IMG/VR virus record: IMGVR_UViG_3300029893_000017
Coordinates: 1 to 44,468 of that record
Reading direction: 5' to 3' (one strand)
DNA: 44,468 bases
Source of the DNA: a virus
Part shown: in pieces, positions 1 to 44,468 of the stretch
How positions within the stretch are numbered: the first letter of the stretch is position 1
Layout of the letters: every line of letters starts with the position of its first letter
Notes under the pieces: generated by a model
Seen by the model: only the letters and a program-made list of their open reading frames with translations
Databases searched by the model: none
Told to the model about the DNA's origin: nothing
Translations under genes and position numbers: made by a program

Positions 1-10
1 TTAACTCAGA

Positions 11-27
11 GTCATACCAAGTATGAC
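11..27. promoter_or_regulatory. Perfect inverted repeat, possible operator
   Basis: GTCATAC and GTATGAC form perfect 7-bp arms around a CAA centre. The site is in the non-coding leader about 160 bases upstream of the first plus-strand gene and has no T-tract, so it looks more like a dyad protein-binding site than a terminator. What binds it is unknown. Confidence 0.4.
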
Positions 28-77
28 GAATTATACAGGAGAAGTGTCGCCCTAGTCAACGACTTAGTGATAAATAT

Positions 78-92
78 TACCGTTCGTCGGAT
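78..92. repeat. 15-bp repeat shared by two leader regions (copy 1)
   Basis: TACCGTTCGTCGGAT occurs here and again at 5572-5586. Both copies are in non-coding DNA about 95-120 bases before the first gene of a plus-strand unit (186 and 5706). This position suggests a shared control element. Confidence 0.5.
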
Positions 93-94
93 TC

Positions 95-125
95 TTGTAG
101 ACAGATGTGAACACAGCAATAATAC
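95..125 (+). promoter_or_regulatory. Possible promoter for the left plus-strand operon
   Basis: TTGTAG at 95-100 is followed after 17 bases by AATAAT at 118-123 (or TAATAC at 120-125). It lies 60-90 bases upstream of the chosen start of the AAA+ gene, in an AT-rich pocket of otherwise GC-rich DNA. The match to a sigma-70 promoter is only moderate. No gene is visible in 1-185. Confidence 0.3.
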
Positions 126-185
126 TTTCGGTTGTGGCGGTCATCACCGCCGGTAACAAACGTCAGGCAAAGGAGACCCGATCGA

Positions 186-1412
186 ATGAACGCAGAAGTC
201 CTAACCAACCTGGGCCGGGGCACGCTCGTTGAGGTGTTCAAGCTCTGCAATCCGCCCTTCCCGATGGGCCGGAACGCGAGCAAGGCCGAGATTATCGAGA
301 AGCTCGTGCAGCTCTCCCCCGCGCTGGTTGAGCGCGCCGTCGCCAAGGTGCAAGCCGCCGCGCGTGCGGCCGAAGCCGCGAAGAATGGCGAGACCGCCGT
401 CCCTCAGATTTTCCCAGAGCAGAAGCCGCAGGCTGTTGGCGTCGATCTCGCCGCCCAGCCGAAAGCTGGCTCCCTGCTCGAGCAAGCACTGACGCAGATG
501 ATTCGGGGCATGGTTGGGAAGGTGGACACTAAGGTGGACGCGGAGCAGGTAGCCAAGATCGTTGAAGAGCGATTCTCGTCACTCTCAGCGAGCTTCAGGT
601 CGATGATCGAGGAAGCCGTAAAGCCGCGCATCGAGAAGGTTGTCATCCACGAGACGACCAAGAAGGAGATCACCGTCGGGCGCACGCACAAGGCTTTCGA
701 CCGCGTGCTGAAGCTCGCGCAGGTACGCCACAACACGATGCTGGTCGGCCCGTCGGGCTGCGGCAAGACGCATCTTGCCGAGCAGGTAGCGAAGGGGCTG
801 GACCTTCCTTTCTATTCGGTCTCCTGCTCGATCGGCATGTCGGAGTCGCAGCTTACCGGCTGGCTGCTCCCGATCGGCGACAGCGGGCGATTCGTGTACG
901 TGCCCGCCACGTTCGTCAAGGCGTACGAGGAAGGCGGGGTGTTCCTGCTCGACGAAATGGACCGCTCGGACGCTAACGTGCTGCTCGTGCTCAATCAGGC
1001 TCTTGCCAATGGGCGCTTCTTCATTCCGCAGCGCCATGAGAACCCGCTTGTGAAGCGCCACAAGGATTTCGTCCTGATCGCCGCCGCTAACACGTTCGGG
1101 CACGGCGCGGACATGGTGTACGCGGGCGCGGAGAAACTGGACGGCGCGACTCTCGATCGCTTCCGGTCGGGCATCGTTCACATGGATTACGACGCGGACC
1201 TTGAGCGCGAACTGATCGACAAGAGCGTGCTTAAGTGGGGGCTGCCCATCCGCCAGAAGATCAACGACTGCAAACTCCGCCGCGTGATGAGCACGCGCGT
1301 CATGCGCGACTTCACCGAGCAGAAGCAGGCGCACGGCTGGGGCGTGAAGGAGTGGGAGCAGTCCTATTTCGCAGACTGGACGCGCGACGAGCGCGCCAAG
1401 GTGGGGAAATAG
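186..1412 (+). CDS. MoxR/CobS-like AAA+ ATPase
   Basis: A 408-residue AAA+ ATPase. The Walker A motif GPSGCGKT is near residue 190 and the Walker B motif VFLLDEMDRSD near residue 250, followed by a sensor-1-like stretch (VLIAAANTFG) and a helical lid. The first ~50 residues, with lysines and a KAEIIEKLVQL helix, resemble a SAP- or Rho-N-like nucleic-acid-binding segment. ATG at 186 is chosen because AGGAG lies at 171-175; an upstream TTG at 132 has no comparable site. In the family such ATPases remodel or load metal-dependent partners and are usually paired with a VWA-domain protein; the next gene, three bases downstream, fits that role weakly. The substrate is unknown. Confidence 0.85.
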   Translation: MNAEVLTNLGRGTLVEVFKLCNPPFPMGRNASKAEIIEKLVQLSPALVERAVAKVQAAARAAEAAKNGETAVPQIFPEQKPQAVGVDLAAQPKAGSLLEQALTQMIRGMVGKVDTKVDAEQVAKIVEERFSSLSASFRSMIEEAVKPRIEKVVIHETTKKEITVGRTHKAFDRVLKLAQVRHNTMLVGPSGCGKTHLAEQVAKGLDLPFYSVSCSIGMSESQLTGWLLPIGDSGRFVYVPATFVKAYEEGGVFLLDEMDRSDANVLLVLNQALANGRFFIPQRHENPLVKRHKDFVLIAAANTFGHGADMVYAGAEKLDGATLDRFRSGIVHMDYDADLERELIDKSVLKWGLPIRQKINDCKLRRVMSTRVMRDFTEQKQAHGWGVKEWEQSYFADWTRDERAKVGK

Positions 1413-1415
1413 ACC

Positions 1416-2258
1416 ATGCCGACAATCCACGAAATGTCGAGCCTTGAGGAATACGCGGCCCTCGAACCGTCCAAGGCGAACGCCGCCCTCTGGAAAAAGA
1501 TCGTCGAGCAGCACTCGCACGATTCGTATCGCTGGTACGGGGTGCGCGACGTAAAGGAAGTGGAGCGCATCGTCGCGGCGTGCCACTGGCCCGAAGGCGT
1601 GGAGAGGCTGGAAAAGGCTTTCGAGCAGATAGAAGTGCCGCCCGCTGTCTCGATCCGCCGCAAGCTCGTGCGCGGCTCCTTCGGCGGAGACTCCGTTGAC
1701 ATTCACGCCGTATACCGGGGAGACCTTGAGCACGCATGGACGCGCCGCGCTCGCCGGCAGGCGCACGGTGGGACCGCGTACAAAACGCTGTACTTCCCGT
1801 TGATCCATTCGGGCGCGACTAGCTCCGACTCAATCTTCTGGCGCGCGGCTGCAATGGTGAAGCTGGCCGACGTGCTAACAGAGGCCGGCTATAGCGTCGA
1901 GATCGTGGGGCACCACGGGGTATGTAACGGCTACTACGAAGGTGGCTGGGAAAACTCGAAGTCGAAGGACGTTTACCACCGCGTAATCGTCAAGGCGCAC
2001 AACGCGCCGCTGGACAAGTCGGCGCTCGTGGTTGCCACGTGCCTTGCCGGCTACAGCCGCACGGTCGGGTTCAAGGCGATCACTTCCGTCCCGTATCGAG
2101 TCAATAGCGGCCTAGGCCCTGCCGACTACCGTTGCCCGCCCCAGTGGAAAGGCGCGGACACCGTGGCCGACTTCCACAACATAAACAGCAGGAGCGACGC
2201 GCAGGCTTTCGTTACCTCGCAGATAGCGAGGCTGACCAAGGTTCAAGAAGCCGCCTGA
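1416..2258 (+). CDS. Probable VWA-like partner of the AAA+ ATPase
   Basis: A 280-residue protein starting three bases after the ATPase gene, so probably co-translated with it. Around residues 130-170 an SGATSSDSIFWRAAA stretch followed by a long helix and a YSVEIVGHHG strand resembles a von Willebrand factor A fold with a degenerate metal site (SGAT in place of DxSGS). That reading rests partly on the frequent MoxR-VWA pairing in bacteria and phages. No catalytic motif is evident. The TGA stop codon is also nucleotides 4-6 of a hammerhead ribozyme core. It could be an unrelated phage-specific family. Confidence 0.6.
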   Translation: MPTIHEMSSLEEYAALEPSKANAALWKKIVEQHSHDSYRWYGVRDVKEVERIVAACHWPEGVERLEKAFEQIEVPPAVSIRRKLVRGSFGGDSVDIHAVYRGDLEHAWTRRARRQAHGGTAYKTLYFPLIHSGATSSDSIFWRAAAMVKLADVLTEAGYSVEIVGHHGVCNGYYEGGWENSKSKDVYHRVIVKAHNAPLDKSALVVATCLAGYSRTVGFKAITSVPYRVNSGLGPADYRCPPQWKGADTVADFHNINSRSDAQAFVTSQIARLTKVQEAA

Positions 2259-2302
2259 CGAGTCCCCTGGTCGGGACGAAACCCCAAGGACGGGGTAGCG
2301 GT
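2250..2302 (+). ncRNA. Type I hammerhead ribozyme
   Basis: All conserved hammerhead elements are present in order. CUGACGA (2255-2261) is followed by stem II GUCCC/GGGAC (2262-2266 with 2273-2277, loop CUGGUC), GAAA (2278-2281) and stem III CCCC/GGGG (2282-2285 with 2292-2295, loop AAGGAC). U2296 pairs with A2281 and the cleavage-site base is A2297 (GUA triplet). Stem I, GCCGC/GCGGU (2250-2254 with 2298-2302), is open-ended, which makes this type I. Beyond an internal loop, GUU (2241-2243) can pair with AAC (2307-2309). Predicted cleavage is between 2297 and 2298. The UGA in the core is the stop codon of the upstream gene, so the ribozyme would separate that coding region from the mRNA of the small genes downstream. 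Confidence 0.88.
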
Positions 2303-2328
2303 AGCCAACAACACAGGAGCAGAACGAA

Positions 2329-2598
2329 ATGAACAAACATACCCCGGCCCCTTGGTGCTTGAGCGACGCCGAACGCTACGTGGTAGCGAAGAACGCCGAG
2401 CTGATAGCCGATTGCTTCGCGGAGTCATCCGAGGATCGCGCAAATGCCCGCCTGATCGCCCAATCGCCCGCGATGCTGGAAGCACTCCGCGAGTGCCTTG
2501 GCGCTATGGACTCCATGCGCGAGCAGATCGAGAGGACGAAGCGATCGAAAACGCCTGCCAAGAACACGACGATGCGGACGCGCTCGCGCGCACCGTAA
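2329..2598 (+). CDS. Small Ea22-like protein, possibly frameshifted
   Basis: An 89-residue ORF with an AGGAGC ribosome-binding site at 2315. The segment ARLIAQSPAMLEALREC is typical of a widespread small phage protein family. After about residue 65 the sequence becomes basic and unlike the family (TKRSKTPAKN...). The -1 frame over the same DNA instead reads EDEAIENACQEHDDADALARTVIANATEE and stops at 2621, which matches the usual family ending. A one-base deletion or a -1 frameshift near 2545-2555 would join the two. Function unknown. Confidence 0.7.
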   Translation: MNKHTPAPWCLSDAERYVVAKNAELIADCFAESSEDRANARLIAQSPAMLEALRECLGAMDSMREQIERTKRSKTPAKNTTMRTRSRAP

Positions 2599-2627
2599 TC
2601 GCAAACGCAACCGAGGAGTAACGACCA

Positions 2628-2720
2628 GTGGCAACAAGCGGAATCTTCTGGCTCACCTACATGTTGATTGCGATGACGCTGCTCGCCAAGAGCGTGTCTG
2701 TCCTGATCTCGTATCTCTAA
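2628..2720 (+). CDS. One-helix membrane peptide (30 aa)
   Basis: A 30-codon ORF starting with GTG, preceded by GAGGAG at 2613-2618. The product reads ATSGIFWLTYMLIAMT and onward, a single hydrophobic helix that fills most of the chain. It sits between two genes with the same kind of ribosome-binding site and no spare non-coding DNA. Function unknown; it is one of several tiny membrane peptides in this operon. Confidence 0.55.
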   Translation: MATSGIFWLTYMLIAMTLLAKSVSVLISYL

Positions 2721-2734
2721 CCGAGGAGACAACC

Positions 2735-2980
2735 ATGCACACGAACGCTAATAGCACGCCGGCCCTTCAGCCCTTCTACGTGCTCCTGCTCTACCCGGAC
2801 TACATGTCTGATAGCTACGGGCATGAAACGTACTTCGCCCACGTCGAGGCAGAGACGGCCGCGAGCGCGGTGGAAGCCGCGCAGGCAGCCGCCGCCTACG
2901 CGAACCGCAACGACGAGAGCGCAGACGACTTCTACCCGCTGCTCGTGCTGCGCGGGCACGTCGAACCCGAGACCGTTTGA
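2735..2980 (+). CDS. Hypothetical protein (81 aa)
   Basis: An 81-residue, alanine-rich acidic protein. ATG at 2735 follows GAGGAG at 2723-2728. It has a FYVLLLYPDYMS strand near the start, an alanine-rich helix (residues 40-60) and an FYPLLVLRGHVE strand at the end, suggesting a small alpha/beta fold. No family recognised. A GCTAATAGC motif lies 12 bases into the gene. Confidence 0.65.
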   Translation: MHTNANSTPALQPFYVLLLYPDYMSDSYGHETYFAHVEAETAASAVEAAQAAAAYANRNDESADDFYPLLVLRGHVEPETV

Positions 2981-3011
2981 TTCGATGGCGCGGGCACCGG
3001 GAGAGGCAAAG

Positions 3012-3203
3012 ATGTTCCAGATCGACCGCACCGACGAGCTGCACACCCTGATGCGCGAGCACCGGAAGGGCTGCAACGACGTGGCCAAACTGCTCGGCAG
3101 ATCGCCGCAGACCGTCCGCGCATGGCGCTCGCGCAGCAGCGGCCGACCGATCCCGCGCTATGCGCTGGAACTGTTGAGGTTCAAGCTGAGCAAACGCAAA
3201 TGA
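3012..3203 (+). CDS. Small helix-turn-helix protein
   Basis: A 63-residue DNA-binding protein. The helix-turn-helix DVAKLLGRSPQTVRAWRSR occupies residues ~25-43, followed by a conserved-looking IPRYALELLRFKL helix seen in small phage Cro/CII-like regulators. The start at 3012 has GGGAGAGG just upstream; an in-frame ATG at 2985 would add nine residues but lacks a clear site. It probably regulates transcription in this early module. The target is unknown. Confidence 0.7.
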   Translation: MFQIDRTDELHTLMREHRKGCNDVAKLLGRSPQTVRAWRSRSSGRPIPRYALELLRFKLSKRK

Positions 3204-3295
3204 GGCCGATGGCAACACGATACAGGGGAGCGGCGCTTGCCCGCTGGTACTTGCGCCGCGCGATACGTTGGCTTAACGAAGTAGTCGAACCGTAG
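3200..3295 (+). CDS. Tiny basic peptide (31 aa)
   Basis: A 31-codon ORF whose ATG overlaps the previous TGA as ATGA, the coupling used repeatedly in this operon. The product is arginine-rich and amphipathic (RYRGAALARWYLRRAIRW). It ends just before the next ribosome-binding site (TAGGAGG). Coding status is inferred from packing and coupling only; no function can be assigned. Confidence 0.45.
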   Translation: MRPMATRYRGAALARWYLRRAIRWLNEVVEP

Positions 3296-3304
3296 GAGGC
3301 ACTC

Positions 3305-3496
3305 GTGGACAGAAAGCAAATCGTTGCAATACTCCGCTGGCCTGAAAACAAGAGGCGAGGCACCGTGCCCTGGTTTGTCGTGCTTCGGCGGCTGACATTC
3401 TGGCCGATCATGTTCGTTGGGTTTTCTGTTTCATGGATAGCGATAGCTTGTGCATACGGGCTGGACGATGCCAAAAGGTTTTGGCGCGACCTCTGA
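3305..3496 (+). CDS. Single-pass membrane protein (63 aa)
   Basis: A 63-residue protein with a GTG start preceded by GGAGG (3296-3300). A basic N-terminal third is followed by a membrane segment at residues ~28-50 (FWPIMFVGFSVSWIAIACAY) and a short charged tail. No family is recognised. Its place among small early genes suggests a host-interaction role, which is inference only. Confidence 0.6.
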   Translation: MDRKQIVAILRWPENKRRGTVPWFVVLRRLTFWPIMFVGFSVSWIAIACAYGLDDAKRFWRDL

Positions 3497-3513
3497 AAAA
3501 TAGGAGACAAAAC

Positions 3514-3813
3514 ATGGGACGCATGACGGTTTACCTGACGGACGGGACGAGCACCGCGCTCGAAGTCGATAAGGCTCCGACGCTGGAGCAACTGCAAAAG
3601 CTGGTCGGTGGGTACATCGAGATCGTCCACGTGCTCTACAACGGACAGCGGGCGCAGATGATCGTGAACGACGAGGGGCACATTCACGGGATGCCACCGA
3701 ACCATATGGGGACAGCGATCTACCACGCAACCGCTCGCCTGCGCGGATACGTCACCGGGCACCTTATCGTCGGCGACGTGGTTGTGCTCGAAGGCAGCGC
3801 GATGCTCAAGTGA
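3514..3813 (+). CDS. DUF3846-like protein
   Basis: A 99-residue protein with ATG after TAGGAGAC. It shows the pattern of the DUF3846 family of small phage/plasmid proteins: an early LEQLQKLVGGYIEIV segment, a central MIVNDEGHIHGMPPN with the characteristic N/DE-G-x-x-x-x-x-P-N, and a terminal HLIVGDVVVLEG strand. The family is common in phage accessory regions and has no agreed function. Confidence 0.7.
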   Translation: MGRMTVYLTDGTSTALEVDKAPTLEQLQKLVGGYIEIVHVLYNGQRAQMIVNDEGHIHGMPPNHMGTAIYHATARLRGYVTGHLIVGDVVVLEGSAMLK

Positions 3814-3820
3814 GGTAGAC

Positions 3821-4048
3821 ATGCACGTCATCACAGCTATTAGCGCCATCGGCACCGTGACCCGGCTGCAAGTGGGCTGCGCCGACATGGCGCAGGACAT
3901 GGCCGAGTGGCTGGCAAGCAAGGGGTTCGCGGTTGACCACAACCCCAACGGGGAACCGCAGGCGCGCGGCCCCGAGGAGAACAAGCGGGCGCTCGATCTG
4001 GCCGAGCTGTACGCGCGCGACCGCTTCGGCATCGAGGGGGCGCACTGA
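3821..4048 (+). CDS. Hypothetical protein (75 aa)
   Basis: A 75-residue protein starting eight bases after the previous stop, with GAGGT upstream. It begins MHVITAISAIGTV and carries a helix (ADMAQDMAEWLASKGF) and an acidic end. The fold looks alpha/beta; no family recognised. It ends in TGATG overlap with the next start, so the two are likely co-translated. Confidence 0.6.
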   Translation: MHVITAISAIGTVTRLQVGCADMAQDMAEWLASKGFAVDHNPNGEPQARGPEENKRALDLAELYARDRFGIEGAH

Positions 4049-4227
4049 TGACACCGAAGCACCTGACCACGCACGTCGAGCGCCGCGAGCTGTACACGCA
4101 CGTCGAGGTTCGAGACGGCGATCGCACCGTGGCGCAGACGACGATCAACCCGACCGACTGCCCGAACAAGGCAGCCGAGCGGCTGAAGCACAGCTATCTG
4201 ATGCTGCATTACGAGGAGGAAGCATGA
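4048..4227 (+). CDS. Hypothetical protein (59 aa)
   Basis: A 59-residue charged protein whose ATG shares one base with the previous TGA (TGATG). It contains a strand-rich first half (RRELYTHVEVRDGDRTV) and a C-terminal helix (AAERLKHSYLMLHYEEE). No family is recognised. Four-base ATGA overlap with the next gene indicates translational coupling. Confidence 0.55.
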   Translation: MTPKHLTTHVERRELYTHVEVRDGDRTVAQTTINPTDCPNKAAERLKHSYLMLHYEEEA

Positions 4228-4613
4228 ACAAGCCGATGACGATACGCGAAGCCGCGCGCAACCGCGTGCCACTCAGCGGTCCAGACGCGCAGGCTTTGGA
4301 GGGCGGGCTTTCACAATGCGAGCGCGAGCTGGCCGAGCTGAAACGATGGGCCGAGACACCGCCGCCGGGATACGAGCGATTCATGCAGATATGGGGTGCG
4401 TGCGTCCGGCTGGTTGAGAAGGCATCGTTTAAGGTGATGTTCAACTACGCCGAGGAGCTTGAGCAAAAGCTGAAGGAGACGCGCAGCGCGCTCGAAGAAT
4501 CCGTGAAGCTGCAAAGCCACTACGCCGAGCTGTTGAACATGCACGACGGCGGAAAGCGGCGGGTGTTCACGGCCGATGAGTGGATCGCGCGACTCAAGAA
4601 GGATTGGGCATGA
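4224..4613 (+). CDS. Coiled-coil hypothetical protein (129 aa)
   Basis: A 129-residue protein with ATG coupled to the preceding stop (ATGA) and GAGGAGGA upstream. Residues ~28-45 (QCERELAELKRWAE) and ~75-105 (YAEELEQKLKETRSALEES) are predicted helices with coiled-coil character; the C-terminus ends VFTADEWIARLKKDWA. No enzymatic motif is seen. Function unknown. Confidence 0.65.
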   Translation: MNKPMTIREAARNRVPLSGPDAQALEGGLSQCERELAELKRWAETPPPGYERFMQIWGACVRLVEKASFKVMFNYAEELEQKLKETRSALEESVKLQSHYAELLNMHDGGKRRVFTADEWIARLKKDWA

Positions 4614-4708
4614 ACAGGCTTGATCTGTTGGTTATGACGGTTATGTGGGTGGCGCTCATCGTCGGCACCTACTGGCTTGGTGAACTGCTAACAGCAATCC
4701 TTAGCTGA
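4610..4708 (+). CDS. One-helix membrane peptide (32 aa)
   Basis: A 32-codon ORF whose ATG overlaps the previous stop as ATGA. The product is almost entirely one hydrophobic helix (LLVMTVMWVALIVGTYWLG). It resembles the peptide at 2628 in size and hydrophobicity but not in sequence. Coding potential is supported by coupling and packing. Function unknown. Confidence 0.5.
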   Translation: MNRLDLLVMTVMWVALIVGTYWLGELLTAILS

Positions 4709-4721
4709 GAGGGAGGAAAGC

Positions 4722-5021
4722 ATGAGCAACTGTAAAGATTGCGGCGCGCGTAAAGATCACTACATGGCACCAGACGGGTGCCCGTTCTGCTATCCCGAGC
4801 ACGAGGTCTTTCACAAGTACACCCTGACCACGCTACCCGACGGCCGCATCGACGGGACGTACGAGACGAACGACGACGAGGACCGTGGCTATCCGTCGGC
4901 GCACGCCGTCGGGGTTGTCGGCTATCGGGACTACGCGCAGATGAAGGCCCACACGGGGCTTTCCCACACGGGCGCGAACGGTTGCAAGGTGACGGTCATC
5001 CTTGACGGGGAGGAAGTGTGA
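4722..5021 (+). CDS. Zinc-ribbon protein (99 aa)
   Basis: A 99-residue protein with GAGGGAGG upstream of its ATG. The N-terminal CKDCGA and CPFCYP pairs (residues 4-7 and 20-23) form a likely four-cysteine zinc ribbon. The remainder is acidic with strands and ends in KVTVILDGEEV. The GTG of the next gene overlaps its stop. Probably a small nucleic-acid- or protein-binding adaptor; the target is unknown. Confidence 0.65.
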   Translation: MSNCKDCGARKDHYMAPDGCPFCYPEHEVFHKYTLTTLPDGRIDGTYETNDDEDRGYPSAHAVGVVGYRDYAQMKAHTGLSHTGANGCKVTVILDGEEV

Positions 5022-5230
5022 ACAAAGCACGCGAAGATACGATCCGCGAGATCGCCGACGATCTCCTTGGCACGTGTCAGACACTCGCCGAGGTTTGCGA
5101 GAAGCACGACATCAGCGACGACAATCTGACCGGAGAGGATCTGCTACTCTTCTGTGAAACGTGCGGATGGTGGCAGCCTGCCGACATTGACGATAACGGC
5201 AACTGCCCTGACTGTAGAGACGACGACTAA
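5018..5230 (+). CDS. Acidic zinc-ribbon protein (70 aa)
   Basis: A 70-residue protein starting with GTG in a GTGTGA overlap with the previous gene. An N-terminal helical half (REIADDLLGTCQTLAEVCEKH) is followed by CETC...CPDC (residues ~46-49 and ~63-66), a second likely zinc ribbon. The C-terminus is very acidic (CRDDD), unlike a simple DNA-binding protein. It may act with the preceding zinc-ribbon protein. Function unknown. Confidence 0.65.
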   Translation: MNKAREDTIREIADDLLGTCQTLAEVCEKHDISDDNLTGEDLLLFCETCGWWQPADIDDNGNCPDCRDDD

Positions 5231-5242
5231 ACGGGAGGCAAT

Positions 5243-5455
5243 ATGAGCACAAAAACCAAAACGCTGTTAGCTATAATCGCAATCGCATTGCTAGCAGGAT
5301 GCGGGAGCGGTGGCGGTGGTGGTGGAGGAACCTCACCCGAGGTCCAGCACACCGGCCCTACCGAGTGCCCGGAGGGGCAGCACCTTGAGCGCGCACCAGA
5401 TCCTTATCCAGGACGCGCATTTCTGATATACGAGTGGTACTGCGTGCCAGATTAA
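5243..5455 (+). CDS. Small phage lipoprotein
   Basis: A 70-residue protein with ACGGGAGG before its ATG. A lysine-containing N-terminus, the hydrophobic core LLAIIAIALLAGC and a lipobox LAGC with Cys at residue 20 mark a lipoprotein signal peptide, so the mature protein would be lipid-anchored. A glycine run follows, then a short domain with two cysteines. Phage lipoproteins of this kind can block superinfection or modify the envelope; which applies here cannot be told. A GCTGTTAGC motif lies within the signal sequence. Confidence 0.7.
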   Translation: MSTKTKTLLAIIAIALLAGCGSGGGGGGGTSPEVQHTGPTECPEGQHLERAPDPYPGRAFLIYEWYCVPD

Positions 5456-5493
5456 ACGTAACCCGCGACAAGGCGATAGCCGAAGGAGGAACC

Positions 5494-5505
5494 ATGAAGC
5501 GCTAA
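5494..5505 (+). CDS. Possible three-codon minigene
   Basis: ATG AAG CGC TAA follows an almost ideal Shine-Dalgarno stretch (AAGGAGGA, 5483-5490) at good spacing. It would make only M-K-R. It may be a regulatory minigene comparable in form to lambda bar minigenes, or the head of a deleted gene whose ribosome-binding site survives. Confidence 0.3.
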   Translation: MKR

Positions 5506-5535
5506 GCTGATCCATGCCATGCACCCACAACAAGA

Positions 5536-5563
5536 GGGGCGCTCCGTGCGCCCCTTCGTTTTT
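5536..5563 (+). terminator. Rho-independent terminator
   Basis: A perfect 7-bp stem GGGGCGC/GCGCCCC with loop TCCGT is followed by TTCGTTTTT. It ends the plus-strand operon of small genes. Apart from it, the possible minigene and the 15-bp repeat, I see no gene in 5456-5705. Confidence 0.85.
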
Positions 5564-5571
5564 GTGTGAAC

Positions 5572-5586
5572 TACCGTTCGTCGGAT
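5572..5586. repeat. 15-bp repeat shared by two leader regions (copy 2)
   Basis: TACCGTTCGTCGGAT, identical to 78-92. It lies between the terminator and the next plus-strand gene. A TATAAT hexamer occurs further down in this leader (near 5673) but I could not find a convincing -35 box. Confidence 0.5.
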
Positions 5587-5705
5587 CGTCTCGCTCGGGA
5601 GATAGCGACACGCGCCCTCGCTAAGTGATTGATGGTTCGTCGCAACATCGGAGAGCGCGGAGACCGACCTGATATAATTACGTTTGTCAACCTTGGAGAA
5701 CACGC

Positions 5706-5987
5706 ATGGCAACCTACTACGAGTGGACGGTCGAGGAGCTGGACGAGCACGGCGACATCATCGACTGCTACTTCTACGATCGCATCACCGAAATCCCACG
5801 TCACTGGCTTGACAACGAGCTGATGGACATAGGATTGGTATGGCGAACCGGCAACGAGGACGACGGCGAGACAGATCGCGCCTACGCATACATCGATCGC
5901 GGAACGATGACGCTCAGTAGGATGTTTGACAACGGCAAGAAAGTGCCGTCCCGGCTGTTGGCCGAGGCGGATCGCTGGATAAGATAA
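5706..5987 (+). CDS. Hypothetical acidic protein (93 aa)
   Basis: A 93-residue protein with TTGGAGA upstream of ATG. The sequence is acidic and aromatic-rich, with a repeated-looking beta character (YYEWTVEELDEHG, CYFYDRITEIP, RAYAYIDRGTMTLS). It is the only gene between the 5536 terminator and the convergent minus-strand operon. It sits behind its own leader, so it is probably transcribed separately. No family recognised. Confidence 0.65.
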   Translation: MATYYEWTVEELDEHGDIIDCYFYDRITEIPRHWLDNELMDIGLVWRTGNEDDGETDRAYAYIDRGTMTLSRMFDNGKKVPSRLLAEADRWIR

Positions 5988-6009
5988 TAGGAGAAAACCG
6001 CCAAAGCTA

Positions 6010-6327
6010 TTAGCCCGCAGGAGCAGGCGCGGTCCCCGTCACCGTGCCGTTCAGCGTATCATTGATGGCGATCTGCACGAGGCCGATCGCCCCGGGCAGC
6101 GACTCGTTCGCCCACGTCATCGCCGTGTACGCGCCGTTCGGAAGGGTGACACCAACCACGGACACGACAGAGATCGGAGTGCCCTCCGTGATCGCCCGCT
6201 CCACACGATCGCGCAGTATCTCGACTGCCTTGCGCGCCATGTCCTGCCAGCCTTCCTTCGGCACATCGTTTGCGGACGGGACTCCGCTCAGTCCCGGGAA
6301 GTTAATCACCCTCGGTCTATCGCTCAC
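6010..6327 (-). CDS. Hypothetical protein (105 aa)
   Basis: A 105-residue protein, last gene of the minus-strand replication operon. The GTG at 6327 overlaps the stop of the preceding gene as GTGA, the coupling pattern of this operon; a longer in-frame extension upstream is a shadow. The centre (VEILRDRVERAITEGTPISVV) combines a helix with strands. The sequence ends in a threonine/alanine/proline tail. A GCTATTAGC motif includes its stop codon. Function unknown. Confidence 0.65.
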   Translation of the reverse strand: MSDRPRVINFPGLSGVPSANDVPKEGWQDMARKAVEILRDRVERAITEGTPISVVSVVGVTLPNGAYTAMTWANESLPGAIGLVQIAINDTLNGTVTGTAPAPAG

Positions 6328-6896
6328 GCTATGTACCCCTTCTCGTTGAGAATGTCGCAGACGCTTCGCTCGCCCAGCTCTTGCCAGATCGCCAGCTTCT
6401 CCCGAAGCGCCTTGATAAGGTCCGCCCAGCCGTCCTTGTAGAGAGTCTGCCGGGAGACGCCTATGCTGCGCGCCACGTCGCTCATGCGCTGCCGCCGGTT
6501 GAGCAGCACGTAGCTGCGATAGCCACGCAGCATCGCATCGGCGAGGTTCACGAGCTGAAGATGGTGACGCCCCTCGACGAGCTGGGGAAGCAGCTCGCGG
6601 AGCTGCGCCACAAGATAGCCGCAGATCTCCATGCGCCGCAGCGCATCGTCGCGCCCGAAGATCTGCAAGAAGAAGCGCCCAATCATGGCGGGCTCCATAC
6701 CCTGCGCCGCCAGGACGATCGTGAGCGCCTGATCTTGCAGCTCCGCCATCGTGAACTCGCTGCCGCCCGGGACGCGCGTGAGCTTGCCGATCTGGCTTTG
6801 CGTACCGCCGGCCCGGTCCAGCATTTCCTCCGCCCACGCCACGGCCGACGCCGCATCGGGAAACTTGATCCTCTTCTCCGCTATTAGCGCGTTCAC
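6324..6896 (-). CDS. Helix-turn-helix protein (190 aa)
   Basis: A 190-residue protein starting with GTG that overlaps the preceding stop by one base (TAGTG). The C-terminal half contains a clear helix-turn-helix (MSDVARSIGVSRQTLYKDGW, residues ~137-156) near a basic RSYVLLNRRQR. The N-terminal half is helical. It resembles a transcriptional regulator or a terminase-small-like DNA binder, but its place at the end of a replication operon favours a regulator. No family is firmly recognised. Confidence 0.65.
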   Translation of the reverse strand: MNALIAEKRIKFPDAASAVAWAEEMLDRAGGTQSQIGKLTRVPGGSEFTMAELQDQALTIVLAAQGMEPAMIGRFFLQIFGRDDALRRMEICGYLVAQLRELLPQLVEGRHHLQLVNLADAMLRGYRSYVLLNRRQRMSDVARSIGVSRQTLYKDGWADLIKALREKLAIWQELGERSVCDILNEKGYIA

Positions 6897-7474
6897 TAGC
6901 AGCCGTCCTCCCGTACGTTCTCGAGCATTAACCCGTCGATGCACTCGTGCAGCTCGGAGATCGTGCCGTAGTTGTGGACCCAGCGATCCCCGTCCGCAAA
7001 CGCGACACCAGCCTCGCTCACGTGCGCCGCCACCGACTCGATGACGGGGCGTACGACGTGCCACACAGCGCCGCCGGTCTTGCGAATCCACGCCGCCTCG
7101 TTCTCGAAGCGCACGTCGGACACCACCATACCCACGGGCGCCGGGCCGAACGTGTTACGCACCATGTCCACCAGTGCGTCGTAGCGAAACTGCGCCATGC
7201 GAATCCAGATGTCCTCGCAGATCATGTTCCGGCCGAACTCCGTGCCGAACCACTGAGCGAGCTGGCGCGGAGACTTACCACCCAACCGCTCGATCGGCTG
7301 CTCCTTGCGTGCGCGGTCGGCGAAGTCGAAGGGCATGAGACCGAACGCAGCGCACAAGCCCTGCTTGATCGGATCGGCGAAGCCGTACCGCTCGAAGCCG
7401 TACTCCCTCACCAGATACTCGGCAACGGTGTCCTTCCCCGAGCCGGCCTTGCCTGTCACGCCTATTAGCTTCAC
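6896..7474 (-). CDS. Deoxynucleoside monophosphate kinase
   Basis: A 192-residue P-loop kinase that would phosphorylate dNMPs to dNDPs in the cytoplasm to feed phage replication. The Walker A motif GKAGSGKDT is at residues ~7-15. SDVRFENEAAWIRKTGG near residue 140 is characteristic of T4 gene 1-type dNMP kinases, as is the adenylate-kinase-like helical substrate region. GTG at 7474 is preferred because GGGAGGAAGG lies directly upstream; an in-frame GTG at 7510 would add 12 residues. It is co-transcribed with dUTPase and other nucleotide-metabolism genes. Confidence 0.85.
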   Translation of the reverse strand: MKLIGVTGKAGSGKDTVAEYLVREYGFERYGFADPIKQGLCAAFGLMPFDFADRARKEQPIERLGGKSPRQLAQWFGTEFGRNMICEDIWIRMAQFRYDALVDMVRNTFGPAPVGMVVSDVRFENEAAWIRKTGGAVWHVVRPVIESVAAHVSEAGVAFADGDRWVHNYGTISELHECIDGLMLENVREDGC

Positions 7475-7493
7475 GCCTTCCTCCCGTAGTAAA

Positions 7494-7862
7494 TCATCTG
7501 ACCAACCCACACGGCGTTGACGCGATGTTCAGGTAGCCGCGCATGGACGGATCGTGCTTGATCGGACGGATCACGTCGGCAAGGATGTACTCGGCATCGT
7601 CGTGATGCAGACCTTCCAGCTCGAATCCGGCCGGCACCAGCCGCGACACGTGGACCGCGTGCTGCGCCACCGAGTAGAAGTAGTCAGGATGACCGCCGAA
7701 CCGGCACACCTTGGCGAGCGCGTTCGCTATGTCGTACACGTCGATCTCATCCGGCCGCGGGTCCATCGGCCAGAACAGCTTGCCGCCGCGGATCGTCGTG
7801 AAGTGACCGACTCGCTCGCTGTTCTCGTCACGGAACAGCCCGTTGCTTTGCAGCTTCTTCAC
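7494..7862 (-). CDS. HD-domain phosphohydrolase, C-terminally truncated
   Basis: A 122-residue HD-superfamily protein. The order is a strand-rich start (HFTTIRGGKLFWPMDP), an AQHAVHVSRL histidine helix (residues ~67-76), LHHDDAEY with the HD pair (~87-94) and ADVIRPIKHDPSM. Phage homologues, as I know them, run to roughly 180-200 residues and carry the last metal-binding aspartate after this point. Here the chain diverges after MRGYLNIAS and stops. It is therefore probably inactive or altered as a nucleotidase/dNTPase. Its GTG overlaps the preceding gene as GTGA. Confidence 0.7.
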   Translation of the reverse strand: MKKLQSNGLFRDENSERVGHFTTIRGGKLFWPMDPRPDEIDVYDIANALAKVCRFGGHPDYFYSVAQHAVHVSRLVPAGFELEGLHHDDAEYILADVIRPIKHDPSMRGYLNIASTPCGLVR

Positions 7863-8344
7863 TCTCCCCCCTTCGGCACGAACGCTAGTGCTATCAGCAC
7901 CGCTTCTGCCCGGCCGATGTCGGCCTTGCGTTTGAACAAGTCATGCACCACGTCGCTGACGTGCTGCTTGACCACCGTGCGCGCGAGATCCTTGTCCTTC
8001 TTCACCAATCCAAAGCGTCCCTTCCAGAGCAGCGGCGCTACTAGCACGATCTCCACGCCCAGCGACGTAAGCACACCGCGTACCACGCCGAACGAGTCGC
8101 CGAACATGAAGCCGCCCTTTTGTCCAGGGCGAGCGCCAACCCATTCTAGGCAGGCGCGCAGACCGTCCTTGCCGGCGAACTTCTTGGCCTGCCGCACAAT
8201 GCGGCCGAGCTGCTTGGCGTCAACCTCGTTCTTGCTGCCGCGAGTGCCGAGCGGCATGTCCCAAAGCGCGTGCAGCTTGCCGTCGCCGTCCACGAGCGCG
8301 AGCGCACCCTGCGCGCCGGGGTCTATACCAAGTCGCCAGATCAC
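7859..8344 (-). CDS. RuvC-like Holliday-junction resolvase
   Basis: A 161-residue RNase H-fold nuclease. LGIDPGAQGALALVD at the N-terminus carries the first catalytic aspartate. A glutamate in ACLEWVGARPGQ and the acidic/polar IGRAEAVLIALAF near the C-terminus correspond to the later RuvC motifs. It would cleave branched DNA made by replication or by the RecT/exonuclease system. GTG at 8344 is chosen for its GGGAGGGG site and GTGA overlap with the upstream gene; the ORF extends 18 codons further upstream without support. Confidence 0.8.
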   Translation of the reverse strand: MIWRLGIDPGAQGALALVDGDGKLHALWDMPLGTRGSKNEVDAKQLGRIVRQAKKFAGKDGLRACLEWVGARPGQKGGFMFGDSFGVVRGVLTSLGVEIVLVAPLLWKGRFGLVKKDKDLARTVVKQHVSDVVHDLFKRKADIGRAEAVLIALAFVPKGGE

Positions 8345-8661
8345 TTCCCCTCCCGTGCTTTCGCTATTACGTCGATTCCCAGCCGCTCGGACACCCACCC
8401 AAGCAGCTCAACCTGCGTCCAGTAGCGGCGCTCCCAGCGCACTACCACCGTGCTGTCTGCTCCGTACTTGCCGACGTGATGGACGACGCACAGAGGAATC
8501 ACCAGCCAATCGCTTGTCTTGCGCCCGACCGCACGGTGTAACCCGATCTCCTTGAGCGAGCCGCCGTGACAGTGGTGGATGGTGGCCGGCTTGGCGAGAC
8601 AAACGATGCAGCCAAGATCCGCGACACGATCCCAGTGGCGCTTGATCTCAGCCGTAGCCAT
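8341..8661 (-). CDS. Ref-like HNH recombination nuclease
   Basis: A 106-residue protein with CIVC (residues ~18-21), TIHHCHGG, and PLCVVHHVG. These cysteine/histidine clusters resemble the zinc-bound HNH-type core of P1 Ref and related 'recombination enhancement' proteins found in phage replication modules. The family trims or nicks DNA at recombination structures. It overlaps its neighbours on both sides (14 bases upstream, 4 downstream), consistent with a coupled recombination block with the RuvC-like gene. Confidence 0.65.
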   Translation of the reverse strand: MATAEIKRHWDRVADLGCIVCLAKPATIHHCHGGSLKEIGLHRAVGRKTSDWLVIPLCVVHHVGKYGADSTVVVRWERRYWTQVELLGWVSERLGIDVIAKAREGK

Positions 8662-9190
8662 TCGCTCTTAGCGCCCTCAGGTACATGCCGCGCAGACGTT
8701 CGTACGCTTCCGCTGCCTGCGGGTCAGAGTCCAGCTCGGCACGCGACTCGATCTTGCAGAAGTGCAGGATGCAAGAGCGCGCTGTATCCTCGCTCTGCTC
8801 CGGAACTAGCCCGTAATCTGAGCTGCGCTCCAATAGCTTCGCCGCGTACTTCTGGAACATAGGCTCCTTGCAGAGCTGCGCCGCGTTCTTCGAGAGCGCC
8901 CCGCCCTTCGGACGCGGACGCTGTGCCTCCTCCACTTTCTCCTTCTGCTCTTGGTTCACTACCTGCTCGTCGTCCATGATCTCGATGAGGAACAGCCAGT
9001 AGCGGCTGCCACCCTTCGCTTTCGACGCGCGATCCTTGCCGCGGAAGATCCCGATGTCCTCCGGGTCGGGGTAGCGGAACTTCGCATACGGACCCCCTGC
9101 GGCTGTTTCCCCAAAGTCGGCAAGCTGTACCTCTGCCGATTGGGCGAGATACGGTTTCAGTTGTTCTAATAGCTCTCTGACCTCGGCCAT
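8648..9190 (-). CDS. Hypothetical protein (180 aa)
   Basis: A 180-residue charged protein with AGGTTG upstream of ATG. The N-terminus (VRELLEQLKPYLAQ) is a helix, a YRYPDPEDIG/SRYWLFLIEIMD stretch gives strands, and the middle is a lysine/glutamate-rich helix (NQEQKEKVEEAQRPRPKGG). No family is recognised. Its position between a nuclease gene and small replication-region genes suggests an accessory DNA-metabolism role, which is inference. Confidence 0.65.
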   Translation of the reverse strand: MAEVRELLEQLKPYLAQSAEVQLADFGETAAGGPYAKFRYPDPEDIGIFRGKDRASKAKGGSRYWLFLIEIMDDEQVVNQEQKEKVEEAQRPRPKGGALSKNAAQLCKEPMFQKYAAKLLERSSDYGLVPEQSEDTARSCILHFCKIESRAELDSDPQAAEAYERLRGMYLRALRANGYG

Positions 9191-9200
9191 GTCGGCAACC

Positions 9201-9461
9201 TCAGAACGGCAGCCCGTCTCGATCGTCTACGATCGCAACACGTATCTTCATGCCGGGTCGGAAGCGAGTACCTGGCATCCTGTTTAACTCATCGCTGTAT
9301 CTCTGGACTATCAGCCCAAGCTCGGCCGACTCGTATCCGTTGCCGTTGAAGAAGTACCGCGGCAGAACCTCGCGCACAAACAGCTTCTCACCGATCTTGC
9401 GTGCCGCTACGTCCTCGCGGATGTATGGCACACCGTCAATCACAATCCGATCTTTGTTCAC
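9201..9461 (-). CDS. Hypothetical protein (86 aa)
   Basis: An 86-residue protein starting with GTG behind GGAGGAAGC. The start lies 26 bases inside the preceding gene. The sequence is strand-rich (RIVIDGVPYIREDVAARKIG, MKIRVAIVDDRDGLPF) with several aromatic residues in the middle. No family recognised. It is well packed between genes of the minus-strand replication operon, which supports coding. Confidence 0.6.
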   Translation of the reverse strand: MNKDRIVIDGVPYIREDVAARKIGEKLFVREVLPRYFFNGNGYESAELGLIVQRYSDELNRMPGTRFRPGMKIRVAIVDDRDGLPF

Positions 9462-9705
9462 GCTTCCTCCTCTTGAACCACTTGACCAGTCTCGGCGGCT
9501 CGGGGATCAGCTCGCCGCTCTCGTCGTCCCGCACGAACACGTAGCCGAACTGCAACCTGTCAGCGATCTGCTTGCGGATCGGCTTCCCGTCTATCTCACT
9601 CGGCACGTTCATTTCCTCGAGCGGGAAATGCTCACACTCTGTCACGTACCCCCTCTCCGTCTCGATGATTCTTGTGTCGCACTCCGGGCACGTGAAGCTG
9701 CTCAT
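9436..9705 (-). CDS. Zinc-ribbon-like protein (89 aa)
   Basis: An 89-residue protein with GAGGTAGGC before ATG. The N-terminal FTCPECDTRI followed by YVTECEHFP (cysteines at ~6, 9 and ~24, histidine ~26) forms a likely small zinc knuckle. The C-terminus is basic (LVKWFKRRKREQRSDCD). It overlaps the following gene by 26 bases. A nucleic-acid-binding role is plausible but not shown. Confidence 0.6.
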   Translation of the reverse strand: MSSFTCPECDTRIIETERGYVTECEHFPLEEMNVPSEIDGKPIRKQIADRLQFGYVFVRDDESGELIPEPPRLVKWFKRRKREQRSDCD

Positions 9706-9707
9706 GC

Positions 9708-9956
9708 CTACCTCGTCGTGTATGCCTTACGCAGCTCGCCGATCCCGTGCAGCACCATCTTGATGTCGCCCATCGGGATGCCCGTGTGATCGTGGAGCAG
9801 GACGACGATCGCCCGCTCGTTGAGGCCCGACGCTGTTAGCGCCTTCGCCGATTCGCTGATGTCCACGATCGCCTGCGCGAGGATGTCTTTCTCGATCGGC
9901 TGATCCTGGTCTTGCACCACGTGGGGCTTGAAGTTCTTAACTGCTGCCACTTTCAC
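9708..9956 (-). CDS. Hypothetical protein (82 aa)
   Basis: An 82-residue, mainly helical protein. GTG at 9956 is preferred (GAGGA just upstream, and it avoids the 50-base overlap that the longer ORF to 10037 would create). The segment IVDISESAKALTASGLNERAI followed by GIPMGDIKMVLHGIGELR suggests a short helical DNA- or protein-binding fold. No family recognised. A GCTGTTAGC motif lies in the middle of the gene. Confidence 0.6.
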   Translation of the reverse strand: MKVAAVKNFKPHVVQDQDQPIEKDILAQAIVDISESAKALTASGLNERAIVVLLHDHTGIPMGDIKMVLHGIGELRKAYTTR

Positions 9957-9987
9957 GTCCTCGCGGTTGGTTGAAATGAATCCCGGC

Positions 9988-10548
9988 CTAGCGACCACGA
10001 GGAACCGTAGGGCCGAACAAGTCGGCTGTACGGGCATGGTCGGGTGCGCCGGGCGCGTCGTCGTTGCTATCCAGCCTGATCGCTGGGTTATTCAGTACGT
10101 GCGCCGCCCTCCCCGTCTTATTCAGCGCAACCGTCCCCCGTGGGGATGGGTTGCAAACTTCACGCGAGCCGCCCGAGACGGGGCGCGGTTTCTCGCGCGG
10201 TGTGTAGTCATCACAGCGGCGCGCGAGATCTCCCTTGCGCTTGAAGTCGGGATCGAGCGCGCACCGCCTTTCTGTCGGCGACTTGGCGCGGTCATGCAGG
10301 ATGAACCGCACACAGTCATTGCACTTCACCGCTTGGCCAAGAGCTGCCGGCACTTGCGTAGGCGCGAAGTGGATTACCTTTGCCGCCCGATCTTTAGCGC
10401 GCACGCTGTCCACGAAGTCCGCGATCTCCGGGTACTTCGCGCGGTTGCGACGCGCCTGCTCGTCGCGCGCCGCCCGCTTCTCCGCCGCCCGACTGGCTGC
10501 CCGTCCTTCGAGGGCAGCCAGTCGCTCGCGCACCTTCGCAACGCTCAC
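9988..10548 (-). CDS. Cysteine-containing hypothetical protein (186 aa)
   Basis: A 186-residue protein starting with GTG directly after the dUTPase stop. The first 55 residues form a strongly basic/alanine-rich helix (coiled-coil-like). The middle holds CNDCVRFI and RRCALDPDF...RRCDDYTP, giving four cysteines that could bind zinc. The last ~60 residues look disordered. The basic helix plus a zinc site suggests a nucleic-acid-binding protein. Function not known. Confidence 0.6.
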   Translation of the reverse strand: MSVAKVRERLAALEGRAASRAAEKRAARDEQARRNRAKYPEIADFVDSVRAKDRAAKVIHFAPTQVPAALGQAVKCNDCVRFILHDRAKSPTERRCALDPDFKRKGDLARRCDDYTPREKPRPVSGGSREVCNPSPRGTVALNKTGRAAHVLNNPAIRLDSNDDAPGAPDHARTADLFGPTVPRGR

Positions 10549-10551
10549 GGG

Positions 10552-11073
10552 CTACTTGACCCCGGTAGATCCGAAGCCGCCCTCACCCCGATCGGTTCCG
10601 TCGAGGCCCTGCACTTGGCGGAAGGTGAAGAAGTCGAAGATCGGCATGATGAGGAGCTGCGCGATCCGATCGCCCGGATGGACCGTGAACTCCTTGTCGC
10701 CGAGGTTGACGAGGAGCACGCCGATCTCGCCGCGGTAGTCGCCGTCGATCACGCCCGGCGCGTTCAGCACCGTCACGCCATGCTTGAGCGCGAGGCCAGA
10801 GCGCGGGCAGATGAGGCCGACGCATCCACCAGGGATCTCACAGGCGAAGCCGGCCTGCACCAACTTGCGTTCGCCGGGCGCGAGTGTCAGCGGCAACCAC
10901 CACGCGCTACGCAGATCGTAGCCAGCCGCTTCCGGCGTCCACTTCGTTGGAACGATCCTGCTTGGATCTGCGACGACTGTCTTGTACCTAACAGCAGGTT
11001 CGATGCACTGCTCCGCCGCCGCTAATAGCAAATCGGCAGCGCCGGCCCCTTCGAGTTTATTTGCTGCGTTCAT
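10552..11073 (-). CDS. dut: dUTP pyrophosphatase
   Basis: A 173-residue trimeric-type dUTPase that hydrolyses dUTP to dUMP and pyrophosphate, keeping uracil out of phage DNA. All five family motifs are present: AAGYDLRSA, PRSGLALKHG, VIDGDYRGEIGVLLVN, GDRIAQLLI and the C-terminal P-loop-like RGEGGFGSTG. About 45 residues precede motif 1, slightly longer than in cellular enzymes. ATG at 11073 follows GGAGGAAAC. It belongs with the dNMP kinase and HD protein as the nucleotide-pool part of this operon. Confidence 0.93.
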   Translation of the reverse strand: MNAANKLEGAGAADLLLAAAEQCIEPAVRYKTVVADPSRIVPTKWTPEAAGYDLRSAWWLPLTLAPGERKLVQAGFACEIPGGCVGLICPRSGLALKHGVTVLNAPGVIDGDYRGEIGVLLVNLGDKEFTVHPGDRIAQLLIMPIFDFFTFRQVQGLDGTDRGEGGFGSTGVK

Positions 11074-11081
11074 GTTTCCTC

Positions 11082-11399
11082 CTACAGATCGACGTTGGAA
11101 AACCACGTGACACACGGGCGCTCGGTAACCTCGCACTCCCTCATGGCACCCTTCGTTACCAGCTCCGCCGCTTCCAGCTCGGGCAGACGGCGCGCTACCT
11201 GATAGCGGTCGAGCATCCCGTCGCTCGCACGCGCCAGCTCCGCCGACGTTGCGCCGGGGTTTGCGATCACGAGCTGAAGAGCCTTGCGCTGTTGGAAACC
11301 CAACTTGCCGCTTATCTTCATGGCCTCCGCCGCCAGATGAGACGACTCGGGATCGGTAGCACGCGCCATCGGGCGCTCGATGACTGCTTCGGTTTGCAT
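11082..11399 (-). CDS. Winged-helix DNA-binding protein (105 aa)
   Basis: A 105-residue protein whose ATG overlaps the DnaB stop (TAAATG) with GGAGGA upstream. Residues ~35-85 (FQQRKALQLVIANPGATSAELA ... DRYQVARRLPELEAAELV) follow a winged-helix pattern with a recognition helix and a wing. Such small wHTH proteins are frequent beside phage helicase genes and may help origin recognition or regulation. No closer family can be given. Confidence 0.65.
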   Translation of the reverse strand: MQTEAVIERPMARATDPESSHLAAEAMKISGKLGFQQRKALQLVIANPGATSAELARASDGMLDRYQVARRLPELEAAELVTKGAMRECEVTERPCVTWFSNVDL

Positions 11400-12758
11400 T
11401 TACACGTCCTCCGGATTGAAGCCGCCTTCGTAGCGGCGTGATGGTGGGGGTCGATCCTCGATCGCCGGGCCGGCGTAGCTGTCGAACCGGCACAGGTGCC
11501 CGAGGAAGGCAAGCCGCACCATGCCGGGCTTGCCGTTGCGCTGCTTGCGGATCAGGATCTCCGCCGTCCCCTTGGCTACGCTGTCCCCGTTGTAAACCTC
11601 GTCGCGGTAGACGAAGGCGATCACGTCCGCGTCCTGCTCGATAGCGCCAGACTCGCGGAGATCGCTCATCATCGGGCGCTTGTCCTGTCGCTGCTCTACG
11701 CTACGGTTTAGCTGCGAGAGTGCGATCACCGGCACGTTCAGCTCTTTGGCGATTGCCTTGAGTCCGGCGGAGATATGGGTAATCTCAAGGTTGCGGTTCT
11801 CGCCCGCGCCCCGCATGAGCTGGATGTAATCGACGACGATCAGATCAAGCCCGTGCTGCCGCTTCACCTTGCGTGCGCGCGAGCGCATTTCGAGGACAGA
11901 GAGTGCGGGCGTCTCGTCGATGAGCAGCTTCGCTTCGGCGAGCGAGCTAACAGCGACCGTCATCCGAGGCCATGCGTCATCGGCGAGCTGGCCGCTGCGA
12001 ACGAACTCGTGGTCGAGCCGCGCGAGACTGGCGATCGAGCGCAGCATCAACGACTCCTTGCTCATTTCTAGAGAAAACACGAGCGACGTTTTACGCTCCT
12101 TCACCGCCACGTGCTCGGCAATGTTCATTGCCAGAGTGCTCTTGCCCATGCTGGGACGGCCGGCAACGATGATGAGGTCGCCCGGCTGTAGCCCATGCGT
12201 GATGTCGTCGAGATCGTCGTAGCCAGTGGGCAGGCCGATCAGTCCGCCGCCCGACTTGGCGCGGATCTCGATCTGGTCGAGCACGCCCGGGAGGATCTGC
12301 GCCGCTGTTAGCGGGCCGGACGCGGAGTTGTCGGCGATCTGCATGATCGCCGCCTGCGCGGCGTCCAGCTTCTCGCGCGTCTCGCCATCGCCCTTCACGA
12401 GATCGGCGATCGTTGCGGATGCCGACATGAGCTGGCGCTCGATCGAAGCATCACGCACGAGCTTCGCGTAGGCTTCGATGTTCGCTGCGCTCGGCGTGTT
12501 GTTGGCGAGCGAGCCGAGGTAGCCGAGACCGCCGGCCGCTTTGTCCTGCCCATGCTTGGTCAGCCAGCTATCCAGCGTCAGCACGTCGAGCGGCTGGCCC
12601 TGCGCGCCTAGCTGCTCCATCGCGTTCCAGATCAGCTTGTGCTCGCGCGTGGCGAAGTCCTCCTCCGTGAGGAGGCCGGCCACGCGATCCCATGCTTGGC
12701 CGTCGAGGAGTACCCCGCCGAGGACGGACTGCTCGGCGTTCAGGTTTGCGGTGTTCAT
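11400..12758 (-). CDS. dnaB: Replicative DnaB-family helicase
   Basis: A 452-residue replicative helicase that would form a hexamer and unwind the phage replication fork. The N-terminal DnaB domain (LNAEQSVLGGVLLD, residues 5-100) is followed by a RecA-fold core with Walker A GRPSMGKSTLA (~residue 205), Walker B LDLIVVDYIQLM (~310), SQLNRSVEQR, and the C-terminal DVIAFVYRDEVYN and KQRNGKPG motifs. ATG at 12758 has AGGAAGGCGG upstream; the ORF extension to 12821 is not needed. It overlaps the putative loader gene as ATGA. Confidence 0.95.
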   Translation of the reverse strand: MNTANLNAEQSVLGGVLLDGQAWDRVAGLLTEEDFATREHKLIWNAMEQLGAQGQPLDVLTLDSWLTKHGQDKAAGGLGYLGSLANNTPSAANIEAYAKLVRDASIERQLMSASATIADLVKGDGETREKLDAAQAAIMQIADNSASGPLTAAQILPGVLDQIEIRAKSGGGLIGLPTGYDDLDDITHGLQPGDLIIVAGRPSMGKSTLAMNIAEHVAVKERKTSLVFSLEMSKESLMLRSIASLARLDHEFVRSGQLADDAWPRMTVAVSSLAEAKLLIDETPALSVLEMRSRARKVKRQHGLDLIVVDYIQLMRGAGENRNLEITHISAGLKAIAKELNVPVIALSQLNRSVEQRQDKRPMMSDLRESGAIEQDADVIAFVYRDEVYNGDSVAKGTAEILIRKQRNGKPGMVRLAFLGHLCRFDSYAGPAIEDRPPPSRRYEGGFNPEDV

Positions 12759-13450
12759 GCCGCCTTCCTGTGGTACTTGCCTTCGATGATCTTGGCGAAG
12801 TTCGTCGGGCGGACGATCCACTCAAGGTCGGCAAGGAATGGCGGCTTGCCCTTGGTGCCTTCCGTGCGGCCCATGAGGAAGTCGGACTTGCTGATGTACT
12901 TGAATAGCCGATCCCAGTAGGCGAGATCCGGGTGTTCTTTCCAGCGGGCTTGCAGGTAGCCACGGCGCGTCTTGTTCCACTCGCGCACCGTTGGCAGCTC
13001 GGGCAGGTTCTTGTGGTAGAGGTTGACGATCTCGCCGTGCGGACAGGGAGGCAGCTTGCTGCCGCCTTCTTCCCGAAGGGAAGAAATATCTGTCTCTGTC
13101 TCTGTCTCTGTCTCTGTCTCTGGTATAGCAACTTGCCTGCCAGTTGCTAGCACGGCGCTAGCATTTCCTTCGTCGTTGATTTGCTTGATGAATCCTGCCG
13201 CCTCAAGCAGCTCAAGTTTCGGAGCCAAGCTGGCAGAGATCTTGCGCGCGATCCACTCCGCATCGTATGGAACGCGGTTGTCGTAGCGACTTGCTAGCAA
13301 CCAGATAGCAACCAGATGCCACTTCGCATCATCCGGCAGATGGCAGAACTCGTAGTCGTCTAGCAGCTCGGTGTAGAGCTTGATCCAAGGAGGGCGGCGA
13401 TCCTTGTAGTGCTGGAACTTCTCAAAGTTCTTCACGGCGAAGTGCCTCAT
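12755..13450 (-). CDS. Replisome-organiser / helicase-loader-like protein
   Basis: A 231-residue first gene of the minus-strand replication operon. The N-terminal ~100 residues (KNFEKFQHYKDRRPPWIKLY, then a winged-helix-like ISASLAPKLELLEAAGFI) are typical of phage replication initiators. A disordered linker with a TETETETE run follows. The C-terminal ~100 residues (WNKTRRGYLQARWKE, YISKSDFLMG, LEWIVRPTNFAKIIEGKY) resemble DnaT/lambda-P-like helicase partners. ATG at 13450 with GAGGAG upstream is preferred to the GTG at 13459. It probably recruits the adjacent DnaB to an origin not located here. Confidence 0.8.
   Translation of the reverse strand: MRHFAVKNFEKFQHYKDRRPPWIKLYTELLDDYEFCHLPDDAKWHLVAIWLLASRYDNRVPYDAEWIARKISASLAPKLELLEAAGFIKQINDEGNASAVLATGRQVAIPETETETETETDISSLREEGGSKLPPCPHGEIVNLYHKNLPELPTVREWNKTRRGYLQARWKEHPDLAYWDRLFKYISKSDFLMGRTEGTKGKPPFLADLEWIVRPTNFAKIIEGKYHRKAA
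13090..13122. repeat. Hexanucleotide microsatellite (CTGTCT)5
   Basis: Five tandem CTGTCT units plus a partial copy lie within the replication-initiator-like gene and encode the alternating Thr-Glu linker. The unit is six bases, so changes in copy number would lengthen or shorten the linker without shifting frame. Confidence 0.85.
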
Positions 13451-13495
13451 TGGACCCACTCCTCAATAGGAGCCTCATGCTTACTGAGCGTAAAG

Positions 13496-13525
13496 ATATT
13501 ACTGGATGCCGTGTCCCAAAGGCAA
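13496..13525 (-). promoter_or_regulatory. Candidate promoter for the minus-strand replication operon
   Basis: Reading the minus strand, TTGCCT (13520-13525) is followed after 18 bases by TAATAT (13496-13501), about 45 bases ahead of the operon's first start codon. The match is moderate (four of six in each box), but placement is right for the replication operon. Confidence 0.45.
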
Positions 13526-13562
13526 GCATCAGATCGAGGAGGAGCTTGCCGTCGCCAGTGCG

Positions 13563-13582
13563 TAAGTAACAAAATAAGTAAC
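13563..13582. repeat. Direct repeat TAAGTAAC, possible operator
   Basis: TAAGTAAC occurs at 13563-13570 and 13575-13582, a 12-bp period, just upstream of the leftward promoter candidate. Paired short direct repeats next to a phage control promoter are a typical activator or repressor site. The binder is unknown. Confidence 0.4.
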
Positions 13583-13588
13583 AACACG

Positions 13589-13615
13589 ATCCCCGGGTCT
13601 CCCGGGGATTTTTTT
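13589..13615 (+). terminator. Strong plus-strand terminator without an upstream gene
   Basis: ATCCCCGGG/CCCGGGGAT forms a perfect 9-bp stem with a TCT loop, followed by seven T residues. It reads rightward, yet no plus-strand gene precedes it in this divergent region. It would stop a short leader or small RNA, or shield the rightward promoter from read-through. Confidence 0.8.
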
Positions 13616-13659
13616 GCCCGCAGTTTCTCATCGGTAGTAACTTTTCTTCCCGATGCCTC

Positions 13660-13688
13660 TTGACGCATCACCACGGGTGAGATATACA
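13660..13688 (+). promoter_or_regulatory. Strong sigma-70 promoter with an internal dyad
   Basis: TTGACG (13660-13665), a 17-base spacer and TATACA (13683-13688) make the best promoter in the window. The spacer contains TCACC-ACG-GGTGA (13668-13680), a dyad exactly where a repressor would block RNA polymerase. The expected transcription start is at about the ATG of the HNH gene, implying a leaderless or nearly leaderless transcript. Confidence 0.7.
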
Positions 13689-13710
13689 GTCACTCATGGT
13701 GATGAGTGAC
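13689..13710. promoter_or_regulatory. Inverted repeat over the HNH start codon
   Basis: GTCACTCAT and ATGAGTGAC form perfect 9-bp arms around GGTG. The arms cover the ATG at 13696 and the next in-frame ATG. It may be a second operator beside the promoter dyad, or an RNA hairpin that hides the start codon. Confidence 0.6.
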
Positions 13711-14019
13711 GAAAGACTACGGGATCGACTGCTCGCCAAGGTGAGCCATACAGCCGACGGCTGTTGGCTTTGGGACGGGTGCGTTGACGGGCACGGCTAC
13801 GGCCTGATCAGCGTCGAAGGCCGCAAGCAGAAAACCCACCGAGTCATGTACCGGCTGGCGCACGGCGAGCCGGGCAACCTTCACGTTTTGCACCGCTGCG
13901 ACCGTCCGGCCTGCATAAACCCGGACCACCTATTCCTCGGCTCTCACAAGAGAAGCATGGAGGACCGCGCTGACAAGAATCGCGGGGGCGATCTGCGCGG
14001 CGAGCACAACGGCTGGTGA
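13696..14019 (+). pseudogene. HNH endonuclease, N-terminal part, interrupted
   Basis: A 107-codon ORF carrying an HNH nuclease core: GCWLWDG and HGYGLISV, THRVMYRLAHGE, VLHRCDRPACINPDHLFLG with the zinc/metal-site His and Cys residues, and MEDRADKNRGG. It stops soon after RGEHNG. The missing C-terminal helix-turn-helix half is found 699 bases later (14668-14853) in the same reading frame, beyond a repressor gene bounded by 44-bp direct repeats. Removing one repeat unit would give a 152-residue protein of normal layout. The fragment keeps the HNH residues and may still be folded, but it lacks its DNA-recognition tail. It is transcribed from the promoter at 13660. Confidence 0.8.
13969..14012 (+). 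repeat. 44-bp direct repeat, left copy
   Basis: Starts GCTGACAAGAATCGCGG and ends GAGCACAACGG; identical over 44 bases to 14668-14711. It encodes ADKNRGGDLRGEHN of the HNH gene and bounds the repressor insertion on the left. Confidence 0.95.
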
Positions 14020-14056
14020 TCCTTGTCAATACCAACAAGAAACACCGGGAGAACCT

Positions 14057-14617
14057 ATGGTTAAACGCGATAAAACTGATCCTAAACGGTTGACTCGGCT
14101 ACACTCTCGGCGGACAAAAATAAGCCCGGAGGTACAAGAGTCGATGCCATCTAAGGGTCACAAACCTGACAGCCAGTTACGTCGAGAGGACTTCTCGCGG
14201 CGGCTTAACGAAGCGCTGGACGCTAGGGGCTATCCGCCGAAGAACAGGGGGAGGCAGACTGCGCTTGCCGACGCAATGGATGTGTCGCAGGGCGCTGCGA
14301 GGAAATGGCTGGAGGGCGAATCATTCCCCGATCTCGACAAGATCGTGGATCTCGCGCTGAAACTGAAAATCAATTCTGACTGGCTGCTCACCGGGCGCGG
14401 CGACATGGACATCGAGCGCAAGCGCGAGTCGCACCCGATTGACGAGCGGCTGCTATCAGAAGTGATGGATTACGCCTCGCGCCGCACAGAAGGCATGAAG
14501 CTGACCCCGGCCAGGCAGGCACGGTTGGTGATGTTGCTTTACGAGGTCGCCCTCAAGGATGGCACCGTCGATACGCCGCTGTCCGAGAGCATCATTAAAC
14601 TGGTGATTAGCCAGTAA
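14057..14617 (+). CDS. XRE-family phage repressor, no protease domain
   Basis: A 186-residue putative lysogeny repressor with a CI/P22-C2-type helix-turn-helix at residues ~65-110 (GRQTALADAMDVSQGAARKWLEGESFP...) and the typical WLLTGRGD end of that domain. The remaining ~65 residues are helical and show no S24 (LexA/UmuD) Ser-Lys peptidase motif, so RecA-stimulated self-cleavage is unlikely. Start at 14057 follows GGGAGA; an alternative ATG is at 14144. The basic N-terminal ~35 residues are unusual. The gene lies inside a 699-bp segment that splits an HNH gene. A loose CTTGT/ACAAG dyad is upstream (14022-14040). Confidence 0.75.
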   Translation: MVKRDKTDPKRLTRLHSRRTKISPEVQESMPSKGHKPDSQLRREDFSRRLNEALDARGYPPKNRGRQTALADAMDVSQGAARKWLEGESFPDLDKIVDLALKLKINSDWLLTGRGDMDIERKRESHPIDERLLSEVMDYASRRTEGMKLTPARQARLVMLLYEVALKDGTVDTPLSESIIKLVISQ

Positions 14618-14640
14618 TAAATCCGTCCGTCGTCAATTCC

Positions 14641-14668
14641 TTGACGCCCATCGAGGGCATTGTCTAAG
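14641..14668 (+). promoter_or_regulatory. Possible promoter at the end of the repressor cassette
   Basis: TTGACG (14641-14646) and TCTAAG (14663-14668) are 16 bases apart, with a GCCC-ATCGA-GGGC dyad in the spacer. The plan (TTGACGC plus a spacer dyad) mirrors the promoter at 13660, as if the cassette re-supplied a promoter for the downstream recombination genes. Confidence 0.4.
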
Positions 14669-14711
14669 CTGACAAGAATCGCGGGGGCGATCTGCGCGGC
14701 GAGCACAACGG
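14668..14711 (+). repeat. 44-bp direct repeat, right copy
   Basis: Identical to 13969-14012, offset by 699 bases (233 codons), so it is in the same reading frame. It marks the right boundary of the repressor insertion. Confidence 0.95.
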
Positions 14712-14853
14712 TCGGTCGGTGCTAACCGACGACATGGTGCGGGAGATCCGCAAGAGCAACGAGTCGGGCGCAGCGTTAGCCCGACGCTTTGGGGTAAGAA
14801 AAGTAACTGTGTGCGCCATTAGGCGCGGAGACAAGTGGAGGCACGTCCAATGA
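14668..14853 (+). pseudogene. HNH endonuclease, C-terminal part
   Basis: An open frame continuing from the right repeat: RSVLTDDMVREIRKSNESG, ALARRFGVRKVTVCAIRRG and DKWRHV. The second stretch is a helix-turn-helix, the usual C-terminal DNA-recognition part of phage HNH endonucleases. The frame's TGA overlaps the ATG of the recT-like gene as ATGA, so the undivided HNH gene once sat directly upstream of it. There is no good start codon of its own (an ATG at 14731 lacks a strong site), so it is probably not translated alone. Confidence 0.75.
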
Positions 14854-15602
14854 GCAATAGCATGGTTCCGTTCGGCGACATGCAGAGCATGGCAAACGCC
14901 ATCTGCAAAAGCGGCATGTTCGGCATCAAGACACCAGAGCAGGCGATCTCGCTGATGCTGATCGCGCAAGCCGAGGGGCTTCACCCCGCCATCGCTGCGC
15001 GCGACTACCACGTGATTCAGGGTCGCCCGGCACTCAAAGCCGACGCCATGCTCGCCCGCTTTCAAGCGGCTGGCGGCAAGGTCGAGTGGACCAGCTACAC
15101 CGACGACAAGGTGGCGGCGATCTTCTCGCACCCAAGCGGGGGCCGCATCGAGGTCGAGTGGACGATTGCCCGCGCGAAGGCTGCCGAGCTGACTGGAAAG
15201 GCAACGTGGAAGCAGTACCCGCGCCAGATGCTCCGGGCGCGCGTGATCTCCGAAGGTATCCGCACCGTGTTCCCGGGCGTCGTGGTTGGTGTTTACACGC
15301 CCGAGGAAGTGCAGGACATGGAGGCTGCCGCTCCGGTGGTCAAGGACATGGGGCAGGCGGAGGTCGTGCAGCCAGAGCAACCGGCCGCTAATAGCGTGGA
15401 TCAACTCGGCGATCTGATCTCGGCGCAGCAGGTTGCCGAGCTGGAAGATCTCTCGCGCTCCGCGAAGATCGCGCCCGAGCGGATCTGCAAGGCGTTCGGC
15501 GTCGGGATGCTGAAGCACCTGCCGGCGGCGAAGTACGCCGAGTGCAAGCAGCGCCTCGAACAGGCCGCGCAGATGGCGGCGCAGAAGTCGCAGGCGGCGT
15601 AG
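14850..15602 (+). CDS. recT: RecT-family single-strand annealing recombinase
   Basis: A 250-residue RecT-like annealing protein. The core ISLMLIAQAEGLHPAIAARDYH and VIQGRPALKADAMLARF (residues ~25-75) and the later YPRQMLRARVISEGIRTVFPG (~residues 120-140) are family signatures. The last ~100 residues form a linker and a C-terminal helical region. GGAGG at 14836 and the ATGA overlap fix the start at 14850; an in-frame GTG at 14835 is less likely. With the exonuclease next door it would perform homologous recombination by strand annealing. Confidence 0.85.
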   Translation: MSNSMVPFGDMQSMANAICKSGMFGIKTPEQAISLMLIAQAEGLHPAIAARDYHVIQGRPALKADAMLARFQAAGGKVEWTSYTDDKVAAIFSHPSGGRIEVEWTIARAKAAELTGKATWKQYPRQMLRARVISEGIRTVFPGVVVGVYTPEEVQDMEAAAPVVKDMGQAEVVQPEQPAANSVDQLGDLISAQQVAELEDLSRSAKIAPERICKAFGVGMLKHLPAAKYAECKQRLEQAAQMAAQKSQAA

Positions 15603-15604
15603 TC

Positions 15605-16252
15605 ATGGCGAGCGAACAGCAGCTAATCGCCCAATGGTGGGAGGACCGCCGGGCGAAGCTCACCGGCAGCCGCATGGCGATCGTCATGGAGGGCGGGCCG
15701 AAACAGTGGGCGAAGCTCATGGACGAGCTGGAATGGGAAATGTGGGCCTCGATCGAGGAACTGATGGCCCGCGGCGACGTGGATGCGCCGGCCCTGAACT
15801 GGGGACGGCAGCACGAGGACGAGGCTATCGCGCACTACGAGCTGATCCAGAACGTAGACGTGATCCGCGCCGGCTTCACCGTGCATCCCGAACTTCCCTT
15901 CGTCGGTGCCTCGCTCGACTTCTTCAACGTCGTGACGCGCCGGGCCGGCGAAGTGAAGTGCCCATACAACCCCGAGATCCACGCGCAGACCGTAGCCTTC
16001 GGGATGCCGAAGAAGCACAAGGCGCAGACGCAGACGGAGATTTGGGTGGCTGGCGCGACCGGGCTTGATTTCGTCAGCTACGACCCGCGCTACCCCGATC
16101 CCATGAAGCGCCACGTCATCATCCCGATCGAGCGCGACGATGCGTACATCGCCGAAATGGAGCGTAAGTGCCGCGAGTTCATGGATCTGTTCACGGCGGG
16201 CAAGCGCCCTGTGACGGTGGAGCAGCTAACCGAAGTCCCGAGCTTCTTCTGA
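15605..16252 (+). CDS. YqaJ-type viral recombinase exonuclease
   Basis: A 215-residue PD-(D/E)XK nuclease of the YqaJ/lambda-exonuclease group, the usual partner of RecT. Motifs in order: LTGSRMAIVM (residues ~20-29), ALNWGRQHEDEAIAHYE with the conserved WG..HE, VGASLDFF (the D), EVKCPYNPEIH (the E-x-K), and AQTQTEIWVAG. It resects double-strand ends in the 5'-3' direction to expose single strands for the annealing protein. It starts two bases after the recT-like stop. Confidence 0.87.
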   Translation: MASEQQLIAQWWEDRRAKLTGSRMAIVMEGGPKQWAKLMDELEWEMWASIEELMARGDVDAPALNWGRQHEDEAIAHYELIQNVDVIRAGFTVHPELPFVGASLDFFNVVTRRAGEVKCPYNPEIHAQTVAFGMPKKHKAQTQTEIWVAGATGLDFVSYDPRYPDPMKRHVIIPIERDDAYIAEMERKCREFMDLFTAGKRPVTVEQLTEVPSFF

Positions 16253-16437
16253 TGAAAACGATCGACGAGCAAATCGAGTGCGTGCGGCGCGAGATCGCCA
16301 TGCGGCAGCGTGTCTATGCGGCGTGGGTGAAGAAGGGAACCATGACGCAGGACAAGGCGGCACACGAGATCGCCTGTATGGAGGCCGTGCATCGCACTCT
16401 CACGCAGGTACGCAACCAGACAGGAGTGAAACCATGA
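16252..16437 (+). CDS. Small helical protein (61 aa)
   Basis: A 61-residue helical protein with ATG sharing one base with the exonuclease stop (TGATG) and its own stop overlapping the next ATG. The sequence IDEQIECVRREIAMRQRVY ... MTQDKAAHEIACMEAVHRTL is amphipathic, with a basic first half. Genes of this size and pattern often sit in recT/exonuclease modules, but I know no function for them. Confidence 0.65.
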   Translation: MKTIDEQIECVRREIAMRQRVYAAWVKKGTMTQDKAAHEIACMEAVHRTLTQVRNQTGVKP

Positions 16438-17129
16438 CGCAGTTAGCAACAGCAGAGGCGCTTCCGCAGCGCCTTCCCGAGCACCCGCAAGACGCGGTGC
16501 TCTCCAAGGTGGACGGCTTCAAGAACATCGGCGAGCAGCTAATAGCGCAGGCCGAGCGCGCTGTGATCGACAGCGACGAGTCCCTGGCGAAGGGCGCGGA
16601 CCTTGCGAAGTACGCCAAGCTCCAGCTCGACAAGCAGGAGGATGCGCGCACCGCGCTGGTGAAGCCGCTGAACGACCACGTGAAGTTCATCAACGCGCAG
16701 TTCAAGCCGGTGACTTCCGCGTTCGAGAAGGCGATCTCCACCATCAAGGGGAAGATGAGCGCGTACGTCGAGGCCCGCGAGAAGCGCGACCGCGAGCTGA
16801 TGGAGGCGGCGAAGAAAGCCGCCGAGGACATGGCGCTCGATCGCGCGGCCGATCTGGAAGCGCAGGGGCGCGCGGAGGAGGCGAAGGCCGTCGTTGCCGC
16901 CGCTGCCGAGTTGCCAGAAGCCGCGCCCAAGAGCGCAGCGGTGCGCGGCAGCTTGGGCGGTGTCGGCTCCTTCCGCGACCAGTGGATCTTCGAGATCGAG
17001 GACTTCTCGAAGGTGCCCGACGAGTACAAGGAGATCGCCACGAAGGCCGTCAATGCGGCGATCAAGAAGGGCGTGCGGGAGATCCCGGGACTGCGGATCT
17101 TCAGCAAGAAGAACGTAGCCATCAAGTAG
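16434..17129 (+). CDS. Recombination-module coiled-coil protein (231 aa)
   Basis: A 231-residue protein with ATGA overlap with the previous gene and CAGGAG upstream. Residues ~60-165 are one long, lysine/glutamate/alanine-rich helix (LQLDKQEDARTALVKPLND ... REKRDRELMEAAKKAAEDM) with strong coiled-coil character. The C-terminal ~60 residues (WIFEIEDFSKVPDEYKEI ... IPGLRIFSKKNVAIK) form a compact domain whose ending is common among proteins encoded beside RecT or Erf. A role in single-strand handling or nuclease control is inferred from position only. Confidence 0.7.
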   Translation: MTQLATAEALPQRLPEHPQDAVLSKVDGFKNIGEQLIAQAERAVIDSDESLAKGADLAKYAKLQLDKQEDARTALVKPLNDHVKFINAQFKPVTSAFEKAISTIKGKMSAYVEAREKRDRELMEAAKKAAEDMALDRAADLEAQGRAEEAKAVVAAAAELPEAAPKSAAVRGSLGGVGSFRDQWIFEIEDFSKVPDEYKEIATKAVNAAIKKGVREIPGLRIFSKKNVAIK

Positions 17130-17137
17130 GAGGAACC

Positions 17138-17314
17138 ATGCGGCTGCTCATTCGCCGGCACGACAACAACGAGATCGTTTCCGTGGTCCCGCTTCCGGCG
17201 GGGTGCCATCGGTCTTACGTGGATCGCAAGGTCCGCTACGTCATCGAGTCGATCGACACGGACAAGTATTACGTGGACGACTCCGAGATCAACAACGAGA
17301 AGGAGGTTGCGTGA
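17138..17314 (+). CDS. Hypothetical protein (58 aa)
   Basis: A 58-residue protein with TAGGAGGAACC upstream of ATG. The first half is strand-rich and basic (MRLLIRRHDNNEIVSVVPLP), the second acidic (ESIDTDKYYVDDSEINNEKE). It overlaps the next gene as GTGA. No family recognised. It is part of the continuous recombination operon. Confidence 0.6.
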   Translation: MRLLIRRHDNNEIVSVVPLPAGCHRSYVDRKVRYVIESIDTDKYYVDDSEINNEKEVA

Positions 17315-17619
17315 CGCAAGAGCAGCAGCAGGTAGACGAGGCAGCTATCAGCGTCTCGGCTGGGTTCAGGCTCGCCGAGCTGACGGGCAGCAAGCTGCGC
17401 GAGCTGGTCTCGAACATGCCGATGGAACGGCTCGATCGCATCGCTCGCGGCATCCGCGCCGAGGACATGGCGGAGGTATACGTGAATCTTCGCATCGAGC
17501 TGCGGGCGATGTTGGCGGAGGAGATCTACAGGGAGCTGGACGAACAGGCCCGCGCCAAAGAGCGCGCAGCGCATGCGCTTCAAGCGCGGGCTACCGACGA
17601 CTTACACGACGAGGAGTAA
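17311..17619 (+). CDS. Helical hypothetical protein (102 aa)
   Basis: A 102-residue protein with a GTG start overlapping the previous stop, preceded by AAGGAGG. It is almost entirely helical (FRLAELTGSKLRELVSN, LDRIARGIRAEDMAEV, AEEIYRELDEQARAKERAAHAL) and acidic at the end. A GCTATCAGC motif is near the start. No family is recognised. Confidence 0.6.
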   Translation: MTQEQQQVDEAAISVSAGFRLAELTGSKLRELVSNMPMERLDRIARGIRAEDMAEVYVNLRIELRAMLAEEIYRELDEQARAKERAAHALQARATDDLHDEE

Positions 17620-17623
17620 ACCA

Positions 17624-18118
17624 GTGGCGGCAGCGAACGTCCCGCTAAAGGATCGTCTCTTGTCAGGCGCCGTGAAGGACAAGGAAACCGGATGCTGGGT
17701 ATGGCATGGATACACGCTTCAAGGCTACTGAATGATCCGCGACCGCTATAAGCGCGTGAGGGCACACCGAGCGTCTTACGAGATATTCGTGGGGCAGATC
17801 ACTGATGGGATGCTTGTTTGTCATACGTGTGACAACAGACGGTGCATTAACCCTAAGCATCTGTTTCTCGGTTCGATTCAGGACAACATGGACGACAAGG
17901 TAAGGAAAGGACGGCAGGCTCGCGGAAGCATCCACGGTCTGCGCGGTGCAAAGCACCCGCCGGCAAAGCTGAGTCACGCGATCGTGTCTCGTATCCGAGA
18001 AAGGTTTGCGAACGGGACGAAGCAGATCGCTCTAGCCGGCGAGTACGGAATATCCCAATCGCAAGTTAGCAACATAGTTAACCGCAAAAGGTGGAGGCAA
18101 AGTGCCAAGCGTCAATAA
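17624..18118 (+). pseudogene. Second HNH endonuclease, broken by an in-frame TGA
   Basis: A GTG start behind GAGGAG opens a frame reading LKDRLLSGAVKDKETGCWVW and HGYTLQGY, then TGA at 17729-17731, then MIRDRYKRVRAHRASYE, VCHTCDNRRCINPKHLFLG, a KGR-rich linker and a C-terminal helix-turn-helix ([18 protein letters not shown]). The whole is 165 codons and aligns end to end with the rejoined HNH at 13696. At the stop the family normally has GYG, so TGA probably replaces GGA. Reinitiation at the ATG immediately after the stop would give a 128-residue protein that keeps the HNH core, so some activity is possible. Its end overlaps ssb by 17 bases. Confidence 0.8.
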
Positions 18119-18524
18119 AGTGATCTTGTTGGGCAACCTCGGGCGCGACCCGGAGATTCGGTACACGCAGAACGGTCAGGCCGTCGCAAACTTCTCGATG
18201 GCGACCACGAAGAAGTGGAAGGACAAGGACGGCGAGAAGCAGGAGCGTACCGAGTGGCATCGGTGCGTGGCGTGGGGCCGGCTGGCCGAGGTCATCGGCG
18301 AGTACGTGAAGAAGGGCAGCCCGCTCTACGTCGAAGGCGAGTTGCAGACGCGCAAGTGGACCGACAAGGAAGGCGTCGAGAAGTACACGACCGAGATCGT
18401 GGTGCAGGAGTGCCAGCTTCTCGGGCGCGGCGGCAGCGGCGGCGAGCAGTCGGAATCGCGCCCCGCTAACAGCGGCGGCAGCAAGCCGGCGCAGCCCGAC
18501 TTCGACGACGACATCCCGTTCTGA
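18102..18524 (+). CDS. ssb: Single-stranded DNA-binding protein
   Basis: A 140-residue SSB with a GTG start behind GTGGAGG. The OB-fold runs over residues ~3-110 ([63 protein letters not shown]), followed by a glycine/serine linker. It ends DFDDDIPF, the acidic tip that recruits replication and repair proteins. It would coat single strands for both the DnaB replication system and the RecT system. The linker is shorter than in typical bacterial SSB. Confidence 0.95.
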
Positions 18525-18628
18525 TGTCCCTGCTCGCTTTCGTCGTCGCCGTGATGCTGGACTGCGGGGAGCCATACGAACCACCGCGTCCGCATCCGGT
18601 GACGACGATCGCAGCACCACAGCTTTAA
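18524..18628 (+). CDS. Small hydrophobic peptide (34 aa)
   Basis: A 34-codon ORF whose ATG shares one base with the ssb stop (TGATG). It has a short hydrophobic start ([12 protein letters not shown]) and then a proline-rich tail (EPPRPHPVTT). The cysteine after the hydrophobic part is not in a good lipobox. Coding is inferred from coupling and the lack of other content. Function unknown. Confidence 0.4.
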   Translation: MSLLAFVVAVMLDCGEPYEPPRPHPVTTIAAPQL

Positions 18629-18644
18629 CCAGAGGGTGCGCGCC

Positions 18645-18944
18645 ATGTCCGACGAAAAAGAGAAGCTGGAACCGGGGGAGAAGATCCGCATGACCGACAC
18701 CGACATGCTGGTAAGCGGCGCAACTTCGCTTCACGAGATCAACATAGCGATGCGCGACCGCAACCTGCTCATGGCTTGCGGTGCCACCAATGACAAGGAC
18801 GCAAACGCCTTCCTGATCGTCCGTGGCCCTCTCGTCCCGGCGATCATTCACTTCGCGGCCGATCTGGAACGTCAGTGGCACGCGATGGCAGCGCCGCCGA
18901 AGGTGGGCGGCAACGACGGCAGCCCAAACATCAAGCTGAACTGA
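18645..18944 (+). CDS. Hypothetical protein (99 aa)
   Basis: A 99-residue protein with AGAGGG ahead of ATG at 18645; an in-frame GTG at 18636 is possible. The start is acidic and lysine-rich (DEKEKLEPGEKIR), followed by helices (VSGATSLHEINIAMRDRNLL) and a hydrophobic FLIVRGPLVPAIIHF segment. It is likely a small soluble protein. No family is recognised. Confidence 0.6.
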   Translation: MSDEKEKLEPGEKIRMTDTDMLVSGATSLHEINIAMRDRNLLMACGATNDKDANAFLIVRGPLVPAIIHFAADLERQWHAMAAPPKVGGNDGSPNIKLN

Positions 18945-18951
18945 GGCAACC

Positions 18952-19203
18952 ATGAGCACGCTCGACAGGCTAAGAGCACGATTCAACAAGGAGCGGCTGG
19001 GCACGAAAGAGCTGGCCGACGTACTGGGCCTCGACGTTAAGACCATCCACAACCTTGTGAGCGATGGCCGCTTCGAGATCCCGACGTACCGGGAAGGCGG
19101 TCGGCGTCTCGCCGACGTGCGGGACGTGGCCGAGTACCTGGACAAGAAGCGGGCCGAGGCGCACGAGGAGCACGAGCGCATCCGCAAGCTGCGCGCGGCA
19201 TGA
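18952..19203 (+). CDS. Excisionase-like helix-turn-helix protein
   Basis: An 83-residue MerR/excisionase-type DNA-binding protein. LGTKELADVLGLDVKTIHNLV (residues ~16-36) is the helix-turn-helix, and IPTYREGGRRLADVRDVAEYL supplies the wing and following helix, as in HTH_17/Xis proteins. It lies about 1.1 kb from the integrase gene on the opposite strand, so it may be the directionality factor for integration and excision. A general regulator is the alternative. Confidence 0.65.
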   Translation: MSTLDRLRARFNKERLGTKELADVLGLDVKTIHNLVSDGRFEIPTYREGGRRLADVRDVAEYLDKKRAEAHEEHERIRKLRAA

Positions 19204-19337
19204 ACGAGCAACGACGAGCCGAGCTAATAGCGCGGCTACGCAAGAAGATCGGGAGCGACGATGAAAGACCTGAAGAAAAAAGTAGCGACGGCGGTGAGGA
19301 AGTGGTGCGCGAAGAACGGCAGGATAGTGGCGCGTAG
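19200..19337 (+). CDS. Possible small charged peptide (45 aa)
   Basis: A 45-codon ORF whose ATG overlaps the previous stop as ATGA. The product is very charged (QRRAELIARLRKKIGSDDE then acidic). It overlaps the next gene by 77 bases in another frame. It may be a real coupled peptide, or simply the spacer that carries the next gene's GGGAG site. Confidence 0.35.
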   Translation: MNEQRRAELIARLRKKIGSDDERPEEKSSDGGEEVVREERQDSGA

Positions 19338-19575
19338 CGGTGTGCGCCACGTCCATCCCCGGGCGTTTGTCGTCGGCTATGCCGCGCCGCAGTGCCTCGT
19401 GGTGGCGTACCCGTGGTTGGACTCCGAACCGCAGGTTCGAGACTTCGACAAGAACAACCCGCTCGGCCTCGTACGCTGCTTCGACAAGAGCCTGAAGCCG
19501 GGCGACTGGTGCAGCATGGCGTACGTGGTGTCCGCGCGCGGCGGGGAAACTGTGGCGATACCAGTAGTCAAGTGA
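19261..19575 (+). CDS. Hypothetical protein (104 aa)
   Basis: A 104-residue protein with GGGAG at 19250-19254. A basic N-terminal helix (MKDLKKKVATAVRKWCAK) precedes strand-rich segments (QCLVVAYPWLDSEP, LVRCFDKSLKPGDWCSMAYVV). No family is recognised. The stop overlaps the next GTG as GTGA. Confidence 0.6.
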   Translation: MKDLKKKVATAVRKWCAKNGRIVARSGVRHVHPRAFVVGYAAPQCLVVAYPWLDSEPQVRDFDKNNPLGLVRCFDKSLKPGDWCSMAYVVSARGGETVAIPVVK

Positions 19576-19736
19576 GTTTCGACAAGAACTACCCGAACCG
19601 GAAGGACTGGCGGAAACCATACCGCAAGTCAAAGGCGTTCGACCGCTCGTGCAGGAATCACGGCAGTTGTTCCTACTGCCTGAGCAACAGGACGCACCGG
19701 AACAAGAGACGTGAACCGATAGAGGAGAAACCATGA
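19572..19736 (+). CDS. Conserved small basic cysteine protein (54 aa)
   Basis: A 54-residue protein with a GTG start overlapping the previous stop. The text FDKNYPNRKDWRKPYR and SCRNHGSCSYCLSNRTH matches a small protein type that I recognise from many phages: KNYPNRKDWR-x-PY followed by C-x2-H-x2-C-x2-C. The cysteine/histidine group probably binds zinc, and the strong basic charge suggests nucleic-acid binding. Its function is not established. Confidence 0.65.
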   Translation: MSFDKNYPNRKDWRKPYRKSKAFDRSCRNHGSCSYCLSNRTHRNKRREPIEEKP

Positions 19737-20077
19737 CAGTGATCGACAAGAAAGAGCGCGAACCGATCGACAAGCTGGATCGCATGATGGATCAGTATGA
19801 GCGCGCGATCGTGCTCGTGCGCGAGGAGTTGCGCCGGGCGCGTCGCAAGTTTGGGCCAATGCGCGGGCCGCACGAGGGATATGCCGTTCTGCTCGAAGAA
19901 GTGGATGAGCTGTGGGACGAAGTGAAGTCGAACAACAGATTCTTAGCCTGCAAAGAGGCTATCCGGGTTGCGGCGATGGCTATCAGCTTCATCGTCGATT
20001 GCAGCAACGACGGTGATCTTGATTGGCTTGAGCGAAAATCTTTCCCGCACCCAATGCACGAAGGAGACGTAGCATGA
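19733..20077 (+). CDS. MazG-like nucleotide pyrophosphohydrolase
   Basis: A 114-residue all-helical protein. GPHEGYAVLLEEVDELWDEVK (residues ~43-63) carries the EExxE metal-binding helix of the MazG/dUTPase-2 superfamily, and EAIRVAAMAISFIVDC is the second helix with the expected acidic/hydrophobic pattern. Phage MazG-like enzymes hydrolyse NTPs or alarmone-like nucleotides and can adjust host physiology. ATGA overlaps link it to both neighbours. Confidence 0.75.
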   Translation: MTVIDKKEREPIDKLDRMMDQYERAIVLVREELRRARRKFGPMRGPHEGYAVLLEEVDELWDEVKSNNRFLACKEAIRVAAMAISFIVDCSNDGDLDWLERKSFPHPMHEGDVA

Positions 20078-20274
20078 AACTGTGCGGCAACACGGTGCCG
20101 GGCGGCAGCGGGACGTGTATGCGTCCCGCTGAGTTTATCTACTGGCGCAGGGGGTCGTTTCGCAAGCGGCCGATCTGCGCGAGCTGCCTCACCAACAAGG
20201 TCAGGCGCTCGCGCGAGAAGATCTTTACCCGTCCGATCGAGCCTGCTGCTTCTCTAACAGGTGCTTCGGCTTGA
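20074..20274 (+). CDS. Four-cysteine basic protein (66 aa)
   Basis: A 66-residue protein coupled to the MazG-like gene (ATGA). C4, C15 and the CASC pair in RPICASCLTNKVRRSREK form a likely zinc ribbon with a basic tail. Its last 50 bases overlap the 3' end of the convergently transcribed integrase gene. No family recognised. Confidence 0.6.
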   Translation: MKLCGNTVPGGSGTCMRPAEFIYWRRGSFRKRPICASCLTNKVRRSREKIFTRPIEPAASLTGASA

Positions 20275-21298
20275 TGTGCGTGTAGCGTTTGAGGCTGCGC
20301 CAGTCCCGATGTCCCGTAATCGACGCAACCTCTTGGATCGACAGGCCGCGCTCGAACAGCCTGCTAGTAGCTTCGTGCCGGATGTCGTGCAGCCGAAGGT
20401 CGGAGATCCCGGCGTCCGCGCACAGGCGCTCGAAGGCGCGCGTCAGACCGCGCGGGCGTATCGGGAAGAACAGCTCCTCGACCTTGCGCTCGCCGGTCTT
20501 TGGGTCCACCACGATCTTCGCTGGAAGCTCGCGCAGCGTGTCCATGACCTCGGGGAACAGCGGGATGACGCGCCCCTTCTTCCCCGTTTTCCAGTCGGTC
20601 TTTGACTGGTAGATGGTCAGGGTGCAATTCTTCCAGTCCACGTCGGAGCGCCGCGCACGTAGCAGCTCACTCCGCCGCATGGCGGTGCCGAGCAGCACGC
20701 GCAGCGCGTACTTGATCCGGTTCTTCTTGCGGACCTCGACCGCCATCAGTTTCTCCTCCTCTCCATCACTCAGGCGGCGCTCGCGCTCGTTTCCGGCCGG
20801 GAGCAAGCGGAGCTTGCGGATGATACGTTTCGCGCGCCCTACGGCGTCCTGCGGGGCCTGGATGTCCCACACCGCCTCGGCCACGGCGAACACGTCTCCG
20901 AGCAGTTGCAGATCCTTGCGGACGGTATCGGCCGACATGCCGGCAGCCAGTCGCTTGCGGACGAAGGAGACAACCTGATCGTGGTGCAGCTCGGCGTAGA
21001 TGGTCGATCCGAACTCCTCCATCAGCACGCCGAGGAGCTGCCCCTTCTCCCGTTTGCGGGAGGTCTCCGCCTTGGTCGGCGTGATCTCCTGCTCGTATCG
21101 CTCAAGGAGCGCGCCGATGAGCACCTTGGACGCAGCCCGGGAGTCGATATACGCGCCGCGCGCCATGTCCTCCTCGATCTTGCGCGCCCAGTCCTCGGCC
21201 ATCTTCTTCTTCGGGAACGTCTTGTAGACGGGCTTCTTGTACTTCTTGCGGACGATAGCCTGCCAGCCGTCGCCGTGCTTCTTGATGGTAGCCACCAC
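20225..21298 (-). CDS. int: Tyrosine-recombinase integrase
   Basis: A 357-residue phage integrase. An Arm-type N-terminal domain (IKKHGDGWQAIVRKKYKKPVY) precedes a SAM-like core-binding domain (residues ~75-170). The catalytic domain shows GTAMRRSELLRAR (Arg I), LRLHDIRHEATSRLFE (H-x-x-R) and ITGHRDWRSLKRYTH (His and the nucleophilic Tyr). GTG at 21298 follows GGGGGAG; GTG at 21295 is equally possible. It would recombine the tRNA-derived core at 21398-21442 with the host attB. Transcription is opposite to the excisionase-like gene. Confidence 0.92.
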   Translation of the reverse strand: MVATIKKHGDGWQAIVRKKYKKPVYKTFPKKKMAEDWARKIEEDMARGAYIDSRAASKVLIGALLERYEQEITPTKAETSRKREKGQLLGVLMEEFGSTIYAELHHDQVVSFVRKRLAAGMSADTVRKDLQLLGDVFAVAEAVWDIQAPQDAVGRAKRIIRKLRLLPAGNERERRLSDGEEEKLMAVEVRKKNRIKYALRVLLGTAMRRSELLRARRSDVDWKNCTLTIYQSKTDWKTGKKGRVIPLFPEVMDTLRELPAKIVVDPKTGERKVEELFFPIRPRGLTRAFERLCADAGISDLRLHDIRHEATSRLFERGLSIQEVASITGHRDWRSLKRYTHIKPKHLLEKQQARSDG

Positions 21299-21318
21299 TC
21301 CCCCAGGTCAGGTTTCAG

Positions 21319-21336
21319 TGTGGCAAGAGTGTGGCA
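21319..21336 (+). promoter_or_regulatory. Integrase arm-type sites, pair 1
   Basis: TGTGGCA occurs at 21319-21325 and 21330-21336, an 11-bp (one helical turn) period. The same heptamer pair with the same period lies on the other side of the attP core, as expected for arm-binding sites of a heterobivalent integrase. Confidence 0.6.
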
Positions 21337-21397
21337 AAGGCCCGGCCGGGATTGCAAGGTATTTGTGAATCAACAGCTTATGGCGTGCGTCCTCTCC

Positions 21398-21442
21398 TTC
21401 ACACGGCGGGGGTCAGTGGTTCAAGCCCACTATCGCCCACCA
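21398..21442 (+). other. attP: attP core: 3' part of a tRNA-Val(CAC)-like gene
   Basis: The DNA reads as the end of a tRNA: anticodon loop TTCACAC (anticodon CAC), stem GGCGG, variable GGGTC, T-arm AGTGG-TTCAAGC-CCACT, acceptor strand ATCGCCC, then ACCA. The matching 5' half is absent. It lies 100 bases from the integrase start, so it is most simply the attP core identical to the 3' end of a host tRNA-Val gene. The region 21299-21684 holds only this site, its arm sites and the repeats at 21615; no gene is seen. Confidence 0.82.
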
Positions 21443-21569
21443 ATTTCCCGCTGCACCGTCAATCACTTACGCGAGAATCCAGCGCGCGCGTGTGCGACGT
21501 GCTCGGCAAGACACCTTCCCGCTAACTCACTGAATTTCCGCAAGTGCTCCCGGCGCTCCATCGCGCCAC

Positions 21570-21587
21570 TGTGGCAGAAATGTGGCA
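21570..21587 (+). promoter_or_regulatory. Integrase arm-type sites, pair 2
   Basis: TGTGGCA at 21570-21576 and 21581-21587, again with an 11-bp period. This mirrors the pair at 21319 on the other flank of the attP core. Confidence 0.6.
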
Positions 21588-21614
21588 AGAGGAAATCCCG
21601 GGCGGTTCCGTGCG

Positions 21615-21663
21615 CCAAGGTGCTCAAATGTTCCCAAGGTGCTCACCTACCCCAAGGTGCTCA
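21615..21663 (+). repeat. Three direct repeats of CCAAGGTGCTCA
   Basis: Perfect 12-bp copies start at 21615, 21634 and 21652 (periods 19 and 18). They end 22 bases before the ATG of the next plus-strand gene. The near two-turn spacing suggests a cooperative protein-binding array on one DNA face. Confidence 0.8.
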
Positions 21664-21684
21664 CCCATAAGAGGGAGGAGTCTC

Positions 21685-21924
21685 ATGTGTGAGCTGTCAG
21701 GCTGGCAGGTAGATGTGATGATGCTGGTCGCGTCCTTGGTGGCGATAGCGGGCGGCGCGTTCGTTGTCGATGCGCTCAAGCTAAAGGTGGACGAGCAATG
21801 GAAGGGATGGGACAACGAGCGGAGACGGAGCCTGTACGGAGGGCTGGCGGTTGTGGCCGGAGTCGCCAGCTACGGGGTGCTGTTAGCTACCGGCCTCAAC
21901 ATGCTTCAGAGGTTGATGTGCTGA
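21685..21924 (+). CDS. Two-helix membrane protein (79 aa)
   Basis: A 79-residue protein with GAGGGAGGAG before ATG. Membrane segments at residues ~9-30 (VDVMMLVASLVAIAGGAFVV) and ~50-72 (LAVVAGVASYGVLLATGLNM) flank a charged loop (LKVDEQWKGWDNERRRS). It could be a holin-like or superinfection-exclusion protein. Isolation next to attP, behind its own repeat array, hints that it is expressed during lysogeny. No family is recognised. Confidence 0.65.
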   Translation: MCELSGWQVDVMMLVASLVAIAGGAFVVDALKLKVDEQWKGWDNERRRSLYGGLAVVAGVASYGVLLATGLNMLQRLMC

Positions 21925-22160
21925 ACGAGCTTTTGCTGCAAGAGACAGAGAACGCGATAGACCATTGGCACGGCATGGTCGATACCGCGTTGCGCGCTGC
22001 ACTCAGGGCCATCCTTGGCCGAGATCCGACGCCGGACGAGATCGGCGAGCACGGCCGGTTGATCCGGCACGTGCATGATGGAGCGCACAGATTCTACTGG
22101 GACGATCAGATAATCCTCGTCGCCTACCCGCCCGGCGTCACGCCGCCAGGACGAACCTGA
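21918..22160 (+). CDS. Hypothetical protein (80 aa)
   Basis: An 80-residue protein; GTG at 21918 overlaps the previous gene by seven bases. It is helical, with histidines spread along it (ENAIDHWHGMVDTALR, GRDPTPDEIGEHGRLIRHVH), and ends in a proline/glycine tail. Its last 23 bases overlap the convergent phosphoesterase gene. No family recognised. Confidence 0.55.
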   Translation: MLNELLLQETENAIDHWHGMVDTALRAALRAILGRDPTPDEIGEHGRLIRHVHDGAHRFYWDDQIILVAYPPGVTPPGRT

Positions 22161-23343
22161 CCGCCTCGGGTGCCTGCGCCCGCCACTCCTCTGACGGATC
22201 GAGGACGTGGATCGGGGCGGTGATGGTCATGCCGTGCTCTGAATCCGTCAGCCAGAAGGCTTGACGCGGCGGCTCGAAGTCGAGGTTGTTGAGCGCCGCG
22301 TGCTCGTCATAGCCCTTCAGGCTGCCGTTCACAATGAGACCCTTGAAGTATGCGAGCTGGTGCCAGTGCCCCATCACGAGGTAATCGTACGGGGTGCCGG
22401 TAGCCTGCTCGCGCTTCCGCTTGCGGTGATCGCCGAGCATCAGCGGCGACAGCAGGCCGGCGATGCCAGATCCGCCCCGGAACTGGTCTCCGTGCGTGAG
22501 CTGATAGCGCGTGTTGTACAGCGTGTAGCGGAAGTCGGCCCCGGTGCTAATGGCGAAGCGCACGGCCGGGTTGCCCTTGAAGTGCCGGGCGACGAGGTTG
22601 TAGATCAGGTAGTCGAAGGAGTCGGTCGATCGGTGCTTGGCCCGTGGCTTCTTGTCCAGCCGGCCGTGATTGCCGACGACGCACGGAGAGTACACTTCCC
22701 CGAAGTGCTTGGCCAGCAGCTCGAACCCCGCTATGAGCTGGTCCGCGTAGAACAGGCACGTCTCGATGATCGTGTCCTCGTTCGTCTCGCGCAGCTCCTC
22801 GTGGATGTTGCCGCTCACCATGTCCCCGATCATGGGCAGCACGATGCCGTCCACCTTCACCCCGCTGATGTAGTCGCTGGACAGGCGCACCGTGTTGGAG
22901 AAGAAGTTACGCAGCCGCATGACCGCGATCTCGCGGTTGTAGCCGTTGACGTAGTTGATCTCCTCCGGGTTGACTACCTCGTCGAAGTGGCAATCCGACA
23001 GGACCGCCGTGACGATGGCCCGCTCCTGCCGGCGGCTGCTCTTTGGGGCCAGCCACTTCGGCGGGGAGGACTCCGCCGCTACTAGCTTGGAGAGGAAGCG
23101 GGTGAAGTTGGCGTCCCGCTCGAACTGCTCGGCCCGCTCGTCGAGCTTCCGGCGCAGCTCCCGGTTCTCCTTCTTGAGCCGGTGCTCCTCGTGGAAGTTC
23201 AGTGTCTCGGCCTCCTTGCCGATGGTGTTGCCGACCTTGCTGCGGAGGGTGGAGCGTGAGATCCCAAGTGCCTTTGCCGCCTCGGTCTTATTCCCGTTTG
23301 CCTTCTTGATCGCCTCGATACAGTGCTCGCGTGTGATAGCCAT
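22138..23343 (-). CDS. Fis-type HTH fused to a metallophosphoesterase
   Basis: A 401-residue two-domain protein. Residues ~5-35 (IEAIKKANGNKTEAAKALGISRSTLR) form a Fis/HTH_8 helix-turn-helix, and a charged coiled-coil linker follows (RLKKENRELRRKLDERAEQ). The rest is a calcineurin-like phosphoesterase with its metal motifs in order: SDCHFDE, MIGDMVSG, VVGNHGR, LTHGDQFR and VMGHWHQL. In the first motif Asp-x-His is intact; in the third the usual GNHD is GNHG. It would cleave phosphoester bonds, possibly on DNA or nucleotides. The ATG shares one base with the stop of the giant virion gene, so it is made with the late genes. Confidence 0.85.
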   Translation of the reverse strand: MAITREHCIEAIKKANGNKTEAAKALGISRSTLRSKVGNTIGKEAETLNFHEEHRLKKENRELRRKLDERAEQFERDANFTRFLSKLVAAESSPPKWLAPKSSRRQERAIVTAVLSDCHFDEVVNPEEINYVNGYNREIAVMRLRNFFSNTVRLSSDYISGVKVDGIVLPMIGDMVSGNIHEELRETNEDTIIETCLFYADQLIAGFELLAKHFGEVYSPCVVGNHGRLDKKPRAKHRSTDSFDYLIYNLVARHFKGNPAVRFAISTGADFRYTLYNTRYQLTHGDQFRGGSGIAGLLSPLMLGDHRKRKREQATGTPYDYLVMGHWHQLAYFKGLIVNGSLKGYDEHAALNNLDFEPPRQAFWLTDSEHGMTITAPIHVLDPSEEWRAQAPEAVRFVLAA

Positions 23344-26300
23344 TATTGTTTTTTGAATACCTCATCGGCCCGGTTTTTAAGATTCGTCATCTTCTTTCGG
23401 ATGACTGCCAGTTGCTCGTTGTAGGTCTCTTTGCTGATAAGCCCCCTGTTGTAGTCCTGCGCGAGCTGCCGCCCCTCGTACTCAAGCTCCCGACGCACCT
23501 TGCCCAGCTCAAGCGCCCAGCCGCGCATCCCGAGCTTCACGTCATGCGGGACGAGCTTCACGCCGAGAGACGAACCCACCGCGTATTTTAGATCATACTG
23601 GTTGCCGAGAATATCGCGTGCGCCCTTCGCGGAACGCTCGATCTTCTCCCAGTACCACGACTCGTAGATCCACGGAGCGGACGGCATCCACGAGCGCCAC
23701 AGATGCGAGATCGCGCCCTTGGCGATGTCGCCCGCGTCCGACGTGTAGGGGTTCACGATGTTCTCCCCGGTGAAGGCGGAGCGGTTCAGCGCGAACTCCG
23801 CGGCGAGCATGATGGGACCGCCGAAGATCATGGGCGCCGGCACGGGCAGCACGCCCTGACTCTGGCCCATGTCGAAAATATCGCCGGCCGGGATATAGCG
23901 CCGCACGTCGAGGAATACAGGGTTCCCGTTGCCGTCGCGCCAGCCCATGCGGATCATGCGCGGCGCACCAAGCCACGTGAGACCCTGCTGCTCCTCGCGC
24001 AGCGACCGGCGCTCCTCGTCCTCGTCGCCCGGCTCGAAGGCATACCCGAGGGCGTTGACCATGTACGCGATCGTCGCGTACTTGGCGAGCTTCCACGGGC
24101 GCTCGGCGATGGTCTTGGCTAATAGCGGGACCGCGCGGTAGGTGTAGGCGATGAATGGCAGCACGGTGGACCGGGCCGCGTTCACCCACGGAGCGCGGAT
24201 GTCGTAGCCGATGAACTGTTCCCGCGCGAACCGGGCAGCGTGCTTCGGGCTGTCGCCGAGCGAGATCCGGCGCATGTACGTCGCCACGCGGAAGATCTCA
24301 TCTTCGAGCTGGTAGAGGTTGATGAGACCCTGATCGGCCTTCTGAACCCCGGTAACGATCGCGTCCAGCATCCGGCCGAGGCCCGCCGCCTGCGCGCCAA
24401 GGTACTGCTCGGCGATGTTCTCCGCCCAGCCCTTGTCGGTGCGCGCCTGATTCATAATCTCCTTCAGGATCGGATCAAGGACGTTCTGCTTGATCTCGTG
24501 CAGCACGAAGTTGGACCCGAACGCGCCGTGCTCCTGCGCGTCCTTGTAGTCCTGCGTCTTGTCCTTCATGGCCTGAAGCGCCCGGTACAGATCGCGCATC
24601 CGAATGTCGGCCATGTCCATCAGGATGATGTTCGACATGACGTTGTTCATGTGAACGACGGGATTGCGCGCGGTCTTGTTGAGCTTCCACTGGGTAAGCA
24701 GCGTGTTCCAGAGGCGCGGGCGTTGCAGCTCGTGGAGCTGGTTGAGATCACGCCAGATCTCCGCGCGCACGTAGCGCCCGGCGAGCGCGCCCCACCGCTT
24801 GCGGCCCGGTGCGCCCGGGATCGTCGTGTCGGGCACGCGCACCCAGTCATAGCCGGTGAACACGCTGAAGCGGTTGGAGTGCCCGCCGTCGTACACGTTG
24901 CCCGTCGGCTCGTCCTTTCCGGGGTACGTCCACTCCTGATTCTTGGCGATGTCGGCGAGGAAGCGGCCGGTGGAGAGATCGTGCGCCATGACGTGAAAGG
25001 TCTTGGCGATCGTGTAGCGCGCGTCGATGATCTCGCCCATCTTCTCGCGCTCCTCCTTGGTGAAGTCGCGCCAGAGCACGTATTCGCCGCCCTGCGTGTC
25101 GCGCACTTCCCATGTGCCCATGTGCTCGTACGCCTGATACTTCGCCGGGATCGGGCGGTCGGCCGGCACGAACACGCGCTCCAGCACACGCGGCTTCTGC
25201 CCGCCAGCACCCATGCCAGAAAGCGCGCCGACGCCCTGCCCCACGTTCGAGACCTTGTGCAGCATGTGGAACTTCTCGCCCACGAACCGCTTGTCGGCCT
25301 TTCCGATCTGCTCCTTCTTGCCGAACCACTCCGGGTGCAGCTCGAGCAGCTTGCGCGGATCGACCTTCACTTCGAGGCCGCGCTTCTTGAGGGCGTTGCC
25401 GATGATGCGCTTACGGCGCGAGGACAGCATACGGGACACCATGCCGCCGAGCGTGCCCTGGTCGGCCTCGTGCTTCCTGTAGACGCGGTGCAGGTAGGTG
25501 GCTCGGTTCTTCTCGTATGTCTCCTTCGAGATCAGGCCCAGCTCGACCGCCTCGTGGCCCAGCTCGTCGATCGCCTTGCGGATCGGCTCGGAGAGCTTCT
25601 GCCACTTCTCGTCGGCCATCACTTCGCCGGCAAGGACGCCGTGCAGCACTTCGGCCTCCGCCGTGCTCATCCCCTTCTCCATGAGGGTTGTAACGATCTC
25701 CGCGCCCTTCAGGGCGATGCGGCGCTCGTGCGCGGCGCGCTCGGTGTCGAGATCCTTGTACTCCTCGGACAGACCGTAGCGGTCCACCAGACCGGCGCGA
25801 GCGACATCCAGCATCTTGTTCACGTGGCCGAGGAAACTGTCGTCGGCGACGTTCTTGAACTTCGCCTGCGTCAGCCCGCTCTCGATCTTGTCGATCGCCC
25901 ACTTGGTTCCCTTGTCGATCTGCGCGAGCTTGAAGATCCCGCGGAACACGCCCTCGATCGGACGGCCCTCCTTGATCGTGTCGAGCACGCCTTCGCCGCT
26001 CGTCATGGTCGAGGCGCCATTAGCCTGCGCCGCAAAGAACTCGTCGCCCCGATGCGCCGACGCCATTCGCACGTTCTCGTCGCGCACCGCCGCTTCGACC
26101 AAGGCGTAGCCGGCGTCGAGCACGGCGTCGAGGTAAGTCGGAGATCCACCGTCCTTGCCAAGCCCGAGGAGGCGAGAGAGGAACCGCTTGAACTTTGTCC
26201 ACGCGGTATCGCCCATGTACTTCTGCCCGTCGAGCCACGCTTGGAACTGCGGGTTGGTCATGGAGTACGTGATGAACTCGTCGAAGTTGGACAGCGGCTC

Positions 26301-29300
26301 GGACAGCCACACGTCACCACCGCGCCCGTAGTCGTTCGCCTTGCCGAGCTGCTTCCACATTTCGATCAGGCGCATCATCGGCTCGTTGGCGGCGCGTTCC
26401 GGCGCGGCCCCGGTCAGCACCTTCACGCCGTACCGCTTCAGGAACTCGCCGTAGCGATACGCGAGCGCAGCGTGCAGCGCCTCGTGCAGGAACACTTCTT
26501 CCGTGACGCCAGTGAGGTTGTTCGGGTTGGTGTCGTGGCGCAGGTACACGACGAGGCTGCCGTCGCGGCGCTTGCCGGCGATGCCGTAGGCGGAGTTGAG
26601 CGCGGCCGGCACGCCCTCCGGGTACACCTTGCCCGGCTGAATCAGGCGCAGCTCGACGTGCGGTGCGATCTTCGAGAGCAGGCGGGCAAGCTCAGCGTAC
26701 GCACGGTTGCCGCTATTCGCGGCGATCCATTCCAGTCCGTCCTTCAGTGTCTTGCTCTTTGCGACGGTCTGGACGAACCCGGCCGGCTTAGAGAAGGCGC
26801 GGCCGGTTGCGGCCGACAGGGCGAGGCCGGCGAGCATCTTGACCGTGCGGCGCTTGCTCATGTCCACGTCGCCATCGACGGCGGCGTATCGCACGTCGTC
26901 TAAGTCGGCCTCCTTGTTGCCGGAGTACGGCTTGGCGATCCCGGCAAGGGACTTCGGCGCGTAGAGCGCGGTCTTGCCCTGGATGTAGGCAATCGCGGCG
27001 CGGGCGCTCGCGCCCGATACCTCGACCTCCATCATGTTGCCGACCGAAACGAAGTCTCCCGTGTGCGCGAGCAATCCCTGATCCAAGAACCACCGACCGC
27101 CGGTAGCCTTCGCCGTCGGCGTGCGGATCTTGACCATGCCGCGCATCCGCCCCGGGACCACGCGCACCGTCGAGTCGCGTGAACCGACGCCGAAGCGGGA
27201 CACGTCGTTGTTGCTGGCGTAGGCGTCGAGGAAGTCAATGACCCCCTGCGGGTCGCGCATCGCCAGCTCGCCGGAAAGCTGCTCGTCCTTGTTGAAGTTC
27301 TTGGGGAGCAGGATGCCCTGCGTCACGCTGCCGTCGCTGTCCGTGAAGTGGACGATCTGAGCGGACACGCCACGCAGCTCTGCGTAGGCGGAGAGCAGGT
27401 TGCCGGTGATGATCTGGCGCTTCTCGCGCGCGTTGCCGATGTTGCGCGGATCGAACGCCTGCTCGGTGCGGCCCCAGTAGCGACCGTTGAACAAGCCGCT
27501 GTCGCCCGTGAGCTTCGAGAGAGGGACCGTGATCTGGCGGATGCCGTTGTTCACCATGAAGGTGACGAGCGTCTTGCTCTTGGCGTACGGGTTCGCGCGC
27601 GGGCCTTCCTTCGACTTGTCCTTCACATCCACCACCACGCCGACAACAGACTCGCCATTGATGTCGAGGCGGACGGCGGTGCCGATCTGAAGCATGTCGC
27701 GCAGGTGGCTCTGGAAGCTCGCCCGGCTGGCCTCGTAGTCGCCCAGCCGCTTGCGGAGTCCTTCCAGCAGGCGCTCGATCATGCCGGCGTTCTCGCTAGT
27801 GCGCGCTTCCTCCGCGCCGTCGATCGCCCGGAGCAGGGCTTGGCGGTAGATCTCGCCCTTGCGCTCCTTCTCCGAGGAGATCTCGTTCATCACGGTGGAC
27901 ACCGACCGGCCATCAAGGCGCTCGCTAATAGCCCTCTGGACTTCATCGAAGGTCGGCGGCTTGCCGAGGCGGCGCACGTCGTACTCCACGAGTACGGCAT
28001 CGCCGCCGAACGGGTTGGAATGGTCGCGGCCCGGGACGATGATCTCCTCCTTCAACTTCTTCGCATCGAGATCGAGCGTCTTTGGTTCGAGGTCGTTCTG
28101 GCCGATCTTGTCCAGGTACTCGATGAGCGCCCGGTACTCCGTCTCCACGTGCTCATAGAACTCGCGCTGCTGGTCGATCGGCATGAGCGCCATGCGGCCA
28201 GTGGCCTTGCGCGCCACGTCCCTGTTGTCGTCGCCCATGTTGATGCGAAGCTCCACGTCCAGCCCGGTCTCGTTCATGTACTCGGCGACAACCTGATCGC
28301 CGTACTTGTTGAGGATGTCGGGCGCGTCGATACTGGTCGCGGACTCCGTGTTCGAGGACACGTTCGCGTTGAGCTTCTTCATCTTGCCGGCGAGCACGGC
28401 TGTCGGGCGCTTCTCGGCCGGCAGATCGACGTTGAGGATGGTGTAGCGCGGCGGGACAACCTGCCCGGTACGATGCACGCGGCCGAGCATCTGGACGAAG
28501 ATATTGATGTCCAGCATGGGCTGGGCCACGATCATGTGCCGGCGGCTCTGGTCGAGGAACTTTTCGCTGGCGTGCAAGCTGATGCCCGTCGAGCCTGCGA
28601 CGTTGAGGATCAGGGCGTCGAGCTTGCCGCTGTTGAACTCGTCGCGCGTGTTCCAGCGGTCGTCGGCCTCGGCCGATCCGATGCGCGCGAGCTTCGGCAC
28701 GGCCTGACCGTAATCTACCTTCCATTCGCGGCCGGTGATCTCCTTGACGAAGTAGCCGGCCTTCTCAAGGCGATGGCGGATCCAGTCGATCGGAGACGCG
28801 GGGAGATCCAATTCGAGGTTGTCGATGACCTCCTGCGCCGCCTCGTAAGCGGCGTACACGGGCGGGGGCAATTCCTCGAGCGGGACTTCCTGAATCACGT
28901 CGTTGCCGAACTCGTCGCGCACCTTGATGCGACGTGTGCGGCGAAGCGCGCGGTTGAGCACGGTGCGAAAGTCGTAGTCGGTAAGCTCCGCGCCCTCGCC
29001 CAGCTTGTTCTCCTTGACGTACTCGCCGAGGAAGGAACCCATCGTGTTTTCCAGCGCGATGACCGGCTTCTCGCCGTTCTTGAGCGCCTGGATGGCGCGC
29101 TCGGCGGCGGTGTCCACCTTCAACGCTAATAGCATCTGGCGCACGAAGTTGTGGACGACGGCCGAGAACTCGGTGTGGTCGATGCCCTTCTTCGAGGCGT
29201 TGTTGCCGGCTCCGCCGCTGCGCCGGCCCTCACGGCGCATCTTCTTGTCCAGCTCCTTGATGTGAAGGTGGAACAGATGGTCGGCGTGAACGATTGCGCG

Positions 29301-32300
29301 CAGCGCCTCGGTCGCGCTGTCCGACATGCCCTCGTGCTTCTCGCGGCTCGCGGTGTCAACGTCGGTGCGGATCTCCACGCCCCCGAAGTCGCGCTCGCGG
29401 CGGAATAGCTGGCCGGTCTCGGTGAGCAGGTTGGAGACGACGGTTTGCAGAGGCAGCCCGCCAGCGTCCATCGCGTCAACGAGCTGGTCGATGCTATCGA
29501 CCGCCGCTGATAGCGCGGTCTTGAAGTACACCGGCATGTTGTCCGGCCGCTTCGCGTAGGTCGCGGACAGGTAGGTGACGCCCTGCGCCGACGCAAGCAC
29601 GCCGCGCACGAACTCGCCCGTGTTCGAGGAACCGCCAGCGTTGTGCGACTCGTCCAGCACGAAGATCGCGCCCTGCGCCACGCGGCCCACCGCTTCGCGC
29701 TGCACGTTCTCCGTGTTGATCTGGCTGTACGTCATAAAGAGCGCGTTGCGCCCTTTCGGCAATTCGCCGGTCGCGGCGATCTGGCGCAGCACCGCGCCGT
29801 GCCGGTTCTTGTCGTTGGCGTAGAGCGGCTTGCCGTCCTTGTCCTTGATCGACTCGTCCTTGTTGAGGACGAAAGGATGGATGTCGCGCGATCCGATGTC
29901 GGCAAGGTCGTTGAACATATCCGTGAACAGGTCGGGCTTGACCGTCACGAAGATGGGAACCTTGTCGTGCTTCACGGCGTAGCGGATGATCGCGGCAGCC
30001 TGCCGGCCCTTACCGATGCCGGTCTGGTCGGCGATGATGACGCCCTGCCCGTTCTCGATGTTGTAGATCGCCGCGGCGATGGCGTCGATCTGCAAGCCCA
30101 TGAAGGCGTCGAACAGCTCGGCCTTGCTCTTGTAGCCGAGCTTGTCCATCACGTACTGATCGAGATCGCCTACCTCCTCGACGAGACGATCGAGCGCCTT
30201 TTGGATGGCAGCATCCATGTTGACGGGCACAAGGGCGCCGTCGGATGCTGCGGCCGAGCGGGAGCGGTACGGAACCTGAAACTGGTTTGGCTTGCCTTCG
30301 CGGCTTTCTACATTTCCTCGATTAGCGCCGCGAGACTCATTTCCTTGAACGCCTGCTCCATCCTCAACGATTCCTCCGTTGTCGGCGGTCTGGTCTCCTT
30401 GCTCCAGTCGATCATCCCGAGCAGATGATCCATCCTGTCGCTCGACATCAGTGCGCTCGCCAGTTCGAGTGTTCCCAGCTCGTCCGCTTCCGATTCGAGT
30501 CCCGACACCGCCTCCTGCACCAGATACACCGCTTCCGTCCCGGCTTCCTGTACCAGCCTGCTGACCTTCACTTCCATCAGATCGGCGTGTTCCTGCGGCG
30601 TCAGATTGGTCTTGCTCGGCGGAACCCTGACCGCCAGAGCTGCCTTCTTGTTGTCCGGCACGGTCTTGGGAAACCACAACCTCCCGTGCTGCGGCGAGTG
30701 TATCTTCGTATTTGGCATAGAGTTGTCCCCAGTCGCTTACGCGCTCGATTTCACCAGAAACGGGCGACTTCTTGCCAGTCTCGGCCCGCCCGGCGATCGT
30801 GATGATGCGGATCGGCCAAGCCGCGCCCTGACGGGAGTACAGCTTGCCGTCTACCTCGAAGTGGCCGACCACATTGTACTTACCGTACAGCCAGTTAAAG
30901 AAGATTTGCTCGGCAGACGAGATCTCTCCCGGGGTACGGTTCGCACCTATAATAAGAGTCGCGCGGCCTGCGTCCCGCATGGTCTCAAGGGCTTTGGCCG
31001 CGATCAGGTGGTCGATCTTGTTGATCTTGTACCCGTCGATCCGGGTCTCCTCGGTGCCGCCGAAGGGCGGATTGGCGATAACCGCATCCATCACGCGCGG
31101 CGCAACCCGGCCCTCCTCGATCGCCGTAACCGCATCACCCTCGGCGATGAACGCGCCCGGGAAGATCTGGCGCAGGTTCGCCACGCGGCGGGCGTCCAGC
31201 TCGTTCGCAAAGATTCGTTCGGTGGACGCGCCGATGAGCAACATGCCGTTGCCGGCTGTAGGCTCGTAGACGGTGCGGGTCTGGTCGATGTTGGCGAGAC
31301 GGCTGGCGAGGAACGCGATCGGGGCCGGCGTCGAGTACGCCTGATTGGCGACGCTCGTGGACGTGCGGATGGACAGGTTCGGCTGGCGCAGATAGAGCGC
31401 CTTGAGCTGGTTGAAGATCCACTCGTCTGCCTGCTTGCGCGAGTTTGTGCGGCGGTAGACCTTCTCGCCCTCGGCGATGAGATCGCGCGCGCGCATGACG
31501 ACAGCGGCCTCGAAGTCCTCCTGCGCGCCCTTCATTCTTAGCTGCGACGGCTCCTCGCCGTCGAACTCCGCTACTAGCTTCTTGAGGGCGTTGAAGTCCT
31601 GCGGCTCGTTGCCGGCCTTGATGCGTTCGTAGAACAGGTTGATGAGATCGTCGTAGTCGGTGACGGCGCGCTGCTGCGGGATCGCGGCTGCCTGCGGGAT
31701 GGTGGCCTGCGTCTCGGCCTGCTGCTGGGTGTCCTGCTGCGGGATCTCGATCTGCTCCTGCTGGTCGTCGGCCTTCTCCTCCTTGACTTCCTGACCGCGC
31801 AGGCGCGCGGCGATCTTCGCCGTCGGGTCGCCGCTGTAGAAGCTCCACGCCTTCTTCGGGCCGTACCACTTCCCGCCGATCGCTTTCAGCATGTCCTTGT
31901 GCTTGAGCGTGTTGCCGGTGACTTCCCACACGGCCTTGCTGTTCGCGGTCGTGGACTGGCGCACGTTGAGGCCGGAAGCTTTCACCAGCTCGGCGTCCTT
32001 GTCCTCGTCGTCCTTGCCAGAGACCTTCTTGCCCTTTACCTCGTCATCGGCCTTCTCGTCCTTCTTGTCCTCGGCCTTCTCCTCGGACTTGGCCTCGCCC
32101 TCGTCCATCAGATCTAGCTCGGCCTCGGTGTTCATTTCCTTGCGGTCGATGCCGGGCCAGTTGCGGGCGGCGAGGTAGAGCGAGCGCAGGTACGGGCGGA
32201 TCTTATCGCCGAGATCGGCGATCATGGCCTTGGAGAAGTCCTTGAACTTCCGCGCGCCGGCCTCGACGTGGTACACCGCCAGCTCAGTGCCGAGCGCGAT

Positions 32301-34775
32301 GATCTCCGGGTCAATGCCGGAGTTGAGCTGGCCGAGCTTCGCTTTTAGCTTGGCGCGGATCTCATCTGCGCGATCCTTCGTGACGAGCTTGTTGCTGTCG
32401 CCGTAGCCGGGCTTTTGCTCGGGCGCAGAAGCAGAAACGCCCTCTTTCGAGGGCGTCTCTTTTTTCGGCTCTGCCGGCTTTTCCGCCGGCTTGTCCACTT
32501 TCTCGGGCTGTTCAGTTTTTGTGGACGCTTCCGATTCCTGAACAGTACCCGTTTGGGGTTGTTCCGTACCCGATTTGGGTTTGTCCTCGGCCGTTTCCTT
32601 CTTGGCTTCAGTCGTAGCCGCGTCGGCTACTTCTTCGCGCTTTCCTTCTGCGGCCGGCTTTTCGTCTCCCTGCTTCGCTTCTTCGGCTTGCTTCTGCTTT
32701 CCTTCTCCTTCTTGAGCTTCGCCAGCACGCTCGCCACCGGACTCTTTGACATTCTTCTTCTCCGCGATGAATTGCCAGAGGGCGCGAGCGGCATCGTGCG
32801 GCTTCGCGTCCTTGTGTTTCTCGAGCAGGGCTACCGCGCCCTCCTCGTCCAGATCCCTCGCTTCCTGCGCCAGCTCGTAGATCGCGCGCGTCTCGCCGTC
32901 CCAGTCGGCGTCGTAGTGCTCCTCCTCGTAGATCTCGCCAGCGTAGTTGTCCGCCTCCTCGTCGTAGGCGAAGGCGGGAGGCAGGCCGGTGCGAGTAGCC
33001 TTGCGGATCTGGCGCGCACGCTCGCGCTGCTCTTTGATGAACGGGATCTCCGCGCTGCGCTCATCGCCCAGGTGCGCGAGCACGGCGCTAACAGCGCGCT
33101 TCTGGCGCTCGCCTAGCTTGCGACCCTTGATGGCGAGATCGACGGCCTGCTTGACCTCGGCGACACTCAGGCCGGTGTCCTTGAGGATGTCATGCACCCA
33201 GCCAGCGTTCAGGCTCTTGGTGCGTACCTGCGGGACTTCGCCCGGCTTGTCGGACTCGCCAAGCTTGAAGTTGTGATCTGGCACGACAGCAATACCGCCG
33301 CCTTCCACGAAGTCGCGGTCCATCGTGTTCTTGAGCCACGCCTGATAGTCCGACCGCTTCAGGCGCGGGTCGAAGTGCTCGAACGGTTCCGTCTCGCCCT
33401 GCATGTAGAGCAGTCGGCGGGGCTTCTCGGCGTCCACGTCCTTCGCGCCGGACGAGCGACCGCCCAGCACGCGAGACTGACGCGCCCAGTAGCCGGGCAG
33501 GCCGGCGGGTTTCGGCTGGGCTTCCTCTTGCGCCGGCTTCTCGGGCATCCGGTAGAGGACGCGCGGGGACACGTCCTGCGCGCCGCTTGCGTGACCGCCG
33601 AGCACGTTGACTGGCTTCTCCTGTAGCGTCTCGCCCTCCGGCTTGCCGAGCGCATCGTCGGCGTTGACGCCGCCGGTGTTCGCGGGCGCTGCATCTTTCC
33701 GACCACGCCGGCCCTTGCTGGCGACGGTCAGCAGGAACTCCATGAGAGCGCCCGTGGAGAAGCCGACGCCCGCGGCCTCGCCTGTGCCGCGCCACCACTG
33801 GCGCTCGGGGTCGTACTCGACCAGATCGCTCGCCGTGAGGTTGTGCATGATGTTCTGGAAGGACTCCTGCACCAGCTCCTCGGTGCCGCCCTTCACCATG
33901 TTGATGAGCAGGCGCTTGATGCTGCCGCCGGTGCCCTTGTCCACGCGATCGAGGATGCGCGAGATCGGCACGATTTCGCTCATGCCCCACAGCGCGTTCC
34001 ACTTCGCGGACTTGACGGATTCCTCGATCGTCGCGTTCTCTTTCAGCGCGTCCTCGAATCCCTCGACGCTCCCGGCAGAGGAACCGACGGCGGCGGTCGT
34101 CGCCACGCCGGCAGATCCGGCAGAGATCGTGCCGCCGCTCTTGGGCGCCATCTTCGCGCCAGCGCCGCGGCCGAGCATGTTGGCCAGCACGAAGCCGAAC
34201 ATCGAGCCGAGGGCGCGCGGGATCTTGCCATTGATCCATTCCTGCTCGTACTCGGGGTTGGTCTTGGCGATCTTGGCGAGGTTGTCGTCGATGGCGTCGC
34301 CGAGCTGATATCCCCAGCGATCCTTGGGGCTGGTCTTGGCGTGCTGCTCTGCGTTCGCGCGCATTTCGGCGCGCTTCTCGGGCGGGGATTCGCGGTAGAT
34401 CTTGGCCGCAAACTCGTTCATGTCGAACGGGTCGGACGCCTTGTACTCGGGGGATTCGCCGCGGTCGATCGCGTCCATCAGCTCGACGAGCTTCATGGCG
34501 CTGTTCGTCTGCGCGATCGCGCCTGACTTTGGTAGGCTGGTGAATACTTCGGTCGCGCCCTGAGCGATCGAGCCGATCGCGGAGCGCACGCGGCCTACAC
34601 CTGTGTCGGCTGTGGCGGCTGGTTTGTTGTGGAGGGTGATGTATCCGCTATCGGCCTCGGTTGCCGGGGCTGCTGGAGTCTCGCCGAACTGCTCGTATAG
34701 ATCGATGCCGGAAGCTGTCGGGGTCTTTTCTGCGGGCGCAGGAGTAACGCCAAACTGTTCATACAGGTCAGCCAT
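23343..34775 (-). CDS. Giant polyvalent virion protein (MTase-helicase-peptidase-like)
   Basis: A 3810-residue protein, over a quarter of the window. The N-terminus has two DLYEQFG repeats and a hydrophobic glycine/alanine region (~190-300). Charged Glu/Lys/Ala linkers span ~685-780 and ~890-925. An adenine-N6 methyltransferase carries YEPTAGNGMLL (~1170) and VIANPPFGGT (~1230). After a low-complexity linker (~1350-1490) comes an SF2/strawberry-notch-type helicase: IIADQTGIGKGRQ (~1575), FVLDESHNAG (~1705), YLSATYAKRP (~1735), MLGRVHRTGQ (~2093). HEALHA (~2762) is an HExxH zincin-like motif, and the last ~800 residues match the helical ends of large phage ejected proteins. By analogy with DarB-type and Bcep22-type proteins it is probably injected with the DNA to protect it from restriction. 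ATG at 34775 starts 20 bases past the next gene. Confidence 0.9.
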   Translation of the reverse strand: MADLYEQFGVTPAPAEKTPTASGIDLYEQFGETPAAPATEADSGYITLHNKPAATADTGVGRVRSAIGSIAQGATEVFTSLPKSGAIAQTNSAMKLVELMDAIDRGESPEYKASDPFDMNEFAAKIYRESPPEKRAEMRANAEQHAKTSPKDRWGYQLGDAIDDNLAKIAKTNPEYEQEWINGKIPRALGSMFGFVLANMLGRGAGAKMAPKSGGTISAGSAGVATTAAVGSSAGSVEGFEDALKENATIEESVKSAKWNALWGMSEIVPISRILDRVDKGTGGSIKRLLINMVKGGTEELVQESFQNIMHNLTASDLVEYDPERQWWRGTGEAAGVGFSTGALMEFLLTVASKGRRGRKDAAPANTGGVNADDALGKPEGETLQEKPVNVLGGHASGAQDVSPRVLYRMPEKPAQEEAQPKPAGLPGYWARQSRVLGGRSSGAKDVDAEKPRRLLYMQGETEPFEHFDPRLKRSDYQAWLKNTMDRDFVEGGGIAVVPDHNFKLGESDKPGEVPQVRTKSLNAGWVHDILKDTGLSVAEVKQAVDLAIKGRKLGERQKRAVSAVLAHLGDERSAEIPFIKEQRERARQIRKATRTGLPPAFAYDEEADNYAGEIYEEEHYDADWDGETRAIYELAQEARDLDEEGAVALLEKHKDAKPHDAARALWQFIAEKKNVKESGGERAGEAQEGEGKQKQAEEAKQGDEKPAAEGKREEVADAATTEAKKETAEDKPKSGTEQPQTGTVQESEASTKTEQPEKVDKPAEKPAEPKKETPSKEGVSASAPEQKPGYGDSNKLVTKDRADEIRAKLKAKLGQLNSGIDPEIIALGTELAVYHVEAGARKFKDFSKAMIADLGDKIRPYLRSLYLAARNWPGIDRKEMNTEAELDLMDEGEAKSEEKAEDKKDEKADDEVKGKKVSGKDDEDKDAELVKASGLNVRQSTTANSKAVWEVTGNTLKHKDMLKAIGGKWYGPKKAWSFYSGDPTAKIAARLRGQEVKEEKADDQQEQIEIPQQDTQQQAETQATIPQAAAIPQQRAVTDYDDLINLFYERIKAGNEPQDFNALKKLVAEFDGEEPSQLRMKGAQEDFEAAVVMRARDLIAEGEKVYRRTNSRKQADEWIFNQLKALYLRQPNLSIRTSTSVANQAYSTPAPIAFLASRLANIDQTRTVYEPTAGNGMLLIGASTERIFANELDARRVANLRQIFPGAFIAEGDAVTAIEEGRVAPRVMDAVIANPPFGGTEETRIDGYKINKIDHLIAAKALETMRDAGRATLIIGANRTPGEISSAEQIFFNWLYGKYNVVGHFEVDGKLYSRQGAAWPIRIITIAGRAETGKKSPVSGEIERVSDWGQLYAKYEDTLAAAREVVVSQDRAGQQEGSSGGQGSAEQDQSDAAGTRRSDGSEGQQAGTGSRDGSGVSGAGGGVGTRIGSGRAGNTRTGERTDVERQDGSSARDDRLEQGDQTADNGGIVEDGAGVQGNESRGANRGNVESREGKPNQFQVPYRSRSAAASDGALVPVNMDAAIQKALDRLVEEVGDLDQYVMDKLGYKSKAELFDAFMGLQIDAIAAAIYNIENGQGVIIADQTGIGKGRQAAAIIRYAVKHDKVPIFVTVKPDLFTDMFNDLADIGSRDIHPFVLNKDESIKDKDGKPLYANDKNRHGAVLRQIAATGELPKGRNALFMTYSQINTENVQREAVGRVAQGAIFVLDESHNAGGSSNTGEFVRGVLASAQGVTYLSATYAKRPDNMPVYFKTALSAAVDSIDQLVDAMDAGGLPLQTVVSNLLTETGQLFRRERDFGGVEIRTDVDTASREKHEGMSDSATEALRAIVHADHLFHLHIKELDKKMRREGRRSGGAGNNASKKGIDHTEFSAVVHNFVRQMLLALKVDTAAERAIQALKNGEKPVIALENTMGSFLGEYVKENKLGEGAELTDYDFRTVLNRALRRTRRIKVRDEFGNDVIQEVPLEELPPPVYAAYEAAQEVIDNLELDLPASPIDWIRHRLEKAGYFVKEITGREWKVDYGQAVPKLARIGSAEADDRWNTRDEFNSGKLDALILNVAGSTGISLHASEKFLDQSRRHMIVAQPMLDINIFVQMLGRVHRTGQVVPPRYTILNVDLPAEKRPTAVLAGKMKKLNANVSSNTESATSIDAPDILNKYGDQVVAEYMNETGLDVELRINMGDDNRDVARKATGRMALMPIDQQREFYEHVETEYRALIEYLDKIGQNDLEPKTLDLDAKKLKEEIIVPGRDHSNPFGGDAVLVEYDVRRLGKPPTFDEVQRAISERLDGRSVSTVMNEISSEKERKGEIYRQALLRAIDGAEEARTSENAGMIERLLEGLRKRLGDYEASRASFQSHLRDMLQIGTAVRLDINGESVVGVVVDVKDKSKEGPRANPYAKSKTLVTFMVNNGIRQITVPLSKLTGDSGLFNGRYWGRTEQAFDPRNIGNAREKRQIITGNLLSAYAELRGVSAQIVHFTDSDGSVTQGILLPKNFNKDEQLSGELAMRDPQGVIDFLDAYASNNDVSRFGVGSRDSTVRVVPGRMRGMVKIRTPTAKATGGRWFLDQGLLAHTGDFVSVGNMMEVEVSGASARAAIAYIQGKTALYAPKSLAGIAKPYSGNKEADLDDVRYAAVDGDVDMSKRRTVKMLAGLALSAATGRAFSKPAGFVQTVAKSKTLKDGLEWIAANSGNRAYAELARLLSKIAPHVELRLIQPGKVYPEGVPAALNSAYGIAGKRRDGSLVVYLRHDTNPNNLTGVTEEVFLHEALHAALAYRYGEFLKRYGVKVLTGAAPERAANEPMMRLIEMWKQLGKANDYGRGGDVWLSEPLSNFDEFITYSMTNPQFQAWLDGQKYMGDTAWTKFKRFLSRLLGLGKDGGSPTYLDAVLDAGYALVEAAVRDENVRMASAHRGDEFFAAQANGASTMTSGEGVLDTIKEGRPIEGVFRGIFKLAQIDKGTKWAIDKIESGLTQAKFKNVADDSFLGHVNKMLDVARAGLVDRYGLSEEYKDLDTERAAHERRIALKGAEIVTTLMEKGMSTAEAEVLHGVLAGEVMADEKWQKLSEPIRKAIDELGHEAVELGLISKETYEKNRATYLHRVYRKHEADQGTLGGMVSRMLSSRRKRIIGNALKKRGLEVKVDPRKLLELHPEWFGKKEQIGKADKRFVGEKFHMLHKVSNVGQGVGALSGMGAGGQKPRVLERVFVPADRPIPAKYQAYEHMGTWEVRDTQGGEYVLWRDFTKEEREKMGEIIDARYTIAKTFHVMAHDLSTGRFLADIAKNQEWTYPGKDEPTGNVYDGGHSNRFSVFTGYDWVRVPDTTIPGAPGRKRWGALAGRYVRAEIWRDLNQLHELQRPRLWNTLLTQWKLNKTARNPVVHMNNVMSNIILMDMADIRMRDLYRALQAMKDKTQDYKDAQEHGAFGSNFVLHEIKQNVLDPILKEIMNQARTDKGWAENIAEQYLGAQAAGLGRMLDAIVTGVQKADQGLINLYQLEDEIFRVATYMRRISLGDSPKHAARFAREQFIGYDIRAPWVNAARSTVLPFIAYTYRAVPLLAKTIAERPWKLAKYATIAYMVNALGYAFEPGDEDEERRSLREEQQGLTWLGAPRMIRMGWRDGNGNPVFLDVRRYIPAGDIFDMGQSQGVLPVPAPMIFGGPIMLAAEFALNRSAFTGENIVNPYTSDAGDIAKGAISHLWRSWMPSAPWIYESWYWEKIERSAKGARDILGNQYDLKYAVGSSLGVKLVPHDVKLGMRGWALELGKVRRELEYEGRQLAQDYNRGLISKETYNEQLAVIRKKMTNLKNRADEVFKKQ
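30308..30718 (-). CDS. Nested ORF inside the giant gene (136 aa)
   Basis: A 136-codon ORF in the +1 frame relative to the giant gene on the same strand. It starts with ATG behind GGGGA at good spacing. Its product has the balanced composition of a folded helical protein (LTPQEHADLMEVKVSRLVQ, ELASALMSSDRMDHLLGMI, SLRMEQAFKEMSLAALIEEM). The host frame here (residues ~1352-1489) encodes only a Gly/Ser/Asp/Gln/Arg-rich disordered linker between methyltransferase and helicase. That contrast suggests the nested frame is the one under selection. Function unknown; chance remains possible. Confidence 0.55.
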   Translation of the reverse strand: MPNTKIHSPQHGRLWFPKTVPDNKKAALAVRVPPSKTNLTPQEHADLMEVKVSRLVQEAGTEAVYLVQEAVSGLESEADELGTLELASALMSSDRMDHLLGMIDWSKETRPPTTEESLRMEQAFKEMSLAALIEEM

Positions 34776-34796
34776 GTGCTCGTTCTGTGGTAGTTG

Positions 34797-35990
34797 TTAT
34801 TGGAGGCCGAGGTCTTTGATGACCTGCTCGGGCGTCTTGCCGTGCTTCTTCGCGGTTTCCTCGATCTGCTTGCGCGAGATCTTCACTTCGCCGGCTGGCG
34901 TTTTCTTCACGTATGTGTCCTTGAGCTTGGCAGGCGCGCTATCAGCGCCCTTGCCCGGCAGGCCGTACCGTTTTGACTCATCGTCCGTAGGACGGCGCAC
35001 GCCCTTGCCGTCGTCGATGCCGACCGATCCGTCGTCCAGCTTCACCTTCTTCCAGCGGTGCGGCGGCAACACGCCAGAATCTGCCTCCGCCTTGGATTCC
35101 TCGGCAGCGCGCACGGGGTCCATGCCCTTGCCGATCTTGTACTCCGCGAGCGCCTTGGCGTTCAGGGCGATATCGCGGTTGCCCTCGGGCAGCGACCAGT
35201 TGCCCATCGCGTCGAGCGTGCCGCCGTAGTGCGGCTGAAGCACCTTGTCGATGGCGAGCTTCAGCTTGTCCATGTTGTGTTTCTCGGCGTCGCGCTGTCC
35301 CTTGCCGGTGTATCCGGGGATGCCGCGCGTGTCGCCCGTCATCGTGTCGAGCACGATGCCGTCCTCTTGCGAGAACCGGCCCTTCTCACCGGGGTTGAAC
35401 GCGGCCTCTATCGCCGCCTTGTCAAAGATCGCCTGGCCGCGCTTCGGGTCGTTGACCACGTTGCCAGAGGCGTCCACCACCTTGAGCATGATCTTGCCGG
35501 TCTTGGCGTCCTTCTCCTCGATCACGTCGGCGGCGTTGTTGATCCCGTTCGACTTCAGCGCGTTGAGCATCTGCGCCGCAGCCTTGCCGCCCTTCATCTT
35601 GTAAGTCTTGTAGACCAGACCTTCGTTGGCGATCTCAAGCTGCTTGACCTTATGGATCGCCTCCATCTGCGCGGCCTCTGTGTTAGCGCCATGCAACAGG
35701 CGCGCGATCTCTGCCTCGTTGCGCTGCATTTCGAGTAGAAGGTCGCCATGCTCGGATTGCCTCTCGATCGCCTTGCGAGCGTGCGGGAGACCGAAGGCGC
35801 GGTCATCCTGCTTCTGCTGCCACTCCGTATCGGCGCGACCGGCCTGCTTCACCGCCTGCTCGTGCGAGAAGTCGCGCCTGCCGGAGTCCTTCTTAGCCTC
35901 CTCGAACGCGAAGTCCTCGCGCTCCTTGCGACGCTTGTCCTCCTGACCCTGACGCACCCCTTCGAGCACAAACCCCAGTCCAAAGCCCAT
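34797..35990 (-). CDS. Internal virion-like protein (397 aa)
   Basis: A 397-residue protein between the giant protein and another structural gene. It starts with a glycine-rich MGFGLGFVLEGVRQG, followed by ~120 residues of charged helix (coiled coil: REDFAFEEAKKDSGRRDF ...). The C-terminus (KISRKQIEETAKKHGKTPEQVIKDLGL) is a compact helical domain. The pattern of long amphipathic helices plus disordered, lysine-rich stretches fits podoviral internal or ejected proteins. The exact role is unknown. Its start overlaps the neighbouring stop by one base. Confidence 0.7.
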   Translation of the reverse strand: MGFGLGFVLEGVRQGQEDKRRKEREDFAFEEAKKDSGRRDFSHEQAVKQAGRADTEWQQKQDDRAFGLPHARKAIERQSEHGDLLLEMQRNEAEIARLLHGANTEAAQMEAIHKVKQLEIANEGLVYKTYKMKGGKAAAQMLNALKSNGINNAADVIEEKDAKTGKIMLKVVDASGNVVNDPKRGQAIFDKAAIEAAFNPGEKGRFSQEDGIVLDTMTGDTRGIPGYTGKGQRDAEKHNMDKLKLAIDKVLQPHYGGTLDAMGNWSLPEGNRDIALNAKALAEYKIGKGMDPVRAAEESKAEADSGVLPPHRWKKVKLDDGSVGIDDGKGVRRPTDDESKRYGLPGKGADSAPAKLKDTYVKKTPAGEVKISRKQIEETAKKHGKTPEQVIKDLGLQ

Positions 35991-37363
35991 TAGTAGACCC
36001 CCACTTCTTCGAGCGCCTTCGCCACACGTTCGCGCAGCTTCTTCGTGTTCTGCGCGCCCGGCACCTTGTCTTTGTCGGCAACGTCCTCGGTGAACTCGCG
36101 CGCACGCCGCAGCTCCTCATCCTTCTCCGTATCTACCTCTCCGCCATCTGCGAAGCCAATGACGCCGAGCGAGTACATCGGCAGGCCACCCGTTCGGGTA
36201 AGGCCGCGGAATCCTACAGGGGCAGGCGCAGCCGGCGCAGCAGCGGCTTTCATCTGCCGAAAGCGTTGAAACATCGGCAGGCCACCCGTTCGGGTAAGGC
36301 CGCGGAATCCTACAGGGGCAGGCGCAGCCGGCGCAGCAGCGGCTTTCATCTGCCGAAAGCGTTGAAACATCGGCATACCGCGGGCGAAGCCGCCATTGGC
36401 GTAGCCATCCGGTCTTGCCGCTACCGGCGTGTGGTGCTTGTCGAGCAGCTTGTCGAAGAACTCCGTGCCCTTCTTTTTCACCACGTCGGCCGGGATGACG
36501 TACTCGCCGTCGGACAGGCGCGCAGGGATCGAATCGCTTGTCTCGGTGCCCGGACCCTCGACCGGTCCGCCGTCGGCCTTGAATAGCGCGTCCTGCTCCG
36601 CGAAGTGGAGGGCGGTGCTGGGATCGGCGTAGGTGTTGCCGGCATAGGTCGGCACGCCGCCAGGACGGCTGAATACTTTGTTCCCGATCTTGTCCCACGG
36701 GAGCCCGGCTACAAACCGGGAGACACCGGCCGCGTCCTGCAAGGACTGGTTCGCCATGTTGCCGTAGCCCTGCGCGGCGCTGCCGGCGATCCCGGCCGAC
36801 TGCCCCGGGATGCCGCGCGCGAAGTTCATCACGTTCTCGCGCATCCGGCGCGTGGTCTCATCGGCGTACCGGCGCTCGGTCTCGCGCGCGGTGTTCACAC
36901 CCATCGCGTCAGCCTTCGCCTGTTCGAGCGCGAACTTGCGCTCGTTCTCGGCGAAGTTGGCGTCTCCGGGGTTGGCCCCGTAGCGAAGCATGTTCCGGCG
37001 CGCGATCCCGCGGGCCTTGTCGAACGCCTGCACCACGTCGGCAGATGCACGAGAAGTGACGCCATCGATGTCAGCCTTGACGCCCTCGCTAGCCTCGGCG
37101 GCGTACTTCTGAAGAACAGGGAGGTAGTGAGTCTTGTAGTTCTCGTACTCCTCCTTTTGGATCATGCGCTGCTGATAGATCGCCCGGCGCTGCTCCTTCA
37201 TCAACTTCTTGCCCTGCCGGCTTGTGCGGCTGCCGGCGACCCCGGCGATGGCCGCGCCAGCGATCTGATACCAGTTACAGGTGCCGGCCGGGGAGAATCC
37301 CGCGCGCACTGGATCGTTGAGCGCGGACTGGTCGAAATCGTGGTATTTGTTCTTTTTGGTCAC
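35990..37363 (-). CDS. Internal virion/structural protein with a tandem duplication
   Basis: A 457-residue protein. GTG at 37363 is preferred because GGGGG lies just upstream and the ORF extension would begin inside the tandem terminators. A glycine/alanine hydrophobic segment (IAGAAIAGVAGSRTS) is near the N-terminus, followed by long helices (EQRRAIYQQRMIQKEEYEN ... ). A LSDGEYVIPADVVKKKG motif, common in phage structural proteins, is near residue 310. Residues ~365-430 contain two identical 32-residue units (MFQRFRQMKAAAAPAAPAP...). It is the first gene after the terminators and probably a minor virion component ejected with the giant protein. Confidence 0.75.
   Translation of the reverse strand: MTKKNKYHDFDQSALNDPVRAGFSPAGTCNWYQIAGAAIAGVAGSRTSRQGKKLMKEQRRAIYQQRMIQKEEYENYKTHYLPVLQKYAAEASEGVKADIDGVTSRASADVVQAFDKARGIARRNMLRYGANPGDANFAENERKFALEQAKADAMGVNTARETERRYADETTRRMRENVMNFARGIPGQSAGIAGSAAQGYGNMANQSLQDAAGVSRFVAGLPWDKIGNKVFSRPGGVPTYAGNTYADPSTALHFAEQDALFKADGGPVEGPGTETSDSIPARLSDGEYVIPADVVKKKGTEFFDKLLDKHHTPVAARPDGYANGGFARGMPMFQRFRQMKAAAAPAAPAPVGFRGLTRTGGLPMFQRFRQMKAAAAPAAPAPVGFRGLTRTGGLPMYSLGVIGFADGGEVDTEKDEELRRAREFTEDVADKDKVPGAQNTKKLRERVAKALEEVGVY
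36175..36375. repeat. 96-bp perfect tandem duplication
   Basis: Two identical 96-bp units begin at 36176 and 36272, and a third starts at 36368 but diverges after eight bases. The unit is 32 codons, so the duplication is in frame. The absence of any difference between the copies indicates a recent event or active recombination. Confidence 0.9.
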
Positions 37364-37385
37364 GGTGGACCCCCTAAAAACGAAA

Positions 37386-37430
37386 ACGCCCGCGCGCGGC
37401 GGGCATAAAAAACCGGCCTGTGGCCGGTTT
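37386..37430 (-). terminator. Tandem minus-strand terminators inside the late region
   Basis: Reading the minus strand, AAACCGGCC/GGCCGGTTT (37410-37430, loop ACA) runs into TTTTTTAT, then GCCCGC/GCGGGC (37388-37404) runs into CGTTTTCGTTTTT. They lie between the tail genes and the internal virion genes, upstream of the start at 37363. They would cut or attenuate late transcription here unless a second promoter or antitermination acts. Confidence 0.85.
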
Positions 37431-37431
37431 G

Positions 37432-37448
37432 CAGAGTGCGTCACTCTG
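37432..37448. promoter_or_regulatory. Inverted repeat next to the tandem terminators
   Basis: CAGAGTG and CACTCTG form perfect 7-bp arms around CGT, directly ahead (minus strand) of the first terminator hairpin. It could be an operator or a third hairpin of an attenuator. Confidence 0.45.
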
Positions 37449-37477
37449 GAACAGATTATACCATAAGTGTCGCCGGT

Positions 37478-38128
37478 TTAGAAGCTAAGTTCGCACACTA
37501 CGATAACATTCGTGTCGGATAGCGCGTTCCACGTCGTGCCAGCCGTGATGCCGCTCACCAGTCGCGCGTGCCATTCGGCCGTCGTGTTGCTGGTCTGCCG
37601 TATCATCGGCAACCACACTAGATTCTGAAAACCTGTTGCGGAGGCAAGCGACCCGCCAAATGCGCTAATCAGATAGTAGGCGTTTGGTACGCTGGCGTGG
37701 TTGATAACCGCCGCCGACTGCGATCCCTCGATCGGCGGCGTGCTCACAAGCAACACATCGCGGACAAGCAAGTATCGCCTGCGCGCGTCATAAACCTGCG
37801 CGCCAGCTCCGTCGAGCACACGGAGCCCCCATCCAGCGGAATCTGCCAGCGCGCCGTCGCCGTCGAGGATGGCGTAGCCAACGGTCCCGGCGGCATCTGC
37901 GAAGAACCGAACCTGATCCTTTGAGTCGGGAGAGGATGCCCCACCGACGAAGATGCCACCCGGCTGGATAAGCAGAATCGGCGTATCCGATCTTGCACCG
38001 AAGGACAGGGTATGCTCCGTGTCGGCGGAAACAGACATGCTTCCAGACGAGAAAACAGAGTGGTTGCGGAAATCGGCATCTACGACAACATCACTGCTGT
38101 CGTTCTTGATCCTGAACCCAAAGCTCAT
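37478..38128 (-). CDS. Tail-associated protein (216 aa)
   Basis: A 216-residue beta-rich protein. MSFGFRIKNDSSDVVVDADFRN at the start is the sort of N-terminus seen in small tail or tail-tip proteins encoded after a J-like gene. The rest is a repeat of short strands (LLIQPGGIFVGG, GYAILDGDG, WGLRVLDGAGAQVYD). It is likely a virion surface or baseplate-like protein. ATGA overlap with the gene before it. Confidence 0.65.
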   Translation of the reverse strand: MSFGFRIKNDSSDVVVDADFRNHSVFSSGSMSVSADTEHTLSFGARSDTPILLIQPGGIFVGGASSPDSKDQVRFFADAAGTVGYAILDGDGALADSAGWGLRVLDGAGAQVYDARRRYLLVRDVLLVSTPPIEGSQSAAVINHASVPNAYYLISAFGGSLASATGFQNLVWLPMIRQTSNTTAEWHARLVSGITAGTTWNALSDTNVIVVCELSF

Positions 38129-38418
38129 TTGTAGTGAACAACCACCAGTAGGCTTGCCGATTGCGAGTCGGCTGCGGCATTGATCGGCTGATAGAACACT
38201 GTGTTACCCGATACTGTTACACGGTGCGGTGCCCGATGCGCCCCGGTCTCACGCTTGACCGCGAAGGCGTCCCCCTTCGTGCCGTCGAAACCGATTGGCG
38301 ACACCGACCCGCTTGCGCTGCGCGCTAACAGCTGGGTGTAGATCACTCGCGTCATGCGGTCGGTCACGTTCAGCCGGACGTTCCCAGAGGCGTCGTAAAC
38401 CTTGAATCCGTAGGACAT
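38125..38418 (-). CDS. Tail-associated protein (97 aa)
   Basis: A 97-residue beta-rich protein overlapping both neighbours. Its MSYGFKVYDASGNVRLNVTDR opening resembles the start of the following gene and the end of the J-like protein before it (IRVYDASGVLRVELG), so the three share one small beta motif. Probably a minor tail component. Function not established. Confidence 0.65.
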   Translation of the reverse strand: MSYGFKVYDASGNVRLNVTDRMTRVIYTQLLARSASGSVSPIGFDGTKGDAFAVKRETGAHRAPHRVTVSGNTVFYQPINAAADSQSASLLVVVHYK

Positions 38419-39185
38419 TAGGCCGAGAGCTGCCCCAGCTCGACACGCAGGACGCCGCTTGCGTCGTACACGCGGATCACATTATTGAAGATCTCAAGCC
38501 GAGCGCCCGTGGCGGCGCTGCGGATCGTGGCGTTGCCTTGGTTGTCCACGAGGAACTTGTTGTTGATGTTCAGGCTGCCGGCTGTGATGCTGCCAAGGTC
38601 CGCGCTAATAGCGGCTAGGTTGGCGACTTGCAGCTTGTCGGCCGTGAGCGTCCCGGCAGCGACGTTCGCGCCGAGAATCTGCGCCGCAGTGGCCGGCGTG
38701 CCGTTGATCGCGTTGAACGGGCCGGTGATGTTCGATGTGGAGACCGACCGCGCCCAGTAGTAATACTGAATCCCGCTGTCCCCGATCTCGTCCGCATACA
38801 GCCCGCCCGGTGCCGAACCGCGCAAGTACGCTTGCGCGAGATCATCCACGGATGCGCGCCAGATCTCCGTGTGCGAGTGGTTGCCGTATTTGTTGTGCGG
38901 GTTGTCGAACGCGACGAGGATCGCCATGACGGCCGCGTTCGCCGACAGGTTCGTCGGAGCGGGCGGCACGGTCAGATCAGCGACGGTGTTCGCCTGTACC
39001 GCGCTGGCCTCGCTCTTGCTGTACCGGACGCCCTTGTGAACGTAATCGGCGAGACCGGAGTTGACGAGATCCTTGACCGTTACGAAGCGATCGAGGATGT
39101 TCCCGCGATCACCGATCGCGACTTCAAGTATCTCGCGGATTCGCTCTAGGAATCGCGGGCTGTTGGGCTTTGGGATACCGGACAT
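38418..39185 (-). CDS. J-like central tail protein, C-terminal type (255 aa)
   Basis: A 255-residue protein. The second half (AQILGANVAAGTLTADKLQ, LAAISADLGSITAGSLNI, FLVDNQGNATIRSAATG) is the pattern of the C-terminal part of lambda gpJ and related central tail-fibre proteins, and the middle (NLSANAAVMAILVAFDNP) is fibronectin-like. It is much shorter than full gpJ, so it represents only the distal, receptor-proximal module. It probably sits at the tail tip. Its start lies one base from the stop of the preceding structural gene. Confidence 0.75.
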   Translation of the reverse strand: MSGIPKPNSPRFLERIREILEVAIGDRGNILDRFVTVKDLVNSGLADYVHKGVRYSKSEASAVQANTVADLTVPPAPTNLSANAAVMAILVAFDNPHNKYGNHSHTEIWRASVDDLAQAYLRGSAPGGLYADEIGDSGIQYYYWARSVSTSNITGPFNAINGTPATAAQILGANVAAGTLTADKLQVANLAAISADLGSITAGSLNINNKFLVDNQGNATIRSAATGARLEIFNNVIRVYDASGVLRVELGQLSA

Positions 39186-40823
39186 TTACTCCCCCAAACG
39201 AATCACGTCACCGACGGACGCGGCCATGACAACGTAGCGCACCTTCGCCGTGCCCTCGATCTCAACTTCCCAGCGGTTTGCGAGGTAGTTGCTCGGCAGC
39301 ACGAACGGGAGGTTGTTGGCAACCGCCTCCGTGTGCTTGAGCGCGCCGTCGGCGTAGAGCCGGAACGTGACGGGGTAGCTGTATGCTTCCACCTTCGCCG
39401 CGCCGTAGTTCGACGGGGCGCGTGTCAGGTATAGCTTCGAGCGCCACTTCGCCGTGCGGTACGTAGCCCCGCCCTGCCACTTCACGATGTCGTCGCCCAC
39501 CTGAAGGAACAGCGCACCGAGGTTCTTGTCCTCGTAGCCGGCCGTGGCGTAGAGGCTCATCCGCATGAAGTCCTTGCGCCGCGGATCGAAGATCAGGCAG
39601 CCCTGCGTGCCGTTGTCGTAGAAGATCACGCACAGCTCGCCGTAGCGGTAGGCGTGCATGGTGTACGGGTTGTACGCGCGCCACTGTTCCGGCGTCACCA
39701 CGCCCTCGGTCGCCAGCTCGAAGCGGCTGCTGCTGGCGAGCACGATGCCGTCCGCAGTCCCGTAGAGGACGAAGTGCCCCATGTCCACCATGAACCGCGA
39801 CGACACGCACGGGTAAGGCATTTCGATGCGCTCGAAGCTCATCGAGTCTGGGCTGCTGCCGATGGCGATGTACGGCTGGCCGGTCGTGCCGACGACGATG
39901 CTATTAGCGCACGCGCCGATGGCGACGATGGGGTACGAGCTGGTCTTTCGGTAGCCGAGCGGCCAAGCGTGCGGCTGGTACGGCTCGCTGATGCAGAGCT
40001 GGTTCTTGGAGATACCGGCAAGCATCCCGTTGCCGATGTCCACGAGCCCCTTGAGATCGTCGGGCGGAGGCAGCCAGTCGGTAGACGGCAGCGCCTCGCC
40101 GAGCGCCGTGTCGGCGATCGCGTCGTTGTATGTGGCGGTCGCTACCGGGATGTCGGCGACGAACTGGTACTCCGCGCCGTTGTTGCCCGTGTTCACGCGG
40201 TAGATGCGCTTGACCGTGATGTTGTACTCGCCACCCGGCGCACCTGAGAAGTTGCTGAGATCCACCGTCTGCCCGCTGCGCCATTCGACCGGATTGCTAG
40301 GCGCTGACGGCGGGCCTTCCTCGTTCTTCTCGGAGACGTACGTGTACACGTACACGCGGCGCTCGGGCACTTCGTTGGGGTCAGTCGCCGCGCCGTTGAT
40401 AAGCGCGGAGATCGGCGTCGCGGGGGTGGGCACGCCCAGCCGGTACGATGAGTTGGGGTAGTCAGTGCCGCCGCCGGCGGTCACGAGACCGGCGTAGGTC
40501 ATCTTCGGATACGCGCCGTCGCCGGTGTAGTACGTGCGCTCCTCGGTGTCGCCCGCGATCGGGCCGCGCACGACGTTGACTTCGTTGAGCCAGTGCAGCC
40601 AGTAGCCATTGTTCTGCCCCGGCGTGTTGCCCCAGCGGTAGATCGTTTTCTTCGTCCCGACCTTTGTGGGCGTGTTCTCGAACAGATCCGTCTTGATCGC
40701 CGCGAGCGCGCCCGTCAGAAGGTCGCAATTTTCGGCGATCTGCGCGCGGTTGTTGTCGAGCAGATGCGGTTCAACGCCGGGACGTTCGCCCTCGAACGGC
40801 GTGATGATGATGGGCTGCGCCAT
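39186..40823 (-). CDS. Structural (tail) protein, 545 aa
   Basis: A 545-residue beta-rich protein. It opens IIITPFEGERPGVEPHLLDN, has a fibronectin-like region near residues 200-260 (EGPPSAPSNPVEW ... YRVNTGNNGAEYQF) and later repeated strands (AIGSSPDSMSFERIEMPYP, GYEDKNLGALFLQVGDD) that look like a beta-propeller or tailspike stem. ATG at 40823 is used; the upstream extension of the ORF is a shadow of the next gene. It lies between a membrane-helix protein and the J-like gene, so a tail-tube/needle or receptor-binding role is likely. The precise role is unknown. Confidence 0.7.
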   Translation of the reverse strand: MAQPIIITPFEGERPGVEPHLLDNNRAQIAENCDLLTGALAAIKTDLFENTPTKVGTKKTIYRWGNTPGQNNGYWLHWLNEVNVVRGPIAGDTEERTYYTGDGAYPKMTYAGLVTAGGGTDYPNSSYRLGVPTPATPISALINGAATDPNEVPERRVYVYTYVSEKNEEGPPSAPSNPVEWRSGQTVDLSNFSGAPGGEYNITVKRIYRVNTGNNGAEYQFVADIPVATATYNDAIADTALGEALPSTDWLPPPDDLKGLVDIGNGMLAGISKNQLCISEPYQPHAWPLGYRKTSSYPIVAIGACANSIVVGTTGQPYIAIGSSPDSMSFERIEMPYPCVSSRFMVDMGHFVLYGTADGIVLASSSRFELATEGVVTPEQWRAYNPYTMHAYRYGELCVIFYDNGTQGCLIFDPRRKDFMRMSLYATAGYEDKNLGALFLQVGDDIVKWQGGATYRTAKWRSKLYLTRAPSNYGAAKVEAYSYPVTFRLYADGALKHTEAVANNLPFVLPSNYLANRWEVEIEGTAKVRYVVMAASVGDVIRLGE

Positions 40824-40825
40824 GC

Positions 40826-41380
40826 TTACTTGTTCCCCTTGCTGGCGGGACGCACGCCGAACCACCAGAGCGTGCAGGCGGTCGAGACGTAGAGGACGGT
40901 GTAGACGATCTGCTTGACGATCTCGGCTATCGTGGTTGCGTCGAGCGCGGCCTTGATGCCGCCGAGTGCTTCGATGAATGCGTAGAACATCCACGTCACG
41001 AGACCGGCCATGTACCACGTGACGCCAGGACGAGTGATGCCGCGGAACCAGTCCACGAACAGGAACCATTTGCTGTTAGCGGCTGTCGCGCCGGTCGCGT
41101 ATGCGGCCTTATCGTGTCCGTAGGACTGCCCCATGACGTTGATCTCGGCGACTTCCTTCGAGGCGTCGGCCTCGATGTTGGCGATCTTCGCGCGGCCCTC
41201 TATTTCGAGCCTCGTCACTTCGATGTCGATCTTCCGCATTTCCTGATCGTGCGCGAACTTCGCTTCCTGCTGCTTGCCGAGTTCCTTCGTCTTGAAGTAG
41301 TCGAACACGTGCGAGCCGATAGCGCCGAGCAGGCCGGTCGCGCCGCCGCCGATGATAGAAGTCAGGATGCCCTCAAACAT
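40826..41380 (-). CDS. Membrane/virion protein with a coiled coil (184 aa)
   Basis: A 184-residue protein: a hydrophobic glycine-rich start (LTSIIGGGATGLLGAIGSHV), a long charged helix (QQEAKFAHDQEMRKIDIEV ... KIANIEADASKEVAEI), then two membrane segments (YMAGLVTWMFYAFIEAL and IVYTVLYVSTACTLWWF). This layout occurs in phage structural-region proteins that are annotated as holin-like or as membrane-penetrating tail components. It lies between the tail gene and the lysis-region genes. Either role is possible. Confidence 0.65.
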   Translation of the reverse strand: MFEGILTSIIGGGATGLLGAIGSHVFDYFKTKELGKQQEAKFAHDQEMRKIDIEVTRLEIEGRAKIANIEADASKEVAEINVMGQSYGHDKAAYATGATAANSKWFLFVDWFRGITRPGVTWYMAGLVTWMFYAFIEALGGIKAALDATTIAEIVKQIVYTVLYVSTACTLWWFGVRPASKGNK

Positions 41381-41383
41381 GGT

Positions 41384-41806
41384 TCAAAACCTCTCGATGA
41401 TGTCGAGCGTGAATGGTTCGCGCTTCAGTGCGTCCGCATGGAGTCGGACTGCCGTCGCCGAGTTGAGTACCGCCTTCTGCCCGTGGACGACGCCGACCGT
41501 CATGCCCGGTAGCAGGCAGCCGTAGGAATGGGAGATCATTCCCTTCTCCCGATCGCCCGCGACGTTCCCCGAGTGAACGAGGATCGCCGAGCGGCCCGGG
41601 ACGCCGTGTAGCAGGTAGGCCATGCCGTGCCGAACGGTCTTGACCCACGTGGCCCTGTAGCGCCCTGCCGGGATGCGGGAGAACGTCGGGCGGTTGTCAC
41701 GCCACGGCAGCTCTATGTTCACGCACAGCGGCTTGCCGTCGAGCAGCCACAAGCCAATAGTTCCCTGCTCCGACTCACTGAGTCGGATCAACGTAGCGTG
41801 CTGCAT
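41384..41806 (-). CDS. DUF5675-like protein in the lysis region
   Basis: A 140-residue protein resembling the DUF5675 family: GTIGLWLLDGKPLCVNIELP, SRIPAGRYRATWVKTVRHG, and a GNVAGDREKGMISHSYGCLL segment in which histidine, aspartate, serine and cysteine could form an active site. Family members often lie beside holins, and a peptidoglycan-related or L,D-transpeptidase-like role has been suggested by their context. ATG at 41806 is used; the ORF extension upstream covers the holin gene. No other endolysin candidate is in the window. Confidence 0.7.
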   Translation of the reverse strand: MQHATLIRLSESEQGTIGLWLLDGKPLCVNIELPWRDNRPTFSRIPAGRYRATWVKTVRHGMAYLLHGVPGRSAILVHSGNVAGDREKGMISHSYGCLLPGMTVGVVHGQKAVLNSATAVRLHADALKREPFTLDIIERF

Positions 41807-41811
41807 GGGAT

Positions 41812-42084
41812 CTACTTCTTGGCGATGATGCGCTGGAACATCAGCTCCAACGCGCTCGTGCCGAGGCTTGCCAGTGCGGCGGCTGCGCCGAGCTGTGCTT
41901 CCCACGGGACGCTGGGGAACGCGATCAGTATGAGTGAACTGGCGGAGCCGAGAGCGGCGCTCGACAAGATCCTGCCGATGACTACGCGCCACGTCAGCCG
42001 CTCCTTGCTGGCTAATAGCTGTCCGAGTCCTGCGAGGATTCCGATAGTCATAAGGCCAACTACGTTCGCGCTTTCTTTATCCAT
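41812..42084 (-). CDS. Holin (LydA-like, three helices)
   Basis: A 90-residue membrane protein with three hydrophobic segments: residues ~8-25 (VVGLMTIGILAGLGQLLA), ~33-53 (VIGRILSSAALGSASSLILI) and ~60-82 (AQLGAAAALASLGTSALELM), separated by short charged turns. This is the size and plan of P1 LydA-type holins, which open the inner membrane at lysis. An in-frame ATG 14 codons upstream (42126) adds a basic KQKQNRRSGF and could give a second form. It neighbours the DUF5675-like gene. Confidence 0.75.
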   Translation of the reverse strand: MDKESANVVGLMTIGILAGLGQLLASKERLTWRVVIGRILSSAALGSASSLILIAFPSVPWEAQLGAAAALASLGTSALELMFQRIIAKK

Positions 42085-42113
42085 GAAACCTGAGCGCCTG
42101 TTCTGCTTCTGTT

Positions 42114-42548
42114 TTATGCCGGCCATGCGGGAACTACCGCATTGACCTCCGCCAACGTGCTCGCCGCATCGACTTGCGCTTTCGCGCTCGATTCTGCCGC
42201 GCGCACAGATCCGATCCACGTCCATACCGATCGACGCGATTCGATCTCGGCGTCCTCGGCCGGGGTGCGCGAAACGCGCGTCCCTTTGTCCACCAGCTCA
42301 AGCGTGCGAGCGAGCATGTTGAGCTGCTGGCGCATCGGGTATCGCGCGTCGATGCGGCTGTCGGCTTCGGCGGAGATCTCAGCCTTGCGGCGTGACTTTA
42401 TCTCGTTCAGCGTCTCGGCAGGCTCAGGAGTGTTGCCCGCCGCGAGCCACTCCTGATACTCGTCCCAGTCGCGGTTTCCTGCTGCTTCCGGTATGAAGGC
42501 GCTATCGGAGAGGCGGACGACACCGCCAAACGGGTTCAGTTTGTACAC
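42114..42548 (-). CDS. Tail-fibre assembly-like protein (144 aa)
   Basis: A 144-residue protein directly after the tail-fibre gene, the usual place for a fibre chaperone. NPFGGVVRLSDSAFIPEAAGN followed by DWDEYQEWLAAGNTPEPAE is typical of this group: a short strand domain, then a DW-x-x-Y-x-x-W-L-A-x-G-N-x-P motif. The C-terminal half is a charged helix. It may assist fibre folding or cap the fibre. Confidence 0.75.
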   Translation of the reverse strand: MYKLNPFGGVVRLSDSAFIPEAAGNRDWDEYQEWLAAGNTPEPAETLNEIKSRRKAEISAEADSRIDARYPMRQQLNMLARTLELVDKGTRVSRTPAEDAEIESRRSVWTWIGSVRAAESSAKAQVDAASTLAEVNAVVPAWPA

Positions 42549-42559
42549 GGCGATCTCCT

Positions 42560-44468
42560 TTAGATGCGCGCGTCTGCTACGTAGTGGAACATATAACCTG
42601 ACTTTAAGGTAGCGTTATCATTCCAGTACACGATGCATCCGGTCTCGCCCGCTTGCGCCACCGAAGCGGCTCTATCGAGGTTATAGGCGGTTTCGCGCAG
42701 ATACCCGGAAGCGCCAGTGTTGGCCGAATAGATGACGACGGTTGCCGCAGCGCGCTTTGGCGCGCGATAAAGGACGGTGGCTGTAAGAAACCCAGTCCCG
42801 TCAGCGGGTACTTGGACATGGTGGTGACCGGGAGCGTCAATCGTGCCGAGTGCTGTGGAGTAGTTATAGCTCTTTTCGTAGTACCGCTGGCACAACGAAA
42901 GCTGCTCTGCGAAGCTCGGGATGTAGATGTTGTCTGCGTCAAAGCCAGCGACGAGTCGCACGTCGGCTATTTTGATGTAGTTGTTCACCGCGTCTGCCAA
43001 ATTAACCTGCGATGCCGTCGCGAAGAATTGACCGTTCTGCCATGATCCAGCGGTCGTCTGGTACGTCGTTCCTGCGGCAAAGGTGATGTCCAGACGAATC
43101 CCAACCCCATTGGTGAAGTCCCACGTTCCGCCAACAGGCGCAGCGGAAATCGTTATCGTCTTTTTCTCCCAAGTATCGGCCGCGTTGATTGTGAACTCCG
43201 AGACAAAACTTCGGTCGGAGGCGTTGTTCCGAAGGGCAACACAGTACGTCCCCGGCTTGTTGCTCTTTACCCAGAACTGGACGCTCTGCACCTGCTGGTA
43301 AAGAGGAGCGTAGTCGTAGCCCTCAGCGCGAATGGACGTAAATGCGTAGTCGCCTGCGGCGACAGATGGGTCCGCAGCCGTAACTAACGCCTTATACGAG
43401 TAGTTGATACTGCGGCCGGCACTGGCCGGCGGCGGGACATCAGCGTCCCTCGAAATCGTCCATGTACCCTGCGCCGCAACATCAAACACCGTCATGTCTG
43501 CGACTTTCGCCGAAGCAGACAGTCCAGCAAAACTCGTTGCTACCTGCCACACTCTGAAGTCCCCGTTGATGAGGACGTTGCGCTTCAGCAGGCCGACGTG
43601 CTCGTAGCCCGTCTCGTCGCTCTTGACGGCGAGCCCCTTGCCCTTCGCGCCAGAAACGGAGGCCGGAAGGCGCACGCCCCAATCGGCGGCTTTTTCAGAC
43701 CAGTGCTTCGCGCTGTACTTGCCCGGGGAGAACGTGATCTGCACGTCCTCGGTCTGGTCGGCCCACTCGCTCGCGCGCGCCTCGGCCATGCCGGCGTTGG
43801 TCTCCGCGAGCTGCGCGGCGTTGCGCGCCGCCTCGGCTGCGGCCTGCGCGGTCTCGGCGTTGGTCTCTGCTGCCTCCGCTCCGGTGCGCGCCGTCTGCGC
43901 TGCGGTCGCGCTATTAGCTGCGTTCGTCTCGCTCGTGGCGGCGGCGCTTGCGCTCGCAGCCGCTGCGGCTGCCTGCGCTGCCGCGTCACCAACATAGTCC
44001 ACCCATGCCGTGCCGCTGTAGACTTTCAGACGGTTTGATCCCGTATGCCAATAAAGCGCGCCGGTAAGCAGCGCGTTTCCGTCGTTGTCGAGTGACGGAT
44101 CTGCCGCCTTAGCTCCGAGATAGCGGTCGTCGAACGAATCGAGCGCAAGCTCCGCAGCCGCTTGAGCTGCCTCGGCGTTGGTCTCGGCCGTCTCGGCGTT
44201 CGTCTCTGCTACGAGCGCCGCATCACGGGCTGCCTCAGCAGCCGCCTGTGCCGACTGCGCCCCGGTCTGTGCCGCCTCTGCGCCTGTGCGCGCGACGACA
44301 GCCGCGTCTCGCGCAGCTTCCGCTGCGGCTTGTGCCGATTCTGCGTTGACCTCGGCCAGCTCGGCGTTGGTCTCGGCCGTCTCGGCCGCGACTCGCGCAA
44401 CCTCAGCCGCCTGCGCTGCGATAGCACCCTCGGGCTTGCCGGGGTACGGAGGGAGCGCGGCGATGTCG
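42560..44468 (-). CDS. Tail fibre, N-terminus beyond the window
   Basis: An open frame of at least 635 codons that runs past the right edge without a start. A visible GTG at 44002 is internal, because the frame continues upstream as SFDDRYLGAKAADPSLDNDG and LKVYSGTAWVDYVGD, common tail-fibre sequences. Two alanine/glutamate-rich repeat blocks (AETNAE-type, 44150-44430 and 43760-43990) form a triple-helical coiled-coil shaft. The last ~430 residues are beta-rich (YAFTSIRAEGYDYAPLYQ, FAAGTTYQTTAGSWQNGQFF, CQRYYEKSYNYS), typical of the receptor-binding tip. It determines host adsorption. Confidence 0.88.
   Translation of the reverse strand, partial: DIAALPPYPGKPEGAIAAQAAEVARVAAETAETNAELAEVNAESAQAAAEAARDAAVVARTGAEAAQTGAQSAQAAAEAARDAALVAETNAETAETNAEAAQAAAELALDSFDDRYLGAKAADPSLDNDGNALLTGALYWHTGSNRLKVYSGTAWVDYVGDAAAQAAAAAASASAAATSETNAANSATAAQTARTGAEAAETNAETAQAAAEAARNAAQLAETNAGMAEARASEWADQTEDVQITFSPGKYSAKHWSEKAADWGVRLPASVSGAKGKGLAVKSDETGYEHVGLLKRNVLINGDFRVWQVATSFAGLSASAKVADMTVFDVAAQGTWTISRDADVPPPASAGRSINYSYKALVTAADPSVAAGDYAFTSIRAEGYDYAPLYQQVQSVQFWVKSNKPGTYCVALRNNASDRSFVSEFTINAADTWEKKTITISAAPVGGTWDFTNGVGIRLDITFAAGTTYQTTAGSWQNGQFFATASQVNLADAVNNYIKIADVRLVAGFDADNIYIPSFAEQLSLCQRYYEKSYNYSTALGTIDAPGHHHVQVPADGTGFLTATVLYRAPKRAAATVVIYSANTGASGYLRETAYNLDRAASVAQAGETGCIVYWNDNATLKSGYMFHYVADARI

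Follow-up and report, generated by a model that had tools for sequence, protein, structure and literature searches.

What is a hammerhead ribozyme doing between two genes of a phage operon when the stop codon of the first gene forms part of its core? The question arises at positions 2250-2302 of a 44,468-nucleotide virus sequence (IMG/VR record IMGVR_UViG_3300029893_000017, positions 1 to 44,468), the whole of which was analysed and is called the window below. It is also a general one: the role of hammerhead ribozymes in phages has been described as open (PMC6155905).

Anatomy of the locus

The features that matter to the argument are listed below. Those of the ribozyme and the Shine-Dalgarno sequence were read from the nucleotide sequence, and all lie on the plus strand.

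186-1412 (+): AAA+ ATPase gene (AAA_5, MoxR/CobS-like; Pfam AAA_5 E = 2.3e-20, PHROG 249), first in the early operon
1416-2258 (+): DUF7192 gene, plausibly VWA-like (Pfam DUF7192 E = 5.8e-25; homologue in contig L002); the ribozyme core takes its UGA from the stop codon of this gene (2256-2258)
2250-2302 (+): type I hammerhead ribozyme, stem I to stem I, as scored by covariance models (see below)
2250-2254 (+): 5' strand of stem I, GCCGC, within the last two codons of the DUF7192 gene (GCC GCC); pairs with 2298-2302
2255-2261 (+): core CUGACGA (C3-A9), containing the stop codon
2262-2277 (+): stem II GUCCC/GGGAC with loop CUGGUC (2267-2272); the pairing holds across relatives
2278-2280 (+): core GAA (G12-A14)
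2281-2296 (+): stem III ACCCC/GGGGU, including A15.1-U16.1, with loop AAGGAC; also compared with L002
2297-2298 (+): predicted cleavage site, after A17 (A2297), from its position in the hammerhead fold
2304-2307 (+): GCCA, predicted to form a pseudoknot (4 bp) with UGGU 2268-2271 of loop II
2315-2319 (+): Shine-Dalgarno AGGAG of the downstream gene, kept on the predicted 3' product
2329-2598 (+): small gene (open reading frame of 89 aa), the first on the predicted 3' cleavage product; another gene is found in L002
5534-5556 (+): intrinsic-terminator-like hairpin, likely the operon end

All the conserved positions of a type I core (C3-U-G-A-N-G-A9, G12-A-A14, the A15.1-U16.1 pair as A2281-U2296, and H17) are present, and they are surrounded by helices of 5, 5 and 5 pairs. 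Stems II (2262-2266/2273-2277) and III (2281-2285/2292-2296) are loop-closed, while stem I (2250-2254/2298-2302, GCCGC/GCGGU, with an outermost G-U pair) is open. The initial annotation had placed every conserved element at these coordinates and had taken the core UGA as the terminator of the upstream gene; both statements hold, the open reading frame 1416-2258 ending with TGA at 2256-2258. The predicted cut at 2297/2298 lies 31 nt before the ATG at 2329. As judged by sequence comparison, the assignment of 2250-2302 as a complete type I hammerhead is well supported.

The description of the upstream gene as VWA-like fared less well, since Pfam assigns the protein to DUF7192. In its favour, an AlphaFold model of medium confidence (pLDDT 63) has NorD VWA domains as its best solved neighbours (E = 3.7e-3), and the adjoining MoxR-like AAA gene is consistent with the same reading. 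On this structural model, a VWA-like protein is plausible.

Scores, folding and relatives of the ribozyme

That the element is an inactive relic or a chance resemblance is highly improbable in our judgement. A full hammerhead as good as that of the window was found in 0/4000 dinucleotide-preserving shuffles of the window, and a loose hammerhead descriptor gave 36 matches in 4000 shuffled windows. The bare core pattern without stems was dropped as evidence, as chance expects it in a window of this size, and the evidence is therefore carried by the stems. A covariance model (R1), trained on 30 other phage hammerheads with the window and L002 left out, gave the window ribozyme 57.7 bits (E = 2.9e-13), and a search of the whole window with R1 up to E = 5 returned no second match. 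Selective conservation in L002 (see below) also argues against a relic.

What could be held in favour of a relic or a chance resemblance is the Rfam score and the predicted fold. An Rfam search at the gathering threshold gave no match for the window ribozyme, to which RF00163 assigns 15.6 bits against a gathering score of 34, a database cut-off and not a structural definition. The same family model stays below 34, with a best score of 33.1, in six other loci with complete hammerheads (L004, L026, L463, L010, L165 and L002), and R1 recovers those tested of the loci missed by RF00163 with low E-values. The cut-off is thus a sensitivity limit for phage members. Covariation within the 30-sequence alignment was dropped as independent proof because its sequences were picked partly for pairing, and we rely instead on the compensatory pair in L002 and on the model score of the window. 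A BLAST search of the ribozyme against named phages returned short chance matches only.

Plain thermodynamic folding was also dropped as evidence (z = -0.88) and is by itself neutral, the hammerhead fold not being the predicted minimum. In ViennaRNA, whose energies take no account of tertiary contacts, the window hammerhead (-22.5 kcal/mol) lies 0.6 kcal/mol above a competing fold (-23.1 kcal/mol). In L002 a competing fold is favoured by 1.8 kcal/mol, and it differs from that predicted for the window. A pseudoknot between UGGU 2268-2271 in loop II and GCCA 2304-2307 could stabilise the window hammerhead, and such pseudoknots have been described in natural hammerheads (PMC3088659). Over 453 hammerheads, pairing of loop II with the 3' flank, which was no criterion in sequence selection, reaches 3.56 bp versus 3.02 bp in re-paired controls (sd 0.034); with the 5' flank the enrichment is only marginal. 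L002 has only 3 bp of this pairing, at positions other than those of the 4 bp in the window. As for the longer stem I pairing proposed earlier, it was unconvincing, and the putative loop II pseudoknot fits better.

L002 (IMGVR_UViG_3300003313_000228) is a 7.8 kb virus contig that carries the same AAA and DUF7192 genes, the two DUF7192 proteins being 64% identical. Its ribozyme also stands behind the DUF7192 gene, which ends at the core UGA as in the window, whereas the gene downstream is a different one. Of the 53 ribozyme bases, 6 are changed between the two sequences: four belong to loop II, and the other two form a single stem III pair (2284-2293), which is C-G in the window and G-C in L002. 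The initial annotation had asked for compensatory changes in stems II and III of relatives: the change in stem III was found, and since stems I and II are invariant between the two sequences, the comparison tests stem III only.

More distant relatives show that these genes do not always come with the ribozyme. In Acinetobacter phages, homologous AAA-DUF7192 pairs are without a hammerhead, as are the more distant DUF7192 relatives in most contigs examined, and in L463 one hammerhead lies between the AAA and DUF7192 genes. From the pairs that lack it, whatever the ribozyme does is not essential to these genes.

Some contigs carry many copies. In L463, eight model matches fall within 8.7 kb: seven are hammerheads with E < 0.001, located at 1667-7360, and the remaining match is weak (E = 1.1); by the descriptor, six complete hammerheads stand behind successive genes, with the upstream stop mostly at -12, at -9 or in the core UGA. 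L026 (9603-11408) and L031 each have four near-identical hammerheads between small genes, with a TAA abutting each stem I, a layout that is cassette-like.

It is conceivable from such contigs that hammerheads are repeated joints between exchangeable small-gene cassettes, where near-identical copies recombine and cleavage is secondary. Several near-identical copies do lie between small genes in L026, L031 and L463, and the gene after the ribozyme differs between the window and L002. Yet the window has a single copy in the R1 search, and the stems vary with compensation, not as identical DNA would, although the part of this argument that comes from the 30-sequence alignment is partly circular. 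We consider a role as a cassette joint improbable for the window ribozyme.

Stop codons at phage hammerheads

The initial annotation regarded the overlap of ribozyme and stop codon as unusual. The overlap is real, but that view of it is wrong, since about a fifth of comparable hammerheads have it. Five pattern scans supplied 412 distinct hammerheads, each flanked by 350 bases or more; for 339 of these, an upstream open reading frame (mechanically called) was found that has 80 or more codons and stops no more than 250 bases away. In 68 of the 339 the upstream stop is the core UGA, and in 118 more it abuts stem I (positions -11 to -5), the mode of the distance from stop to stem I being 0 nt; the stop is thus in the core or against stem I in 186. 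Random positions give 0.2% core-UGA and 1.7% abutting placement, and other CTGANGA sites in the same contigs give 5.8% and 3.8%.

This placement is not built in by the selection of sequences. Two scans without a fixed stem I gave 6 core and 19 abutting stops of 35, and 13 and 32 of 82. When one hammerhead is kept per cluster of upstream proteins, 58 core and 94 abutting stops are left among 272. Moreover, 68 of the 114 reading frames that read into the core are in the frame of the UGA, where one third is expected (p = 8e-9). Phage type I hammerheads thus mostly begin at a stop codon or directly behind it, a placement which suggests that they divide gene messages just past a completed reading frame. 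That the core UGA could act as a backup stop, in frame with a stop before stem I, was considered and dropped, since 36/118 is the chance level.

Cultured phages agree with the survey in their deposited CDS annotation, with 0-1 nt from stop to stem I in LUZ24 (gp5 stop 2407-2409, CDS end 2409, ribozyme from 2410), UFV-P2 (CDS end 3275, model match from 3277) and PaP3 (orf67 stop one base before stem I); in SIP-1 the gaps between stop and ribozyme are 5 and 26 bases. The PaP3 ribozyme is listed as active (PMC3088659). Like that of the window, the hammerhead of PaP3 and LUZ24 (Bruynoghevirus) lies in a phage small-gene region, but its stop is before stem I instead of in the core and its stem III loop is longer. 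Within the same genus, the hammerhead of PhiCHU (L481, 2402-2468) scores 21.5 bits versus 36.0 in LUZ24 and is possibly a decaying copy.

In the open-access literature, where many relevant papers lie outside the coverage, we found no earlier report of the stop-codon rule, which thus appears to be unreported in the searchable literature. We would like to point out that it is this positional rule that is worth following up. Whatever its cause may be, the rule links the ribozyme to the point where a reading frame ends.

What could be that cause? One possibility, to which we give a little less than an even chance, is that sequence economy is the whole cause: the ribozyme sits tightly against the gene before it, the CUGANGA of its core happens to supply a stop, and nothing is regulated by the overlap. 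Gene packing is tight in these genomes, the 25th percentile of the stop-to-start distance being -1 nt at hammerhead-free junctions, and the 3' side of the hammerheads is compact too, with the downstream start 26-43 nt (interquartile range) past the cut, from which it follows that the Shine-Dalgarno sequence generally stays on the 3' product. Related genes also switch in whether the stop falls in the core or ahead of stem I (L193 versus L195 and L186). On the other hand, the same contigs have many junctions with more room (median 29 nt, 75th percentile 92 nt), and still a hammerhead that stands clear of the stop before it is rare; moreover, the 5' edge of hammerhead placement is sharper than the 3' edge.

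Alternatively, cleavage could be gated by translation, a ribosome on the last codons or on the UGA covering stem I and the core so that the cut is made only when translation of the DUF7192 gene lapses. A terminating ribosome reaches about 12-13 nt past the stop. For 235 of the 339, the stop falls within -20 to +20 of the core, which is roughly where such a ribosome would overlap stem I or the core. In the same contigs, intrinsic terminators start a median of 24 nt behind the stop versus 0 nt for hammerheads, a difference that would fit a ribosome-related cause, except that terminators are found where operons end and room is less scarce. Judged by counts only, overlapping and non-overlapping hammerheads look alike in the base that follows the UGA (N7). 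Since sequence economy predicts the same placement and explains it equally well, we consider gating by translation unlikely at this locus. Its extension to the whole class, in which a terminating ribosome and a folded type I hammerhead would be mutually exclusive and cleavage would report that translation of the upstream message has ended, we hold to be just as doubtful; if true, it would answer what phage hammerheads are for.

A probable role in dividing the early mRNA

We argue that the ribozyme of the window is probably a cis-acting type I hammerhead that divides the polycistronic early transcript behind the DUF7192 gene and ahead of the small gene, and so serves as mRNA punctuation. In the early operon of this podovirus-like phage the hammerhead is joined to the DUF7192 gene at its 3' end, and after transcription the polycistronic mRNA would be cut between 2297 and 2298. 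The upstream mRNA would then end in stems II and III with a 2',3'-cyclic phosphate, just past the completed reading frame, and the downstream mRNA would begin with a 5'-hydroxyl and a short leader holding its own Shine-Dalgarno sequence; such end chemistry is established for hammerheads in general. The two gene blocks might thereby acquire separate mRNA stabilities. A stop on or against stem I, the usual site of phage type I hammerheads, would be the nearest possible position behind a finished reading frame.

Several observations are in line with punctuation. L002 keeps both the ribozyme and its overlap with the UGA, and the changes in the ribozyme are confined to one compensatory stem III pair and loop II; the downstream gene is another one. 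In L463, the six complete hammerheads follow successive genes, and the placement rule extends over 339 hammerheads and 272 clusters of upstream proteins. Against punctuation stand the competing folds preferred by ViennaRNA in both the window and L002, together with the hammerhead-less AAA-DUF7192 pairs of Acinetobacter phages and the DUF7192 genes of several contigs that likewise lack it. Hammerheads adjacent to stop codons, with the Shine-Dalgarno sequence left on the 3' product, fit a message divider that uses the least spacer, and they also fit a device that a terminating ribosome would hold open. Sequence economy is compatible with a punctuation role. We therefore place mRNA punctuation first, assign the overlap by default to economy, and regard ribosome gating as the most interesting alternative.

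Comparison with known systems places the element in a known kind, the phage type I hammerhead, of which it is a new member. Hammerheads of this type from phages and prophages (PMC3088659; RF00163) share with it a complete core, three stems and an open stem I, and those of PMC3088659 also share a possible loop II pseudoknot and a site between genes of a phage operon, while often occurring several to a phage. The window ribozyme is set apart from the RF00163 family by its score under the gathering threshold and by the stop codon inside its core; the term 'stop codon' does not occur in PMC3088659, and an in-core stop is not discussed there. For clustered hammerheads of prophages, cleavage has been demonstrated and a role in the processing of long transcripts suggested (PMC3088659). 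The Theta ribozymes of recoded gut phages (PMC10879173) are likewise self-cleaving RNAs in phage transcripts, but they have an HDV-like fold, are associated with suppressor tRNAs and are unrelated in motif.

Other features of the window were noted in passing. An exact 15-base repeat, TACCGTTCGTCGGAT, occurs at 78-92 and 5572-5586, at both ends of the early operon; as a signal it was rejected, being near chance level. On the minus strand, 23343-34775 is a single open reading frame of 3810 codons, whose C-terminal part is weakly related (24.6% identity) to Helicobacter pullorum prophages, and 39186-41069 encodes a member of an internal virion protein family (PHROG 511) common to Bcep22-like (BcepIL02) and Vibrio phages, which by sequence hints at the affiliation of the phage.
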